A DNA stretch of 64,000 nt, taken from contig KV919123.1 in assembly GCA_002049455.2 (NCBI GenBank), forward strand, positions 1 through 64,000, written 5' to 3'. Source of the stretch: Porphyra umbilicalis (lineage: Eukaryota > Rhodophyta > Bangiophyceae > Bangiales > Bangiaceae). Within the stretch, counting starts at the first letter, position 1, and the number at the start of each line of letters is the position of its first letter. Under the pieces are notes generated by a model. The model was not told the DNA's origin. It ran no database searches and saw nothing but the letters and a program-made list of their open reading frames with translations. Positions 1-64,000 of the stretch are shown here, in pieces. Position numbers and translations under genes: made by a program.

Positions 1-2
1 GC

Positions 3-1100
3 CTGGAGAAGCGGCTGGAGCGCAGCGACCGCATCCTCGAGCGCACCGTCCGCTACGACATCAGCAATGCGACCCACCGGCTGAACGGGTGCCACATCTC
101 TGCCGTGAAGCAGCAGCTGACGGGAGCGTTGACGGAGGAGGACCTTGACATGGCGGCTGTCGCCCTCTACAACGACAAGGGGCCGTACCAGGGGATACGT
201 CGGGAGGAGTCGGCGATCAAGTGCGACTGTATTTCTTGCTGGAGGTTCCTACGCGTGCATCCTAAGATCAGCACCGAGTCTGCTGAGGAGCACATGAAGC
301 TGGCTGGCTACAAAGTGTCTGGCGAAGTCCTCGTCGTCTCTGACGGTGACAACGACGGCGTCTCCATGACGCCCAACAAGCGCCGCGCGACCGGGGACGT
401 GGACAGGCTCGTCAAGACAAAGGCCGCCAAGGCGGCCTTTCGGTCAGACGTCTCTCTGGAGCGGGAGTCGGCGGCGCACACCGCCGCGCTCAACTCTTTG
501 GCCAAGTCATCGGCGAAGCGCAACGAGCTCGCCAAGCGCAAGCACGCCATCGAGTTTTGGTCTATGCCTCACGTGCGCGACACCGCACAAGGCAAGGCGT
601 TTTGGGAGAAGCAGCTTGACGCCCGCCTGGCCGAGAAAAGCGGCCGCACGGCGGCCGTCAGTCATCTTGACACGGCGGCCAGCACGGTCGCGGCCGCTAC
701 TCTACCTTCGACGGCGGCAGGCGCTCTCAAAAGGGCGGCGGGCACGGCGTCCACGGCTGCGACCTCGCTGAGGGCATCCGAGGCTTCTGAGGAGGCCGCC
801 ATGGAGTGGACTGTGAGCCGGTCGACGTCGACGACGGCCGGCGCTCCAGGGGCGGCCGCCCGCTTCAACTCCATCGCGCACATGACCTGGAGCGTGGAAA
901 ACATGGCGGCGGTGGCTGCGAGAGCGCTCGCGGCGGCGGCGGCGGCGGCGGTGGCGCGCGACCTTGCGTGCGTGACCGTTGTTACTTTGGCCAGCAGGAC
1001 GTACCTACCGATGGTCGTGCTCCCTGTTTCTGAGTGTTCTCTTTGCATTTGTGTGCTGGGATGGAGTCATACAACTCCCTCCTGGGGACTGGTAGCATAG
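3..1100 (+). CDS. 3' part of an unrecognised gene, open at the left edge
   Basis: The reading frame is open from the first bases to a TAG at 1098-1100, so the true start lies outside the window. The first ~130 residues are charged and probably helical (a LEKRLERSDRILERTV stretch), followed by a small Cys pair (CDCISCW). A basic NKRRA patch and an Ala/Lys-rich helical region come next, then a long Ala/Thr/Ser tail. The extreme C-terminus is hydrophobic. A segment near residue 180 (HAIEFWSMPHVRDTAQGKAFWEKQL) resembles the tail of transposon-associated accessory proteins, but no family is recognised. The poly-Ala run at 930-952 comes from a GCG repeat and may be variable. No function is proposed. 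Confidence 0.5.
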   Translation: MEKRLERSDRILERTVRYDISNATHRLNGCHISAVKQQLTGALTEEDLDMAAVALYNDKGPYQGIRREESAIKCDCISCWRFLRVHPKISTESAEEHMKLAGYKVSGEVLVVSDGDNDGVSMTPNKRRATGDVDRLVKTKAAKAAFRSDVSLERESAAHTAALNSLAKSSAKRNELAKRKHAIEFWSMPHVRDTAQGKAFWEKQLDARLAEKSGRTAAVSHLDTAASTVAAATLPSTAAGALKRAAGTASTAATSLRASEASEEAAMEWTVSRSTSTTAGAPGAAARFNSIAHMTWSVENMAAVAARALAAAAAAAVARDLACVTVVTLASRTYLPMVVLPVSECSLCICVLGWSHTTPSWGLVA

Positions 1101-1499
1101 AATAGCAGCTAGGTAGGTACACAAGGTTTTTTTTCCAGCCGTACGGCAGGTTTTTTTTTCCTCGACATGCACTCCCGATGACTTCCCCACCAGGTCAGCC
1201 GTCGTATAATCTTTTCCTTGCCAAGACCTACATTGCCTTGCACAGCAGCGCGCCACAGTACAGTCACAGCGGGTTGGGCCTTCTGGAACAAGATGACCAG
1301 CACGCGGGGAGACCCTCCCGGCCCAGCCGAAGCTCACAAGAAATCAAAGGCACGCAGAAGACAAGGAGGGTGCCTCGGGCTCTCCCTTCGAGGCAATTGT
1401 GTCTTGCACTCAGCCAAGAAGGCTGCCATCGGCAAAAAGAGTAACGGAGACGGGCCCTTGCTCTGCTCTCGAGCGCTCACGAGATTACATAATTGGGAA
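1101..1499. other. Intergenic, no gene seen
   Basis: About 400 bases with several T runs just after the upstream stop (1126-1133, 1151-1159), then mixed sequence. No open frame with recognisable protein content and no RNA gene is evident. Confidence 0.5.
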
Positions 1500-1593
1500 C
1501 AGACAAGTGTTTCTCCTAGCAGACTGACGCTCACAAGTGATGTAGAAGCTCGTTCAGGCGCCGGGATCTCGGAGTTGATGGTGTCACGCTGTA
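1500..1593 (+). repeat. Left half of a ~240 bp dispersed repeat, split by the pogo element
   Basis: Aligns with 9042-9135 (shared CAGACAAGT, GCAGACTGACGCT, TCTCGGA.TTGAT.GTGTCACGCTGTA). The other half resumes at 4504. The break falls exactly at the TA target of the transposon inserted at 1594-4503. No coding content is seen. Confidence 0.85.
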
Positions 1594-1606
1594 TTAAGGG
1601 TGTCGG
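1594..1606 (+). repeat. Left terminal inverted repeat of the pogo-like element
   Basis: TTAAGGGTGTCGG, preceded by TA. It matches the reverse complement of 4491-4503 except at the second base. Confidence 0.88.
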
Positions 1607-2238
1607 AAGAATGGAACACTTCGCACTTTTTTCATTGTATCAAATAGGCAACAGACGATCACCAAGAAAAAAAGATACAGTAAAAAAGCCCGTGAGCTGC
1701 GCTTCAAGTGCCCTCTAGATATCATGCCCTTTATGAGGCTTCTTCTTCTCTCTTTTCTATGACAAACACGCCCCCTCCGAGTCGCCATTTGTGACAGGAT
1801 CGCCGATTGCCTGGAACGAAATTTTACAGCTCTTTGCCATTAGCTACCGTCACACAGATAATAACACCACGTGCACGCCACAACCATCGTTGCCTGTAAC
1901 CGCGCAGCGCGCCGCGTGTGCCTGCCAAGTCCTTCTCTTAGTGCCGCCCTGCTCCCTCTCGCCATGTCGCGACCACCTCCTCTCTCGCCGTCCCGAATAC
2001 TGCCGCCCCTGGCGTGTGGTGCTCTGCATCTCGGAAATGATCGCCCTTCCTATCCAATACGTCAATTGGCTGTCTCTCCTACCACTGCAGGCGAACCCCC
2101 ACCGTGCCCCCCCCTGGTTTCTTTCCAACCGGCACCTCCCGCCAGCCCTTTTTCATCTCGCCCCTCAACTGGCGGTGCTCCCCCACACCACGACCGTTGG
2201 TGGAAAAAGTACGTGCGCAGAGCTATAGGGATTTGATG

Positions 2239-3972
2239 TCACAGTGAAAAAGAGACACAGGCTGCCTGCTCACGTCGCTCGACCGCCCTCTGCTTGGCAA
2301 GGGCGCGCCTCTCGTGGAGGGGGCGCGCCTTCCGACGAATCGAGGCACGAGCGCCGGCCACCGCTCGCAGGCTCACCTCCTCTGCGGCGCTCGCCGCGGC
2401 CGTCCGACGGGTGGCTGCCGCCGCCCGACAAGCAGCACTTGCCTCGGCAGCAGAGACACGCTCAATCTTCTTCTGTGCGGCCGCCGCGGCCGCGACACGC
2501 TTGCACTCGGCCTCCCCCGCCCGCTTGATCTCTCGCTGCCGTAGGACGTTGATGACGGCTTCGCTCGTGACGTGGGCGCCAGCTGCCGTGCACACGGTCC
2601 CGGTATTCGTCACTGTCACGCTCTTGGCCAGCGACTCCCCGCGCAAAAAAAACCGCGCGTGGACATCCGGCCACGGGTCCACCACGTCGGCGTTGGCGGT
2701 CAGCGTGTAGGGGGCACTTACAGAAAAGGTCGCGTCGGTGAATACCGCAGGGTTGACCGGCCACACGCCCGTGCGCACAAAACCGAGTTTGATGTTGGAG
2801 GGGTTCATAACCGAGTTGTATGCCGCGGTGACAAGCTCACAGGCGGTGTACACGGTAAACTTGGACCTGACTCTGGCGGGGTTGTTCACGTAGGCGCTGA
2901 CCAGGCCCTGCCCGCTGCCCTTCATTGGCCCAAACACCGACACGTCCAGCGGCTGCCTGAAGTGAGATGTATGTGCAGGGAGTGCGTGGGCGATGACGTT
3001 GTTTTCCGCCAATCGTAGGAGAACACGTAGCGACAGGTGACTGGCGTGGCCGTCAAAGACAACCATTGTCTTGCCGGTCCGGCGCAGGTCACCTGTCTCT
3101 TCCAGGTAGGAGTTCACCCAGGAGAGCATTATTGGCCCGTCCACCCCCGCAGGGTCCCTGTAGTGAACCTTGGCTCCAGCTGGTGGATAATCTTCGGGGG
3201 TTTGACCGGAGCCGCCCTCCAACTCCCGATACTTGGACTCCTTGCCGGAAAGGACGACGATGGGTCTGTAAGCCCTCCCGCTCGCGGTGACCGCCGCCCC
3301 AACCGTGATGTGGTCACAGTCATTTCCGACAGAGAAGCCCCGCGACAGGGAACGGCCCGCCTCCGTGTCGACCAGCACATTAGATCTGGATGCTGCCAGA
3401 GTGGCGAGGGAAAACCCTGTCTCATCCCAGTTCGAGATGCGCTCAGCCGTGATGTTGTGCGTCGTCACCAGGTGAGCCAAGACCGACAGGTGCTGGGCAA
3501 CGATGGCCTTGGTCGTTGCCTTGGCACGGCAGCTCTCGACGCGGTTCTCCACGCGCAGGTGGAGGTGCCGCCGCTCGCAGAAGCGACGCACCCAGGACTC
3601 GGACGGCCGCCCAGTGGGCCACTTGGCCTTCTCCTCCTCGGACATATCGGAAAAAATATCCGACGCGGCTTGGATGAGGTGGACCTTTGTGAAGTTGAAC
3701 CCCTGCAGCTGAAAGGCCTTGACGGCGTCCGAAAGCTTCTGCTCCTGCTCCGCCGACAAGTTTGTGGGGCGGCCCGTTCGTGCCGCGGGGACAACGGGGG
3801 GGTGCATCGCCCGGTGGATTGACCCGACCGAGGCGCGCACCGCTGAGTCGACGTTGAAGTTGACCTCGTCCATGGCGTTCCTGATGCTCCAGCCGCGTCG
3901 CACGAGCTTCACCGCGTCCAAAACGCGGTCGTACTTGAGCTCACGGAGGGTCACCGCCGACCGCCGCCGCAT
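2239..3972 (-). CDS. pogo/Tigger-type DDE_1 transposase, 577 aa
   Basis: Cut-and-paste transposase. The start is the ATG at 3972; the frame extends upstream only through a proline-rich stretch without ATG. The N-terminus (about 1-60) is a Psq/CENP-B-type helix-turn-helix region, then a second CENP-B-like DNA-binding segment near 100-130 (RPSESWVRRFCERRHL). The catalytic DDE_1 core shows NWDETGF (Asp ~183), VVFDGHASH (Asp ~307) and QPLDVSVFGPMK (Asp ~343), about 35 residues between the last two, so all three acidic residues are present. The C-terminus is Ala/Arg/Lys-rich and helical. The frame is intact from ATG to TGA, so the element could be active, or immobilised only recently. Confidence 0.92.
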   Translation of the reverse strand: MRRRSAVTLRELKYDRVLDAVKLVRRGWSIRNAMDEVNFNVDSAVRASVGSIHRAMHPPVVPAARTGRPTNLSAEQEQKLSDAVKAFQLQGFNFTKVHLIQAASDIFSDMSEEEKAKWPTGRPSESWVRRFCERRHLHLRVENRVESCRAKATTKAIVAQHLSVLAHLVTTHNITAERISNWDETGFSLATLAASRSNVLVDTEAGRSLSRGFSVGNDCDHITVGAAVTASGRAYRPIVVLSGKESKYRELEGGSGQTPEDYPPAGAKVHYRDPAGVDGPIMLSWVNSYLEETGDLRRTGKTMVVFDGHASHLSLRVLLRLAENNVIAHALPAHTSHFRQPLDVSVFGPMKGSGQGLVSAYVNNPARVRSKFTVYTACELVTAAYNSVMNPSNIKLGFVRTGVWPVNPAVFTDATFSVSAPYTLTANADVVDPWPDVHARFFLRGESLAKSVTVTNTGTVCTAAGAHVTSEAVINVLRQREIKRAGEAECKRVAAAAAAQKKIERVSAAEASAACRAAAATRRTAAASAAEEVSLRAVAGARASIRRKARPLHERRALAKQRAVERREQAACVSFSL

Positions 3973-4490
3973 TGGGGGCGAGGGGGCAGGCGGGGAGGGG
4001 GGTGGAAAAAGAAGGGGGGATGGGGAGAAAATGGGGGAGGCCAACAAACTCTGGAGCAGACGCCAAGAGGTGGGGGGGGGTACCTTAGACGACGGAAATG
4101 GTGGCTGTGTAGGCGCTCAGGACGGCTGGTGCGCCTGCGTCGAGGGAAAGCCGGGTCGGTGGCAAGAAAAAGCGCCTGGGCCGACGGGAGATCTGTCTGG
4201 CAAAGCGTGACACGAGATCGTTTCAGAACGATACTGGACTTGGCGGCGGAATCGGGTCATACAACAGATGTCACGCCGTAGCGATACGAAATACCACCGG
4301 GTTCTCACCAGTCGATACACCGCTGAAGAGAGAGAAAGCGTCGCTCTTATAGTGTGTGTTTTTCTCTCTTGTGGCAACTCTGCTTCTGTTTGTTTTTGAT
4401 TAAATTCGTTTAATACAAACGATCAGACGGGCAATCCGGCTGGAATCGAATTATGGCCCGTTCCATTATTTCGACGAGCATTCCAAAGAT

Positions 4491-4503
4491 CCGACACCCT
4501 TGA
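4491..4503 (-). repeat. Right terminal inverted repeat of the pogo-like element
   Basis: CCGACACCCTTGA, followed by TA (4504-4505). Mate of 1594-1606. Confidence 0.88.
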
Positions 4504-4650
4504 TACCCGTGGAAAGAGCTGATGGGGAATACCATTTGACACGCGCCTGACCTCGAAATGAGCACGGCTCACAAGTCTCATGCAACGGCATCGGTGGCGT
4601 CCCCCAGCTGTCTTCGCTCCCGGGTCTTTGCCCGTGGCTCTATCCTCCCT
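4504..4650 (+). repeat. Right half of the ~240 bp repeat split by the pogo element
   Basis: Aligns with 9134-9283 (shared TACCCGTG, TGACCTCGAAATGAGCACGG, CTCATGCAACGG, GGTGGCGTCCCCC, TCCTCCCT). Similarity stops at 4650 and 9283. Non-coding. Confidence 0.85.
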
Positions 4651-5630
4651 GAAAGCATCAAAATCAGAGGTGGCCTTGCTCTCGAGAGGGACAGAAACTA
4701 CACAATTCCCTGGACTTTAGTACAGGGTACTATACACACCCGCACGTTGAAGAATAAGTTGCCTTTTCCAGTGCACGTTGCGGGAGTACTTGACCAAAAC
4801 CGTCCCGGGCGGGCCTTTTTGGGTCCTACGTTGTCCGGCGACGTCCCCAGTTTGTCTCTTGACTATGGAAAGAAGCGCATAGGTCCGCCCGACCATCGCA
4901 CGAGTTTGCTCGAGGTGGCGACGTCTTCATCGTCCGTACGGTCCGCGGGAGCAGATCGTGGTTAAAAAGGTACGTGAGGGCAGGTGCGGTGTTTGCGGGG
5001 TCGTGAGGGCGGGTTGACGGGGGCGGATGTGGTCACGCTCGCGTAAGTTTTTGGGACTTGCCGAAAAGGTGGCTTCAGAGGCCTGAGAGAGCGTTTTCCT
5101 TTCGAACATTCGAATGGGGGGTTGTGTGGTCGCGGATCGCGTGGCTGCTCGAGCGGTTGCGGCCGTTCCCGTTGCCCGTGGTCGACTGGATCGGGGAGGT
5201 GGCGGCCCCCGATGGAGCATGGGCGTTGCAGGGTGTAGGGGCTGGAGGAAGAGCTGCGTGTTTCTTGTGGGTACGTTGATCATGGGGAGCCGGTCGGGGT
5301 GGGAGGGTGCTCGGTGGTGGGGGTGGGGGCGGTGTGGGACGGGAGGCGGCGGGGCTGTTGAGGTGTTGGGCGCCGCGCCGGTGACGCCGCCACCCTCTCA
5401 GCGAGACGGCGACGGCGGGCGGCGGGGGCCAGGCACCGGCGGCGGTGTGGGGGCGCTGTGGTTGTGGTTGACGTGGACCGCACGTCTGCCCGCGCTGCCC
5501 ACCCGCGCTCTGTGCCGCCGTCCCCCCCCGCGCGCGTCGCCACCGCTGCGCTCGTGGACACCTCTTCTATCCCTTCTTTCTCTGTTTTTGTTTTGTTTTT
5601 TCTCCTTCTCGTGCGCATTGCCACCTCTAG
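4651..5630. other. Intergenic or 5' region of the ABCG-like gene
   Basis: No exon is defensible here. A GGTACGTGAG at about 4969 and a GGTACGTTG at about 5272 look like 5' splice donors. TTGCCACCTCTAG at 5618-5630 looks like an acceptor feeding the exon at 5631. An upstream first exon of the transporter gene may therefore lie here, but its protein sequence could not be identified. Confidence 0.3.
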
Positions 5631-7700
5631 GATGACGCGGCGACGCTCCCCCCCCCCGTCCTCACCGCCGCCGGCGTCGACATCACGTTCAACCCCCACT
5701 ATGGGCGGGTCCCCCCCCCCCGGGCGGCGCACCCCCCCCCCCCCTGACCCTCACCTTCACCTCCGTGTGCGTGGGCATCCCCACGTCGCGGGTGCCGGCG
5801 TCCCCGGCCGGGGCGGCCACCCCCCCCCCCCCTCCCCCGGGGAGGACCCCGCGGCTGCCCGCACGAGCCTCCTCTACCGCGTCACGGGGCGCGCCGTCTG
5901 CGGGCGCCTCGCGGCGGTGGTGGAGGTTGACGGCCGCGGCGGCGCGAGCGCGCTGCTGCGCGTGCTGGCGGGCTTCGGGGAGGGGCGGGGGGGGTCGTCT
6001 CGGGCACCGCCGAGTGGACGGGCGTGGGGGGGGGGTGCGCCTCGCCCTCGTGCCCTGGGGGGCGGCGCTCGTCGGGCTGCGCTTTGGGGGGGGGGTGGGG
6101 GGGGGGTGGGGGGGGGGGGCGGCCGCCGCCGCCGCCGCCGCCGCCACCGCCGCCGCCGAGGTTCGCGCGTGGGCGGCCGTGTGGGGGATCCCCCGCGACC
6201 CGCGGGTCGTCGATTGGGCGGTGGGGGCGGCGGGGCTCGGGCAGGGGGGGGGGGGGGGGGGGATGACCGCCGCGGAGGTGGCCGCCCGTTTGGCCATTGC
6301 GCGCGCGCTGGTGTGGCAGCCGTCCGTGTTGCTGCTCGATGTACGTTTGGGGGGTGGGGCGGGATGGGGTGCACGGGGGGGGGGGGTTGTCCTGGGGGTG
6401 GGTGGGACTGCAGGGCGGCGCGGCGTGGCGGCACGCGAGTGGCACACGCGGGCGGTCGTAGATGCGCCGCTGGTGCGGGGCGCAACACATGCTAACGCCT
6501 CTGCTTTCGATGGGCTGCACCCCGCTTCTCCGCTGCTGCCGCGGTGTGCTGCGGCCATGGCATGCCCGCTCCACCTGGTCTTGCGGCGCGTTCCTTGCAG
6601 GAGCCAACGGCGGGCTTGTTCCCCTTTGCCGCCCAAGCCGTCACGGCGACGCTGCGGGTGCTCGCGCGCGGGGGAACCCCCCCCCCCCCCCCAGCGCGCA
6701 CCCCCCCCCCCCACCCCCCCGCCCTCGTGCTCGTCGCGAGCGGCGCCCCCCCCAAAGGCGCCTACGCCCTCTCCGACGACCTGCTGCTCCTGTCGGGCGG
6801 CCGCTCCGTCTATGCGGGCCCCGCGGGGGAGGCGGCGCTCGCCGCCCTCGGGGCGGCGGGCGTGGCGTGCGCGCCCGGGTGGGCTCCGCCCGACGTTTTC
6901 GGCGCCGCCCTCACGCTGCGGGGCACCTGGGGCGGCGACGCTGGCGACGGCGCCGGCGCCGGCACCGACGGCGATGGCGCCGGCGCCGGCGCCGACGGGG
7001 GGGGCGCCGGCGCGGCCGCCGCCGGCTGGGGCGGCCGGGGTGGGGTGCTCGAGGCGGGGGACCCACGCCGCGCAGTGGCGCGGGTGCGGCACCTTGCCGA
7101 GGTGGTGGAGGTGGCGGGCCTCCCGCTGCTGGGCGACGCGGTGCCGCCCGCCGCGGACGAGGAGTGGGGAGGGGGTCGGGCGACGCTGGCAGCCTGGGCG
7201 ACGGCGAACCCCCGTCGTCGACCGGCTTGTGGCAGCCACCGTCCATGCCCCCGTCGGCTGGGACCGTGGCCGCCTCGACCGGGGACGGGGGCACGCCCGC
7301 CGGGTCGCTGCCCGCCGGGGCGCCGCCGCCACCTCCCCCGCCGCCCGCCGCGTGGGCAACGCACTTCGCGGTCCATCTCGGGGTGCACCTGCGGCGGCGC
7401 ACCGTCGACGCGCCCGCGGCGGCGGCCACGGCGCTCGCCTCCGCCGCCGCCACCGGCGCCGCCGTCGGCCTCCTCTTTCGCCCCCCCGCCGGCGCCGCCG
7501 CCGACGCGGCGCTCACTGACGCGCTCCTGTCGGCGCTCGCGCTCGGCGCGGCGGGCGTCGGCGCCGTGGCGGGCCTCGACGGCACCGCCGCGGGCGTGCG
7601 GTCCGCGGCGGGGGCGGCGGGGGTGGCGTCCACCGCCTTTCTGACCGCCCCGCCGACCCGCGGGCGCCCCTGCCACCCGGGCGCGCACGTAGCCGCCGCC
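5631..7700 (+). pseudogene. ABCG-like half-transporter gene, interrupted by homopolymer frameshifts
   Basis: Pieces of an ABCG (White/PDR-type) transporter can be read in order across frames. They are a pre-NBD strand (LTLTFTSVCVGIP); the Walker A region as VDGRGGASALLRVLAG; a signature/Walker B segment AARLAIARALVWQPSVLLLD; across an intron EPTAGL; and SDDLLLLSGGRSVYAGP. A membrane-domain start (WATHFAVHLGVHLRRR) at about 7345 is followed by an Ala/Val/Gly hydrophobic segment. The Walker A Lys is replaced by Gly and the H-loop His is absent (ASGAPP where SIHQPS is usual), so ATP hydrolysis is doubtful. Frame changes fall at long C or G runs (5730s, 5821-5832, 5985-5995, ~7205). The 3' end is not definable: after 7700 the sequence becomes Ala/Arg/Gly low complexity. 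It is either a decaying gene or an intact one with assembly indels. Confidence 0.6.
6341..6600 (+). other. GT-AG intron in the ABCG-like gene, 260 nt
   Basis: The exon ends in ...CTGCTCGAT at 6340 (Leu-Leu-Asp of Walker B). The intron begins GTACGT and ends TTCCTTGCAG, and the next exon starts GAGCCAACG (Glu-Pro-Thr of the D-loop). Splicing restores LLLDEPTAGL across the junction, which is strong support for both sites. Confidence 0.82.
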
Positions 7701-9041
7701 GCGGTGGTGCGGTGGGGGGGGTGGCGGCGGCGGCGGCCGCCGCGGCGGTGCCGGCGCTGGCGCTCGGCGCGGGGGGGGTGCTGGCCGCCGTCGCCCGTGG
7801 CGGGCGTGGCGGGCGTGGCGGCGTGGGCGGCCGCGGCGGCGGTGGCGGCCGACGCGGCCGCGTCGGCAGTGGCGGCGGCGGCGGGCGCGCCGACCGGGGG
7901 TAGCGGGGCGGCGGCGGCGGCGGCCGCCGCTCTGCCGCCTCGGCCACCCGTCGCGTGGCGGCTGCCGGGGTGGTCGGGCGCGGGGGCAGCGCGCCCACCC
8001 GACGGGCGGGCGGCGCCCGAGCCGCCGCGCCCCGCCGCCGCCGCCACCACCGCCGTCGCCGCGGCGTCCGCAGGCGTGTCACAGAGGGCAGTGGCCGCCG
8101 CAACGGCCGCGTCACTGCCCCGCCGCCGCGGCGTCGGCAGTCGCGAGCGACCGCCGCGGCGGTGGCCGGCCGGCGGGCGCCGCCACCGCCGCCCGCGGAG
8201 GGGCGCCGTCAGGCTGCCGCCGCCGGCGGCGCCGCTGGCTTTGCCCCCCCCCCCCCCCCCCGACGGCGTGGCGCCCGGCTGGGGTTGAGGCACGCCTGCC
8301 CCTGCCCCAGCCTCCGGTGGTCGCCGCCCCCGCCGGCGGGGGTCCCCTGTCAACGCTGCTCGTGTGCGCGCGTGGCGGCGGCGGCCTGTGGCGGCCGCCC
8401 CGGCGATGGCCGCCGCCGCAGCGTCGGCACCCCCCCCGCCCCGCGTGGCAGCGGCGGCGGGCACGCGGCGCCCGCCCCGCCGGCCGATCAGGCAGGGGCA
8501 CCCCGGTCGGGTACACCCCGCGCCGCCCCCGGCCCCGAGGCGCCGCGCGTGGGCGCGTGGGCGGTGCGGCAGCGGCGCGCTACCGCCGCCGCGCACGTGC
8601 GGCCGCGCCGCCGACGGCGGACCGGTGGGGGCGCGACGGCGCGGTGGGCGCCGGCGCCGGGCGCCACGCCGACGCGGGGGATGCGAGGCTTGCATCGGGC
8701 GCCACGCACGTGGGAACTCGTGGAGACGTGGTGGGGGGGGGTTCTACGCCCCCCGCGGTCGCCCCGCTGGTCCGCGCCGTCCTCGCGCGTGGTCTGTGCG
8801 GCGGAGATGGCGCAAGGGCGATTGTACGGGGCTCCCACGGTGGCCGCTCTGTGGTGTGGGTGAGAAAGCGGTGGAAACAAGACAAGGAGTCTCTTTTGGT
8901 GTGACGAGACAGTGGCGTAGGTGTAGGTAGCATTGTGTCTGAGCCGCGTTGCCCTCTTGTCCGAGGAGACCCTCAGAAAATGCTCGTGTCGCTCTCGTCT
9001 TTCGTCGTGTGAGTACGGTTTTGTCGTTTCGCAATCAGGTA
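7701..9041. other. G/C-rich low-complexity tract, no defensible gene
   Basis: To about 8700 the DNA is dominated by GCC/CGG runs that keep several frames open as Ala/Arg/Pro strings on both strands. It may hold the end of the transporter membrane domain (an Ala/Val-rich stretch at 7712-7800), but no conserved motif is visible. 8870-9041 is ordinary AT-richer spacer. Confidence 0.35.
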
Positions 9042-9283
9042 CAGACAAGTATTTTTCCTGGCAGACTGACGCTATACAGTGATCTACAAGCGAGTTCAGG
9101 AGCCGGAATCTCGGAATTGATAGTGTCACGCTGTACCCGTGCGAAGAGCGTTTAGGGAATGCTATTGGACACGTGACTGACCTCGAAATGAGCACGGCTC
9201 ACACGAATCTCATGCAACGGGAACGGTGGCGTCCCCCTTGCTTGTTGCGTCCCCGTTCATGGCCCGTGGGCGCTGTCCTCCCT
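9042..9283 (+). repeat. Uninterrupted copy of the ~240 bp repeat (empty pogo site)
   Basis: Left part matches 1500-1593 and right part matches 4504-4650, joined at a single TA (9134-9135). This is the unoccupied equivalent of the pogo insertion site. Similarity ends at TCCTCCCT, immediately at the telomere-like motif. Confidence 0.85.
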
Positions 9284-9295
9284 AACCCTAACCCC
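9280..9295 (+). repeat. Short interstitial telomere-like repeat
   Basis: CCCTAACCCTAACCCC, two and a half TTAGGG-type units, located exactly where similarity between the two repeat copies stops. Confidence 0.7.
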
Positions 9296-9916
9296 TGGCG
9301 CGTGACACAGTTTTCTCAGAGGAGACGCCCTTGAGTTGCACGCCATCCCCATGCTGCAGGGCTGTCGGCGACGCGGGCAGTGCGAGGCGGCTTGGCTCCC
9401 CCGCGGCGGCGGCGGCGGTGGCCAGCCGCCCCGCCAGCCACGCGCCGTAGGCCTGCCCCACCCCGCGCTTCCCCAGCGGCGCCCTCGAGGCGCTCGACGT
9501 CTCCATTTGGCATCTCGGCAGCCGCCGCCTCCCCGGGTTGCTGCCAGCGGCCGCCGCGAACTGGTGGGTGGCGTCGATACGGATCCAAAACAAGCGCCGA
9601 GCCGAGATGGAAGCAACCGACGGCCGACACGGCGCACTCGGCGGCGGTCGCTGGAGCCCGTCCGAGACGAAGCCGACCGGGTCTCGACCCGTATCTGCCG
9701 GGCTGCAGGCACAGTCTTTGCTGTTAAGTCGACTCGTCTGGGCTAGGATGTGACCGGCTCGACGGACGCACTGAGGGGAGCTCAAAGGGGCTCCGCAACA
9801 AAAACCAGAGACGGTTTGGCGAAGCCACTGGCCTGGACGCGGCAGGCAGCCACAGTACCGCAGGTTGCTCCGGTGAGATTGTTTTTTTTTCCACTTGTTG
9901 CTAGTCCACCCCCCGC
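9296..9916. other. No supported gene
   Basis: A minus-strand frame covering 9288-9989 has a moderately protein-like middle (ARRLFWIRIDATHQFAAAAG near 9600), but it overlaps the 3' end of the next gene, has no recognised domain and could be chance in GC-rich DNA. Confidence 0.3.
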
Positions 9917-10672
9917 TCAGCACTTGGTCCACAAGGGCGCGCCCGTTTTGCAGTAGCACACCTCCCAGTCCTTCCACGCCCACGTGCACGACATCAAGTC
10001 ATTGGACATGTTGACCGTCGCCGACACTGGCCACCGGCCCGACGAGCAAACCTTGCGCGGCAAGTCTATGGTCTCCGGCCTTGTGCCGATGGTCACCGGC
10101 GCGACGATCGACTTGCCCATTGGCTTGGTCGCCACGCACGGCGCCTTGCACTTGAAGACGTCACAGTCCTTCCACACGCACGCGCCGCTGGCCGTGCGCA
10201 CCGCCCCGCACGCGCTCCAATCCTTGACGCACCTCTCGCCGTTTGCCTTGACAAAGCGGGTGTGCATTGGCAGCGGCCGCGGAGGACACCCGGCGGCCGG
10301 CGCGCGGGAGGCCGACACGGGGAGGCCGCTGGGCGCCGTCACACAGTCGGTCGTTGTGCACATGTTCCACCCGCACTTCTTGGTCGGCGTCCGGTAGGTG
10401 CCGCACGAGGCCACCGTCTCGGTGCACTTCTTGCTGCCGGCCTTTGACGTCTTGATGACGGGCGCGGGGGCGGGTGTGCAGCTCTCAGTCACGTCCTTCC
10501 ACAGCCAGCGGAAGGAGCCACTCCCAAACCATTCGAAGGCGCAAAACGCGCCGCCCTTGAACACCTTCATCGCCTTGGGTGTTGGCGTGGGGGGGGGGGC
10601 TGCCGCCGCCTCCGTGACAAAGGCGGCGAGTGTCAGCGCCACGAGGGCAGCGCGGGCGGGGGAGCGAACCAT
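9917..10672 (-). CDS. Secreted cysteine-rich repeat protein, 251 aa
   Basis: The start is the ATG at 10672 in a good context (AACCATGG). Residues 1-24 (MVRSPARAALVALTLAAFVTEAAAA) form a classic signal peptide with likely cleavage after the Ala run. The mature protein has about 19 Cys arranged in loose repeats: CxxxW/KDC-like blocks such as WLWKDVTESC, CGWNMCTTTDC, CVWKDCDVFKC and CTWAWKDWEVCYC, with Pro/Thr linkers. This suggests a disulfide-rich extracellular or cell-wall protein. No named family is recognised. Clean single-exon frame, TGA stop. Confidence 0.75.
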   Translation of the reverse strand: MVRSPARAALVALTLAAFVTEAAAAPPPTPTPKAMKVFKGGAFCAFEWFGSGSFRWLWKDVTESCTPAPAPVIKTSKAGSKKCTETVASCGTYRTPTKKCGWNMCTTTDCVTAPSGLPVSASRAPAAGCPPRPLPMHTRFVKANGERCVKDWSACGAVRTASGACVWKDCDVFKCKAPCVATKPMGKSIVAPVTIGTRPETIDLPRKVCSSGRWPVSATVNMSNDLMSCTWAWKDWEVCYCKTGAPLWTKC

Positions 10673-10853
10673 GGTTGGGGGGGGGGAAGAGGGAGTGGCC
10701 GATGGAGATGGAGGAGAACCGGCTGAGCGGGTGAGTAGAGGGAGAGGGGGGAGAGACGAAGGCGGGCTGGCAGTGTCGGGTTGATGAGATGGGACTGGGC
10801 TCGGCTCGTCCAGCCGGCAGCGGCGGCTCCTCTTATGGCCCTACAGGAACAGA
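10673..10853. other. Upstream spacer of the secreted-protein gene
   Basis: C/T-rich on the minus strand immediately before the ATG. No TATA box identified with confidence. Confidence 0.3.
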
Positions 10854-12158
10854 ACCGCAATAAAACCGCGATCCGTGATGCTCGCGCAGGGACCGTGGGC
10901 CGAGGTCCAAACCGCGATAAAACCGCAATCTGCCGGACTTTGATTGGCCCACAATCGCCCTCAGCTGGGCCCAGCGAAGATGAGGAGGAGGTCTGTCGAC
11001 CATCCTTACAGCCCACAAGTGCGAACTACTGTTCGTATCGCTGCCTATTTCTCTGTTCCTTCGTATTAATATTGTATTTTATTTCTGTTCTATTACTCTA
11101 GATGGCGAAGACGAACAAGCTGCTGCTGCGCCAGCTCCTGCTCCCGCGTCGCCTGTGCCGGAGCGTCGCCGTTGCTGGCCGTTGACGAGGCAGCAGCGTC
11201 CGCGGGGAGGGCGGCGGCAGCGGGCGGACCCCGCCGATGTAAACCCCCCCCCGCCCAGTGTGTCCGGACAACGGGGGCGGGGGGGAAGGCGGGGAGGAAG
11301 GCGGGGGGGGAAGGGGGGCAGCCGCCCGGAGCGTCGGCAAAGGAGGAGGCGGAGGGGGAGGGGGGGGGGCGCCGACGCCGGTGCAGGAGACGCGATCACC
11401 GGTGGGGGGGGGGATAGGGGGGGCAGTTACTGCCAGCTGTGCGGCTCAAAGCAGCGGCCACCTGAGAGGCAGCCAGCAGACCACCCACATCTGAGTAAGG
11501 GACACGGGTAACAGACGGATGCGACAACTACAACAAAGATGTCAGCAGCCACGAGCGATGTGAAAAAAAAAGCCACAAAGCCCGCACGGCGACCAAGACC
11601 GAGCCGTACCCCCTCACCAAAAGCGCACGACAAGGATCCTCCGGTGTGCTCACCTGCCCGGCTTGTGAGCGGCCGTCGAAAGGCGCAGAGCGCAGGCGAG
11701 AGCTCCGACGTGGTGGCATGGCGGTCGGGATTGAAGGGGGAGGGTGCAGAGAACGCGGGAAGAGAACGCGTCCGCGTGGGGCAACTCGACGATGAAGGCA
11801 GTTGACGGGTGGTCGACGACGCTGGGGACAGCCAGGCGTCTAAGCCCAAGGCTTGTCGCTGCGCTGCAATGAGGTCTTGGAGCCACACGGCCGAACGCTG
11901 ATCATGAAAGGGTGCACGACTCCTTATCGGATGGCACTAAATAGATGTTTAAGGAGGCTTACGGAACATGATTGGATGCTTCAAGTCGCTTCGAGAAGCT
12001 ATCAGAACAGGAGCTGCGAAAATTGTGGAAAGCCAATCAGAACTCATGAAGGCATCCGAGAAGCCATCTTGCACTGTCAGGACCCAGCGATCCGACCAAG
12101 ACTCGTCCAGACCCCTGTTGGCCCGTGGCAAAACAGCGATATCGCGGTTTTATCGCGC
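10854..12158. repeat. Region bounded by inverted copies of a CGATAAAACCGC motif
   Basis: ACCGCAATAAAACCGCGAT at 10854-10872 and AACCGCGATAAAACCGCAAT at 10910-10929 recur inverted as ATCGCGGTTTTATCGCGC at 12141-12158. They could be ends of a degenerate element or a repeated regulatory palindrome. No target duplication or encoded transposase was found. The interior is mostly G-rich low complexity (11250-11420) without a supportable gene. Confidence 0.35.
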
Positions 12159-14554
12159 ATCTGTTCACGTAGGGTGGGCGCTCCCAACACGACACTGGCG
12201 GCCGGCGCCCCGCCGCACGCTGCGTCGGCACGGGCACGCAGAGGCGGCTGGCACCAGCTGCCGCCATCGGGTGCTGCCCGGGGCTCCCGACGCCGACGGG
12301 GGTGGCACCGCACCTCAACTGAGCCGCCCTCACACACCCGCGCGGCGCCGCCGCCCACGCCGTGCACAGCGGGACCTCTGGGCGGCCGCGTCAGCCGAGT
12401 GGCCCGCTCGTGGCGCCACTGGCGCGGCCGTACCCCCCCCCCCCCCGCCCGCAGTGATGGGGGCGGGGGCGTGACACCTCCCCGGACAGACCACCCTCCT
12501 GGGGCATCCTCCGCGTCACTGCCTCTCGCCGCGGCGCGGTGCGGGGTAGATAGGACGGCGGTGGCACGTCGGCAATGCCAGGGGGGCCCCCCCCTTCTGT
12601 CTTCCGCCCCAGTAGATCCCCTCGGCTGCCGGCCGGAGGGGACGGCGGCGGCAGAGCCGACGGCCGTCAATGCACCCCGCCGCTGCAGCAAAGGGCCAGG
12701 CAGCCGCGGCGGCAGCGGTGGGGGGGGGTCCTCCCCGCCGCCCCTGTGGCCACGGTCGTGGACGCCTCCACTTTTGGACGGCGCCCCGTTCGGATTTGCT
12801 CCGCCGGCCGGGCCGCCCGCGCTGCCGCCGCAGCGCCTGGTGGGTTGGCCGCCCGCCCGGCGGCACGTTTGGTTGGAGCGACGGGCAGCCTCGGTGCGGC
12901 ACGTGTAGCGGCGGCGGCTGGGACGCCGGAGAGTGGGAGGCAACGAGCCCTGCCCGCAGATGGCGCTTTGCAGGCAAGGTGGAGCCCCCGCGCTCGTCGG
13001 CTGTGGCCGAAACGCAGTCATGGGTGGGGTGCGCAGTGGGCAAGGGTCCGGGCGCGTGCGGAGGACTGTGAACGCAAGCAAGCGCCGTCTTCGTGGCCGT
13101 CGGGGAGATTGTCGCCAATCTCAGTCCGCTGCCCTCTCCTCGGGGTGAGGGCAGCGGGTGATCTACGGAGGGGGGGGGGGGGCGCCAGGGGCGGGCGCAG
13201 AGGGGATGCAACCGGCAGCTGTGGGCGCGTGCCGGCACGCCGCGGGGGCACTGTACGCGAGCGCGACCACCTCCGTCACCGATCCTTCGCGTTGATCTCG
13301 CGCGCGGGTTGCGCGGTCACGCGGCCCCTGCGGTCACGCGGCAATGGCGCGCGCCGACTTCCCAACGTGCCGGCCTCGCAAAAGCTGCAGCTGCCGTGGC
13401 GGGGCTCGACGTCCATATCTTTGATGCTGCAAAGCGGCGGCCGCACCCGCTGCCGCCATCGCCAGGGGATTCGCAAGTACGAGCCACATATGTCGTCATT
13501 CGTCTGCCGGTGAGAGGACGGTCGGTGGGGGGCCTCTTTATGTGGTTCCCAATTATGCCAAAAAACTGAGCGCCAGATGCTCAGACAGTATCAGTGTCAC
13601 ACGAAAATCTGGTTCCATAGTCTACTCGCCCAGCATCACATTCAGGAAGTCGCAAAGCGCAACGAACAGCCTCGGTGCGTGCTAAACACCTCAGAATGGA
13701 AAGAAAGGAAAGAGCCATGCCACGAGAAAACAAAAAAATCAATAGCAAAACTTGCCTTGTGCAGGTGTGGAACTGTCGGTCCCGGGCAAACCACCCATCC
13801 CACCAGACGTGCCGGGACCCCCCCCCAGCCGCACTGCTGTCACCGTCGCCTGCGGCTACCCCGCTAGCCTCGCGGGGCGGTGGCTCCCCCACCCGTCTCT
13901 ACGGGAAAGTTTTGACTGTCTATGAGGGCCACAGCGACTGAACAGTAAGGTTGCCCAGTCTGTCCATGCAGTCATCACAACTCGATGAGCAGTGATTTGT
14001 GCTGCTGAGAATGCGACAACCGAGCGATCCCATTGGGTCTCACATACATGATCTCAAACACAGAACAGGGGATGGCTTACAGACGGGTCCAGAGAAATGG
14101 GTGCCGAGGGCGTACGCGAGACGGTGAAGCCAGGCCCAAGGGGTGGCGGGGAAGGGGCAGCGTGTAGCAAGTGTGATGGCAGGGGGGGGGGAGGGCGGAG
14201 TGGGGTGACGCCCGGCTGGCGCGGTGGCGAGGGAGGAGGCAACGGGATGAGGCAGCGGCGGGGAGGCAGCGGCGGAGTGGCAGCGGTAGGGAGGCAGCGG
14301 GGGAGGCAGAGGGGGGTGATGGTGATGGAGGTGGGGAGGTGACAGGGGTGGGTTGGTAACCGGGAGGAAAGTGACAAGGCCGTGTGAGGGCGTCGTTGGG
14401 ACCGGTGGAAGGTGTCGAGAAGAGAGGTGCTGACAGACAGAAGGGCAAGAGGTGCTTCTGGGCTCGCCCTGCCAGACCGTCCCCCCCTCGACCCGACAGC
14501 CCCGGCCAAATGCATCGTTGAGAGAGGATGCGGCACACCAATTCAGAATATATA
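12159..14554. other. No supported gene
   Basis: Long overlapping frames on both strands (12100-13500) are Arg/Pro/Gly-rich, lack domains and mirror GC bias. 13600-13780 is AT-richer spacer; 14100-14340 is purine-rich G/A repeats. Nothing else is supportable. Confidence 0.4.
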
Positions 14555-14953
14555 TTGCTGATCCCCGAATTTTGTCCTGGGGGACAGAGACAGAGACTGA
14601 CTGTGAATAACAGCATTCTATTGGTCGAAAACGACAGTAAGAAGGCATCGAAGCCAATAGAAAGCCCGCATTCGAGGCCAGGACCTTGCATCCAGCAGAA
14701 CTCACTGTTTGTTGCCCCTTCATCCGATTTTCTTGGCACGGAGCAAGCTGCCCATGCGAGATCTTGAGATGTTCTACTGTCTCCTTGCCAGAAGTGCAGA
14801 AAAAAAGAGGAGCTGATGTCGATTTTCAGGCTGGTTGGGCACATGTAAGCAATCATGCGCACCAAGTCAGTCCCAGGGGCGTATCTGATTGGTGGAGAGA
14901 GTCGGTCCGCAAGTCAGTCTCTGTCCACAAGGACAAAATTCGGGGATCAGCAA
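14555..14953. mobile_element. Non-autonomous Tc1/mariner-like MITE, 399 bp
   Basis: Terminal inverted repeats start TTGCTGATCCCCGAATTTTG at 14555; the mirror CAAAATTCGGGGATCAGCAA ends at 14953. Similarity continues inward through GTCC...GGACAGAGAC and AGACTGACT. TA flanks both sides (14553-14554 and 14954-14955). There is no coding capacity. A related single end lies at 16604. Confidence 0.85.
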
Positions 14954-15400
14954 TAGTGTAATCTACCCTCATTCCGAGGATAATCCTCCCCACCTCTGCG
15001 TGGTCCATGCCCTCCTTTCGGATGCTGGCGCCTGAGACCTCACTTCGCGCCAAGGCAATAATCTGGCTGATCAGGCAGTGGTAACGACTCGATATCCTGC
15101 GATCTTCCCGTAGGGCGTGCCGCTACCGTGGGGTGCCCCCCGCCCCGCTGCGCACGCCCTCGCCCGCAGTGCCACCCGCGTCGCCGCCACGGGGGCCGCG
15201 GCCACGGTCGGCGGCTGGTTTGCGGGCTCGGGCGCGCTCGGGCGGTTGGGGAGCTTGCAGCACCACGAGGGGGTGCTCAACGTGCCAGCGGCAGTAGTGT
15301 GCTAGCGGCCGCCTGCCCCCGCATGTCGGCCGTGCCGCAGCACGAGACGACCGTCGAGCCGGGCTGGGGCGCCGCCTGGGGCACCGTCGCCGGCCGCTGC

Positions 15401-15446
15401 CGGTAGCCACTCCCGGTAGCCACTCCCGGTAGCCACTCCCGGTAAC
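15401..15446 (+). repeat. 13-bp tandem repeat, three and a half units
   Basis: CGGTAGCCACTCC repeated from 15401, the last partial unit diverging to CGGTAACCG. Minisatellite-like, in GC-rich spacer. Confidence 0.85.
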
Positions 15447-17190
15447 CGTTGCCACCCGGGGCTCGGCGCCAGGCGACACCGCAGCCAGCGCAACCACGGG
15501 CCTCACCGCGCCTGCGAGCGCGCGGACACTATCTGTCGGCATCCCTACTGAGGCAAGAGGGGTTGGCGGCAGGGGTAAGCAATCAGTTTGCTGGGCTAAA
15601 TCGATATCTTGGGCATCAGTCACAACCGATGATCGTTAGCGAAGATTCTAGTAGGGATCCATTCGTGTTCTCAACGCTCAGGCAGCCACGTTGCATAGAA
15701 TAGATGGCCCTAGTCGATTTGATGGTCACCCGCTAGGCCATTTGATTGGATGGTCCCATCTGCACGCCCAATCAAGAATATCCACGTTTCAGCCTTCGAT
15801 GGCTCACGATCGCTCTGGTCCAGATGGATTACACACGCAAGCGATTACAGATTCCGCCAAAAGCGTTTACAGATGCCTTCGGGGAACCCCCACTGTACAG
15901 TATACACTCCACACCAAGGCCCAGAAAAATGGTCAGCAGCGCGCCTGCACTGCCTCTCCGCTCTCTTCCGTCGTTTCGCCATTTTGTCATCTGGCCCCTC
16001 CGTCGGACCTTTCACACCACCACTCCATCGTCGTCACCGCACCGCCATGCTCTCTCTTCGGGCCCGCGCTCCGCATCCGCCCCTTTTTTTGCCCGCCCCC
16101 CTCTCCCTTTCTTTGCGCCCGCGCGCTACATCTGCCCCAATCTTTGCCCCCCTCCCTCCCCCCATCCGCACGCCATGCAAGTCGCGCTGTACTGACGTTC
16201 GTTTTTTTCCTCCATGCGTTTCACGTCCTTCCCCGTTCCCCCCCCCGGCCCCTGCCGGAGTGTTTACTCATCTCTTGTTCATTTCTTGAGGCATCTGGCG
16301 GCGTCCGCTGTCGACCTCCCCCTGCGTGTGGCGGCGCGCCGGGTGCTGTGCTTGTTTGCTTTGCAGACCATTGCTTTTTACTGAGAACCATACGACAAAG
16401 ATGAAGATATCAAATGGGGACCGACAATGGGGACGCGACAACTGGAAAAGAGAAAAAGACACAGCGACAACCGGGTACGAAAAAAGGAACCCAACGCCAT
16501 GGTGGTCACAAGAGCAAAGGGACAGGACGACTAGCCGCCATTACAGTGACGAAGCTGGGAATTCTATGACAGCATCGAAAAGACATTCTCCCTCAATGTA
16601 ATATTGATCCCTAAATTTTGTCCTCATCGGCCCAGACCGGGACTGTTTTGTAAAACAGGCCAACCATTGGTCTAGAACAGCATCAAACAGCTGCTGAGTG
16701 CGTATCTTCGACGCGCCATTGGCTCTCCAACCGCCAGGTTCGTGCAGAATCGAGATTCTCCGTTTTCTTGAGATATTCTTCCTTTCTCAGTCGTCTCATG
16801 TGGTAAAGTAGCCCAGAGCAGTGAGTTATCGAGATTTTCTTCAGGATTCTCAAATAATCTCAGAAAAACGAGTGCGCCGATTGTGCGTTTGCGGGCCGTA
16901 CGGGCACATTCTGTAAAGATGGGACCCGACATGCACTTCTGTTGCTCCTCTTGGCCAATCACAAACGTCCCTGCATTCCAGCTTGTGGGGGGTGGCGCTC
17001 CGGCCGTGGTGCGGACACTGTCCAGCTCACTCCCACCTCGGCCGGGACCAGTGCTTTGCCTGACAGGCGGTGAGTGTTTTCCGTATGTCCGACACGAAAC
17101 AGCAGAGCACGAGAGGCCGAGAAAATGAATGCAGACTGTCACCTCTGAAACGGAGAGCAAGTCCCACGATCCAAGTATATGCGTGCATCC
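15447..17190. other. Spacer with one MITE end, no gene
   Basis: At 16604 the sequence TTGATCCCTAAATTTTGTCC, preceded by TA, resembles the terminus of the MITE at 14555, and an ATTGGTC motif ~60 bp inward is also shared. No partner end was found, so it is a truncated relative. The rest shows no protein-like frame. Confidence 0.4.
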
Positions 17191-17974
17191 CTACACTTTG
17201 AGAGTACCCTGTCCTAAAGACCAGGAATTATAACATACGGAAGCCTGTTGCCCCGGCCTCGCACAGTCCTCCAGTGTCAGGTACTGCGTCTCCAACGCGA
17301 GCAGCAGCTCGGTCGCATCCGACCGCGTCGTCTCGGCGGCGACTCGCGACACGAGCATATTGTGCCGCACGTGCTGGCCGAAGGAGGGCACCTCCGTCGG
17401 CGCCAGGGTGCAGACGGCGATGGCAGCACCGGCGGCTCGGCAGTCGCGTCCCTCCTTGTCGATCCACTCGACATGACGCTCGCCGCCATCAGCTCCCGCA
17501 TCCCTTGGGCGAAACCCATGCGCCACTGGGTGCGGCAGAAAGCGTTACGGGCAGTCGCGCAGAGGTAGTTGATGATGTGCTCACGTTGGCCCAGCTCCAT
17601 GGTGGCCTTGTCGGCGACTTCAAGAATCCTTCTGAGGTCGGTATCCAGCTTGCGGATGCGATCCTTTACGCGGCTGATGGCCTTTCGAAGCCGGAAGGTG
17701 TCCCTGGCTCCCGCCGCCAGCGCGCTGGTCCATTTTTGGAGCGAGAGGTGTCCCGCCGCAACCTCTGGGTCAACTGCATTTGCATGTCGGCGACAGAGGT
17801 GACGCGCCTACGGATCAGCCTGACGTCGGGCGCGTGAGCGCGCAACGACACAACAGCCTCCGAAATGCCGCTGTAGGTCGTCACCCCTTTGACGACAAGC
17901 GCAGCCGCCACCTCAAGGGCGTCCAGGTCGTCAGTAGCGGTCGTAACAAAGACGGGAAGTGCAAACGATGCCAT
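17191..17974 (-). pseudogene. Decayed gene of unknown function, about 260 aa
   Basis: Three overlapping minus-strand frames join into one protein-like sequence. It begins at the ATG at 17974 (MASFALPVFVTTATDDLDALE...), shifts frame near 17760, runs through a helical segment (FRLRKAISRVKDRIRKLD, then MELGQREHIINYL), and shifts again near 17470 to end ...LETQYLTLEDCARPGQQ and a stop at 17191. Helix-rich and soluble-looking. Two frameshifts not at long homopolymers argue for real decay. No family recognised. Confidence 0.5.
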
Positions 17975-19264
17975 GGTCGTAGAGGAGGACTGGATTCCAT
18001 CCCCCACATGCCGATGTGGAGTGCACTGCGGCCGCGTTCCACCAGGTCATGTGCAGCGCACTTCCGGTGCGTTGAGCTCGACGGCCACGGCGGGGCATTC
18101 TTTATCGCGCTGAGACGCTTCTAAAGCTGTAAAGCAATACACCCCCGTCGGCCCGGAAAGTTAATCCACATGGGCCTGAAGAAAAAAGCGGCCCTGATGA
18201 CCACGCACAGGCCGATTTCAGATGCCAATGTGGGTCCCCATTGCCAGCAGTGACATTCGCGTCCCACCGCCAGTGAAGCGCCACTGCGCCGGGGAAAGGG
18301 CAGTGTCCGCCCGAGGCCTCTGTGAGTGGCTTGTGCCCCGCCTCTCTCATGTAGTGCTCGTGTGGTCTGTCCGCATCGGCCGCACGGGGTTGCTCCCGTA
18401 ATCATTTGGAAGGCACAGGGCGAAGTGAATCACGGCTGACAAGGGGGTCTCACCGGTGCGCGCGCGCACGCCACGCACGTGCGGATGGGCGCGTTGGCGC
18501 GGCAGCCGACGCGATGGAGCGGCGACGCTTGTGCACACCCCCTGGCGCGGGTCCAGACGCGTGCAGCCAAGCGGGACAGACCACGCGACCGTTGGCAGCG
18601 GCGTGTGTCGCCACACCGGGCGAGGCGTTGCCGGATTGTCGACATCTCGCTTGACAGTTCTTGCAAAAGAGGAATTACAAACACCCAAGACGTGGAAATC
18701 TGCCTTCACAGACAGTATACAGTGGTGTAAAAATACGCGGGGATCCTTACAGTACCGGTATACCGTCACGTGACGACCTCGGCCAATCGCATCCACGTTA
18801 CGTCGGCACACCGTGCCACGCGCACGGACCACCGACTCGCAGGAGCAATGGACGGTCGACGCACGCCGCTCGGCTGCGGCGGTTTGTGGCTGCCACACCC
18901 CCCCCCCACCCTACATGTTGCAGCGGCGAACGGGACGGGTGCTGCGCTTTCCCCGCTCCGCTCGGGGTGTCAACGCGGTCGACGCCTCGTCCGACGGTTG
19001 GACAGGCGTCTCGTCAGTCGCGGCTCGTGTGCCACGCGGCGCGCCAGACGCGTCACTGTCTATGGCGGGACCACGGGCGCGGAGGTCGCCTGCGCGGGGG
19101 CGGTCAGCATACGTGTCACGGCTACCGGCGCGGTGCCCCACAGATGCGGCAGCAGCCACACCGTCCGGTGCGTGCGAGGCCGACCGAGCGGCACGTGCGC
19201 TACCGAGGGACGTGCGGCCGCCGCTCTCAGACAGCTGGTCGATGGCCGCCAGCACCATAAACAC
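17975..19264. other. No supported gene
   Basis: Open frames on both strands are Arg/Thr-rich without motifs. A short palindromic stretch (GTACCGGTATACCGTCACGTGAC, 18750-18772) is the only structure noted. Confidence 0.35.
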
Positions 19265-21275
19265 TCACGCGTCGATCCCGTGCGCCACAGGTGCTGCCTC
19301 GTGTACGCTCGCGAGGGCATCGAGGAGCTGCTGAAAAACGCGCTCCATCTCGTCCACTGGTGCGTGCGTGAGGTGCACGCCGTCCAACGCCACGTCCAAC
19401 TCGGTGACGCGGGCACGCGCGACGCCGGTCTTGTGCTTGCGCACGACCGCCTTGAGCGCGTCGACGACCGGGCACCAGCACTGCCGCCGCCGCTGCTCCG
19501 ACGCCCCGTCCATGCGCACGAGCGTCGACCACGTCGGCGCCCAGGCGTTTGTCACGTCCTCGGTCGCGTTGGCAATGCCGAGCACCAACACGGGCGTGTC
19601 GACGGGGATGCGGGCCAGCACGCTGCGCAGCAGCGCGGTGGGCGGCCCGTCGGCGGCGGCGGCAGACTCGGCCATCCACATCTCGGCGTCGGGCATGCAC
19701 AGGACAGACGGCGCAACGCGGACGGCCGCCACCACGGTGGACAGCAGCAGCGGCAGCTGCCCGTCGGTGCCACTCGCAGTGAGGGAGAGGAGACCGACGT
19801 CAAACACGGGCAGGGACTGCAGGTGGCACAGCACCGCAGCCCCAACCAGCGACTGCCCCATGCCCACATGCCCCGCAATCAAGAGGCGGTGCGGGAGGAC
19901 CGGCCACGCGTCGAGCATGGCGGCGGCAGACGCACTCGACGTCGGCCCGCCCACGGCCTGGGCGGCACACTCGGCGCCGGGGGTGGTCAGCTCGTCCCAC
20001 GGAAAGCGCGTGTCGAGGGCCCCAACCACCCGCGACACTGTCGGTTCGAGGAGCGCGCTCAGGCGCAACGGCAGCGGCCGGTGCAGCGCCGGGGATACCC
20101 CCGCCCGGGCGGTCTGCGCTCGGGAGGCCAGCGCCACGTCCCAGTCCGCGTGCGTTACGTCTGAAAGCGGCGGCGACGGCGCCCCCCCACCCCCCCCCCC
20201 CCCGCACCACCCCCGACTGTCGCCGGGTCTGTGGCGGCGGTCACCACCGCCTCGAGCCACTGCGGGTCGGTCCGGAGCCACGCGCAGCACACGGCTTCGG
20301 TGGCGAGGCCCCGGATTTTCGCTCCCGACCAGCCGTCTGTGCGTCGGACGACGTACGAGACCGCCGTCTCGTCTGCCGACGTGCCTGCGTGCAACGCCAT
20401 CAGCCGCCGGCGGTCGGACGCGTCGGGCAGCTGAAAGTCGAGCTCCAAGTCAAACCGGCCCGGACGCCGAAACGCCGAGTCCAACAGGTCCGCCCGGTTG
20501 GTCGCGGCGAGGACGAACACGCGACCGCGCGAGCGAATGCCGTCGAGCAAGGCGAGAAAGGTGTTGACGACGCGCGAGTGGTCGCGGTTGTCGTCCCGCG
20601 TCGCCGCGAGGTCGTCGACTTCGTCGAAAAACAAGATGGACGGGGCCGCTGCGGGCGCAGCGTCAAACCGGCGGCGCAGGCGGCGCTCGACCTCGCCGAC
20701 GTACTTGGAGATGCTTTCGCCGCCGCGGATGAGGGACAGAGGCACGGGGGCGCCACCATTGGCCGCCCACGCGTGCGAGGCGAGCACAGGGACGCTCAGC
20801 GTCTTGCCCATCCCGGGCGGACCGGTCAGCAGCACACTTCGGGGAAAGGGCAGGGGCTGCCCGTCACCTCCTCCGCGCGGCGTGGCGGTGAGCAGCGCCA
20901 GCACCTCGCATAGCCGCGACACGTGCGCGTCGTGGCCCGCCACCGTTGCCCACGGGAGCAAGGCGGGGGTTCGGGCTCGGGCACAATGTCGCCCGTCTCG
21001 CCCCGCCGGCGGCGCTTGGTCACCCCGCCCGACACTGACCGGTCGGTGCGGGCGCGCTTGGCCCCGACGGAGCGCACCGGCGAGCCACCTGCGTCGACGG
21101 GCGGGGGGGGGGGCACGCGGTTGGCGGCGCTCGCGGCACTCGCCTGCGACAGGGTGTGGCGGCGCCCGCCCAAGAGCGACGCCGTGACGTCCTGCACGGC
21201 GGCATGCGCCGCGCGGTCCCGCGCGGAACGACCACCCCGAGACGTGCCGCGCGGTGAGGGCGACGGCGGAGACAT
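19265..21275 (-). CDS. ATAD2/Yta7-like AAA+ ATPase, copy A (two frame disruptions)
   Basis: ATG at 21275, then a basic disordered N-terminus with nuclear-localisation-like KRARTD and KRRRR. The first AAA domain is complete: GPPGMGKT (Walker A), SISKYVGEVERRLR, ILFFDEVDDL (Walker B), ATNRADLLDSAFRRPGRFD. The second is the degenerate kind known in ATAD2/Yta7: HVGMGQS where Lys is replaced by Gln, and SVLCMPDAEMW at the Walker B position. Members of this family form hexamers on chromatin; no bromodomain is seen here. The frame changes near 20960 and at the C/G run 20188-20201, so either indel errors or early decay. Tandem with copy B, same strand. Confidence 0.78.
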
Positions 21276-22070
21276 GGTGCTGCAGACGGGGGGGGTCGAC
21301 GGGCCGACGCGGGCAAACTACAGGGCGGCACCGCGCGCTCCCCGCGCGCCGCAGGGCGAGCCGCGCGGTCTTGCACGAGGGCGCCTCGGTGTGACGGCGA
21401 CGCCCGTCGGCGGCGGTCGCAGTTGTCGCATCGAACGGTCCGTATTTCTACCCGCTGTCGACAGGGGGGCAGCGGCTAATTTTTATCCACGGAAGTTTGT
21501 ATTCATACGGTAGCCTGCGGATCTGGCAGTGGCCTTGTGGTGGCAGATGCTGGTTGCAGACGGTCCCGTCCCTACATCCGCTTCGGCATCATGAACCGCC
21601 CCCTGAGCCAATGAAACAGTGCGTTTACAACAGAAGCTGACGCACCGAGGTCCGAGTTTTGTGAGAAGCACAGTAACACATCCGCCCCCTGCCCGTCCGC
21701 CCCCCCCCCCTGCCTCCCCCACCCGTGCGCCCCCGTCCCCACGTTTCTGTCCTTGGCTGCAGCCTTCCCCACGTCTCTGTCCTTGGCTGCAGCCTTCCCC
21801 GCCCGCCTCCCCCCCTCCCTCCCCCTGCTCCACCCTCGACGCCCGCCCAATGTCTTGTGTTTAGCAAGCCCCCGTGTCTCATATCTCTAGAGGTTCCTCA
21901 TCACCGCATATGTCATAGGCCTCCTCTGCGAAGCGTCCACAGCTACACGCGCTCCCTTGGCTGTGTACCCCAAAGGCGTCCTGGGGGGGGGGCTTGGGTC
22001 ACCAGCGACGCGCCGGGGTCCCCCCGGGCCGCACCCCGGTAGGTGGTTGATTTTGGAAAATATGGTTTTT
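21276..22070. other. Spacer upstream of copy A, with a 28-bp tandem duplication
   Basis: CCCACGT(T/C)TCTGTCCTTGGCTGCAGCCTTC occurs twice in tandem at about 21737-21797 in C-rich DNA. No gene seen. Confidence 0.5.
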
Positions 22071-22345
22071 GTAGCCCACCAGGCTACCATAAAACCAACG
22101 GTATTGCTAGAGTCAACTCTCGTAGGTTTTCCATTGGATTGTGGTACATCACCCCATCTGGGGGGGGGTGCCCTGGGGGTGACCTGGGGGTGCCCCACAG
22201 GCGTCGTGGGGGGGGGCTTGGGTGCCCAGCGACGCGCAGGGGTCCCCCCGGACCGCACCGCGGTAGCCACGACGGGGTGGTTGTTTTTGGGATTTTTTTT
22301 TTTTTGTAGCCCACCAGGCTACCATAAAACCAACGGTACATCACC
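22071..22345 (+). repeat. Two copies of the palindromic GTAGCC...GGCTAC repeat family
   Basis: Copies start at 22071 and 22306: GTAGCCCACCAGGCTAC, then CATAAAACCAACGGTA. The first continues through TAGAGTCAACTCTCGTAGG and CCATTGGATTGTGG. The same family recurs at 36.4-38.0, 38.6-39.3 and 46.7 kb. Confidence 0.85.
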
Positions 22346-23162
22346 CCATCCCGGGTGAGGTGCCATGGGGGTGCTCACTCGCGTCCACCTGGGCAAAGCC
22401 CCCCAGCCGGTCGGTGCTTGCGTCTAGACACATCGCGTGCGCTTTGCCGCCCGTCCACGAGAGCCGTCAGCGGCGCTGTCACCGCCGCCACCATCGTACG
22501 TGTCGTCATTGGCGACACCGTCTGCTGTGTTTGCGCCGACACTCGGCATTTCGCCGTCGAGCGCGACGGTGGCCCCCAAAAAGATCCCCCACAGGTCCAC
22601 CCCCGTCCGGACCTCCATGGACAGGAGAGCGCGAAGAAACTCAAACACCTGCTCCATCGCGTCGACGCTCCAATCCGGCGACTGTGTCTGCAACGCCTCC
22701 AGCCGTGCGCGTACGGCCGTCATGGCGACTGGTAGGCGTACACCTTGCTCAAGCTGCACGGCAAACTTGTCCTGCCACGCCTTGACGATGTGGGCCCAGT
22801 GGTCGGTGCGCTGCGCATCTGTGGCGCATTAGACAGAAAAGGTGGGGGGGAAACTGGCCAGCAACGGAGGGCGGGCGCGCCCATCCGTTGCGGCCAAAAC
22901 CAGGAGCGGCGTGCCGACGGGTACGTCCCGGAGCGCCGCCCCGAAAAAGCGCAGGTCCGTCGAGTCCCCCGCCGACGGGTCGTCCACCCACAAGTGTGCG
23001 TGGGGGATGAAGAGCACGGCCGGCGCGGCGCGCGTGGCGGCGGAAATCGTCTCTGCCGGCCGCTGCTGGGGGGTGCGCGCACCAGCCCCACGTGTCAGCG
23101 ACACGAAGACCGCGTCATAGATCGGCATTGGTGTCAGCGCATGCAGAACCGCAGCTGCGACG

Positions 23163-23582
23163 TGTGAAGCGGGAGGTAGATAGGTGGATGCGTTGGTTTA
23201 CTTGGATGGCGGCTGTGGGCCCACTAGGTTCGCCTGATATACCCCAGGCGACCCCTCTGCCAGTCCCAGAGACGACCCTCTCTCAGTGCTCCCCCAGGCA
23301 CTTCCACTCTCCGCGTGTGCAGGGCCTGCGGCGCACCTCCCAAAGCGGAGCATGCGCCTCCCCGGTGGTAAGCCGCCCACCGCCGCACAATCCAGTCACC
23401 ACGCCACGCACAATCCCCCCCGAGCTCACCACGAGAAGGGGGGAGCTCACCAAGAGATACACAAATCAAGTACAAACAAGTACAAGTCATACACAATGGA
23501 ATGCCAACAAGTACACGAGCTTGAGTCACCAAGAGCCCCGTGTAAGTATAGCTCCAATGGAATTCCCGAGCTGAGCTCAACA
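23163..23582 (-). repeat. 3' LTR of the copia element, 420 bp
   Basis: Reads TGTTGAGC...GCTTCACA in element orientation (canonical TG...CA). Almost identical to 28401-28821, with small differences in C runs. Confidence 0.97.
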
Positions 23583-23589
23583 CTCCCCC
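23583..23589 (-). other. Polypurine tract for plus-strand priming
   Basis: GGGGGAG on the minus strand, directly abutting the 3' LTR, as expected for LTR retrotransposons. Confidence 0.85.
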
Positions 23590-23623
23590 AATTACATTGA
23601 AGTGAATGTAAGTCCACCGGATC

Positions 23624-23983
23624 GGACGGTATCGATACCGTCCCAAGCACTCTGCGCGATTTTTCTTCGGGACGGTACCGTTACCGTCCACAAGAAAAAA
23701 TCGCCGTTAGTGCAAAAAAAACAAAAGGGGCTCAGTCGACCACCGCCGACTCGCACAGCAACATGACATACCGCAGCCGACCGTCCGGCCACCACAACCG
23801 GCCCAAACCGCCCCAAGCACTCCGCGCAATTTTTCTTCGGGACGGTAACGATACCGTCCACTAGAAAAAATCGCCGTTCGTGCAAAACAGAAAAGGGGCT
23901 CAGTCGACCACCGCCGACTCGCACAGCAACATGACATACCCCAGCCGACCGTCCGGCCACCACAACCGGCCCAAACCGCCGCA
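23624..23983. repeat. Hairpins and 170-bp tandem duplication in the copia 3' non-coding region
   Basis: A perfect palindrome GGACGGTATCGATACCGTCC lies at 23624-23643. A segment starting CAAGCACTC(T/C)GCGC at 23644 is duplicated at 23814 (period 170). Each unit carries a near-palindrome GGACGGTA(C/A)CG(T/A)TACCGTCC. Structure and duplication sit between the pol stop and the polypurine tract. Confidence 0.8.
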
Positions 23984-24063
23984 AAGCCGATGCCAAACGC
24001 AAAGGGCACGCGGCCTGTCACCTGTGTGGCTCCGCCACAGACCTCCGCCGACCACGGAGGGGC

Positions 24064-27000
24064 TCAGCATGTGGAAGCACGACGTGGGGCCGGCGTAGCG
24101 CCAAGCCCCAAGGTGCCCAGATCCGAGCCAACGCCGATGAAGCGGCGAAACAGGATGAAAGCCGGGGCCGGCAGCGGCTTCGTCAGCCCGTCTGCCGGCA
24201 TGTCCACGCTAGGGAGGAAGTAGAACGTCACCTCCCCGCGCGCCACGTAGTCACGCACCATGTGGTACGCGACGTCCACGTGCTTGGTACGCCCGGTGGC
24301 TTCGGGGTTGTTGACCAAGGCGAGGCAAGCCTGGTTGTCTTCCCCCATCGGCACGGCCCCGCCATCGACCCCCAGCGCTGACAGCAGCTTGCGTAGCCAC
24401 AGCGCCTCCTTGGTTGCCATCGCGGCGGCCACGTACTCCGCTTCGGCCGTCGAGGTTGCCACCGTCGACTGGCGCTTGCTTGCCCACGCGATGGGCCCGC
24501 CATTGAGGGTGAAGACGAAGCCTGTCGTGGACCGACGGCCGTCAACGTCGCCCGCCCAGTCGGCGTCGACAAACCCCTGCAGCGGCTCGCTGCCGCCGTA
24601 AACCACCCCAAGGCGGGTTGTCCCGCGCAGGTAGCGCAATACCCCCTTTGCCGCGCGCATGTGGTCCTGCTCAGGGCAAGACATGAACCGCGACAGCACC
24701 CCCACGGCAAAGGCGATGTCCGGCCTTGTCGTGGTGGACAGGTAGAGGAGGGAGCCGACCAACTCGGCGTACCGGTTACCCTCCGGCAGCAGGTCCTCGC
24801 CCGTCTCAGTCAGCTTGACCCCTGACGCCATTGGCGCCTTGTTCGGGGTGGAGGTCTCCATCCCATACGCCTCCAGCAGCGTCGCCGTGTGCCCCGGGTT
24901 GCTCAGAGTGAGCGTCTTCGCCGCACGGTCACGCATGACCTTCATGCCAATAAAGTCGTTGACCTCCCCCATGTCGCGTACTTCAAACTTCGCTGACACG
25001 AAGCGCTTGACGGCAGCAACCCCAGCCAGCTTCTCGCCCGCCACGATAAGGTCGTCGACGTACACGAGAATGAAGACGCGCCCGTGCACAGGGTGGCACC
25101 ACTCGTAGAGGCACGGGTCCACCTTGGACCGCACTGCACCGATCTCCTTGAGCTCCTTGTCGAGCTTGATGCCCCACAGCCGCCCAGCCTGCTTTGTCCC
25201 GTAGAGCGCAAGGTTAAGCCGACACATCTCCTCCACGCCCTCCGGCTCGATACCGTCAGGGAGTTTAATGTACATCTCCTTGTCCATTTTGGCGTTGAGG
25301 AAGGCTGTCTTGACGTCGACATGGTGAACCTCCCAGCCCGTGGCTGCGGCCACAGCAAAGAGGGCCCGTGTGGTAGCCGCGTTGGGCACCGGCGCCCACG
25401 TCTCGTCAAAGTCCCGCCCCGGCACTTGGTTGAAGCCTTGGGCCACGAGTCGGGCCTTGTAGCGCGTCATCTTGCCCTCCGCGTCGTGCTTGATGTCGAA
25501 CACGAATCGCGTCTTGATGGCCTCTTGCTTCTTGTTGTTCACCTTAATCTTGGACCAGGTGCCAAGCTTCTTGTGTGCTGCCACTTCTTCCTTGATGGCC
25601 TGCTTCCACCGCGGCCAATCAGGACGAGCACGCGCCTCCTTCTCGTTCACAGGGGGCTTGTGCAGGTCGCAACCCGCTTCAGCCGAGGACTTGGTACCGC
25701 TTGCCAGGTACGCCTTGGGTTCCTTCTCCCACCATGTTACCTTGGGAGCTGGCTTTCGTTTCGAGCGACGAGGCCCAGGTGCGGCGCTGTCACAGGTAGC
25801 AGGTCCTTGACCGACCGCCGGTATCGAGCCGTCGGGGCCGTCATCGTCTTCCTCCTCGCTATCTTCAGAAAGGGAGGGAGCACTGCCTTCGTCATCACTG
25901 TCGGAGGTGTCGTCGGGGGCATACTCGTCCTCTCGCCCGCGTTCAGCGTCGAGCATGTCCATTGCCCCTTCCGTGGCGTCCTCCTTGTCGCCGTCATAGT
26001 CCGCAGTCAGCCGGGGACCAGCGCTTGACCCGACTGCCGACGCCTCGACCTTAGCCGGGTTCTCCTCCATCAGCACGTCTCGACGCTCAAAGACTTGGTT
26101 CGTCTCGTCCTCGAGGATGCGGTAGGCCTTGCCACCGAACGTGTAGCCGACAAAGCGGCCGACGTCGGTCCTTGGCTCCAGCTTGCGTTGCTGCTTCTTG
26201 GGCTTGAGCGCCCACGCCCGACTCCCCCAAACGCGGAATCCCGCGACGTTGGGGCGTCGACCCGTTAGAGCCTCCAGCGGTGTCACGTCCAGCCCCGCTT
26301 TGGGGGACCGGTTGAGCACATGGACGACGGAGGTCAACGCCTCAGCCCACAGCTCTTCCTCCGCTCCGGCATCGAGCAGAGCAGCACGCACGCGCTCCAT
26401 CAGCGTGCGGTTCACCCGCTCCGCTTTGCCGTTCTGCTGTGCCTTGTACGGCGCTGTCATCTCCGACGTGATGCCCTTGTCCTCGTACCATGCCTTGAGG
26501 TCGTTGGTGACGTACTCCTTGGCACCGTCATGACGGACGCGCTTGACCTTGACTCCCGTCAGCGTCTCAAGCTGCTTGATACGCGTCTTGAGAACCTGCG
26601 GTGCCATCCCTTTCGTCTTGATAGGCGTTGCCGTGATGAACCCCGTGGAGTCCTCCAGCGCCGTCATAAAGTAGATGGAACCACCCAGCGACTCCGTGAG
26701 TGGGCCACCAATGTCGGTGTGCACCAGCTCGCACTTGGTCGTCGCTGTAGATGAGCGGGGGCTCGGCGCCTGAACCATCTTGCCGTCCACACACGGCACA
26801 CACACAGTGCCAATGACGCGCTTGGCGTCTGCCACTGACGACGGCATGCCGTCGACCATTGTGGAAGCCCGCTTGAGGTTCTCGAACCCCAAGTGGTTGA
26901 ACCGACGGTGCCACAGCTCCGCCTCCCCGGCTATGCGCGTGGATGCCGCGTTAGCCGACGCCTGGACCGGCGTCACCTTGAGCACATACTGCTCCAGGTC

Positions 27001-28242
27001 GTTCACCTTGCCGACCACCGACGCCTTGTCGAGCACCCCGCTCAAGCGTACAGCATCCCCGTCGCTAAGAATGTAGCAGGCGTTGTCGACAAACACCACC
27101 GCACCTCGATTGCGGTCGACTGCTCGAACCGACAGCAGGTTGCTATTCAGGTCCGGAACGAGCATAGCCTCCCCGAGCACCATGCGCGTCTTGGTGTTTC
27201 CTTTGCCAACGTCCATGGAGACGTGGCCGTGCCCCTTGATGGGCACCTTATCGCCGTTGGCCAAGGTGACCTCGGCCCCGCTTCCCGCCGTCCGGATGGT
27301 GAAGCCCTTATCCCCGGCGGCCATGTGGTTGGTTGCGCCAGAGTCGAGCACCCAGGTTGACAACCCGCGTGTGCTCCCGTGAGCCTTGCTGCTCCCAGCA
27401 TTGCCGGTGGAAGCAGTGTAGGCCAGAGCGGCACCCGCGTGGGGCCCGCCGCCTTGGCCGCCTTCACGACCACCACCGCCGGGCTTGCCCTTGCCCTTGG
27501 CCTCATCCGCCTTCTTCTTGTAGCAGTCGCGCTGCATGTGCCCTTTCTTGTTGCAGTAGAAGCACACGACCGACTTCTTGTCAAACGACTTCTTGTGCGC
27601 CGCTGCAGCAAAAGCTTGTGACTTGACACTGCCAGAAGGCTTCGACGCGGCGACGGCAATGCTCCGCTGCTCCACTTGCAGCAGCTTAGCCGTAACGTCC
27701 GACATGACGAGCTTGGTGTCCTTGTTCTCCAAGACCGTCCTGAGCATCCCGTACTCTGACGGAAGCCCCGACAAGACACGCAGTGCGAGCGTGTTGTCGT
27801 CCACCGGGTTTCCGAGCATGGCAAGCTCGTCCCGGATCATCTTGGCGCGCGACGCAAACTTGATGATGTTTTCGTCGTCGCCCTTCTTCAGGCTGCTCAG
27901 CTCGTCCATGAGCCGCAGCAGCTGCGCATTGTCACGTGCCTCGAACATGACCTTGAGCGCGTCCCACGCCTCCTTGGCCGTGTCAACCGACGTGACCGTG
28001 TTGAGATGCACGGGCTTGACCGACATCTGGATGGTCGCCAGCGCCGCCTCGTTCATGGCGTCCCACGCTTCGACCACCGGGTCGGACTTCTTGTCGTCCG
28101 AACCAGAAGCAGGGCGGTCCGTCACGACGGCCGTCCACAGCTTCTCTTTCTTGAGCTGCGCACGCTGGTACGCCGCCCACACCTTGTAATCGTCGTCCAG
28201 CTGCGCGAACCGTGGGCCGCTAAGGCGGCCGTAGTCCGACAT
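24064..28242 (-). CDS. copia Gag-Pol polyprotein, about 1,392 aa
   Basis: The start MSDYGRLSGPRF at 28242 fits a gag start; an upstream in-frame ATG at 28395 overlaps the primer-binding site and is less likely. Order along the protein: gag of the UBN2 type (about 50-200), CCHC knuckle CFYCNKKGHMQRDC (~227-240), aspartic protease WVLDSGATNHM (~297), pre-integrase HRRFNHLG, integrase HTDIGGPLTES (~505 on), reverse transcriptase YVDDLIVAG (~1060) and RNase H FVDADWAGD (~1225). Integrase before reverse transcriptase defines Ty1/copia. No stops or frameshifts; gag and pol are one frame, so no translational frameshift is used. Confidence 0.97.
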   Translation of the reverse strand: MSDYGRLSGPRFAQLDDDYKVWAAYQRAQLKKEKLWTAVVTDRPASGSDDKKSDPVVEAWDAMNEAALATIQMSVKPVHLNTVTSVDTAKEAWDALKVMFEARDNAQLLRLMDELSSLKKGDDENIIKFASRAKMIRDELAMLGNPVDDNTLALRVLSGLPSEYGMLRTVLENKDTKLVMSDVTAKLLQVEQRSIAVAASKPSGSVKSQAFAAAAHKKSFDKKSVVCFYCNKKGHMQRDCYKKKADEAKGKGKPGGGGREGGQGGGPHAGAALAYTASTGNAGSSKAHGSTRGLSTWVLDSGATNHMAAGDKGFTIRTAGSGAEVTLANGDKVPIKGHGHVSMDVGKGNTKTRMVLGEAMLVPDLNSNLLSVRAVDRNRGAVVFVDNACYILSDGDAVRLSGVLDKASVVGKVNDLEQYVLKVTPVQASANAASTRIAGEAELWHRRFNHLGFENLKRASTMVDGMPSSVADAKRVIGTVCVPCVDGKMVQAPSPRSSTATTKCELVHTDIGGPLTESLGGSIYFMTALEDSTGFITATPIKTKGMAPQVLKTRIKQLETLTGVKVKRVRHDGAKEYVTNDLKAWYEDKGITSEMTAPYKAQQNGKAERVNRTLMERVRAALLDAGAEEELWAEALTSVVHVLNRSPKAGLDVTPLEALTGRRPNVAGFRVWGSRAWALKPKKQQRKLEPRTDVGRFVGYTFGGKAYRILEDETNQVFERRDVLMEENPAKVEASAVGSSAGPRLTADYDGDKEDATEGAMDMLDAERGREDEYAPDDTSDSDDEGSAPSLSEDSEEEDDDGPDGSIPAVGQGPATCDSAAPGPRRSKRKPAPKVTWWEKEPKAYLASGTKSSAEAGCDLHKPPVNEKEARARPDWPRWKQAIKEEVAAHKKLGTWSKIKVNNKKQEAIKTRFVFDIKHDAEGKMTRYKARLVAQGFNQVPGRDFDETWAPVPNAATTRALFAVAAATGWEVHHVDVKTAFLNAKMDKEMYIKLPDGIEPEGVEEMCRLNLALYGTKQAGRLWGIKLDKELKEIGAVRSKVDPCLYEWCHPVHGRVFILVYVDDLIVAGEKLAGVAAVKRFVSAKFEVRDMGEVNDFIGMKVMRDRAAKTLTLSNPGHTATLLEAYGMETSTPNKAPMASGVKLTETGEDLLPEGNRYAELVGSLLYLSTTTRPDIAFAVGVLSRFMSCPEQDHMRAAKGVLRYLRGTTRLGVVYGGSEPLQGFVDADWAGDVDGRRSTTGFVFTLNGGPIAWASKRQSTVATSTAEAEYVAAAMATKEALWLRKLLSALGVDGGAVPMGEDNQACLALVNNPEATGRTKHVDVAYHMVRDYVARGEVTFYFLPSVDMPADGLTKPLPAPAFILFRRFIGVGSDLGTLGLGATPAPRRASTC

Positions 28243-28385
28243 GTTGACGACAGCGGCGCAACCAAGCACCGCACTGACGACGTCGACGGCGGTATCGGCC
28301 CGCGCGACGCCGGAACACACCGCAACCCGAGCAACGTCGTCCGACCAGCGACCGCAGGGAAGACGACGATGACCACCAGCGACAG

Positions 28386-28400
28386 CTGGGCCCATAACCT
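28386..28400 (-). other. Primer-binding site matching the anticodon arm of initiator tRNA-Met
   Basis: The plus strand reads GCTGGGCCCATAACC directly before the 5' LTR end. That is the sequence of the initiator tRNA-Met anticodon stem-loop around CAU, so the minus strand is complementary to it. Drosophila copia is known to prime from a half-tRNA cleaved in this loop; this element appears to do the same. Confidence 0.85.
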
Positions 28401-28821
28401 GTGAAGCGGGAGGTAGATAGGTGGATGCGTTGGTTTACTTGGATGGCGGCTGTGGGCCCACTAGGTTCGCCTGATATACCCCAGGCGACCCCTCTGCCAG
28501 TCCCAGAGACGACCCTCTCTCAGTGCTCCCCCAGGCACTTCCACTCTCCGCGTGTGCAGGGCCTGCGGCGCACCTCCCAAAGCGGAGCATGCGCCTCCCC
28601 GGTGGTAAGCCGCCCACCGCCGCACAATCCAGTCACCACGCCACGCACAATCCCCCCCCGAGCTCACCACGAGAAGGGGGGAGCTCACCAAGAGATACAC
28701 AAATCAAGTACAAACAAGTACAAGTCATACACAATGGAATGCCAACAAGTACACGAGCTTGAGTCACCAAGAGCCCCCGTGTAAGTATAGCTCCAATGGA
28801 ATTCCCGAGCTGAGCTCAACA
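28401..28821 (-). repeat. 5' LTR of the copia element, 421 bp
   Basis: Mate of 23163-23582; begins at the primer-binding site and ends at the CGACG duplication. A diverged solo relative is at 42359-42732. Confidence 0.97.
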
Positions 28822-30076
28822 CGACGAAGCCTTGTCGCATCCCCTCGTCCCCGTCAATGAGCAGTCGCTGGGACAAAATGGGGAGGCCCGCGGCCGAGCC
28901 TCTGAACCCAGTGACCGCGTTGCACCCACCCGCCGCTGCGGCGCACCGCCCAGGCACCGACCGGAGCCGCTGAACGGGAAAGTCGCGAGTGAGAAACCCC
29001 CGCACGTCGGCCAGCGTCGGTGCCAGCAGCGGCGCCACGCGTTCGGGAAGCGGCCGCCGCAGGAGCGGCGGCGTCCCGAGCCGCGTGAACTGTTCGCGCC
29101 GGTAGAGGGTGTCCTTCCAGTCGACACGCACGTCGGCAGGATCGTCGGCAACCTCCTCAATCGAGTCGGGCCACCCCGGAAACCGCCGCGCATGGACGGT
29201 CGTGGCGGCGTCGTCACAGAGGCCCTCGAACTCGGCCCCCGACCAGTCCTTGGTGTGGTCGGCGATCCAGGCCGCATCCGCGGCGTCCACGGGCACGCCC
29301 ACCGCGGCGGCCGACACGCGCATGATGGCCGCGCGGCCGGCCGCGTCGGGGAGCCTAAAGCGCAGCTCCGTATCAAGCCGGACGGGCCGACGAAACGCGG
29401 GATCGATCTGGTCGACACGGGTCGTCGCCGCAACAACCAACTTCCCGTCCCGCCGCACCAGCCCGTCCAAGAACGCCAAAAGCGTGGCGATCATGGGCAT
29501 CGACTCTTGGCGCCCGCCGGTGCGCGTGGCCGCGAGCGCCTCAATCGCGTCGAAAAAAATGATGGACGGCTGCGCGGCGGTGGCGGCGTCCATCACACGC
29601 CGGACGCGCTGCTTGCCCTCACCGACGCATTTGAAGAGGATCTCGCTGCCATTGACGACCCACAGGGGCACCACGGTGCCCCCATTGAGCGCCTTGGCAC
29701 GGCCCGCCAGCAGGCGGACGGCCAGCGTCTTGCCCGTCCCGGGGGGGACCGTCAACAAAACCCCATTCTTGGGCGAGGCCCCCGCCGCCCGTCGCGCGTT
29801 GGGCATCAGGAGGACGGCGAGGGCGACTTTGAGGGCGTCCACGTTGGCCGCTTCGCCGGCAAGCGCGTGCCATCCCGTCGTGTCGTCGGGCAGTTGCAGC
29901 GGCTCGGGCGGTGGCGTCGACGACCGCGGTGAGTCGGACGACGCGCGGCGCCCGTCGTCGAGCGTGCGGGCGCGGTGGCGCTGCCGTCGCTGCGGCGGTG
30001 GCTGGTCCACCTCCTGGTGCTGCGGACGCGGCGGGGGCGGGCCAGCCAACAACGACCAAATGGAACCATAATACAT

Positions 30077-31382
30077 CGCCGAGAGGTTCTTGGTGCCGCC
30101 TGTGGCAGGTGATCGGGGGGGGGGGTGGTGGGCGGGGCCTCGGGCGGGGCTTCGGGCGGGGCCTCGGGCGGGGCCTCGGTGCGCCTGTCACCCCTAGCGC
30201 CGGCACCTCGGCCGGCAGCGGGGGGGGGTGCACGCGGACGCGCCCCGGCAGACGACAGCGGGGGGCTCCCAAGGCCGGCGGGCTCGGCCCGCCGGCCCCC
30301 CCTGCCCCGAGCGGGCGCGGCCGCGCCACCCACGCCGCGCCGACCAGCTTCGGGGGGGGAGGGCACCCCATCGCCCGCGCGGTCGCCACCAGCACCTTCA
30401 TCACGCGTGGCACTCGGCTTGCCGACCATGTTGACAAGCAAGGCGAGCGGCCTCCACACACGAGGGGGGGGGGGGGGGGGGGGGGGCGCCCGACCGACTT
30501 GGCCACGGGGGCAGTTGGTGTGGGGTGGGAGAGGAGGGTGTCACTACCTGGACCACCGCCCTGCCCGTCCCGTCTCTGCCCCGAGCCGCGGCGCCCACCA
30601 ACCTTTCTAGGGGCTGGCGCCCGCGGGACGACCAATCACGATGGGCTGACAGCCACGTCTCAGCAACAGCAATGCAGCCGTTCGCACCGCAGAAACCACA
30701 ACCGCGCGTCTCGTGGGCCCTGTGGCAGACCCGGCCAGTACACTGTCGCAGTCGGTGTTGTACCCAGCATACCGTACGCGCTGGGCGTCGCGTGACCAAA
30801 GGTGCCGCGACGGTGGGGGATGGACGATCTCCCACTGTATTGCTAACCTCGTAGAGATGGTGGTTGCATGCCGTAAAAACAGAATCGGGTTGGGTGGCGT
30901 CATTGCACCCACCAATCAGCGTTTTTCTCACATTTGTGGGCTGATTACTCGGGCCTGGACACGACCTCAAGACGGTTCTGGGACAGACCTGTGCTTTGTC
31001 GTGAGATTGGCCCACTTTTGCACACCCCTTGAGATCCAGGCTTGCGGTTCCAGGGTGTATGTAGAGTTGCATCGGGCGAATGTGTAAGCATGTCAGACGC
31101 TGCCTACCCATTGCACTGGTCCACATCGGCTGTTCAGAGCAGGGGCTTCGGAATAATGATTCGGATAAAGCACCGTTCTGTAAGCAGCAGCGTCCTGCCC
31201 GCAGCAACATCTTATGCTCATCAGTCTTTTCACGAGGAGACTGAGCATGAGGTGAGCTCTCCAGCAGTGTTTTCCGTTTTGCTCTCACATTGGATGGCGA
31301 GATGATTCCAACGGATATATCCGGATATATCTGGATATATCCCAGATTCTGCTGAAAATCCCGGATTCTGAAAGGCCCTGGT
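30077..31382. other. Spacer with a 23-base G run, no gene
   Basis: G-rich sequence (30112-30486) includes repeats of GGGGCCTCGGGCG at 30136-30178 and an uninterrupted run of G at 30464-30486. At 31306-31341 an 11-bp motif (GGATATATCC/TG) is repeated about three times. No protein-like frame. Confidence 0.5.
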
Positions 31383-34333
31383 TCAGAGCGACCATGGATG
31401 GTATGTGGAGGTTGTCGAGAGGGCAAAACTCGCAGTTGCGGCGCGCACACGTTTCCAGGTCAGCAGCATCGCGAACCCCCAAACGACGCACGCTCGCCGT
31501 TGCAGCAGGCGATTCAGTGATGTTGTCTGTCGCGCAGCGCAGTCGCGAACCCACACCTGTGAGGGCGTCTGTCTATGGGCGACGCTCTGAGTCGCACCGT
31601 GGCGCGCTGGCGTGTCGCCCATGGTTGAGTCATTTGGATTGGGCACACATCGTACAATGACCCAAACCTCTGCTGACTGTCCTACAAAAAAGAAGATGCA
31701 TCTCGCGTATCGATCGTTCCTACCCCCCGCCCACCCAAGAACGCCCGACCGGTCGACCGAGGTGGGGCCGCGCCGGGACCCCCCGACGTATCGGTCAAAC
31801 GCCTGCGGGGAGCTCCGTCCCGTGCCGGCGCGCGCCTTTTGCACAAACTTCCACTCAAAGTCGGACCCATAGTCGACCAGCAGCTCCTCCCCAATCGCAA
31901 CCGCCCGCATCGTCACGAGGGTGAGGGTGTCGTCCCGGGACAGGTCCTTCACCGCCCGGATGTCCGCGTACCACTTCAACACCGCGTTGGGCCCCTCGGC
32001 CGCGGGCGATGGGGACCGCGCGGGACCCGGCGCGGGCGCGACCGGTGCCAGTGCACCCGCGGCACTCGCATCACGCGCATCACGCGCTGGCGCGGCCGCC
32101 CCCCCCCCCCCCCCCCACACGCGCCGGCCGCCGCGTCGGCGGCGACACGCGCCGCGCCGATGACCGGTCCCCCGTGGTTGACAAACCCGAGCGCCGACCC
32201 GCCCAGGGGCACAACCCAAAACGGCGTGGCCCAGTCAGACATCTTGTGCCCGTTAAAGCGGCAGAGCTGGGGCGTCACACGCGCGTTTCCGCGCATCGGC
32301 CTGTAGAAGCAGCTCTTGACTTGCTCTTACTGCGCCGTCTGACAGTTGTGCCACACGACGGGACCCCACAAGGACCCGACGGTGTGCTTGGCGCCAAAGC
32401 CATTCGGCCGGCTGACAATGCAGCCGAGGCCGGCATCCGGTACGGTCGAGACGCCAAGGCGGACGCCACAGGCAGACGCGTCGGCGGCGCGGAGAGACGC
32501 GATCGGAAAATCCTCAAAAAGAAACCGAAGGGCACGCCTCCACTTTCGCGGATGCGTGGCGCTCATCGCCCAAATCTCCACGGGTGTCACCACGTCCGCG
32601 GCAGCAAGCGGGTCGTACGCGGCCACGACGTGGTCCACAATGTGCCTCGGCAGCACCGTGTGTGGCACCATCTCCGTCGCGGGCCGCTGCAAAATACTGC
32701 GCCGCACAGGCCGCATCGCCGGTGGGCAATCGTCGAAGAGCACGTTGCGGTCGAGCGCACCGACGGTGGTCGTGACAGCGGATGCCAGCGCCGCGTCTTG
32801 CTCGCAAATGGCTCGACCGTCGTGCGTCGAGGACAAAAAGCGGACAAAAGACGAAAAGACGCGTCGCTTGCCATACCGCACAGCCACAGGGTCCTTGTCA
32901 CAGCTCCAACTGTGGCGCCGCGTCTGGATGCACGCGTCCGCCGTTGAGAAGGAGCCCGCAAATAGGTCCAACACGACGTCGCTCGGTTTTGTGAAGCGTC
33001 GAATGAGCTCGCACAAGAGGCTGACCGGCTTCTGCTCGGGGCGCAGGATGCTGTCGCCCGCATAGACGACCTCGCGACCCGTCGGCTGCGTCACATGGTT
33101 GTGCACGTTGCTGTTGCCGGGCATTTTCGACACGTCACTGTCAAGCACGTGGTAGTTGACCATGCGGTGGCAGGCCAACCCCACGCCGCGCCGCCTCGCG
33201 TGTACGGCCACAAAGAAGTGGTTGGCGAGGGTGGTGGTGTTTCGCGGCGCGCCCGTCGGCGTCGAACAAATAAAGGCCAAGGGGCCCGCGTCCACCGCCC
33301 ACAGCGACTCGTTCGTCGTCGGGGCCTTGTATGATTCGAGCGTCTTGGACATGTCCGAAAACTGGGAGAAGGAACACATGATGATGGCGTGGCCCCCCTG
33401 CCGAACGCTGGACGTCACAAAGTCACACAGCACCCCGCGGTCCGCGTCGGTGAAGACGTCGTGGTCAGAGTTGTCATTGCCAGCGACACGCCGCGTGTTC
33501 CTCGAAAAGTCCGTCAGCAGCAGCTGGACGCGCAGCTGGAGGCGGGATACGGGGAACTTCCAAAGGTCGAGCTCGTACGTGTGGCACTCCTCTGCCAGAG
33601 CGCGGTCGACCACCTTGAAGGCGTCCCGCTTCGCGTCGCTCAAGCCGGCCACCAGCCCGACAGAGGTGTCTGTCGGTAGGGCCCCTTCCGGCGCGACGAG
33701 GGCGCGCACAGGGTGGGTGGGGTCCGCCACGACCGGCAAACGCAGCTGCTTCAGGTAGCTCGACAAGACGGGCGCCAGCCCATCCACCAGCGTGCGCCAG
33801 GGTCGAAGGAAGGACACGCCGCTCAAACTCCCAATGTCGGCGCGCATGGACAGCGGGTTGTTGGTGTTTGACCAAACGTCCTTGCCGTTGCAAACGGCAA
33901 CGACGTGCTCGACAAAGCGAACGGCCGCTGTCCGCAACGCCCGATCCGCCGACGGCAAAGCGTCCAGCCGCTGCAACGCAGCGGCGTCGACCAGGGCAGG
34001 GTCCACCGAGGGCCCCTGCCCATGCCACAGGCGATGGCGACTCGCCAGGGGGGCGAACCCCAACCGGGCGTCGGTGATCGGCTCCAAACGCACCTTTGCG
34101 GCGGACCACAATAGGTAGGGCGTCAGCATGGTTTCACTGTCGGGGAAGCCACACAAGATTGCGAGCACGTCCCACGATGGCACGCACGCCATGATCTGCG
34201 CCTTGACGCGAAAGCCCCGCAGCTCGTGGTCGACGGTGCCGACAGGGTCGAGCGCCCGTTGCGGACGCGGTGTCGCACCGGCGACGATCGCATTGGCCGC
34301 CTTGGTCTTTAGGGTGCCCCCCTGTCGGGCCAC
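31383..34333 (-). pseudogene. N6/N4 DNA-methyltransferase-like domain fused to a SET domain
   Basis: From 34333 a 668-aa frame shows the order of beta-class amino-methyltransferases. A motif-IV position reads LLLTDFSRNT (the usual DPPY is absent), then GGHAIIMCSF, then KPSDVVLDLFAGSFST (motif I, AdoMet binding, ~residue 450) and SWSCDKDPVAVRYGKRR. It continues into a SET start (LGVSTVPDAGLGCIV). A TAA at 32327-32329, possibly inside a 30-nt intron, precedes in-frame WVVPLGGSALGFVNHGGP. A long C run at 32100-32116 then shifts to NAVLKWYADIRAV...IGEELLVDYGSDFEW, the SET C-terminus. The frame ends at 31383, though homology ends near 31780. The catalytic DPPY change makes methylation uncertain. 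It lies downstream of, and possibly was fused to, the ParB-like region. Confidence 0.6.
32301..32330 (-). other. Possible 30-nt intron (or nonsense mutation) inside the SET domain
   Basis: On the minus strand it reads GTAAGAGCAAG...GCTTCTACAG: a consensus donor and acceptor bracketing the in-frame TAA. Its length is a multiple of three, so removal restores one continuous frame. Either a very short intron or a coincidence around a nonsense mutation. Confidence 0.35.
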
Positions 34334-34355
34334 GCAGGAAGCACGACCGGGGGTG

Positions 34356-36143
34356 TTACGCGCCGCCGGCGCCCCGTCCGCCGCACTCGCGCGCTGGGAC
34401 GGGGCCTTGTCCGCACGCTTGGGCGTCGGCAGTGAGGGCGTCGTTGACGTCTTCGAGAAACGGGTGCGCCGCCGTCACGTCACGCGCGAGTTGGGTAAAC
34501 CACCAGACCCGCTTTCACGGGGTCGCGAAGGGACCACACGGTGCCACACGGCGCGCCGTGGTGGTCTTGTGGATCACACAATACGCGGCAGTCTCGCACA
34601 GCGCCTGGGAGCGATCCACCGCCGCAGCGACGACAGCCGCGGAGAGCTTTGACGGTGCACCTGCAGCTGGAGCGGTCATCGCCGCGGCGAAGGCCGATGC
34701 AGCACGTCCCTCGTCTGCAACGTCTCGGGGCGCACTCGATGCCGCGCCGGCGGCCGCCTTGTCCGTACCCGTGGCAGCGCTGTCGACACCGGGCGCGGCC
34801 GCGGCACCGCGTCTGACGCGGCGCATTTTTGTTGGCGGCGCGCCGTCGCCACCGTCAGGCGCACCGTCCACGGCGTCCGACGCAGCCCCGTCTCGGTCGA
34901 CGTCCATGGGCGCGTCAGAGCTGCCCTCGGCGGCGTCTGCGTCCTCCTTCTCGTCGGACGGGGATGGGGATGGCCGCTCACTCGAGCGCCGCCCTCGTTT
35001 GGTGCGCTTGGGCGGTCGTTTAGCGAGCTTTGGGAGAGAGGGGCCCCCAAAGTTGCGCCACTGATGGGACACCAGCACAGGGCATCGGAGCATGCTCCAT
35101 GCAACCCGAGGCATGCGCTCCGCCGGGTGGTCCGTAAACCCGACCCGGGAGCGCCCCCCTGCGCTGGCGCCACCGCCACTACTGGCACGTGTGCCAGCCG
35201 TGGCCGGTGCCCCATCCGTTTCGGCGGGCCCGTCTGCGTCGACGAGCACGTCGGCCAGATCATCGACGCGGCGGCCCAGGAACAGGAACAGCTCCCAGCA
35301 CCGCGTGTCGACAGGCGCAGCGCGCGGTTGCCGCGCCGCAGTCAGGTGGTCAGATGTCGACGGCTTGATCGCCTGCAGGAGGCGGTACCACGTGTCCGTG
35401 CGGTTCTCCGATATCCACTTGACGAGCCCCTCCTCCGTCGAGGCCATGTCAGCTCTGCCCGCGCTGCGCAGAACCTCCTTGAGAGTCACTTTGCGGACGG
35501 GGATGTCGTCCTCCCTAACCAGGTCGTCCCGCACAAAGGTCATTGAAATGAAGAAGTCGACAGACGCCATACGCAGGGTCCGTGCCGTGGTCGTGTTCTT
35601 GTTTGACGCCATGACCACGCGCGTCGCGTCGGTCGGGTTGGCCGCCTTTGCCTCGGTCGTGGGCGACCCGAGCACCGGTCAGGGTACCCGCGTCCAGCCA
35701 TCGGGGTAGCCCTCTCCCGCCAGCTCTCGCTCAGCCGCAAGCAGGCGGTGGTGGCCCTCGATAACGACGCCGTGGCGCTTGCTGCGAATGGCAAAACCTT
35801 GGATCTGGTGGGCGGCTAAGTCCTTAAGCGAGTCCGGCTCGATCTCTTCGACGTGATCCTGCACCACGGACCAACAGCGCGTCCCGTACCGGAAGAAGCC
35901 GACTTCAAACCACACTTGTGCGCCCACTGGGAGGGAGTCTGGTTCAACGTCAAGGGGGCGGCCCGTCACGTCGGTCATCAACGGCTGGGAGGTTGCCGCG
36001 GCAGCTGGCAGCGGCTGGACCACCCCCACCGGCAGCGGTTGGACCGCCTCCACGCCGTCACCACGTCGCTGTGCTTGCGCACCCCCGCGTCCCGCCTCTG
36101 GCGCGTTGGTAATCGCACCCCAGGCTGCTGGCGTTGGCCCCAT
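34356..36143 (-). pseudogene. ParB-like nuclease/partition-domain protein with in-frame stops
   Basis: ATG at 36143, 102 bp downstream of a TATA box. The N-terminal ParB-type segment reads SLKDLAAHQIQGFAIRS then GVVIEGHHRLLAAERELA, the conserved G-H-H-R-L core, followed by GWTRVP. A TGA at 35679-35681 interrupts the frame just where ParB proteins continue PV..V; coding-like sequence resumes (NKNTTTARTLRMASVDF, KVTLKEVLRSAGRA, DTWYRLLQAIKPS). The second half is acidic, Ala-rich, with an NLS-like KRPPKRTKRGRR. A second TGA at 34515-34517 is again followed by protein-like sequence (WWFTQLARDVTAAHPFLEDV), leading into the methyltransferase after a frameshift near 34400. A related ParB-like gene lies at 39790. 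Confidence 0.6.
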
Positions 36144-36244
36144 CGTCACTGCCGCGACGCACACACACACCGCGTCCGGTCCGAGCCCGACGCACGTCGG
36201 CACCCGTCAACGGGCACACCCCACACAGCCAGGCATACACCTCG

Positions 36245-36252
36245 TATTTATA
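36245..36252 (-). promoter_or_regulatory. TATA box of the ParB-methyltransferase-SET locus
   Basis: TATAAATA on the minus strand within GCCTATAAATACG, about 100 bp before the ATG at 36143. Same box type as in front of the genes at 44648 and 51764. Confidence 0.65.
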
Positions 36253-36383
36253 GGCGTGTCGCAGGGTGCACTGCGTGCGCAATGACGAGCAGTGCTGGTG
36301 CGCCAGGCGTACCAGTTCCGCACCGCAGCGCGCACGCCCACCGAGGGTGTGACGCCGGCGGTATATTCTACACGTTTCATTTG

Positions 36384-37967
36384 GTAGCCCCTCTGGCTAC
36401 CGTAAAAACACCAATGCTGCGAGAGTCAGCTCTCGGAGGTTCCGCGTTGGATTGTGCCACACAACGCCATTCCGAGGGGGTGTGGAAGGGAGGCGTCCAG
36501 ACTGCCGTTAGGGGGCCCTCCGGCACCGCCTGCCGTCAGCCGGTCTTACAGTGTCGCAAACACCCTCTACCAGCAGATCTGTGGGATGCCCCCTTCCACA
36601 CCCCCGCAGAAGGGCGTTGTGACACAAAGTCCAATGGAGACCCTTCGAGAATTGACTCTGGCAATATCGGTGGTTTTGCCGTAGCCTGGGGAGCCACGCC
36701 GGGAATATTTGTAAAAACACCCTCCACCACGCCGACACGGGGAGGGGCTCCTGAGGGACTCTCCTGGGTTTGCATGTGGCACAAACACCCCCTTCGGGAC
36801 GTCTGGGGGCTCCCCTTAGGAGACCGCCCAAGAATGGGATTCTGTCACACAATCCAATGGAGAACCTGCCAGAGTTGACTCTAGGAATATTGGTGGTTCT
36901 ATCGTAGCCTGCACGGCTACTAAAGTGAAAATTGGCACATCACCACGATCCTTCATGCAGCGGGGGGGGGCGCCTGGGACCACCACGGGCGGCATTGATG
37001 GGCATACTCGGCGAGCGGTTTTGGACCACCCAATGTCAATTCGTGCGGAAATTCCAGCGCTGGGTACCCGTCCGGGTGCTGTGATATTGCTGCCAATACA
37101 CGCGTTTTGGATCAATAGACGCTGCCCGAAGTGGCGTGGGGGTCTCTTGGCAAAGCTCGTGCAAGTGCAGTTCGAAAATGACAAATCAAAATTGTCAAAA
37201 AATACCTCTTGTACCCGCCCCCCCCACTCCTCGGCACCCGCTCCCTCTTTGCTGCCGGCGTTTTGGCTGAGAACAAACATTGTATTCCGGGACTCTGTCG
37301 ATCCAGGTCAACTACCCCCTCTGCCACCATGTGTCGTTCCCCGCAAGAAGAGTGGACGGTCAGTATAGCGGAAACCATGCGGCCTGGACCAAGGCACATT
37401 GACTAAACAACACCCCTTTTATCGTTGAGACAACCCGGACTGTCAAAGAGGCGCTGTCGTTGGGGACGACCAATTTTGGACGGGTGGAGACGCTATGGAC
37501 ATGAGGCTGTCTGAAACATGCGAATGGGGGACCTCCCAGAGTTGATCCATTAAACATCGACGGTTATACGGTAGCCTGGGGGGTTACCTTGAAGATTGAC
37601 TGTGACAAGAACACCCCCTTCGGGGTGTGCGGGGCGCTGTCTGGGCGACCTCCCCCTGAAGGTGCGTGTGCACCACAATCCAATGGAAAACCTGCGAGAG
37701 TTGACTCTGGCAATATGGACGGTTTCGGGGTAGCCCGGGGGGCCACGAAGGAATATTTTGAAAGGCGTCCCCCGCCAAGCACACACGCGAAGGGGCCCCC
37801 CCGGCGCCCTGGAGGGTTGTGTGGGTGGCTGACCCCCCCTCTCGGGTGCCCGGGGCGCCGTCTGGGCGACCCCCCCCTGAAGGTGCGTGTGCACCACAAT
37901 CCAATGGAAACCCTGCGAGAGTTGACTCTGGCAATATGGACGGTTTTGGGGTAGCCCGGGGGGCCAC
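36384..37967. repeat. Cluster of the palindromic repeat family in both orientations
   Basis: One plus copy starts at 36384 (GGTAGCCCCTCTGGCTACC). Minus copies, recognised by CCAATGGA...GAGTTGACTCTGG...GTAGCC, lie near 36629-36696, 36849-36920, 37522-37586 (degenerate), 37679-37746 and 37897-37967. The last two sit in nearly identical ~220-bp repeats. Between copies the DNA has no gene. Confidence 0.8.
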
Positions 37968-38595
37968 GAAGGAATATTCTGGATCATAATCCCACACATT
38001 CTCGACACATCGGGGGGCTTCCTCGGCCACTACCGGTTGAACTGATGGCCATGTGTTTGTCAGTGTCTTTGCTGCCCAATGATACACCCCTCACAGCAAC
38101 CCCCATGTTCTCGTACCTCAAGACCCTTTGTGGGAAGCCTGAAAGCGGAACACGGCACAAGTGACGGACAGTTCTATTTAGTCTTCTCAAGGACGCAATC
38201 TTCTTGCAAGGTGGTCACCGCCTGGTGTCCAATCTGCCAACGCTAAATTCAGGCTCTGATGAAGCTCGAATAAGGCGCACTCTCATATGGCCTGGAAACG
38301 CAATCTTACTGGGGTGTCTGGGGCACCCCCTGCAAGCTTTCATCTCACACAGTCGCCGAGTTCGTGCATTGGTAAGTGGACTGCGCTGAGACTACATCAC
38401 TCCTCGAGCAGCCGAGGCAAGGAATATGGTTTCAGAGTGGCAGCCCATCTCTTGGAGGGTGCTCTGGGCGTGCCCAGGGCACGCCCAGGACACACATGCA
38501 GGGCACGAAGAGGACACGCCGACACACAGGGGTCCCCCCAGGACGCACCCCCTGTAGCCACATCGAGGTGGTTGATTTTGCAGATTATCATTTTG
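37968..38595. other. Spacer, no gene
   Basis: Mixed composition; from 38450 it carries short GC-rich direct repeats (GGGCGTGCCC, GGGCACGCCC, GGACACG) leading into the tandem array. Confidence 0.4.
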
Positions 38596-39394
38596 GTAGC
38601 CCACCAGGCTACCATAAAACCAACGGTACTGCTAGAGTCAACTCTGGCAGGTTTTCCATTGGATTGTGGTACTGCGACCCATCTGGGGGGGGGTGCTCTG
38701 AGGGGGCCCCACCGGGGTCCTGGGAAGGTCTGCGGAGGCCGCCCCCCGGTAGCCACGTCGGGGTGGTTGATTTTGCAGATTATCATTTTGGTAGCCCACC
38801 AGGCTACCATAAAACCAACGGTATTGCTAGAGTCAACTCTGGCAGGTTTTCCATTGGATTGTGATACAGCGACCCATCTGGGGGGGGTGCTCTGAGGGGG
38901 CTCCACCGGCGTCCTGGGGGGGTCTGGGGTCACCACCGATGCGTGGGGGTGCTCCGACGCCGGCCCCCGGTAGCCTTGTCGGGGTGGTTGATTTCGCAGA
39001 ATTACGATTTTTGTAGCCCACCGGGCTACCATAAAACCAACGGTATTGCTAGAGTCAACTCTGGCAGGTTTTCCATTGGTTCGTGGTACTGCGACCCATC
39101 TGGGGGGGGGTGCTCTGAGGGGGCCCCACCGGTGTCCTGGGAAGGTCTGCGGAGGCCGCCCCCCGGTAGCCACGTCGGGGTGGTTGATTTTGCAGATTAT
39201 CATTTTGGTAGCCCACCAGGCTACCATAAAACCAACGGTATTGCTAGAGTCAACTCTGGCAGGTTTTCCATTGGATTGTGGTACAGCGACCCATCTTGGG
39301 GGGGGTGCTCTGAGGGGGCCCCACCGGCGTCCTGGGGGGGTCTGGGGTCACCACCGACGCGCGGGGGTGCTCCGAGGCCACCCTCTGGGACAAA
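38596..39394 (+). repeat. Tandem array of the palindromic repeat, four units
   Basis: Units start at 38596, 38791, 39013 and 39208 (spacings 195, 222, 195). Each has GTAGCCCACC(A/G)GGCTACC, then CATAAAACCAACGGTA, CTAGAGTCAACTCTGGCAGG, TTTTCCATTGG, a G run, TGCTCTGAGGGGG and a 3' GC-rich part. Alternating spacing implies a two-unit higher-order repeat. Confidence 0.88.
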
Positions 39395-39466
39395 GTCGCG
39401 ACGTGGGGGGGTTGCGTACACTGCTTGAGCGTGGTGTGCCGACCGACCACTGGTGTGCCACAGGTC

Positions 39467-39474
39467 TATATAAG
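39467..39474 (+). promoter_or_regulatory. TATA box, upstream copy
   Basis: TATATAAG in the first promoter unit, 323 bp before the ATG at 39790; likely redundant or driving a longer leader. Confidence 0.6.
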
Positions 39475-39650
39475 ACCTGGACCCTGTGCGTGCCCGCTCA
39501 GTCAGGTTACGGACCGGACCCGCTGGTGACGCGCAGGGGTGTCCCCAGGCCGCACCCGCGGTGGCCGCGTGGGGGAGGGTCGCGACGTGGGGGGGTTGCG
39601 TACACTGCTTGAGCGTGGTGTGCCGACCGACGACTGGTGTGCCACAGGTC

Positions 39651-39658
39651 TATATAAG
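39651..39658 (+). promoter_or_regulatory. TATA box, proximal copy
   Basis: TATATAAG in the second promoter unit, 139 bp before the ATG at 39790, a spacing similar to neighbouring genes. Confidence 0.7.
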
Positions 39659-41298
39659 ACCTGGACCCTGTGCGTGCCCGCTCAGTCAGGTTACGGACCT
39701 GACCCCCTGGTGCCGCACCTGTCACACCCCGAGACGCCGTCGTGCTTCTCAACCCCCCCCCCCCTCAACCGTGCGACGCTGAGAGTGTCATGGCGGCGTC
39801 TCTGGCTGGCGCGGCCGAAGGGTCGGTGCCCCTGCCCCCCACTGTCTTGCGCGATGTGAAGGTCGGAAGCCTGCGCATTCCGGATCTGATGCCCCGCCGT
39901 CAGTCCAGCTCATTGCTTCGTGACATCCTGGCAACCATTCGGCGATATCGCACATTGCCAGTCGCGCATGCACCGATCTTGTGCCTCGACCGTGAGGACC
40001 CGTCCTTCTTCTTCCCATGCGAGGGCGGTCATCGTGTGAGCGCGATCCTTCAAGCGCTGCGGGAGGGTATCTTGGGTGCAGGGGACATCATTCGCGCCCT
40101 CGTCATTGTCGACCAAGATGAGCAGAGCGTTTCCCTCTGCGACTCCATGCGCGCCCTTCTGGCGATGGAGTACAACGATCAAGGCCACAACATCGCACGC
40201 ACGACGGCGTACGACAGCATCACCACCAACCTCATGTTCTTCCGAGCCTGGTCGGCGGAGACTGCCATTGAGCTCAGCATTAGCAGTGCAGCCGAGTATG
40301 CCGCTGGGTACACCACCAAGCAGCTGTACGTCTCTTGCAGGGAGGCGCCGAGGACATTTGCTGCTCGACGTCAGGCCGTTGAGACGGTGGTCAAGGCTGT
40401 CTTTACCTTTCTGGCGAGCCCCAGGGCGCTACAGTTTCTGGGGAAGACTCTGGAGGAGGGCCGCTTTGAGCCACCCACCTACCCACACTACCGCTACAGT
40501 CTGACGGTGTTGGGCGCCCCAAGCCTGCGCAAGCCTCTCGCCCCTGAGTCGTCGGCCGACGAGCGGGTCCAAGTTCGCTGCGTGCTGCTGCGCGTGTTTG
40601 AGGCGTGGTACGACGTGCACATGGGCATTGATGGCGACACGCCTCGACCCTCGGAGGGGGTCGAACACCCCACCCTGACGGTCGCCCTAGCCAAGCGTAT
40701 TGGCGACTCCTTTGTTCCCTTTGTGCGAGGCATGACGCAAGCTGCGGTGATCGCCGGGAGATCGCTGGAGGAGGTGTTGGCTCTCCATTCGGGGCCTGCT
40801 GCCGATGTGCCGTACCCGTCGGTTGAGGACCGTTTGGTGTCCACGTTCCGCCACCTCGCTCCCCCGCCGTCATCTGTTGAGGAGGACAGTGACGGGCTGT
40901 TACAGGCCCAAGGGAATGGCTTGCGCGCCGACCTTGTGGACGCGCTCCGGCAGGATTCCGAGCACCCGCCCATTGTGGCGTGGGTCGTCCCTGGTCTTCC
41001 AGGCGCCTTCGACGCAGACGCGGCCGACGAAGAGGATGCATATGCGTCCACGCTCGGCCCGGACATTGACCAGGCTCTTGCGCGCCTTGATGGCGAGGAC
41101 TCGTAGAGCTTTATGGACCTTTTTCCAGAGACGTCGTCAGGGCCACTACCTGTGGTTCGTGTACCAACCGGGGACGAGCTTGCGTGTCATGCTCTCGTGG
41201 CTGCCGACCAGTGGCGTTTGGCGGATGCCGCTGGTGACGACGGCCCGCGCGGTACCCCCCGCGTGTCTGACGGTGGCGCCTCTGGTGACGGTGATGGG

Positions 41299-41778
41299 GA
41301 CGGGCCAGCCGGCACCACACCCCGTGCGGCTGACGGTGCGGCCTCTGGCGACGGTGGTGGGGACGGTGGAGGTGAAGACGGCGTCGGCCCGCACGGGCCG
41401 GTCACCGCCGGCACCACACCCCGTGTGGCTGACGCCTCTGGCGACAGTGGTGGGGACGGTGGGGACTCTGGTGGCGACGGCCCGCCCGTTACCCCCTGCG
41501 TGTCTGACGGTGGCGCCTCTGGCGTCGGTGATGGGGACGGGCCCGCCGGCACCACACCCCGTGCGGCTGACGGTGCGGCCTCTGGCGACGGTGGTGGGGA
41601 CGGTGGAGGTGATGACGGCGTCGGCCCGCACGGGCCGGTCACCGCCGGCACCACACCCCGTGTGGCTGACGCCTCTGGCGACAGTGGTGGGGACGGTGGG
41701 GACTCTGGTGGCGACGGCCCGCCCGTCACCCCGTGCGTGTCTGACGGTGGCGCCTCTGGCGACGGTGATGGGGACGGG
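41299..41778 (+). repeat. 240-bp coding tandem repeat, two copies
   Basis: GGGCC(A/C)GCCGGCACCACACC starts at 41299 and 41539. Each copy encodes about 80 Gly/Asp/Pro-rich residues (GTTPRAADGAASGDGGGDGG...). Few base differences, so a recent duplication within a low-complexity linker. Confidence 0.88.
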
Positions 41779-42358
41779 CCCGCCGGGCCAGGCGGCGCAG
41801 ACTGCACCCATGGCCGGATGGACGCACACGGCCTGGACCCCACTGGGGACTCTCACGTGGACGACCGAGGCGGACGTGCCCGGGCAGGTGACGGTGCGAA
41901 TGGTGGCGAGCCTCCCACGACACCCGCGACGGCGCTTGCCACGTCTGCCGCGGGGCGCGCGACTGTGCCGCCGAATGGCGCGGCGCCGCCGGCACGCGCT
42001 TCTCAACGTGCCCCTGCTCACACCACGCCTGGTGCTGCTCAGCCAAAGCGGCGTTTACCAGTGTCTGGCAAAGGTGCGACCCGGCGCGGGCGGTCTCCCG
42101 AGGTTGTCTAACTCACACCCGGCCGGGCGCGTTCCCCTCTTCGGAACGAACAAGCGGCGCGTGCGACCCGCTCGACCCGTGGCAGCCGAGCGACGGATGC
42201 CAGTCTCCCGACGACGCACACGGGGGGTGTGCGGCACCGTCGCCCTCCAGGTGCGAACGGTGTCCCTCTGCACGTGTACGCGCACCCCACGGCGAGCGCA
42301 GAGGACGCCAACTGGTTTCGCCGCGAGTGGGCCTGTGGTGCCAGCGCGGTTGCGTCTG

Positions 42359-42732
42359 TGTGAAGTCGGTGTGGTCAAGTGGGTGCGTTGTTTTACTATG
42401 GCAGAGGTCCTGGGCCGTGTCCAGCCACCTAATGTACCCCAGGCGGCCCCAGGACAGGTCGTCGGGCAGCCCGCTCTCGGAGCACACCCGCGTGCCTCAG
42501 TTCTCAGTGCGCGCGGGCCGCGGCGCACCTCCCAGAACGGGGCATGCACCTCCCCACACAAGCCCCCCCCCCCGAGCTCACCCCAGCAGAGAGTGCCCAC
42601 TACGAGACCACTAAAATCAAGTACACACAAGTACAAAACATACAACAAGTGCATAGGTAAATACCCAAAACTGAGTCCCAATGCTCAACCGGGTAAGTAC
42701 ACACAAATGGAATTGCTGAGCCATGCTCAACA
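42359..42732 (+). mobile_element. Solo copia LTR, 374 bp
   Basis: Begins TGTGAAGTCGG and ends CATGCTCAACA, matching the termini of the LTR at 23163. It shares GCGTTG.TTTACT, TACCCCAGGCG, GCGGCGCACCTCCCA and CAAGTACA blocks. It is flanked by GTCTG on both sides (42354-42358, 42733-42737). No internal region, so it is a solo LTR left by recombination; clearly older or from another subfamily than the full element. Confidence 0.92.
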
Positions 42733-44472
42733 GTCTGCTGCCGAGCGCGGTGGTCCGTCGCTCATGGGTGTGCTGACAACTCCCGCTTTCAGTGTGCTCG
42801 TGCCGACGGACCACCGTGCGAGGCTGGCGGTCCGTCGCCCGTTTTGGCTGGCCGTCGACGGGCGCGTCCGGACGTGGGGCCTGCTGCAGCGGATGCGACC
42901 GCTGACTGCCGTTGGCGAGCGCCCGGCGGAGCTCACACACGAACGCGTTGGGGGCGGGGTCGCGGCGGCCGCTTTTTTCAGTGCGAGCGCGACCCTGCTG
43001 TTCAGTCGAGGGTGGGTCACGCTGGACCACCTCGCAGACATGACGACGATGGGGGCCGTCGGTCACGACGTCGCGGCTGCTCTGTGGACGTTGCTGGCTG
43101 GCGCGACGGCCAAGTCGGAGGGGGACGTCAAGGTGTTGACCGCCGCTTCTCGATCGGCGTCGGACCCCTTTGCCACCATGCACTACAGCCGCCGTGTGGC
43201 AGACAAGGACCGGCCTGCCGCCGCCAAGGTGGACCTCCTGATTGCGTGCATCTTTCACCACTTGACGGCGGCGTTCCGTGACGCACACGAGCAGGAGGAC
43301 GCCCCATTCCTGGTCGAAGGACGCCGCGTCGAGGCCGGGTGTGGTCACGTGCGAGTGACGGCCCCTGACGCGGTTCGCAGTCCGTTCTTCCACTATGGGG
43401 AGCCGGACCCGATCGTGGCGCCAGAGATTTCGACCGTTCGAGCAGACGGCAAATTTGTGGCGCTCGTCACGGCGACCAACGCGCATGTCATTGAGTGGGG
43501 GCCGTCGTCTACACCTGCGTTCCTGCCCCCCTTCTCCTTCACGTTCATCCGCCAGAACCTCCGCCACGCGTACGCCAGTCGGGAGGTCGTGGCGCGCGTC
43601 GCGGTCATGTACTCGGGGGTCGAAGCCGACGACGTGGTTACCATGGTCTTGCGGCGCACGCATCCCAACCTACTAGACGCGCCTGCGCTGCGAGGCGGAG
43701 CCTGCGCTGTGTACGAGCTGCACCTGGCACAGGGAGGCATTCGTGGCCATCGGGTTGCGGACGTGGTCAGCGGCTCGCGGCGTCCTCCGGGCATGACGAC
43801 TGCCATGGAGGCGCTGACAGCGGCGGCCCAGGCGCACGTCAGCCTGCGGGCGTTTGACCCTGGGGAGTTGGAAGCGACTACCTCCCGCGTCGTGCCCTCC
43901 CCCAAGCCGGCGAGGCCGACGCTGCGTGCCCACACGGCGTTGGCTGGGATGACCGCACCGCCCCGCGACGCGACATTGTCGAGGATGGTCCGGCTACTCC
44001 CATCCGAAGCGCAGCCGTCGTCCGACTCGGACGGGCAACGTGCGGCGAGCGCCAAGGATGCGGATTACGAGGCCGGGGGATCCCCCTCGGGATCCTCCTC
44101 CAGCACCTCCTCATCAGACGACTCGGAGGGCTCCACATCTGGGTCGAGCACAGAGGGCAGTTTCAACGACGCGTCGACGGCCTGACGCATACAATACCGG
44201 CAGTGTGCGCTTGTGTGTTCGTGGGCTGTTTTTGTGACCCCACCCCACCGTTGCTGCTCGTGTGTCAGTGGTGCTCCACTGTTTGCGCTTCACGTGTGGT
44301 GCCAAAAGACTGTCGATTTTAGGGTGGATATCAACGTTGTCCGACGGTCCTCACCCCAATGGAACACCGGCCACCGTTGGCCCTGCCAATATGCTTTTCA
44401 CAATTGCTGCCCCCGTTCCTTCCGTCCTGCCTGTGAATGCGGCACGTGGCGCGGTCGGTCGCCGGCGGTGTC

Positions 44473-44478
44473 TATAAG
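44473..44478 (+). promoter_or_regulatory. TATA box of the Ulp1-like gene
   Basis: TCTATAAGAAA, 175 bp before the ATG at 44648; same TCTATA.AAG form as at 39651. Confidence 0.6.
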
Positions 44479-44647
44479 AAAGGCTCGACAAACCACAGCG
44501 GTGGGGGCCGTGCACGTTCCGTTGTCGCCGGCACCCGCGGGCGGTGCACTCCCGCGACGTGTGGTGCAGAGGAGACGCCCGCCGCAGCTTTTTGGTGCCC
44601 GAGCGTCGAGTGCGCGTGCCGGCCCGTCGTTGCCGTTGGTTGCCGCC

Positions 44648-45565
44648 ATGCCGCGCGCTCCTGATAAGATCGTTCTTTGGCCACGTCACTCCGTGCCGCG
44701 CTCTATCGTCAACGGTGTCCTCCTCGGCCGCGACTTTACCGACGACATTGTCAATGCACTACTCACAGCGCTCCTGACCCTCTCCGCCGACAAGGCCACC
44801 TCGTCCGCGACGTGGATTGTGGACAGCGCCGTCGTCGGGCGCATGCTCGGCGGAGAGATCGGCGAGCGACAGACGGGCTCGCGTGCCCCGTCCGTGGGCC
44901 AGTGGGCCGCAGATCCGTGGCACCCGTTTTGCACCAACTTCCACCAGTTCCTGCGCCCCGACATTTTCGACCAATCACACATTCTACTGCCAGTCGTCAT
45001 GGAGGATCACTGGTTCCTTTTGGTCGTCGTCAACCCACCTGCGCTGCTCCCTGTGCTTCACACGGCGGTGGCGGAGAGCACCCACGACAGTGGCCGCGAG
45101 GCAGCGTGGGCGCCGCCACCGACGTCCCCGCCCGTTCCCGACGCACCGTGTCACTTCCTCGTCTTCAACTCGTTTCGCTCGCTGTGGGACCACGAGCGCT
45201 ACGTCGTTGCCGTTGTGCGCTCCTGGATTCTCGACATGATTCGCGTGCACAAGGCGGTCGCCGCTGGCGATCGACAGCACCTGGTCGAGACACTTGTCAG
45301 TGGCACGCCCGTGCACCGCATCATCGTCGGGCCGCAAACCCACGGCAACTTGTGCGGTGCCTTTCTACTGGCCGCTGCGGACGCGTACCTCCGAGAGTCG
45401 GACGTCGGCCGGTCTCGGTTGTGGCTCGAACGTTGGGGCCCGGACCAAGAGGAGCAATATTGGGTCGGTCCCACTTCCGGTGACTCGTGGCAACAGTTCC
45501 TCCGCTCGTGGCGCAATGGCATTCTCGACTGGGATGAGTCTATGGCCAAGTCCCGAGTTGGGTGA
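44648..45565 (+). CDS. Ulp1/adenain-like C48 cysteine protease, 305 aa
   Basis: ATG at 44648 (GCCGCCATGC context). Putative SUMO-type peptidase fold: HPFCTNFHQFLRPDIFDQS, then VVMEDHWFLLVVV with catalytic His ~121, FLVFNSFRS with Asn ~174 at the position usually Asp, and PQTHGNLCGAFLL with oxyanion Gln ~230 and nucleophile Cys ~236. The six-residue Gln-Cys spacing is typical. Length suits a bare catalytic domain. Intact single frame to TGA. C48 proteases are common accessory genes of eukaryotic DNA transposons, which fits the surroundings. Confidence 0.75.
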   Translation: MPRAPDKIVLWPRHSVPRSIVNGVLLGRDFTDDIVNALLTALLTLSADKATSSATWIVDSAVVGRMLGGEIGERQTGSRAPSVGQWAADPWHPFCTNFHQFLRPDIFDQSHILLPVVMEDHWFLLVVVNPPALLPVLHTAVAESTHDSGREAAWAPPPTSPPVPDAPCHFLVFNSFRSLWDHERYVVAVVRSWILDMIRVHKAVAAGDRQHLVETLVSGTPVHRIIVGPQTHGNLCGAFLLAAADAYLRESDVGRSRLWLERWGPDQEEQYWVGPTSGDSWQQFLRSWRNGILDWDESMAKSRVG

Positions 45566-45768
45566 CCCGTGCGTGACGCGCGTGCGTGCCGTCGAGGCAG
45601 AGGGCCCCGAGTGCAACCGACAGACAGGGCGTGTGGTGGCACGTGGCGGGAGTGTTGGTTGACCAATTGCGACGGGTTTTGTAGATTTGATCACCGCCGC
45701 GCACGACCGGTCGGTGGCCGTGCGCGGCGGCCCCCTTTTTTCTTGTCTCGACGCCTCCTGGCGATGTG

Positions 45769-45774
45769 TATAAG
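45769..45774 (+). promoter_or_regulatory. TATA box of the small basic-repeat gene
   Basis: TATAAG in GTGTATAAGAGGG, 162 bp before the ATG at 45931. Confidence 0.55.
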
Positions 45775-45930
45775 AGGGTCCTCTGCCCAGTCTGCAGACC
45801 ACCCCCCCGGCGACGTGTGCGCGTTTCGTCTGCTCAGCGCTCGTCGGTGGCCCGACCGGCCTGCGGGACCGCGTGCACCCACCAACAACACCCCGGGGCG
45901 ACGCGCGCGTGCATCGTTCCCACCCCACCA

Positions 45931-46401
45931 ATGACCCGCGAGGAGGTGGAGACGCAAGCGCTGGTGATGCTCTCCCTCCTGGCCGTGACCCCGCGTGAAC
46001 TCGGTGGCACCCTGGACGACGACCCGGGTGTGGTTGACGGTGCGGAACGCTCGGCGTCTGCCGGTTCCCCTGCACACGCACTGCGATCCGACGCATCCGC
46101 GACTGGTGTCGGCCGCAAGCGCCCACGTGCATCAGACGGTGCTGGCGCATCAGACGGTGCTGCCGACTCTGCGAACAAGCGCCACCGCCGCGCATTCGTT
46201 GCCGACGCCGGCAACAAGCGCACACGTGCTGCCTTCGCGGCTGGCGCGCCGCCCGCGGCATCAGTCGGTGCTGCGGACTCTGCGACCAAGCGCAATCGCC
46301 GCGCACCCGTTGCCGACGCCGAGGAGGCGACCAAGACCGCCTCCCTCAAGACAGTCGGTCGGAGTCGTCCATCGCCGCCTGCGTCTCCGGGGACTCGATA
46401 G
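45931..46401 (+). CDS. Small basic repeat protein, 156 aa
   Basis: ATG at 45931 (CACCAATGA). A short N-terminal helix (REEVETQALVMLSLLA), then three or four repeats of about 27 residues around a basic core: RKRPRAS, NKRHRRAF, NKRTRAAF, TKRNRRAP, separated by GAADSA-type acidic/Ser/Ala spacers. The cores look like nuclear-localisation or nucleic-acid-binding patches. Intact, TAG stop. It has its own TATA box. No family recognised; role inferred only as nuclear. Confidence 0.55.
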   Translation: MTREEVETQALVMLSLLAVTPRELGGTLDDDPGVVDGAERSASAGSPAHALRSDASATGVGRKRPRASDGAGASDGAADSANKRHRRAFVADAGNKRTRAAFAAGAPPAASVGAADSATKRNRRAPVADAEEATKTASLKTVGRSRPSPPASPGTR

Positions 46402-47092
46402 TTGCGACCGTGTTGGCCGCGACCTTGCAAGCAAGCCGGTGTGGACCACACGATCACTTGCCGAGGTGTCTTTTTCGTTGGGGGAGTCGCGCCTCACCAG
46501 CGCCTCGGCGGGTTGTGTCGCGTGGGGGTAGCAACACCGTGGGGACAGCGTCTGTCTCTGACCGTCGAGTGGGTCTGGTTCTCTGGCGGGTTTTTCAATG
46601 TTTTTCGTCACCCGACACAGTCCTTTCCGCTGCGTCTGCACAGCCCTGCGGGGCGTAGCTGTTCCCATGGTGCGCAGGTTTGGTTGAGTTTTGAAAACGA
46701 CGCCCCCCAGGCTACCGTAAAACCTCAGAGATTGCCAGAGTCAACTCTGGCAGGTTTTCCATTGGATTGTTGTGCAGGGCCCCACTGTCAGTGGGTGCGC
46801 GGCAGACGCCCCAGAGTGGCCGTCCGCGGTGGGGGGGGTCGTTTTTCTTGTGGAAACCCCCGTCTGGAGAATGGGGTCGACTTTTGGAGACGTCGCCCCC
46901 CAGGCGACGTCTCCAACAGTCGACCCCAGCACCCGCGCTGTTGGATGCACGACGGTGTCGCACCTGGGACGGCCCACGTGTGCTCTGGTGGGAGCGGTGC
47001 CGCCGGCGGCCGCCCACCTGCACGGCTACTTGAGCGACACGCACGCGTCTGGACGGGCGCGTGTGCGCGCGCGCTGCCACTGCGTCTGACCG
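46402..47092. other. Spacer with a palindromic-family repeat and a large hairpin
   Basis: 46706-46775 is a degraded copy of the GTAGCC repeat family (GGCTACCGTAAAACC...CCAGAGTCAACTCTGGCAGG...CCATTGGATTG). The hairpin at 46873-46927 is listed separately. No gene. Confidence 0.6.
46873..46927. repeat. Long near-perfect palindrome
   Basis: Inner arms GGAGACGTCGCC (46886-46897) and GGCGACGTCTCC (46903-46914) and outer arms GGGGTCGAC (46873-46881) and GTCGACCCC (46919-46927) pair completely, separated by short unpaired bases. It could extrude as a cruciform or fold as RNA. Confidence 0.85.
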
Positions 47093-48148
47093 ATGGCGGC
47101 CTGTGCGCCCCCGCGCGGCTACTTCAACGGCGTCGGCACGTCCCGTCGGGGGTCGTCCGCCGCCCGTTGCGCGTGTGGTCGCGCGTCGGCCGCACTCGGC
47201 GTGTGTGTGCTGCTCGCGGCCGACCCGTCTGGCGTCGCGCGCCCCCCAGATCGTGCAGACGCGGTCACGGCCGACGCCTCTGCCCGTGCGATGGATACCG
47301 ACGATGTCGCCTGCACGGTGGTCCAACAGATTCGTGAGCACAAGGGCAAGTGGATCATCTCCCACATGGGGATTAAGGAGGCGTCTGACGTGCGGGCCGA
47401 GGTGGTGGAGGCCATTAAGCAGCTGTTGCAGTCGACGGGCGCGCCCGTGTGGGGCGTCTTTGCGCACCACAACGGCATCCGAGATGTCGGCTGGCTGGCA
47501 ATGGAAGCGCAGTGGCGTGTGCGCGTCTTGGACGTTTCCCACAACCCATTGGACGACTTCCCCACGGCCGTGCTGGCTGCGCTCGCGCCCACGCTCGAGC
47601 ACGCGCGGCTGAGCCACTGTGGGCTGACGGTCGCGACCATGCCGACAGCGCCCATGAAGCAACTGGCTGTCCTCAACTTGTCCAACAACCGGCTGCAAGG
47701 GTGGCCCGCGGCTCTGACACGCAGGGGCGTGCCGAGCCTGGTAGTGTTGGATCTGTCCAACAACGTGCTCACCACCGTCGCCACCGTTTCGGCTGTGCCG
47801 TCGACCGTTCAGGCCGTCGACGTGCGCCACAACCCGGCTTGCGAGGACCCCACCTGGGCGGCTGCGGCCACTATACGCCGTTGGCACACTGGTCCGACGC
47901 GTCGACCGACACCGCCACCGCCGCCCCTGCAGTTGCTCCAGGACCTGCCGCCGGTGCGTCGTCGGATAGATGCGGACCAGGCGTCGCCCGCTGACGACGT
48001 CGGCGGGAACGCGACGGTAGCGGCAGCCGACGCGGGCGGTGCAAAGAACGCGACGCGCGCGCGCGACGCCGCGAGCGCAAACGGTGCGGCGCCCGACACG
48101 CACCAGGCCGCCGGACGGCAAGTCGGCCCGCTCCACCATTGCGCGTAG
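47093..48148 (+). CDS. Leucine-rich-repeat protein, 351 aa
   Basis: ATG at 47093; an alternative ATG at 47290 (MDTDDVACTVVQQI) would skip a Cys/Arg/Ala-rich leader of doubtful value. The centre has four or five LRRs: VRVLDVSHNPLDDFP, HARLSHCGLTVA, LAVLNLSNNRLQGWP, LVVLDLSNNVLTTV, VQAVDVRHNPACEDP. The last one ends in the xxNPxxC cap seen in LRR domains. The C-terminus is Ala/Asp-rich and disordered. Likely a protein-interaction domain, with no membrane segment. Intact frame. It is the last gene of the plus-strand cassette; no TATA box was identified. Confidence 0.65.
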   Translation: MAACAPPRGYFNGVGTSRRGSSAARCACGRASAALGVCVLLAADPSGVARPPDRADAVTADASARAMDTDDVACTVVQQIREHKGKWIISHMGIKEASDVRAEVVEAIKQLLQSTGAPVWGVFAHHNGIRDVGWLAMEAQWRVRVLDVSHNPLDDFPTAVLAALAPTLEHARLSHCGLTVATMPTAPMKQLAVLNLSNNRLQGWPAALTRRGVPSLVVLDLSNNVLTTVATVSAVPSTVQAVDVRHNPACEDPTWAAAATIRRWHTGPTRRPTPPPPPLQLLQDLPPVRRRIDADQASPADDVGGNATVAAADAGGAKNATRARDAASANGAAPDTHQAAGRQVGPLHHCA

Positions 48149-48328
48149 CAGTCCCTTGAAGTACACTTGGGACCAAGTACCATTAGAGTAGTTTGGCGGT
48201 TTGCGTTGCACTGGGATGTACTCGAAAAGGTCGCTCGGCTTTTGCCTCCATGACAACGTGTGCTTGCCCTTGAACCCCGTCAGAGTGAGGGCCGGTTGGT
48301 TGGAGAAACAGAATTCATTACACACTGA

Positions 48329-48872
48329 GAGCATCTCCACCAATGGCTCCAACCGTCCAAACAGCCAAACGTGGCACCGTTTGGCCAACGGGGGCATTGG
48401 TGGAGAAAGCGAGGTCCAAAACTAGTGTGTGACGGTGGTGTGACGGCCCAAAAATAGCACTCCTCACATTTTCTAATCCCTTAATGCATCTCGTGGTGGC
48501 CTCGCGGGATCGCCCTTCTTTTGGAGCTTGAACGGCAGCGCCACTCCAAACAGGCCTGTTTGGAGACGCCCCGAGTCGTTTGGCCAACCCCTGGTTCCCT
48601 GTTCGGACCACGAAAGCCAATGGAAAGCGTGACCCGTGGCTTGCAGAGAGTTGCGAGACGATCTCGCAGTCATGGAGATTCTCTGTAGTGCATCTGTGGG
48701 AATACTGGCGTGCCACAAAAGAGGCCCACCGCCAGAGACGTCGAGGCGAGCCTAAGTTTGAGACGTGATCTGCTTAGTTTTGGCTCTACCTTTGGAGAGC
48801 CAGTGACAGCGCCACACGTTGCGCACACGTGGCCGTTGGGTTGGACGGTTGGCTCCATTGGTGGAGATGCTC
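48329..48872. mobile_element. PIF/Harbinger-like MITE, 544 bp
   Basis: Ends are inverted: GAGCATCTCCACCAATGG at 48329 and its mirror ending at 48872, with continued similarity (CCAACCGTCCAA). A 3-bp TGA flanks both sides (48326-48328, 48873-48875), fitting the TNA targets of PIF/Harbinger. A third internal inverted copy (CATTGGTGGAGA, 48394-48405) is present. No coding capacity. Confidence 0.8.
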
Positions 48873-48875
48873 TGA

Positions 48876-49794
48876 CCCGCCAAAGGCGGCAGTTGCAGAG
48901 TGGTGGCAATAACCATGTAGCAAACGTGGACCAATGGAATCACGGGATGCGAAAAGATTTCCGATCGACATGACCGTTCCGTCTGGAACCGCGGTGCCAC
49001 CCGGTATGTGGCCTTTTGCGGGGGGGTACGACAGTGCGCCGGGCAGGTGTGACACAGTCCTCGTTGGGCACCGTATTGCTGTCTTCCCAATTTTGGCCGA
49101 TGTGGTCGAAGTCAAGACAGGCTCTTGGTCAACTGCCCATCGGTCGAACGACTTCATCCGGCTGAATGGATGGCTGAGAAACTGTTTCGCACAGTTGACC
49201 ATCCCTCTTGACATCGACGGCATCGGCCAAAATTGGGAAGACAGCAATAGGGAGACCAGCAGCAGACATTCACTCGCGTCAATGCCAGTCGTACGCGTAC
49301 GCCGCGGTCACGGTTCGTCGCGCCGCGATACCGTACACAGATCCAACCGTTTCTTGATGTATCGAAATCTCGACCGCACACACTGTTTCATAGCCTGTTA
49401 CCGATTTCCGAAGGTCGGAATACGCAAATATTTCGCTGAGCGCTACAGTGGACAGTCAATATCCGGTGTGATACGCTCCAGTCATATATCAGGGTGATAT
49501 ATAACTGGGAGATTCCCCCAACGAGGGTGCACCATGTCAATCACGAATGTCGTCGCTGTGACGCACGACCCTGGCAGACACTTGCGTGTACGAGCAAGTC
49601 AGGGGGGTGCCACCCAGAATCTGAAAAACGAAATCCGATAACAACGGTACTTTAGAAAAAGCATCAAGCCACGCACCGGTCGCCCCGCGGACAACCGCCG
49701 CACCACCGGCGCAGGGACAGGGACGATCCGGCCCCAGACACGGGGCCAGGAGCTGGTGCGCCGCAGGGGCAGCAGGAGCTGGTGCGCCGCAGGT
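48876..49794. other. Spacer, no gene
   Basis: AT-richer than its surroundings. A plus-strand frame 48934-49497 is open but has no recognisable features. Near 49484-49502 ATATATCAGGGTGATATAT forms a short palindrome. 49749-49797 holds a 27-bp duplication (GGAGCTGGTGCGCCGCAGG). Confidence 0.4.
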
Positions 49795-50286
49795 GCAGCC
49801 ACCCGGCGACGCGACTGCCCGGCACCCACGCGACGCAGCGGCGGGTCGCGACGCACCCCTTTTATAGGCGCGCGCGGGCGCACGTCGGGCCCCCGCCAGC
49901 GGGGCGCGCGGCGCCGTGCAGCCACCCGGCGACGCGACTGCCCGGCACCCACGCGACGCAGCTGCGGGCCGCGACGCACCCCTTTTATAGGCGCACGCGG
50001 GCGCACGTCGGGCCCCCGCCCGCGGGGCGCGCGGCGCGGTGCAGCCACCCGGCGACGCGACTGCCTGGCACCCACGCGACGCAGCTGCGGGCCGCGACGC
50101 ACCCCTTTTATAGGCGCGCGCGGGCGCACGTCGGGCCCGTGCGCGCGGGGCGCGCGGCGCGGTGCAGCCACCCGGCGACGCGACTGCCTGGCACCCACGC
50201 GACGCAGCTGCGGGCCGCGACGCACCCCTTTTGTAGGCGCGCGCGGGCGCACGTCGGGCCCGTGCGCGCGGGGCGCGTGGCCCCAT
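49795..50286 (-). repeat. Tandem array, 4 x 123 bp, carrying minus-strand TATA boxes
   Basis: Units begin GCAGCCACCCGGCGACGCGAC at 49795, 49918, 50041 and 50164. Each contains CCTTTTATAGG (CCTATAAAAGG on the minus strand; CCTTTTGTAGG in the fourth). The period is a multiple of three, which keeps a 41-codon Arg/Ala/Pro frame open as a by-product. The TATA form matches that of the Fanzor-like gene (GCCTATAAAAGCG). Confidence 0.88.
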
Positions 50287-51520
50287 GGGGCCTCACGTGG
50301 CGGACACCCCGTCTGCCCCGGACGACGCGACGGCGCTGTTTGGGCCCTTGCCGGTGGGGGCGCGCTTTGTGCAGTGCACCCCCCACCCCCCTTTTTCGGT
50401 GCACCACAGTAGCCAGTACCCGCCGCGTGCCTCGTCGCCGACAGACACATACCACTCAAGCGAGGCCGCCGACGGTCGCCCACAGACTGGCGATCGAGGC
50501 ACTTTCTCGCTCCATGCCAGGCGGTCTGGCGACTGCTGCACACCCCAACCGCCATTGGTTGTGCCAGGCAGGGCCCTTCCGGCGACGACCTGGGAAAAAG
50601 TAGCCGTCTCAAACGGGTGTGGCAGCAACCCCGCAGGGGTGTCTGATCAACTGGGAATGACGGTACCACCACAGCACGGGCACGTGGACGGGCGCAGCCG
50701 TCGATCCTACCGCACGGTGCGAACGGCCCCACCACACGCGCACGAGCATCCCAGAGCCTCCCGGCGCCAGCCCATACTTCCTACCACCCCCCCCCCCACC
50801 TATCCAGCATGCCATGTCCTGCTCACCAACCCCCCGCGGGCGCGCCTACCCAATGCCAAGTTCCGTGCAGCACCAGTCACTGAACGCAGCGGTGGGAGGT
50901 GGTGGCTGCAGCGCCACCCTGCAACAACGAGCGTGGTCGGTGTTGTCTGGCACGGCCAATGCATGCGGCAGATGGAACAGCCGCACTGTCCTGCCATGCG
51001 AGTTAGAGGCCTGTGAGGGTCAAGATTTGCGAGGGGTAATAGATAATATATGTATATGGCGATATGACGATCTCTGATGGCGCACCGATAGACGCGCGCT
51101 TACAGACATACTGGGCGCTTTCCACAACTTCCGACCATTCGCGAGCGCCGTGACCGCGGAATGTCGGTCCAATGTGTGACACAATATACTCGTTTGTAGC
51201 CACACCCAACGCGTCGGTGGCGCCCCTGTCGCGTGCACGCTGTCACGCACGCCGGTCGGCCGCCGCTGCCTCTGTTTGGGCGACGCGCCGCATCGGGCAC
51301 CCCGCATAGGCGTGCCGTGTGAGGCCTGCAGCCGCCCCAGCGCCGCGCAAAGACCACGTACGTGCGCGCGGCTGGTGGCGCACCGCGTCGATCTCGGCAC
51401 GCCGCTGCGCAGCAGCGCAATGGGTGCCGCGCCCCCGTCGGTCGTGCCGTGGCGGTCCGTACCGTGTCGTGTCGCAGCGTCTACCACGTCGCTCGTGCCG
51501 CCGGCATCCGTACGCGTGCC
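50287..51520. other. Ambiguous stretch between the tandem array and the Fanzor-like gene
   Basis: A plus frame (50285-51016, 243 codons, starts at an ATG right at the array edge) and a minus frame (WYVSVGDEARGGYWLLWC near 50400-50460) both look partly protein-like; neither has a recognised domain. One of them could be a small gene served by the TATA array. Confidence 0.3.
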
Positions 51521-51528
51521 TATAAAAG
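51521..51528 (+). promoter_or_regulatory. TATA box of the Fanzor-like gene
   Basis: TATAAAAG within GCCTATAAAAGCGCC, 243 bp upstream of the first in-frame ATG (51764). Confidence 0.65.
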
Positions 51529-51763
51529 CGCCACCGACCGGGACCGATGGGCGGCACCAGCAGGCGCAACAGCGCACACTGGGCCGACGCCCCCCGCCGC
51601 CGCGCGTGCCGGCGGCGCGGGGCGTTTCGTGCGCGCCGCCCCCCCCTTGTTGAGCGCGGCTGCAGCCGCACGCCCCCGCCTGCCCCCCTCCCCCACCCCG
51701 GCCGGTAGACGGTGTCACCCGCCGTGGTGCCCCCCGCCTGTACGGCGCGCGGTACGTTGGGGT

Positions 51764-54700
51764 ATGGCCGACCCGGGTGACAGTGCCCGTACGCCTCTCG
51801 GGCAGGCGACACACCCTGGTCTGTGGGGATTTGTTCGACACGGCCCCACTCCCCGCGTCCCCGACGCGGCGGGTGTCGGCGGGCACGCCCGTGCTCGCCG
51901 GAACGACGCCATGCGGGTGGACGCACCCCCGTCCGTCGCCAGCAGCAAACACTCGCGTCGCGCGGCTGGTACCGGCGCCGGTGCGTGCGGCACGGTCCCG
52001 CTGGGGGGCATTGGGGCGACACCCGGCGGCGACGCAGACGATGTGTCGTCCACAGACGAGGAGGAGGCGCCCGGCACGTCAACGGCGCTGCGAGCGCGTC
52101 GCGGCCGCACCGCGACGCGGCGGTCGGCCATGATGGCGGGCGGTGGTGCCGGCAGCGGCAATGGCTCACGGGCGGGTGTGGCAGACGGCACCGGGCCCGC
52201 GGGTGGGGGCACCGCTGGCGGCGGCGCACGGGCCGTGGCCGCGACCACCAGAGTCGGTGCCGCGGTCGGTCCCGGCGACGACACTCGTGCCTCGGCGAAT
52301 GGCGGCGACCACGGCGGTCTGCTCCCTCGCGCAGGAGGGGGTGCCCCCGACAGCCGCCCACAAGCAACCGGGGGCGTCCCCGCGCGCCCCGCGCCGTCGG
52401 CGAGTGTCCCAAGCGGCCCCCGTGTGCCCGGCGGGGTGCCCCCCCCGTCGGCACCAGTGACCGTCCCCGCCCCACAGACAGCTGGTGGGAGCGGCGGTGG
52501 GGACGGTGGGGGCGGGGACGGCCCCGTCGACGGACCCGTCGACAAGGACCTCGACCGTGACGACGCCGTCACGCGTTTGGGTGCGACCGGCGGGGACTCG
52601 GCCATCAAGGCTGGCGGCCACGTAGACGCCGCGCGACAATGTGCCGCGTCTGCCGTGCGGTCCGCGACGGTCGAAGTCGCCGCCGCCGCCGCCGCGTGCG
52701 AGGCGGCCGGCGACGTGGGGCCGGTCGGCCCCTTGCGAGACGCGAGCACCCTGCTGGCCAAGCAGCTCGCAGCAAACTCCGTGCACGCGCGGGGCACCAC
52801 GTCGTACGCGTCGGCAGCGCTGGGCGACGCCGAGTCGGCCTCGACCGCAGTGCTGCGAGCCGTCCACGCGGTGACCGTGCCGCCGCACAGACCACCCGCT
52901 GCCGTCCCTGGGGACGGCGGCGCGGCAGACGCTGCCGCCGGCGCTGCGACAGCCGCCGACAATGCCGCGGTGGTCGCCTGTCGGCGACTGCGCGCGCGCG
53001 CCTGGCACGCCGCATGCAGCGTCTTGTCCGCGGCCAAGGGCTTGATCCCCATGGCAACCCCCGACGCGGGGAACCACCCGGGCGACGACGCGAGTGCCGC
53101 TGCAGTGGGCGCGCCGGCGAGCGGCGGCGGCAAGCGCTCTGGTCGACGCCACTGTGGTGGCTGCGGGGCGACGGGGCACTACGTGCGGACGTGTCCAGCC
53201 GACGCAGCCGCCAAGGCTGCGCACGCGGCGCGCGTGGCGGCCGCCCGGGCGGCCAAGGGCGCCAGTGCCGGCAGCGGCCGGACCAGGTGCGGTGCGTGTC
53301 ACGCGCGGGGCCACAAGCGCGCGAGCGCAGCGTACCCGCTGCGTGCCGTCACCCACGGCTGGTCGGACCACAATGAGGACCGCGGCCGCGACTTGGCGTG
53401 CGCCGACCAGTACCGCATGACGGGGGAGGTGACGACGACGGTGGTCGTGTCAGTCGACCGCTTCTTTGGTGTTTGGCGGCGGCGGCTGCCGGCGCCGCCG
53501 GCAGACTGCCCGCCGCCAGCCGGATGCCCGCCGACCACCTCGGCTCATCGCAAGACCAAGGCGTCTGCCGAGGCCGACACCAATGCGGCGGCGGGCGCGG
53601 CTGCGCTGACAGAGTTGGCAACGGCGCAGACGCAGCATCTGCGCCTCGTCTCCATTGTCATGCACGGCACGATGCGGTACCTGCTCGAGCGCGTCGACGG
53701 CGGTGGCGGCGGGCTGGGTGCGGGTGGTGGTGGCGGCGGCCGACGCACGCTCGGCGATTTTATGGCGGCCGTGCCGGCGTCGCTGACGGGCAGCCACGGG
53801 CTTGCGTGGAAGCAGGTCGCCTCGACCGTCTCGTGTCGCGGTGTCCACGCGTTTGACGGCGCCCCCCGGCGGGCGTGTGTCTCTTGCTCGGGGCGGCGCG
53901 CGCACGCCAAGCCACGTGCGGACGTCAAGGCAGCAGCAGGCGACGGCGATTACACCGCCTTTGTTGCTGCGTCGGCGGCAGTGGCGGCGGCCGTAATAGA
54001 GCCAGAGCAGCTGCCGTGCAGCACGCTGCTGCCGAGTCCGGCCGACACGGGCGGCTGGGTGACCGTGGCAACATCGTTTGAAAACCACTATGTGACGCAC
54101 GTCACGTCGGCGGTCAAGGCCATTGCAAAGTGCATCGTCCTCGCGGTCTACCCGCAGACCCCGGGCGGGTCAGACGGGAACCCCCGCGCGGCACTGATTG
54201 CGGCCCTCGTTTCCGGCCTGCAAGCCGCCGACGGCACGCGCCCGCCGTCGTTCAAGTGGCCGACGGGCACGCCTGCAGCGGACAGGCAAGCCATGGCGGC
54301 CGCCGCGGCGCTGGCCTACGACACCGTCCTCGTGTACACGGATGCCGGCGGTCGGCGGCCCTCGCTGCTGTACCTAGACACGTTGGCCCTGCGACAGCGG
54401 CCACTGCACGTCTACTCGTTGCTGCACTATGCCCAGGCCCTGTGCGTCGGCGCCGGTATCGAGGCGGCCGACACGTCACCCGGCCGATTCGCTACGTGCA
54501 CCGGGTACGCGCGCGTCAGCGGCGCGCTTCTCCGCAAGCGTTTGGCGGCCCACGGGGGGTCCATCCCACCACAGACGGTCGACTGTTTGGTCGTGAAGGC
54601 GCTGCTCCGCCGCGCGGGCATCATCGGCGCCTCGACGCTCGTTGGCCCCTCCATCGTGTCGGACGGCGTCGGCGTGCACTTTACGATACGACACCCCGCC

Positions 54701-57232
54701 ACTGCCGCGTCGACGGCGGCCGCTTGGCGGGCGCGCCGCAGGGCGGCCAGTGACGGTCGCGGGGGGGGGGGTCCGACCGAGACGGCGAGCGTGCGGACGC
54801 AGCTCGACCGAATGGCGTTTGCGCCCGACGCTGTCAAGGCGCTCGTCTTTGTCGGGTGGGACCCAGGCGTCGCGTCCATCGTCGCTGCCTACTGCCCCGG
54901 CGCAGTGCCGCTTGCGCTCTCACCGGCACCGCACCTGCACGCGTACCGGGCGTATCGGGCGCTGCGGATTGCAGCCGACGCGCTCGCGCGGGCCGCCATG
55001 GCCGCGACCGCAGCTGCAGAGTGCCACGTGCGGCGCGGCGGTCGGGGACCGCCGACCGTCGACGCGCTGCGTGCAACGGTGGCCCAGATTATTCGTGCGG
55101 CCAAGGTCACCGCGGCTGGCTTACCCGTCGGCGGCGGTGACGCGGTGTGCGGGACGACCAAAAAGCGCGGCCGTGGCGCGCTCGGCGCGTCGACCGGGGC
55201 GGAGGGGTCTCCCCCAAAGCAGAGTCGTGGAGCTTTGGTGGGCCCGCCGGCGGCCACACCGGCGGCGCAGGCGTCTGTGCCGCCTTTGAACCACGCACCG
55301 ACGGAGCCGGCCGCTGAGCTGGACCCCCCCCCCCCCCTGACCCGCCCAAGCGGCCACGGTACACGCAGCCTACATACGGCGACGCGTGGCTGACGCCCGT
55401 CCAGCGGCAAGAGGTCGCCCGCAAGCGGGGGACGAGCGGCCCCGACGGCCGGCGGCCGCTGCTGACGCGCCTGCGCGCGCTCGCACACGCCGCGGTCAAC
55501 GACGGCGGCGTCCAACCGTGGCGCCTCCCCAACCACGTGTGTGCGTGGATGGGCGAGGCGGCCCTGTTCAAAGCGTCGACCGACGCGGCCGCCGACGCAG
55601 GCGCCAAGGCTGAGGCGGCAGCGAACGCAGAGACGGCGTGGCACGCCCTGTCGGTCGGGGGCCACCGACACGCTGCGCGCGTCTGGCACAGCGCGGCGCG
55701 TACCGCGAAACAGACGGCGGCGGCATTGCGCAGGGCAGAGCGAGTGGCGGCTGCGGCGGCCGCTGCTGCACCCGCTGCGCCCCCGCAGCTCGGCGCGCCC
55801 GGCACGTCGCAGCCGTCGGCCGACCGCTTGCGTGTGTTGTGTGTCGCACTCAAACGTGCGGCCGCCGCCGCGGGGCGCCGGCGCGTGTGCGTCCCGCCCA
55901 CTGGTGCGACGCTGGTCGTCTCCAAAGGCGCGTACCGCGACGGGCGCCGGTATGACGAGGCGCGCCGAGGCGGCAGCGGTGGCGGCGTGGGCGGCGGCAC
56001 ACCCAGGCGTGCCGCGCGAGTCACTGACGGCCGGGTGCTCCCTCAAGGTCGCGACGTGGGGCGCGTGGGTGGTGGCGGCCACTGCGCGCGTTGCGCGCAC
56101 CAACACAGACGCCTATCAGGCGGCGTACGGGGCGGCCGCGACGTCGGGCCGGCGAAAGGCGCGCCTGCACGCCCTCATCCAGCGCAACCGGTACGCGACA
56201 AAGTTGGCCCACCGCATGACGGGTGGGCTCCTGCGGCGCACGGTGGACGGCACCAAGGCGGTGCTGGCCATTGGCCGGTGCAGGCCCCGCGCCGGCAGCG
56301 TCGACCTCCTGCGGCGCATGGCCAAACACGTGCACGTCGTGTACGTGAACGAGCACAATACGAGCCAGACGTGCGCCGAGTGCGTTCACGTCTTGTGCAA
56401 CACGTACGTGTCGCCCGATTCGCCGGTGGACCTGACGCCCCTCAAGGCGGTAAGCAGCTACGCGCATCGCGCGTCGGTGTCGGTGTCGGCGGCCAAGCGC
56501 GCCTCGCCCCTCCGCGGCGGCCGGCGCGCGCGACGGGGTGTGACGACCGGCAGTCGGTCAGGCCCACGCGACGGTGCGGCTGCCCAGCGCGCCAAGGAGC
56601 ACGCAGAGGCGGTGCGGACAAAGTTACTACAGGCGATTGCGGCTCACGGCAAGTGGGCGTTTGGGACCGACCCGCTGGCGCTGTGGGGGGTCAAGCTGTG
56701 CACCAACGCCGCGTGTCCCGCGACGTACGTCGGGCGAGACACCAACGCGGCGCGCAATATGTCCAAGATTGCCATCAAGAGCATGCAGGGTCGGAGCATC
56801 TGCCCCCACATCCGGGGTTACACCGTGTCACGCGCGCCACCCCAGGAAGACCCAGTCCAGGCGACGCGGCACGCGGCTGCGATCGAGGCGGGTACCTACG
56901 AGGCCGGCTACGGGTGGACACGCTGTTCACCCACGTCGTGGCAGCGTTGGCGCCGACCTGTCGTCACCGACCCGGCGGTCGTGGAGGCCGGGACGGCCCC
57001 CACGGCCGTGCCAGTGGCGGCGCCAACGGTGCGGGTAGAGGCGCTGGGTGTGGTGGCAGACGAAGCGCACGATGCAGCTGCTGCGTCGGCAAGCGGTGAC
57101 CTGGCGACGAGTAACGTCGGCCAGATGGCTGCTGCCAGCCCCGCGCCAGCCGTAGGACGCAGCCACTCGTCTTCGAGCCGCCTCGAGCGGGTAATCGTAG
57201 ACTGTTCACCAGGTTCATCTCGTGGGGTGTGA
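51764..57232 (+). pseudogene. Fanzor (eukaryotic TnpB-like) RuvC nuclease with two frameshifts
   Basis: ATG at 51764, about 1,820 codons in all. The first ~450 residues are a disordered Gly/Ala/Pro/Asp-rich extension. Then come a CCHC knuckle CGGCGATGHYVRTC (~463) and a second Cys/His motif (CGACHARGH, ~507), and a folded middle region. RuvC-I follows as FVGWDPGVAS (Asp ~1032). At the C run 55327-55338 the frame shifts by one and near 55965 it returns. RuvC-II reads VNEHNTSQTC (56344 on), with zinc-ribbon Cys pairs CAEC and CTNAAC, and RuvC-III reads GRDTNAARNM (56729 on). The Asp-Glu-Asp triad, the TS..C..C ribbon and the D.NAA.N motif are the TnpB/Fanzor hallmark. Fanzors are RNA-guided DNA nucleases carried by eukaryotic transposons. 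Either two indel errors or a recently damaged gene. No transposon ends were found. Confidence 0.75.
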
Positions 57233-57234
57233 AT

Positions 57235-57291
57235 AGGGAGCTTCGCTCCTCACCTCTTCCAGAGGTGACTACTGGTTTTCTGAAGAACCAG
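57235..57291 (+). ncRNA. Three consecutive hairpins after the Fanzor stop; candidate omega/guide RNA scaffold
   Basis: Starting 3 nt after the TGA: hairpin 1, 57236-57250 (GGGAGC/GCTCCT, tiny UUC loop); hairpin 2, 57251-57267 (CACCTCT TCC AGAGGTG, seven perfect pairs); hairpin 3, 57272-57291 (CTGGTTTT CTGA AGAACCAG, eight pairs with one G-U). Only four bases separate 2 and 3 and none separates 1 and 2. In TnpB and Fanzor loci the guide RNA overlaps or follows the 3' end of the nuclease gene, so the position fits. It could instead be a 3'-UTR or termination structure. The guide segment would lie just downstream. Confidence 0.5.
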
Positions 57292-58960
57292 CCATGTGGA
57301 ACAAAAGAAGAAGAACACGGAACAGCCGCTGCCCAACCTTGGCGGAATCAAGAGTTGGCAAATCAGTCTCGCACAATGTGCGACACGTCATGTCGCTGTA
57401 CTGTACCTGAGCAGGTTATCGTGCGTGTGCTCTGGCAGCCGCTCACCGACCAAGCCACACGCCCCTTGGCGTGCTCCATTGACGCAACAGCGGGGCGTTG
57501 AGCATCAGGGTCGGCGGCAGCACGGCGGCAGTTGCCGGCGGTCTTGTTTCGACGGCGTCTTTGATGCCATTCGGCCGCGGGCGCCCATCCTCGCCCCGCC
57601 CTCGCCGTTTGCGCCGCTGAGCTCACCACCCGCCCCAGCGCGGGGAGAGGCGCCCCAATCGCCGTCCCCCCCGCGCTTGTACCGCTCCGAGGGGCGGCAG
57701 CGCCACGTCCACGAGCCCTCCGCTCGCTCGCTCCCGCCTGCGGTCGCCCCTCGGCGGCCGTCGGTGCTGGGCGGCGACGCGGCCGACTGCGGCTGTGGCG
57801 GCGGCGAGGACACGGTCCGTATGGTCTGGCCACAGCCGCTCGCTTCTGCCAGGTCGTCTTTATCGCCGATGGCACTAGCCGCGCGCCCTCTCCCCAACTC
57901 ATCGTCGGTGGGATCACCACGGGCGGTGCTGCTTTGGCCCCACCGTGCGCCGCCTCCCCCGCACCCGACGCGCACGGACCAGACGCTTGGCGGCCGGGGC
58001 GGTCGGGGATCCCCCGCCGCCGCCACTGGCGCCCATCCGCGGCGGTTGTGGGGAGCGACGGCGGCCGCAGCGGCGGCCGCGATGGTCGCCGCCAGCTCCG
58101 CGGCGTCGCCGCCGAGCGCCACTCTGACCCGCCTCTGACGCCAAGGCCCCGCGCTCTTCGGCCGGGGCCACAAAGGAACCCACCGGATCCGCCGGCACGC
58201 CAACGTCACCGGCTCTTACGTGCTCCATTGGCCGCCGATCCAGGCCGTATGCGACTGTCGGCACGGCACGTCCCATGCCGATCACACCTTGCCTGCGGCC
58301 CGGCCAATCAGAGAGCGAGATTCCACAATTCCGGGCCGCGCTGATGGGGCATTCTGGGGGTAGGGGGCCTCTTTTCACCGGCCGCTGCTACAAATATTTG
58401 GCCCCTGGTAATGCAATTTTCGTGCTTCCACAGCGCCCTCTGCTGCACTCTGACGGGGGGGGGCTTGATGCTGTCAGCCGCTGAACGATTGGATGAGCAT
58501 GCGCGGTCAGCACTTGACGCACCAATGAGCATCGTCCATGAAATGTGACAGGCGACAGAATTTCGGCCCGGCCCGCACCTGCAAGGACCCCGCATCGGTT
58601 CACATGGACCTCGGTTCGAGCGTGTCAGGCAGGGCGCGCGCGCGCACTGGAACCGCCTCCACTCCGACGTGCCGCCCGCCGCGCGTCCACCGGAGCGCGG
58701 AGCGTCGTCCGCTTCGCCACACCCGACCCCGACGGACTACCCCGGAGCCAACACCCGCTGCCACCCTACCCGGCATTTTTCAACGAGTACCACACCCCTC
58801 CAATGCATGTATTGAACTGTCGAGACTACCCCATCGCACCATCCCCCCGTGCTGCCCTACCTCTGACACCCCCCACCCCCATCGTCGCTCCCACCGTATC
58901 CCCCACCCCCACCGTCTCCCCCCGCTCTTCTCGTCCGCGTGTGCCCCCTCGGGGAACAAC
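57292..58960. other. Spacer, no supported gene
   Basis: 57600-58140 is GC-rich with open but motif-free Pro/Arg/Ala frames on both strands. 58660-58930 is C-rich and pyrimidine-biased, directly upstream of the next ATG. No TATA box was placed with confidence. Confidence 0.35.
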
Positions 58961-61900
58961 ATGGAGAGGGACGCCCACGGCCAACCGCTCCGTCGCCTCC
59001 TCGTGTGTGGGCTTCTCCACAGCCTACCCGTCGTTGAGGACAACGCTGAAGACGCGTACCTCCCGCTAGGAGACTCGTCTCAGTCGCTACTTGTCCAGGC
59101 GCGGAGCGCCTACACCGACTACATTGCCAACCACGATGCGGGAGACGCCTCGGTTGGCGCAACCCCCGGGGCCACGCATGATGACGGCTACGACGACAAT
59201 GACGGCGGGCCGCCTGACAGTGCGCAAGACGCCAGCCACGCTGTACTGCAAAGTGCCGACACCGACGGACCGGGGGCGGCACCGACGCCGGGTGCGCTCT
59301 CCAAAGCACAGCGAGCAAGCCGCCGTCGGGGGCTGAAGGCGGCTGCATCGACTGCCGCTTCGAGCACCCGCCCCAAGAAGCCGCGCCAGCCTACCAAGAT
59401 GGAGCGGGCGTACTCCGTGGAGGAGCTGGTAACGGTCTTCCTCTCGGAGCTCCGCGTGGCAGTCGGCCTCGACGCGCGAATGGGCGGCGACGACGAGCTC
59501 GAGGGCGGGTGCGTCCACGGCGCGAACGTCATTGGCTTTGTCGAGGCTTTCGACCCCATCTGCGTCTGGACGGCGCTGATCAAGGGCAACGTCGCCGCCT
59601 TCTGCTCCTGCGGCGGCGTCATGGGCAGCGGCTCGGCGACCACGGTGGATCACGCGCTCGAACACTTCGAGATACAGTGGAAGCGCAAGAAGAGCTCCAC
59701 TTGTCGCCACGCGGCGGCGCTGCTGACGGCCTACCGCATGATGTCGGCTGAGTTGGGCCTGCAAACGCCCGAGGCGCTGATCCGCGTGATGCCGTCCTTG
59801 CGCGGCCCCAACCTAACGGCAGACGGAAAGCCGTACGAGACGGTCGTCCACAACGTAGGCAAGGTCGGCAGGCGGATGAACATCCCGCTGTACGCTATCT
59901 GCTACAGCAGCATCTGGTCTCCGGCCATCGTCCGACCGGGTGGAGACCGGTACAAGTTGGCCACGTGCTGCCTCCTGTCCTGCCAAACCCAGCCTTGGGG
60001 GTGCCCGCATGCCAAGGCCGTCAACAAGTTCAACCGAGTCGAGGCGTCGGCTGCGTCGGAGGCTGCAGCGGGTGCTCAAGAGGCGTTGCGATTTGGACCT
60101 ACTGGTGTGCTTAACGAGATGGGCGACCCGCCCCCTGCCGAGCCCGCGGCCGCCGCCTCCGCTACTCCGCCATTGCCGGCGCCACCTCCGCGCCCCCGTC
60201 GTGCACGCAATATGTTCCCGTGCACGCAGGAGGTAGCGTTGTGCGACGTCTACTGCAAGTTTGTGGACGCGGCCCGCGCAGCCGACAACATGTACCGGTA
60301 CGACTCCAGGCTTCACGTGGAGGAGAAGTGCATCGTGTGCCAGGAGCCGCGGGGCGACTCGCTGTCGTCCCAGAACAATTCCCTTCTGTTCACCGTGAGG
60401 GGACGCATGCAAATCTTGGTTGGACAGTGGAGATGCGTCAACGGCCATGACGTCTAGTATGACGGGGCGGGCGACGGGCTGTTTGCTGCAACACAAGAGG
60501 TGGTCTACGCGCGCATCTTCTTGGACCTGGTGCTGGAGCTGTGCTTTATCGCGCGGTCGACTATGGCGGCGGCATGCCAGTACCTGACGGGGCTGCTGAG
60601 GAACACGGCGGCCTACGAAGAGGGCGAGCCTGGTCAAGCCCGGCAGCTGCTGTCCGACGCGACCGGCGAGTTCTCGGACACGCTGGTTGTGCCGGCCGCG
60701 GCTTTCAAGTGCCAGCACTGTGGCCGGGAGGAGTCCGCCGGCGGGCCGTTCAAGTGCATTGTGTGTGACGGTCAAATGCTTTCGGTGCTCCAAGCACACG
60801 TCAAGGAGATGGTTCGGCCAAGCAGCAACGCGCCACGGGTCGACTTCTCCATCCTTTTCGCGTGTGCGATCCGGACTTCATCGATGCGGGGGCTGGTGCG
60901 CCGCCGCGTCCGGGCCAAGCCGGAGGAGGGGGTCGAGCTGACCATTGCCGAGTCGCGCGTGTGTCCCCAATTTGTGGCTGCTGCAGATGAGCCACCTCCC
61001 GCAGCCCCACCACTGCCCACGGCCGATGGTGTCATGCAGCGTGCGCCGATCGATGACGAGCGGGCGCTCAGGTGGTCTGCAGCCCAAGTCGTCAAACACT
61101 TTTTTGCGGTCCACGGGCGCGGGGATGCTGGGGCGCCCGCTGTGCAAGCGGCGCCTGCCGCCGTGCTCGACCCCCCCCCGCATGCTGCCGCCAACGAAGG
61201 CAGCGCCGCTTCCGGGGACGAATACGATGACGTGGACCTGGCGAGCGGCCAAGAGACCAGCAGCAGCAACGACGACGACAGCGGCACCAGCGATGAAGAG
61301 ATCGACCAAGCCGATGCCGACGCTGGCAGCGGGGATTCGGTCGGCAACGCCACCGACGACGGCGGCAGTGCGATGGAGCTCGAGGGCGGTGCGGTGCAAG
61401 TCGGGGAAACAGGTGCGGCGGGTAACAACCCGAGTGCAGCTTTGTTGTCCGCCAACGGGGCCTCGGCGTTCGATGGCATTCAGCCGCCTGCGCCGCGCTC
61501 CCCATCGTCGCCGCCGTCTGCTGCGGGGTCGGGCTCTTTCTCGTCCTCTTCCTCTCCGCCTCCAACGAGACGCCGCCGAGGTACAGCAGCTGCCGCCCGC
61601 TTACCGCGCCCTACGCGGCGGTCACGGCGTCGGTCGGCCACACGGGTTGGTGGCGACGCGTGGCGGCTGGAGGAGGGGGAGACCGAGGAGGTGCCGGAAG
61701 GGGGAAACGCCAGCGAGGACCCAGTCGCTGTTGATCGGGCGGATCCGCTGTCACCGCTGACGCTGCGCGCCATCAAGGCGACCGCTGACGCCATTGTCGC
61801 GCCGCCCGATGGCGTCGCCACCGTGCTTGTCAAGATCGGTCCCATCCCGTTGCAGCTAGAGGACTTCCTGCTGACGCTGCCGAAGCAGTGGTTTAATGAC

Positions 61901-62437
61901 GAGCTCGTCAACGCGTACGTCGAATTGCTGCGCGTCCGCCAGATGAAGCTTGCGTCGTCCGTGCGTCCTAAGCCGCGCTACATCTTTTTTAACTCTTTCT
62001 TCTTCGACAAGCTCACAGAGAATGGCCGCTTCAACCACGACGCGGTGCGGCGCTGGACGAGAAATGAGGTCGTGCTCAAGGCCCGCAAGATCTTCGTCCC
62101 TGTTAACGTCACAGATGCGCATTGGTTTTTGGCGGTGGTCATCCCGGCGGCGGGGCGCGTCGAGCTCTACGACTCCATCGGCGGCGCACAGGAGCACATG
62201 GGAAAGAATCTTGCGCGGTGGGCCGAGAAGGAGGCCTCCTTGCACGGCTTGCCCAAGAAAGATTGGAGCGTCGTCACAATGCCTTGCCGCATTCAAGAAA
62301 ACAATGACGATTGCGGTGTCTTCATGTGCCGGCATATGTAGCTCATGTCCAAGGGCGAAGCGGTCGTCGGTTGGGGCGGGAGCTCTTCGTACCATCGCCG
62401 TCGGATAGCAGCCGAGTTGCTGTCCGGTTCCCTGTAA
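58961..62437 (+). pseudogene. SWIM/CxC zinc-cluster plus Ulp1-protease protein with two in-frame TAG codons
   Basis: ATG at 58961 (AACAACATGG). After a disordered start and KKPRQPTK, a SWIM-like finger is formed by FCSCGG (Cys 215, 217) and TCRHAA (Cys 248, His 250). Cys clusters follow: CTQEVALCDVYC, CIVCQEP, WRCVNGHDV. TAG at 60455-60457 is followed in the same frame by YDGAGDGLFAATQEVVYARIF, the expected continuation of CxC5-type clusters associated with KDZ transposases, then CQHC...CIVC. An acidic linker leads to a complete Ulp1 domain: WFNDELVNAYVELL, DAHWFL (His ~1054), LYDS (Asp ~1071), RIQENNDDCGVF (Gln ~1112, Cys ~1118). A second TAG at 62339-62341 is followed by a normal Ulp1 ending (RRRIAAELLSG, TAA 62435-62437). 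No KDZ catalytic core was seen. Confidence 0.65.
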
Positions 62438-62606
62438 ACGTTTGCATGCTGCCTCTATTTGTCATTGTGCCGTCGCTTTGTCCTGCATGAACACGACCCT
62501 ATCCTCCTTTTCTTGCGCTCCCTCCTGCAACCGCCACCAAGATCTCCTTGACAATAGCATCGATCAAGAAGTGGACGGGTGGAACAGTTGAGTGCTCAGC
62601 GAAGAG

Positions 62607-62612
62607 AATAAA
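62607..62612 (+). promoter_or_regulatory. Polyadenylation-signal-like AATAAA
   Basis: AATAAA about 170 bases after the TAA at 62437, in AT-richer spacer; may serve the SWIM/Ulp1 gene. Confidence 0.35.
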
Positions 62613-62638
62613 GCAATCATAGAACACTCATCCCTCCA

Positions 62639-64000
62639 TCAGCCTGTCGACGTGGTCTCTATCAGCTTGTCAACGTCGGCGCCATCGGCCACCTCTCCTC
62701 CGTAGGCGACCACCGCCCCGTTGGCGGCAGCCGGCTTGGCGCGGACGGCGGCGGTAGCGGGAGCCGCACCTTTCGTCGCCTCGACAGCCGCCTCGTCGCC
62801 ACCGCCTCCGCGGCGTCGGTCGAATGGACGTCGGCAGGCGCGTCCGAGTTGAAGTGGTTGTTGCCGTTGGCCGTGTCCGTCGCTTGGTGGCCACAGTCCC
62901 ATTTGCGTCGGTTGGCTCTGTGTGGACGGCGGCGGTGACCGGTGCCGCCTCGTCCGTCGGCGCCATCGCCGCCCCGTCGCGACCGCCTCCGCCGCGTCGG
63001 CGGAATGCATGTTGGTGGGCGCGGCACAGGCGATCAGCTTATCACCGTTGGTGGCCTCCGTCTTGGTGGTGGCCAGCGCCCCGCCGGCGTCGGTCGGCTT
63101 CTCGCGGACGGTGGCTGTGGCGGGTGCTGCCTGGTCCGTCGTCACCACCGCCGCCCCTTGGGACGTCCGCACGTCGGCGGCCGCGACAAACACGAACAGT
63201 AGGTTAGTCTCGTCCTCCAAACCCGTCCTCAAAGCCACCGCCTCGTTGGTGACCGCTGCATCGACCCAACGGCCGACCCCTCGTTGGCACCCCTTGCCTT
63301 GAACCTGACCGCTGCAGTTGTAGTGACCGCCAAATCCGTCGCCGTCACTGTCGCCACGTCGGCCGGCTCCGCGTCGATGCGCAAGGCGGACGAGACGGGC
63401 ATGTGGCTTCGGCCCCTCGCCCGACTCGACTACCACGGCCGAGCCGGTGCCGGTTGGTGTGGCCCCGGCGGCGGCGGCGGCGGTTGACGCCACGTCCGGC
63501 GCCACTGAACCGCCACTGTCGCAAACTGCGCGTCGGTGGGCGCCTCAGACACGAAGAGCCGCTGGCCGTTCGCCGCATAGGCCGCCCGTGGCAAAGCGGC
63601 GACGAGCTTGCCGCCAACGGCGGGGCCGGGTGGTCGCGGCCAGGTCCGTGCCCGCCACTAGCCTCGCGTCGGCGGGACGCGAGTTGGAGGGTGCGGGGCA
63701 CGAAAGCGGAAAGCTGCTGCCAGCCTTGCCTCTCATGTTGGAGGCCTCCACCGTTTGGACGGCACTTGGCTTAAAGCCGATGGCGGCGGCGGTGGCATCC
63801 TTCGCGTCCTTAGCCACCACCGCCGTCGCGTTGGCGGTCCGCGCGTCGGCGGTCGCGGCAGTCGCAGCCAGCAGCTCAGCCTTGGCCATCTCCCCCGCTT
63901 TGGGCGTCATTCCACCTTCGGCCACGGTCGGCCAGACGCCACTAGTGTCGGTTGCCCCCGCCAGCTCGTCGCGGTGCACTTGCGGAGCCCCTTTCCGGGG
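62639..64000 (-). pseudogene. Ala/Thr-rich repeat protein gene, frame-disrupted, open at the right edge
   Basis: Reading from the right edge (no start seen), an Ala/Thr-rich sequence (AELLAATAATADARTANATAVV) is followed, after frame changes near 63540, 62970 and 62760, by three related units of about 55-70 residues. Recurrent elements are AAP(A/V)TA.V...PT.A.G..A and APT(N/D).HS.DAAEAVAT. The units differ by indels, so the frames drift. The last unit ends KLIETTSTG and TGA at 62639. Low-complexity repeats; no domain or function recognised. Confidence 0.45.

Follow-up and report, generated by a model that had tools for sequence, protein, structure and literature searches.

A giant Helitron2-like element of Porphyra umbilicalis ends on a very large Fanzor1-type gene and a candidate guide RNA

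The window analysed here is a stretch of 64,000 nucleotides from Porphyra umbilicalis (GenBank assembly GCA_002049455.2, contig KV919123.1, positions 1 to 64,000 of the forward strand). It holds a mobile element of 41.6 kb (~35 kb once nested insertions are removed) whose last gene encodes a Fanzor-type nuclease; the element ends 43 nt past the stop codon of this gene (Table 1). Upstream lie cargo genes for AAA ATPases, a DNA methylase, a cysteine protease and a leucine-rich-repeat protein, while several other cargo proteins have no family match in Pfam. The copia retrotransposon nested among them is a later insertion and is outside the Fanzor/element system, and the ~549-bp repeat is also a later arrival in the window element.

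Table 1. Features of the window, with positions counted from its first nucleotide.
Feature	Position	Strand	Basis or remark
Giant Helitron2-like mobile element, TAGCGAAG.. to ..CTACTGG	15637..57275	+	Common boundaries, co-linear copies, paired ends
Left end, bearing the 5' asymmetric terminal inverted repeat	15637..15648	+	AGCGAAGCT elsewhere; one mismatch in the window
AAA ATPase fragment (cargo)	20158..20811	-	PF00004, E 6.8e-27
Nested copia LTR retrotransposon	23163..28822	-	LTRs 23163-23583 and 28398-28822, 99.5% identical
AAA ATPase (cargo)	28688..30076	-	PF00004, E 1.2e-26; 3' end of the frame overlaps copia LTR
DNA methylase, N4/N6 type (cargo)	32330..34192	-	PF01555, E 4.8e-12; phrog_67, E 1e-15
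Palindrome-rich repeat array, both orientations	36384..39344	.	Intergenic
Protein of 438 aa (cargo)	39790..41106	+	No Pfam match
Short repeat, ~375 bp	near 42360-42735		Later arrival in the window element
Ulp1/C48-type cysteine protease (cargo)	44648..45565	+	PF02902, 22.1 bits (cut-off 20.7)
Leucine-rich-repeat protein (cargo)	47093..48148	+	PF12799, E 3.6e-9
Nested ~549-bp repeat, 33-nt inverted ends	48325..48875	.	Many other sites in the genome
Fanzor-type gene	51764..57232	+	Frame broken twice in the window copy
Zinc knuckle CX2CX4HX4C	53153..53194	+	Motif reading and weak Pfam match
SDGVGVHF, like the Fanzor1 WED 'TDG' motif	54659..54682	+	Motif reading; PMC10711439
RuvC-I GWDPGVAS (DPG signature)	54854..54877	+	Motif reading
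RuvC-II EHNTS and first ribbon Cys pair, NEHNTSQTCAEC	56348..56383	+	Motif reading
Second Cys pair (CTNAAC, 56699-56716) and RuvC-III GRDTN	56699..56758	+	Motif reading and Pfam
78-bp stretch duplicated elsewhere by an RT-bearing element	57160..57237	+	No insertion in the window
Candidate omega-RNA scaffold	57208..57276	+	57208-57212 pairs with 57272-57276 as closing stem; the target T is among the paired bases
3' asymmetric terminal inverted repeat AGCTTCGCT	57240..57248	+	27 nt before 57275, inside the first hairpin
Terminal hairpin CACCTCT/AGAGGTG	57251..57267	+	8 nt upstream of 57275, where the element ends

The Fanzor-type gene runs from an ATG at 51764 to a stop codon at 57230-57232; the window copy has two frame breaks, one at a C run (near 55323-55337) and one near 55930-55955. 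A first-pass annotation, made from the letters of the window alone, had identified a TnpB/Fanzor nuclease from GWDPGVAS, NEHNTS, a Cys-pair ribbon and GRDTNAARN, all of which are present (GRDTNAARN at 56732-56758). GWDPG carries the RuvC-I Asp in the DPG form, which belongs to the Fanzor lineage, and SDGVGVHF is one residue off 'TDG', a WED motif of Fanzor1 (PMC10711439). The published motif [TS][TS]XX, C4 ribbon, X(5,50), RD is found here as TSQT with 6 residues to RD. A copy on another contig (C3) is uninterrupted and encodes 1,824 aa from its ATG, with the knuckle at residue 457, SDGVGVHF at 960, RuvC aspartates at 1027 (RuvC-I) and 1652, the glutamate at 1525 and ribbon cysteines C1532, C1535, C1639 and C1644; the N-terminus is unusually long, as had been noted. 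Of the two zinc knuckles proposed earlier, the first stands, while the second (53288-53341) has no last Cys in the window copy, and the Pfam matches to both are weak (E 0.015 and 0.02, under the cut-off). The 500 residues between RuvC-I and RuvC-II lie outside the Fanzor spacing D-X(125,275)-[TS][TS] given by Bao and Jurka 2013 (PMC3627910).

A profile search, which had been suggested as a check on this identity, gave a significant match of 55466-57232 to Pfam Cas12f1-like_TNB (PF07282, E 6.8e-5), though the window copy, at 23.4 bits, is under the curated cut-off of 26.3. The uninterrupted copy scores 19.7 bits, and other copies score up to 28.1 bits, with at least 32 PF07282 matches in the genome. 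In NCBIfam a TnpB model appeared only at E 0.26, far under its cut-off; no PDB chain matched the nuclease in a sequence search, even at E 10; and searches of phage, plasmid and viral-contig sequences confirmed no relative of it. By its motifs, the window gene belongs to the Fanzor/TnpB nucleases, and its product has a knuckle and an extended N-terminal part.

Copies of the gene are dispersed over the genome (83.8 Mb in 665 contigs searched). The C-terminal 425 residues of the window protein have 99 matches, of which 66 were compared further; 47 of these, including the window's own, exceed 1 kb. Identity to the window copy is 79-93% for the remaining 46, and some have stop codons. The protein is under purifying selection, with dN/dS of 0.28-0.55 when 8 copies are compared with one another (28 pairs, last 40 codons excluded). 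At fourfold-degenerate sites, 4.2% (19/456) differ in the last 24 codons vs. 16.0% (1973/12321) elsewhere, counts that stem from 32 non-independent pairs.

Both ends of the element are exact. The right boundary, ...GACTACTGG followed by T, is the same in 34/34 distinct right ends, and in the window the target T (57276) directly follows the last element base. The left boundary is exact at TAGCGAAGCTTC in 11 of 13 left ends that were fetched since their matches began at that point, with the first ~15 nt absent from the other two; T precedes 12/12 intact left ends (these 11 and the window's own). End patterns with ≤2 mismatches have 76 right and 127 left matches genome-wide, and reversed-pattern controls for the two ends have none. 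There are 14 left-right pairs in the correct orientation, spanning 14.2 to 84.5 kb; the pairing drew on 100 listed left ends and the window's, and an unlisted left end could sit within a pair. The longest pairs probably contain nested elements.

Searches with slices of the window recover the same loci in order back to 15637 (C60, C88 and C272), and C31 is also co-linear; each search scored part of its candidates (23 and 2 for slices 24100-44000 and 28900-44100). An element start just upstream of the Fanzor ORF was rejected, as homology continued further left, and so was a classic TIR transposon, as the left end has no inverted copy of the right. Flanks at both ends differ between the co-linear copies C60, C88 and C272. 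For the seven pairs with both flanks known (the window's and those on C60, C88, C272, C8, C33 and C5), T is on both sides in all, and none shares ≥5 flanking bases; the sharing of TCAT at C8 and TAT at C33 is taken as chance. On the evidence of these mapped, exact ends, the element is multi-copy and mobile.

The termini resemble those of Helitron2 elements, which have a T at the 5' end, a 5' repeat within 2 bp of that end that forms a 5' terminal hairpin, an inverted partner that immediately precedes a hairpin and lies ~20-30 bp inside the 3' end, and T-rich insertion sites (Bao and Jurka 2013, PMC3627910). In the Porphyra element, AGCGAAGCT on the left is the inverted complement of AGCTTCGCT on the right, and their placement is asymmetric, as in Helitron2: the 5' repeat is at the terminus (TAGCGAAGCT in 11/13 fetched left ends), and the 3' repeat is followed by the hairpin at 57251-57267. 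Insertion is likewise at T-rich targets, where a TT target and a 1-bp duplication of T are indistinguishable. The 5' terminal pairing comprises 4 bp with a long loop, and 183/200 shuffles fold equally well. RepHel (PF14214) has 28 listed matches in the genome, and none of the 26 places tested falls inside the 14 paired elements; one RepHel match ~15 kb from a left end (C170) was set aside as being near chance by a rough estimate. We call the element Helitron2-like and non-autonomous because its ends resemble those of Helitron2, its 5' hairpin is weak and RepHel was not found within the paired elements, and for this last reason it is probably moved in trans.

The first-pass annotation had also seen three hairpins directly after the stop codon and read them as a possible scaffold of a compact RNA. 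All three fold (57235-57250, 57251-57267 and 57272-57291; z -3.2, 1/200 shuffles as good), and the first two, which lie in the conserved end, fold well alone as DNA (z -4.3, 0/200 shuffles): one contains the AGCTTCGCT inverted repeat, and the other forms the terminal hairpin, which is conserved. Hairpin three was rejected as part of the system, since it begins in the last element bases and runs into flank that varies between copies. Three hairpins as a free-standing RNA scaffold are therefore not what the locus holds. A divergent lineage (four right ends) has a stem of approximately GCGCCCTG/CGGGGTGC in place of CACCTCT/AGAGGTG, in the same columns, which suggests that the terminal hairpin is held by selection; three divergent right ends folded as DNA gave z of -1.3, -2.1 and -1.0 against shuffles.

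When 57160-57276 is folded as RNA, a further stem, of ACCAG (57208-57212) with CUGGU (57272-57276), closes a longer structure. The last base of this closing stem is the target T, and its 5' arm falls in the last codons of the Fanzor coding sequence. The 117-nt fold as a whole is unremarkable (z -1.6, 9/200 shuffles). Over the terminal hairpin and the closing stem in 29 distinct right ends (two others, L038 and L093, are without the 5' arm and were left out), 94.2% of cells are paired, and in 18 cells both partners have changed; 0/500 shuffles reach either figure, partner-slid controls are ≤50% paired, and RNAalifold recovers both helices unprompted. The number of pairs with a double change and the number of pair types are matched by many shuffles (211/500 and 205/500 as high). 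The motif used to gather the 29 ends prescribes portions of the closing stem, so that invariant pairs there partly reflect this choice; the letter combination at its middle pair was free between motif classes and is C-G in 23 of the 29 ends, U-G in 2 and U-A in 4. The covarying changes come chiefly from two lineages. A covariance test across copies, also proposed at the outset, finds the 3' structures conserved and covarying, and we regard the covariation as real but modest evidence. Rfam returned nothing for the window at gathering score. To judge from these folds, the longer structure starting at 57208 appears to be a stronger RNA candidate than the three hairpins. The earlier observation was largely right, and is partly confirmed; its interpretation was half right, and is partly supported.

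At other copies, the end of the element is itself a target for insertion. At three loci (C447, C288 and C55) it is interrupted by opposite-strand units of ~8.2 kb, with tandem arrays at C288 and C55 produced by repeated insertion. Their 5/5 5' junctions follow the base matching 57160 and their 5/5 3' junctions precede ~57237; each insertion therefore duplicates 78 bp. The unit encodes what we take, from motifs, to be a reverse transcriptase (RT), for which Pfam gave nothing and PDB only unrelated weak matches. The 3' end of the unit is beside a Fanzor copy at seven more loci (L015, L020, L033 and, assigned by eye, L076, L077, L080 and L082). Insertion splits the Fanzor gene from the terminal hairpin and the flank, and leaves a gene-free copy of the end outside. 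Judged against the 66 Fanzor matches compared, 33/76 right ends are not immediately preceded by a Fanzor core, and some of these are outer junctions of the RT-bearing element.

We consider it likely that the window contains the right end of a giant Helitron2-like transposon with a very large Fanzor1-type protein as its last gene, that RNA from this end is an omega-RNA scaffold and that the flank is the guide. An RNA read from the gene end and the transposon terminus (~57208-57276) would form the scaffold, and the sequence just outside the element would supply the guide. Each insertion would then program the nuclease against its own empty site, and a cut there would allow the element to be restored by copying, as has been suggested for TnpB. 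The Fanzor1 RNAs described for three other species are 75-150 nt long and use 3' flanking sequence as the guide (PMC11423790, PMC10432273); the Porphyra architecture is consistent with this rule: 43 nt lie between the stop codon and the end of the element, on which the fold closes. The 3' structure fits an omega-RNA scaffold with a flank guide but also a single-stranded DNA end in rolling-circle transposition, and it may be both. We advance more tentatively, as a reading that could well prove wrong, that the terminus is fused with the guide RNA of the element's own Fanzor through a stem built from the last codons, the end bases and the target T, that each insertion would acquire a new guide from its flank, and that the RT-bearing element parasitises precisely this spot, separating the gene from scaffold and guide.

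It is rather unlikely, in our judgment, that the conserved 3' structure is only a replication end signal of the transposon, with Fanzor as a passenger whose RNA lies elsewhere or has been lost. Published Helitron2 ends show a terminal hairpin and an asymmetric repeat with no RNA role (PMC3627910), and many right ends are kept without a Fanzor core upstream, as would be expected of such a signal, some of these being RT-element junctions. However, one arm of the closing stem lies in coding sequence and the target T takes part in the pairing, the last codons show fewer synonymous differences, and no such closing stem is described for Helitron2 in the passages of PMC3627910 cited here. Transposon ends and target duplications are, moreover, reported as parts of some Fanzor1 RNAs (PMC10711439), which favors the omega-RNA reading over an end signal.

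The Helitron2 likeness itself could be convergent, the mover being an enzyme of another class (another HUH enzyme or an unrecognised cargo protein). The paired elements without RepHel, the weak 5' hairpin and the several cargo proteins without a family match would suit this explanation, whereas the asymmetric repeats, their spacing, the 3' hairpin and the T on both sides fit Helitron2, as does the lack of any consistent longer target duplication, and RepHel genes are present elsewhere in the genome; we think it improbable. An endogenous virus or Polinton carrying Fanzor would accommodate the protease, ATPase and methylase cargo, but the searched window ORFs include no polymerase, integrase or capsid family, nested copia aside, the viral contigs yielded no confirmed relative of the nuclease, and the right end has no inverted copy elsewhere in the window, which makes such an origin highly doubtful. 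The very long, co-linear copies might also suggest a large segmental duplication or subtelomeric block rather than a mobile element, an idea to which we give almost no credence because both ends stop at the same base and the flanks are unrelated at the sites seen.

The presence of Fanzor in a non-autonomous Helitron2 is already known from Chlamydomonas. As far as our searches show, the new features here are the size of element and protein, a knuckle, a covarying terminus of which the target base is part, and an RT-bearing element that targets this end. No giant Helitron with Fanzor was found in the open-access papers searched, judged by titles and term counts, and 'Fanzor' together with 'zinc knuckle' had no match there. 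Why eukaryotic transposons keep Fanzor nucleases is a question that this family can test directly: it offers dozens of copies, mapped ends, distinct flanks (the would-be guides), purifying selection and a 3' structure that covaries. The larger left-right pairs, provided that each is a single element, are longer than the 39 kb given as the maximum for maize Helitrons in a 2019 review (PMC6431247).

The closest parallels are the Chlamydomonas elements CRe-1, -2 and -3, which, as described in PMC3627910, encode a Fanzor1-type protein and have non-autonomous Helitron2 features, sharing with the Porphyra element asymmetric terminal inverted repeats, a 3' hairpin and T-rich insertion sites. The CRe genes for these proteins have 5-10 exons, and target duplications at CRe elements are ~7-19 bp (PMC3627910), whereas the open Porphyra copy is one uninterrupted ORF and no duplication is consistent beyond a T. 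Also unlike the CRe elements in that description, the Porphyra element is giant, with several other genes and a protein of 1,824 aa with a knuckle. GtFz1, SpuFz1 and PpFz1 are members of the same nuclease family (PMC10432273, PMC11423790). The Fz1 RNAs reported are 75-150 nt with the guide at the 3' end, a form that the candidate Porphyra RNA would share, but most Fz1 proteins have 600-700 aa (PMC10432273, PMC11423790), vs. 1,824 aa in Porphyra. The gap of 500 residues between RuvC-I and RuvC-II and the 103 residues between Cys pairs further set the Porphyra protein apart from Fz1 as reported.

IS200/IS605 elements carry TnpB with an omega-RNA at the right end of the transposon. As with their TnpB, the Porphyra gene abuts the right end, and the candidate RNA would overlap the 3' end of the gene and take the flank as guide (mechanism in PMC10432273); unlike them, the host element is eukaryotic and giant. 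The giant Helitrons of maize reach up to 39 kb with up to nine captured gene fragments, according to a 2019 review (PMC6431247), and the Porphyra element is likewise a very long element of the rolling-circle type with captured genes. Unlike the maize elements, as reviewed, it carries long ORFs among its cargo, with a Fanzor in fixed position at its end. Rotifer R9, a non-LTR retroelement, duplicates 126 bp of its target. The RT-bearing Porphyra unit is similarly site-specific, with an unusually long target duplication, but unlike R9 it targets a transposon terminus, and its duplication is 78 bp.

Matches to the left end of the giant Helitron2-like element number 127 in the Porphyra umbilicalis genome, against only 76 to the right end seen in the window (type 1) and 11 to a second kind (type 2). 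Because of this excess, we propose that the left end may be common to other elements that terminate in a third kind of right end. Units bearing a putative RT lie inside the right end of some copies; they are ~8.2 kb long, some stand in tandem, their target duplication is 78 bp, and the junctions were identical in all five units examined.

Features within and around the giant element
Feature	Position	Strand	Remarks
DDE_1/Tc5-type transposase gene	window 2239-3972	-	PF03184, E 6.9e-15
copia element	window 23163-28822		nested in giant element; LTRs 99.5% identical
ORF, then C48 protease gene	window 58529-62341		directly outside giant element
Units with putative RT (loci L039-L046)	contigs C447:30795-39160; C288:81611-98179; C55:7743-24271		within the right terminus of the giant element

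Between 22109 and 46771, and always inside the giant element, a 35-nt motif containing AGAGTCAACTCT recurs nine times, in both orientations; 100 shuffles gave no occurrence. The motif often adjoins a GTAGCC..GGCTAC palindrome and is possibly a regulatory or replication signal. The nested copia element has at least 23 close copies elsewhere in the genome among the matches scored.

At the first frame break of the Fanzor-type gene, the C run at 55323-55337 is unbroken in the window and in one other copy (L022), and carries a T in three others (L028, L033 and L035), a difference suggesting that homopolymer slippage or sequencing error may underlie the break.

Beyond the element, the C48 protease gene matches PF02902 (E 2.1e-20), and the ORF ahead of it has a Cys/His pattern that we take to be SWIM-like; together they perhaps represent another transposon.
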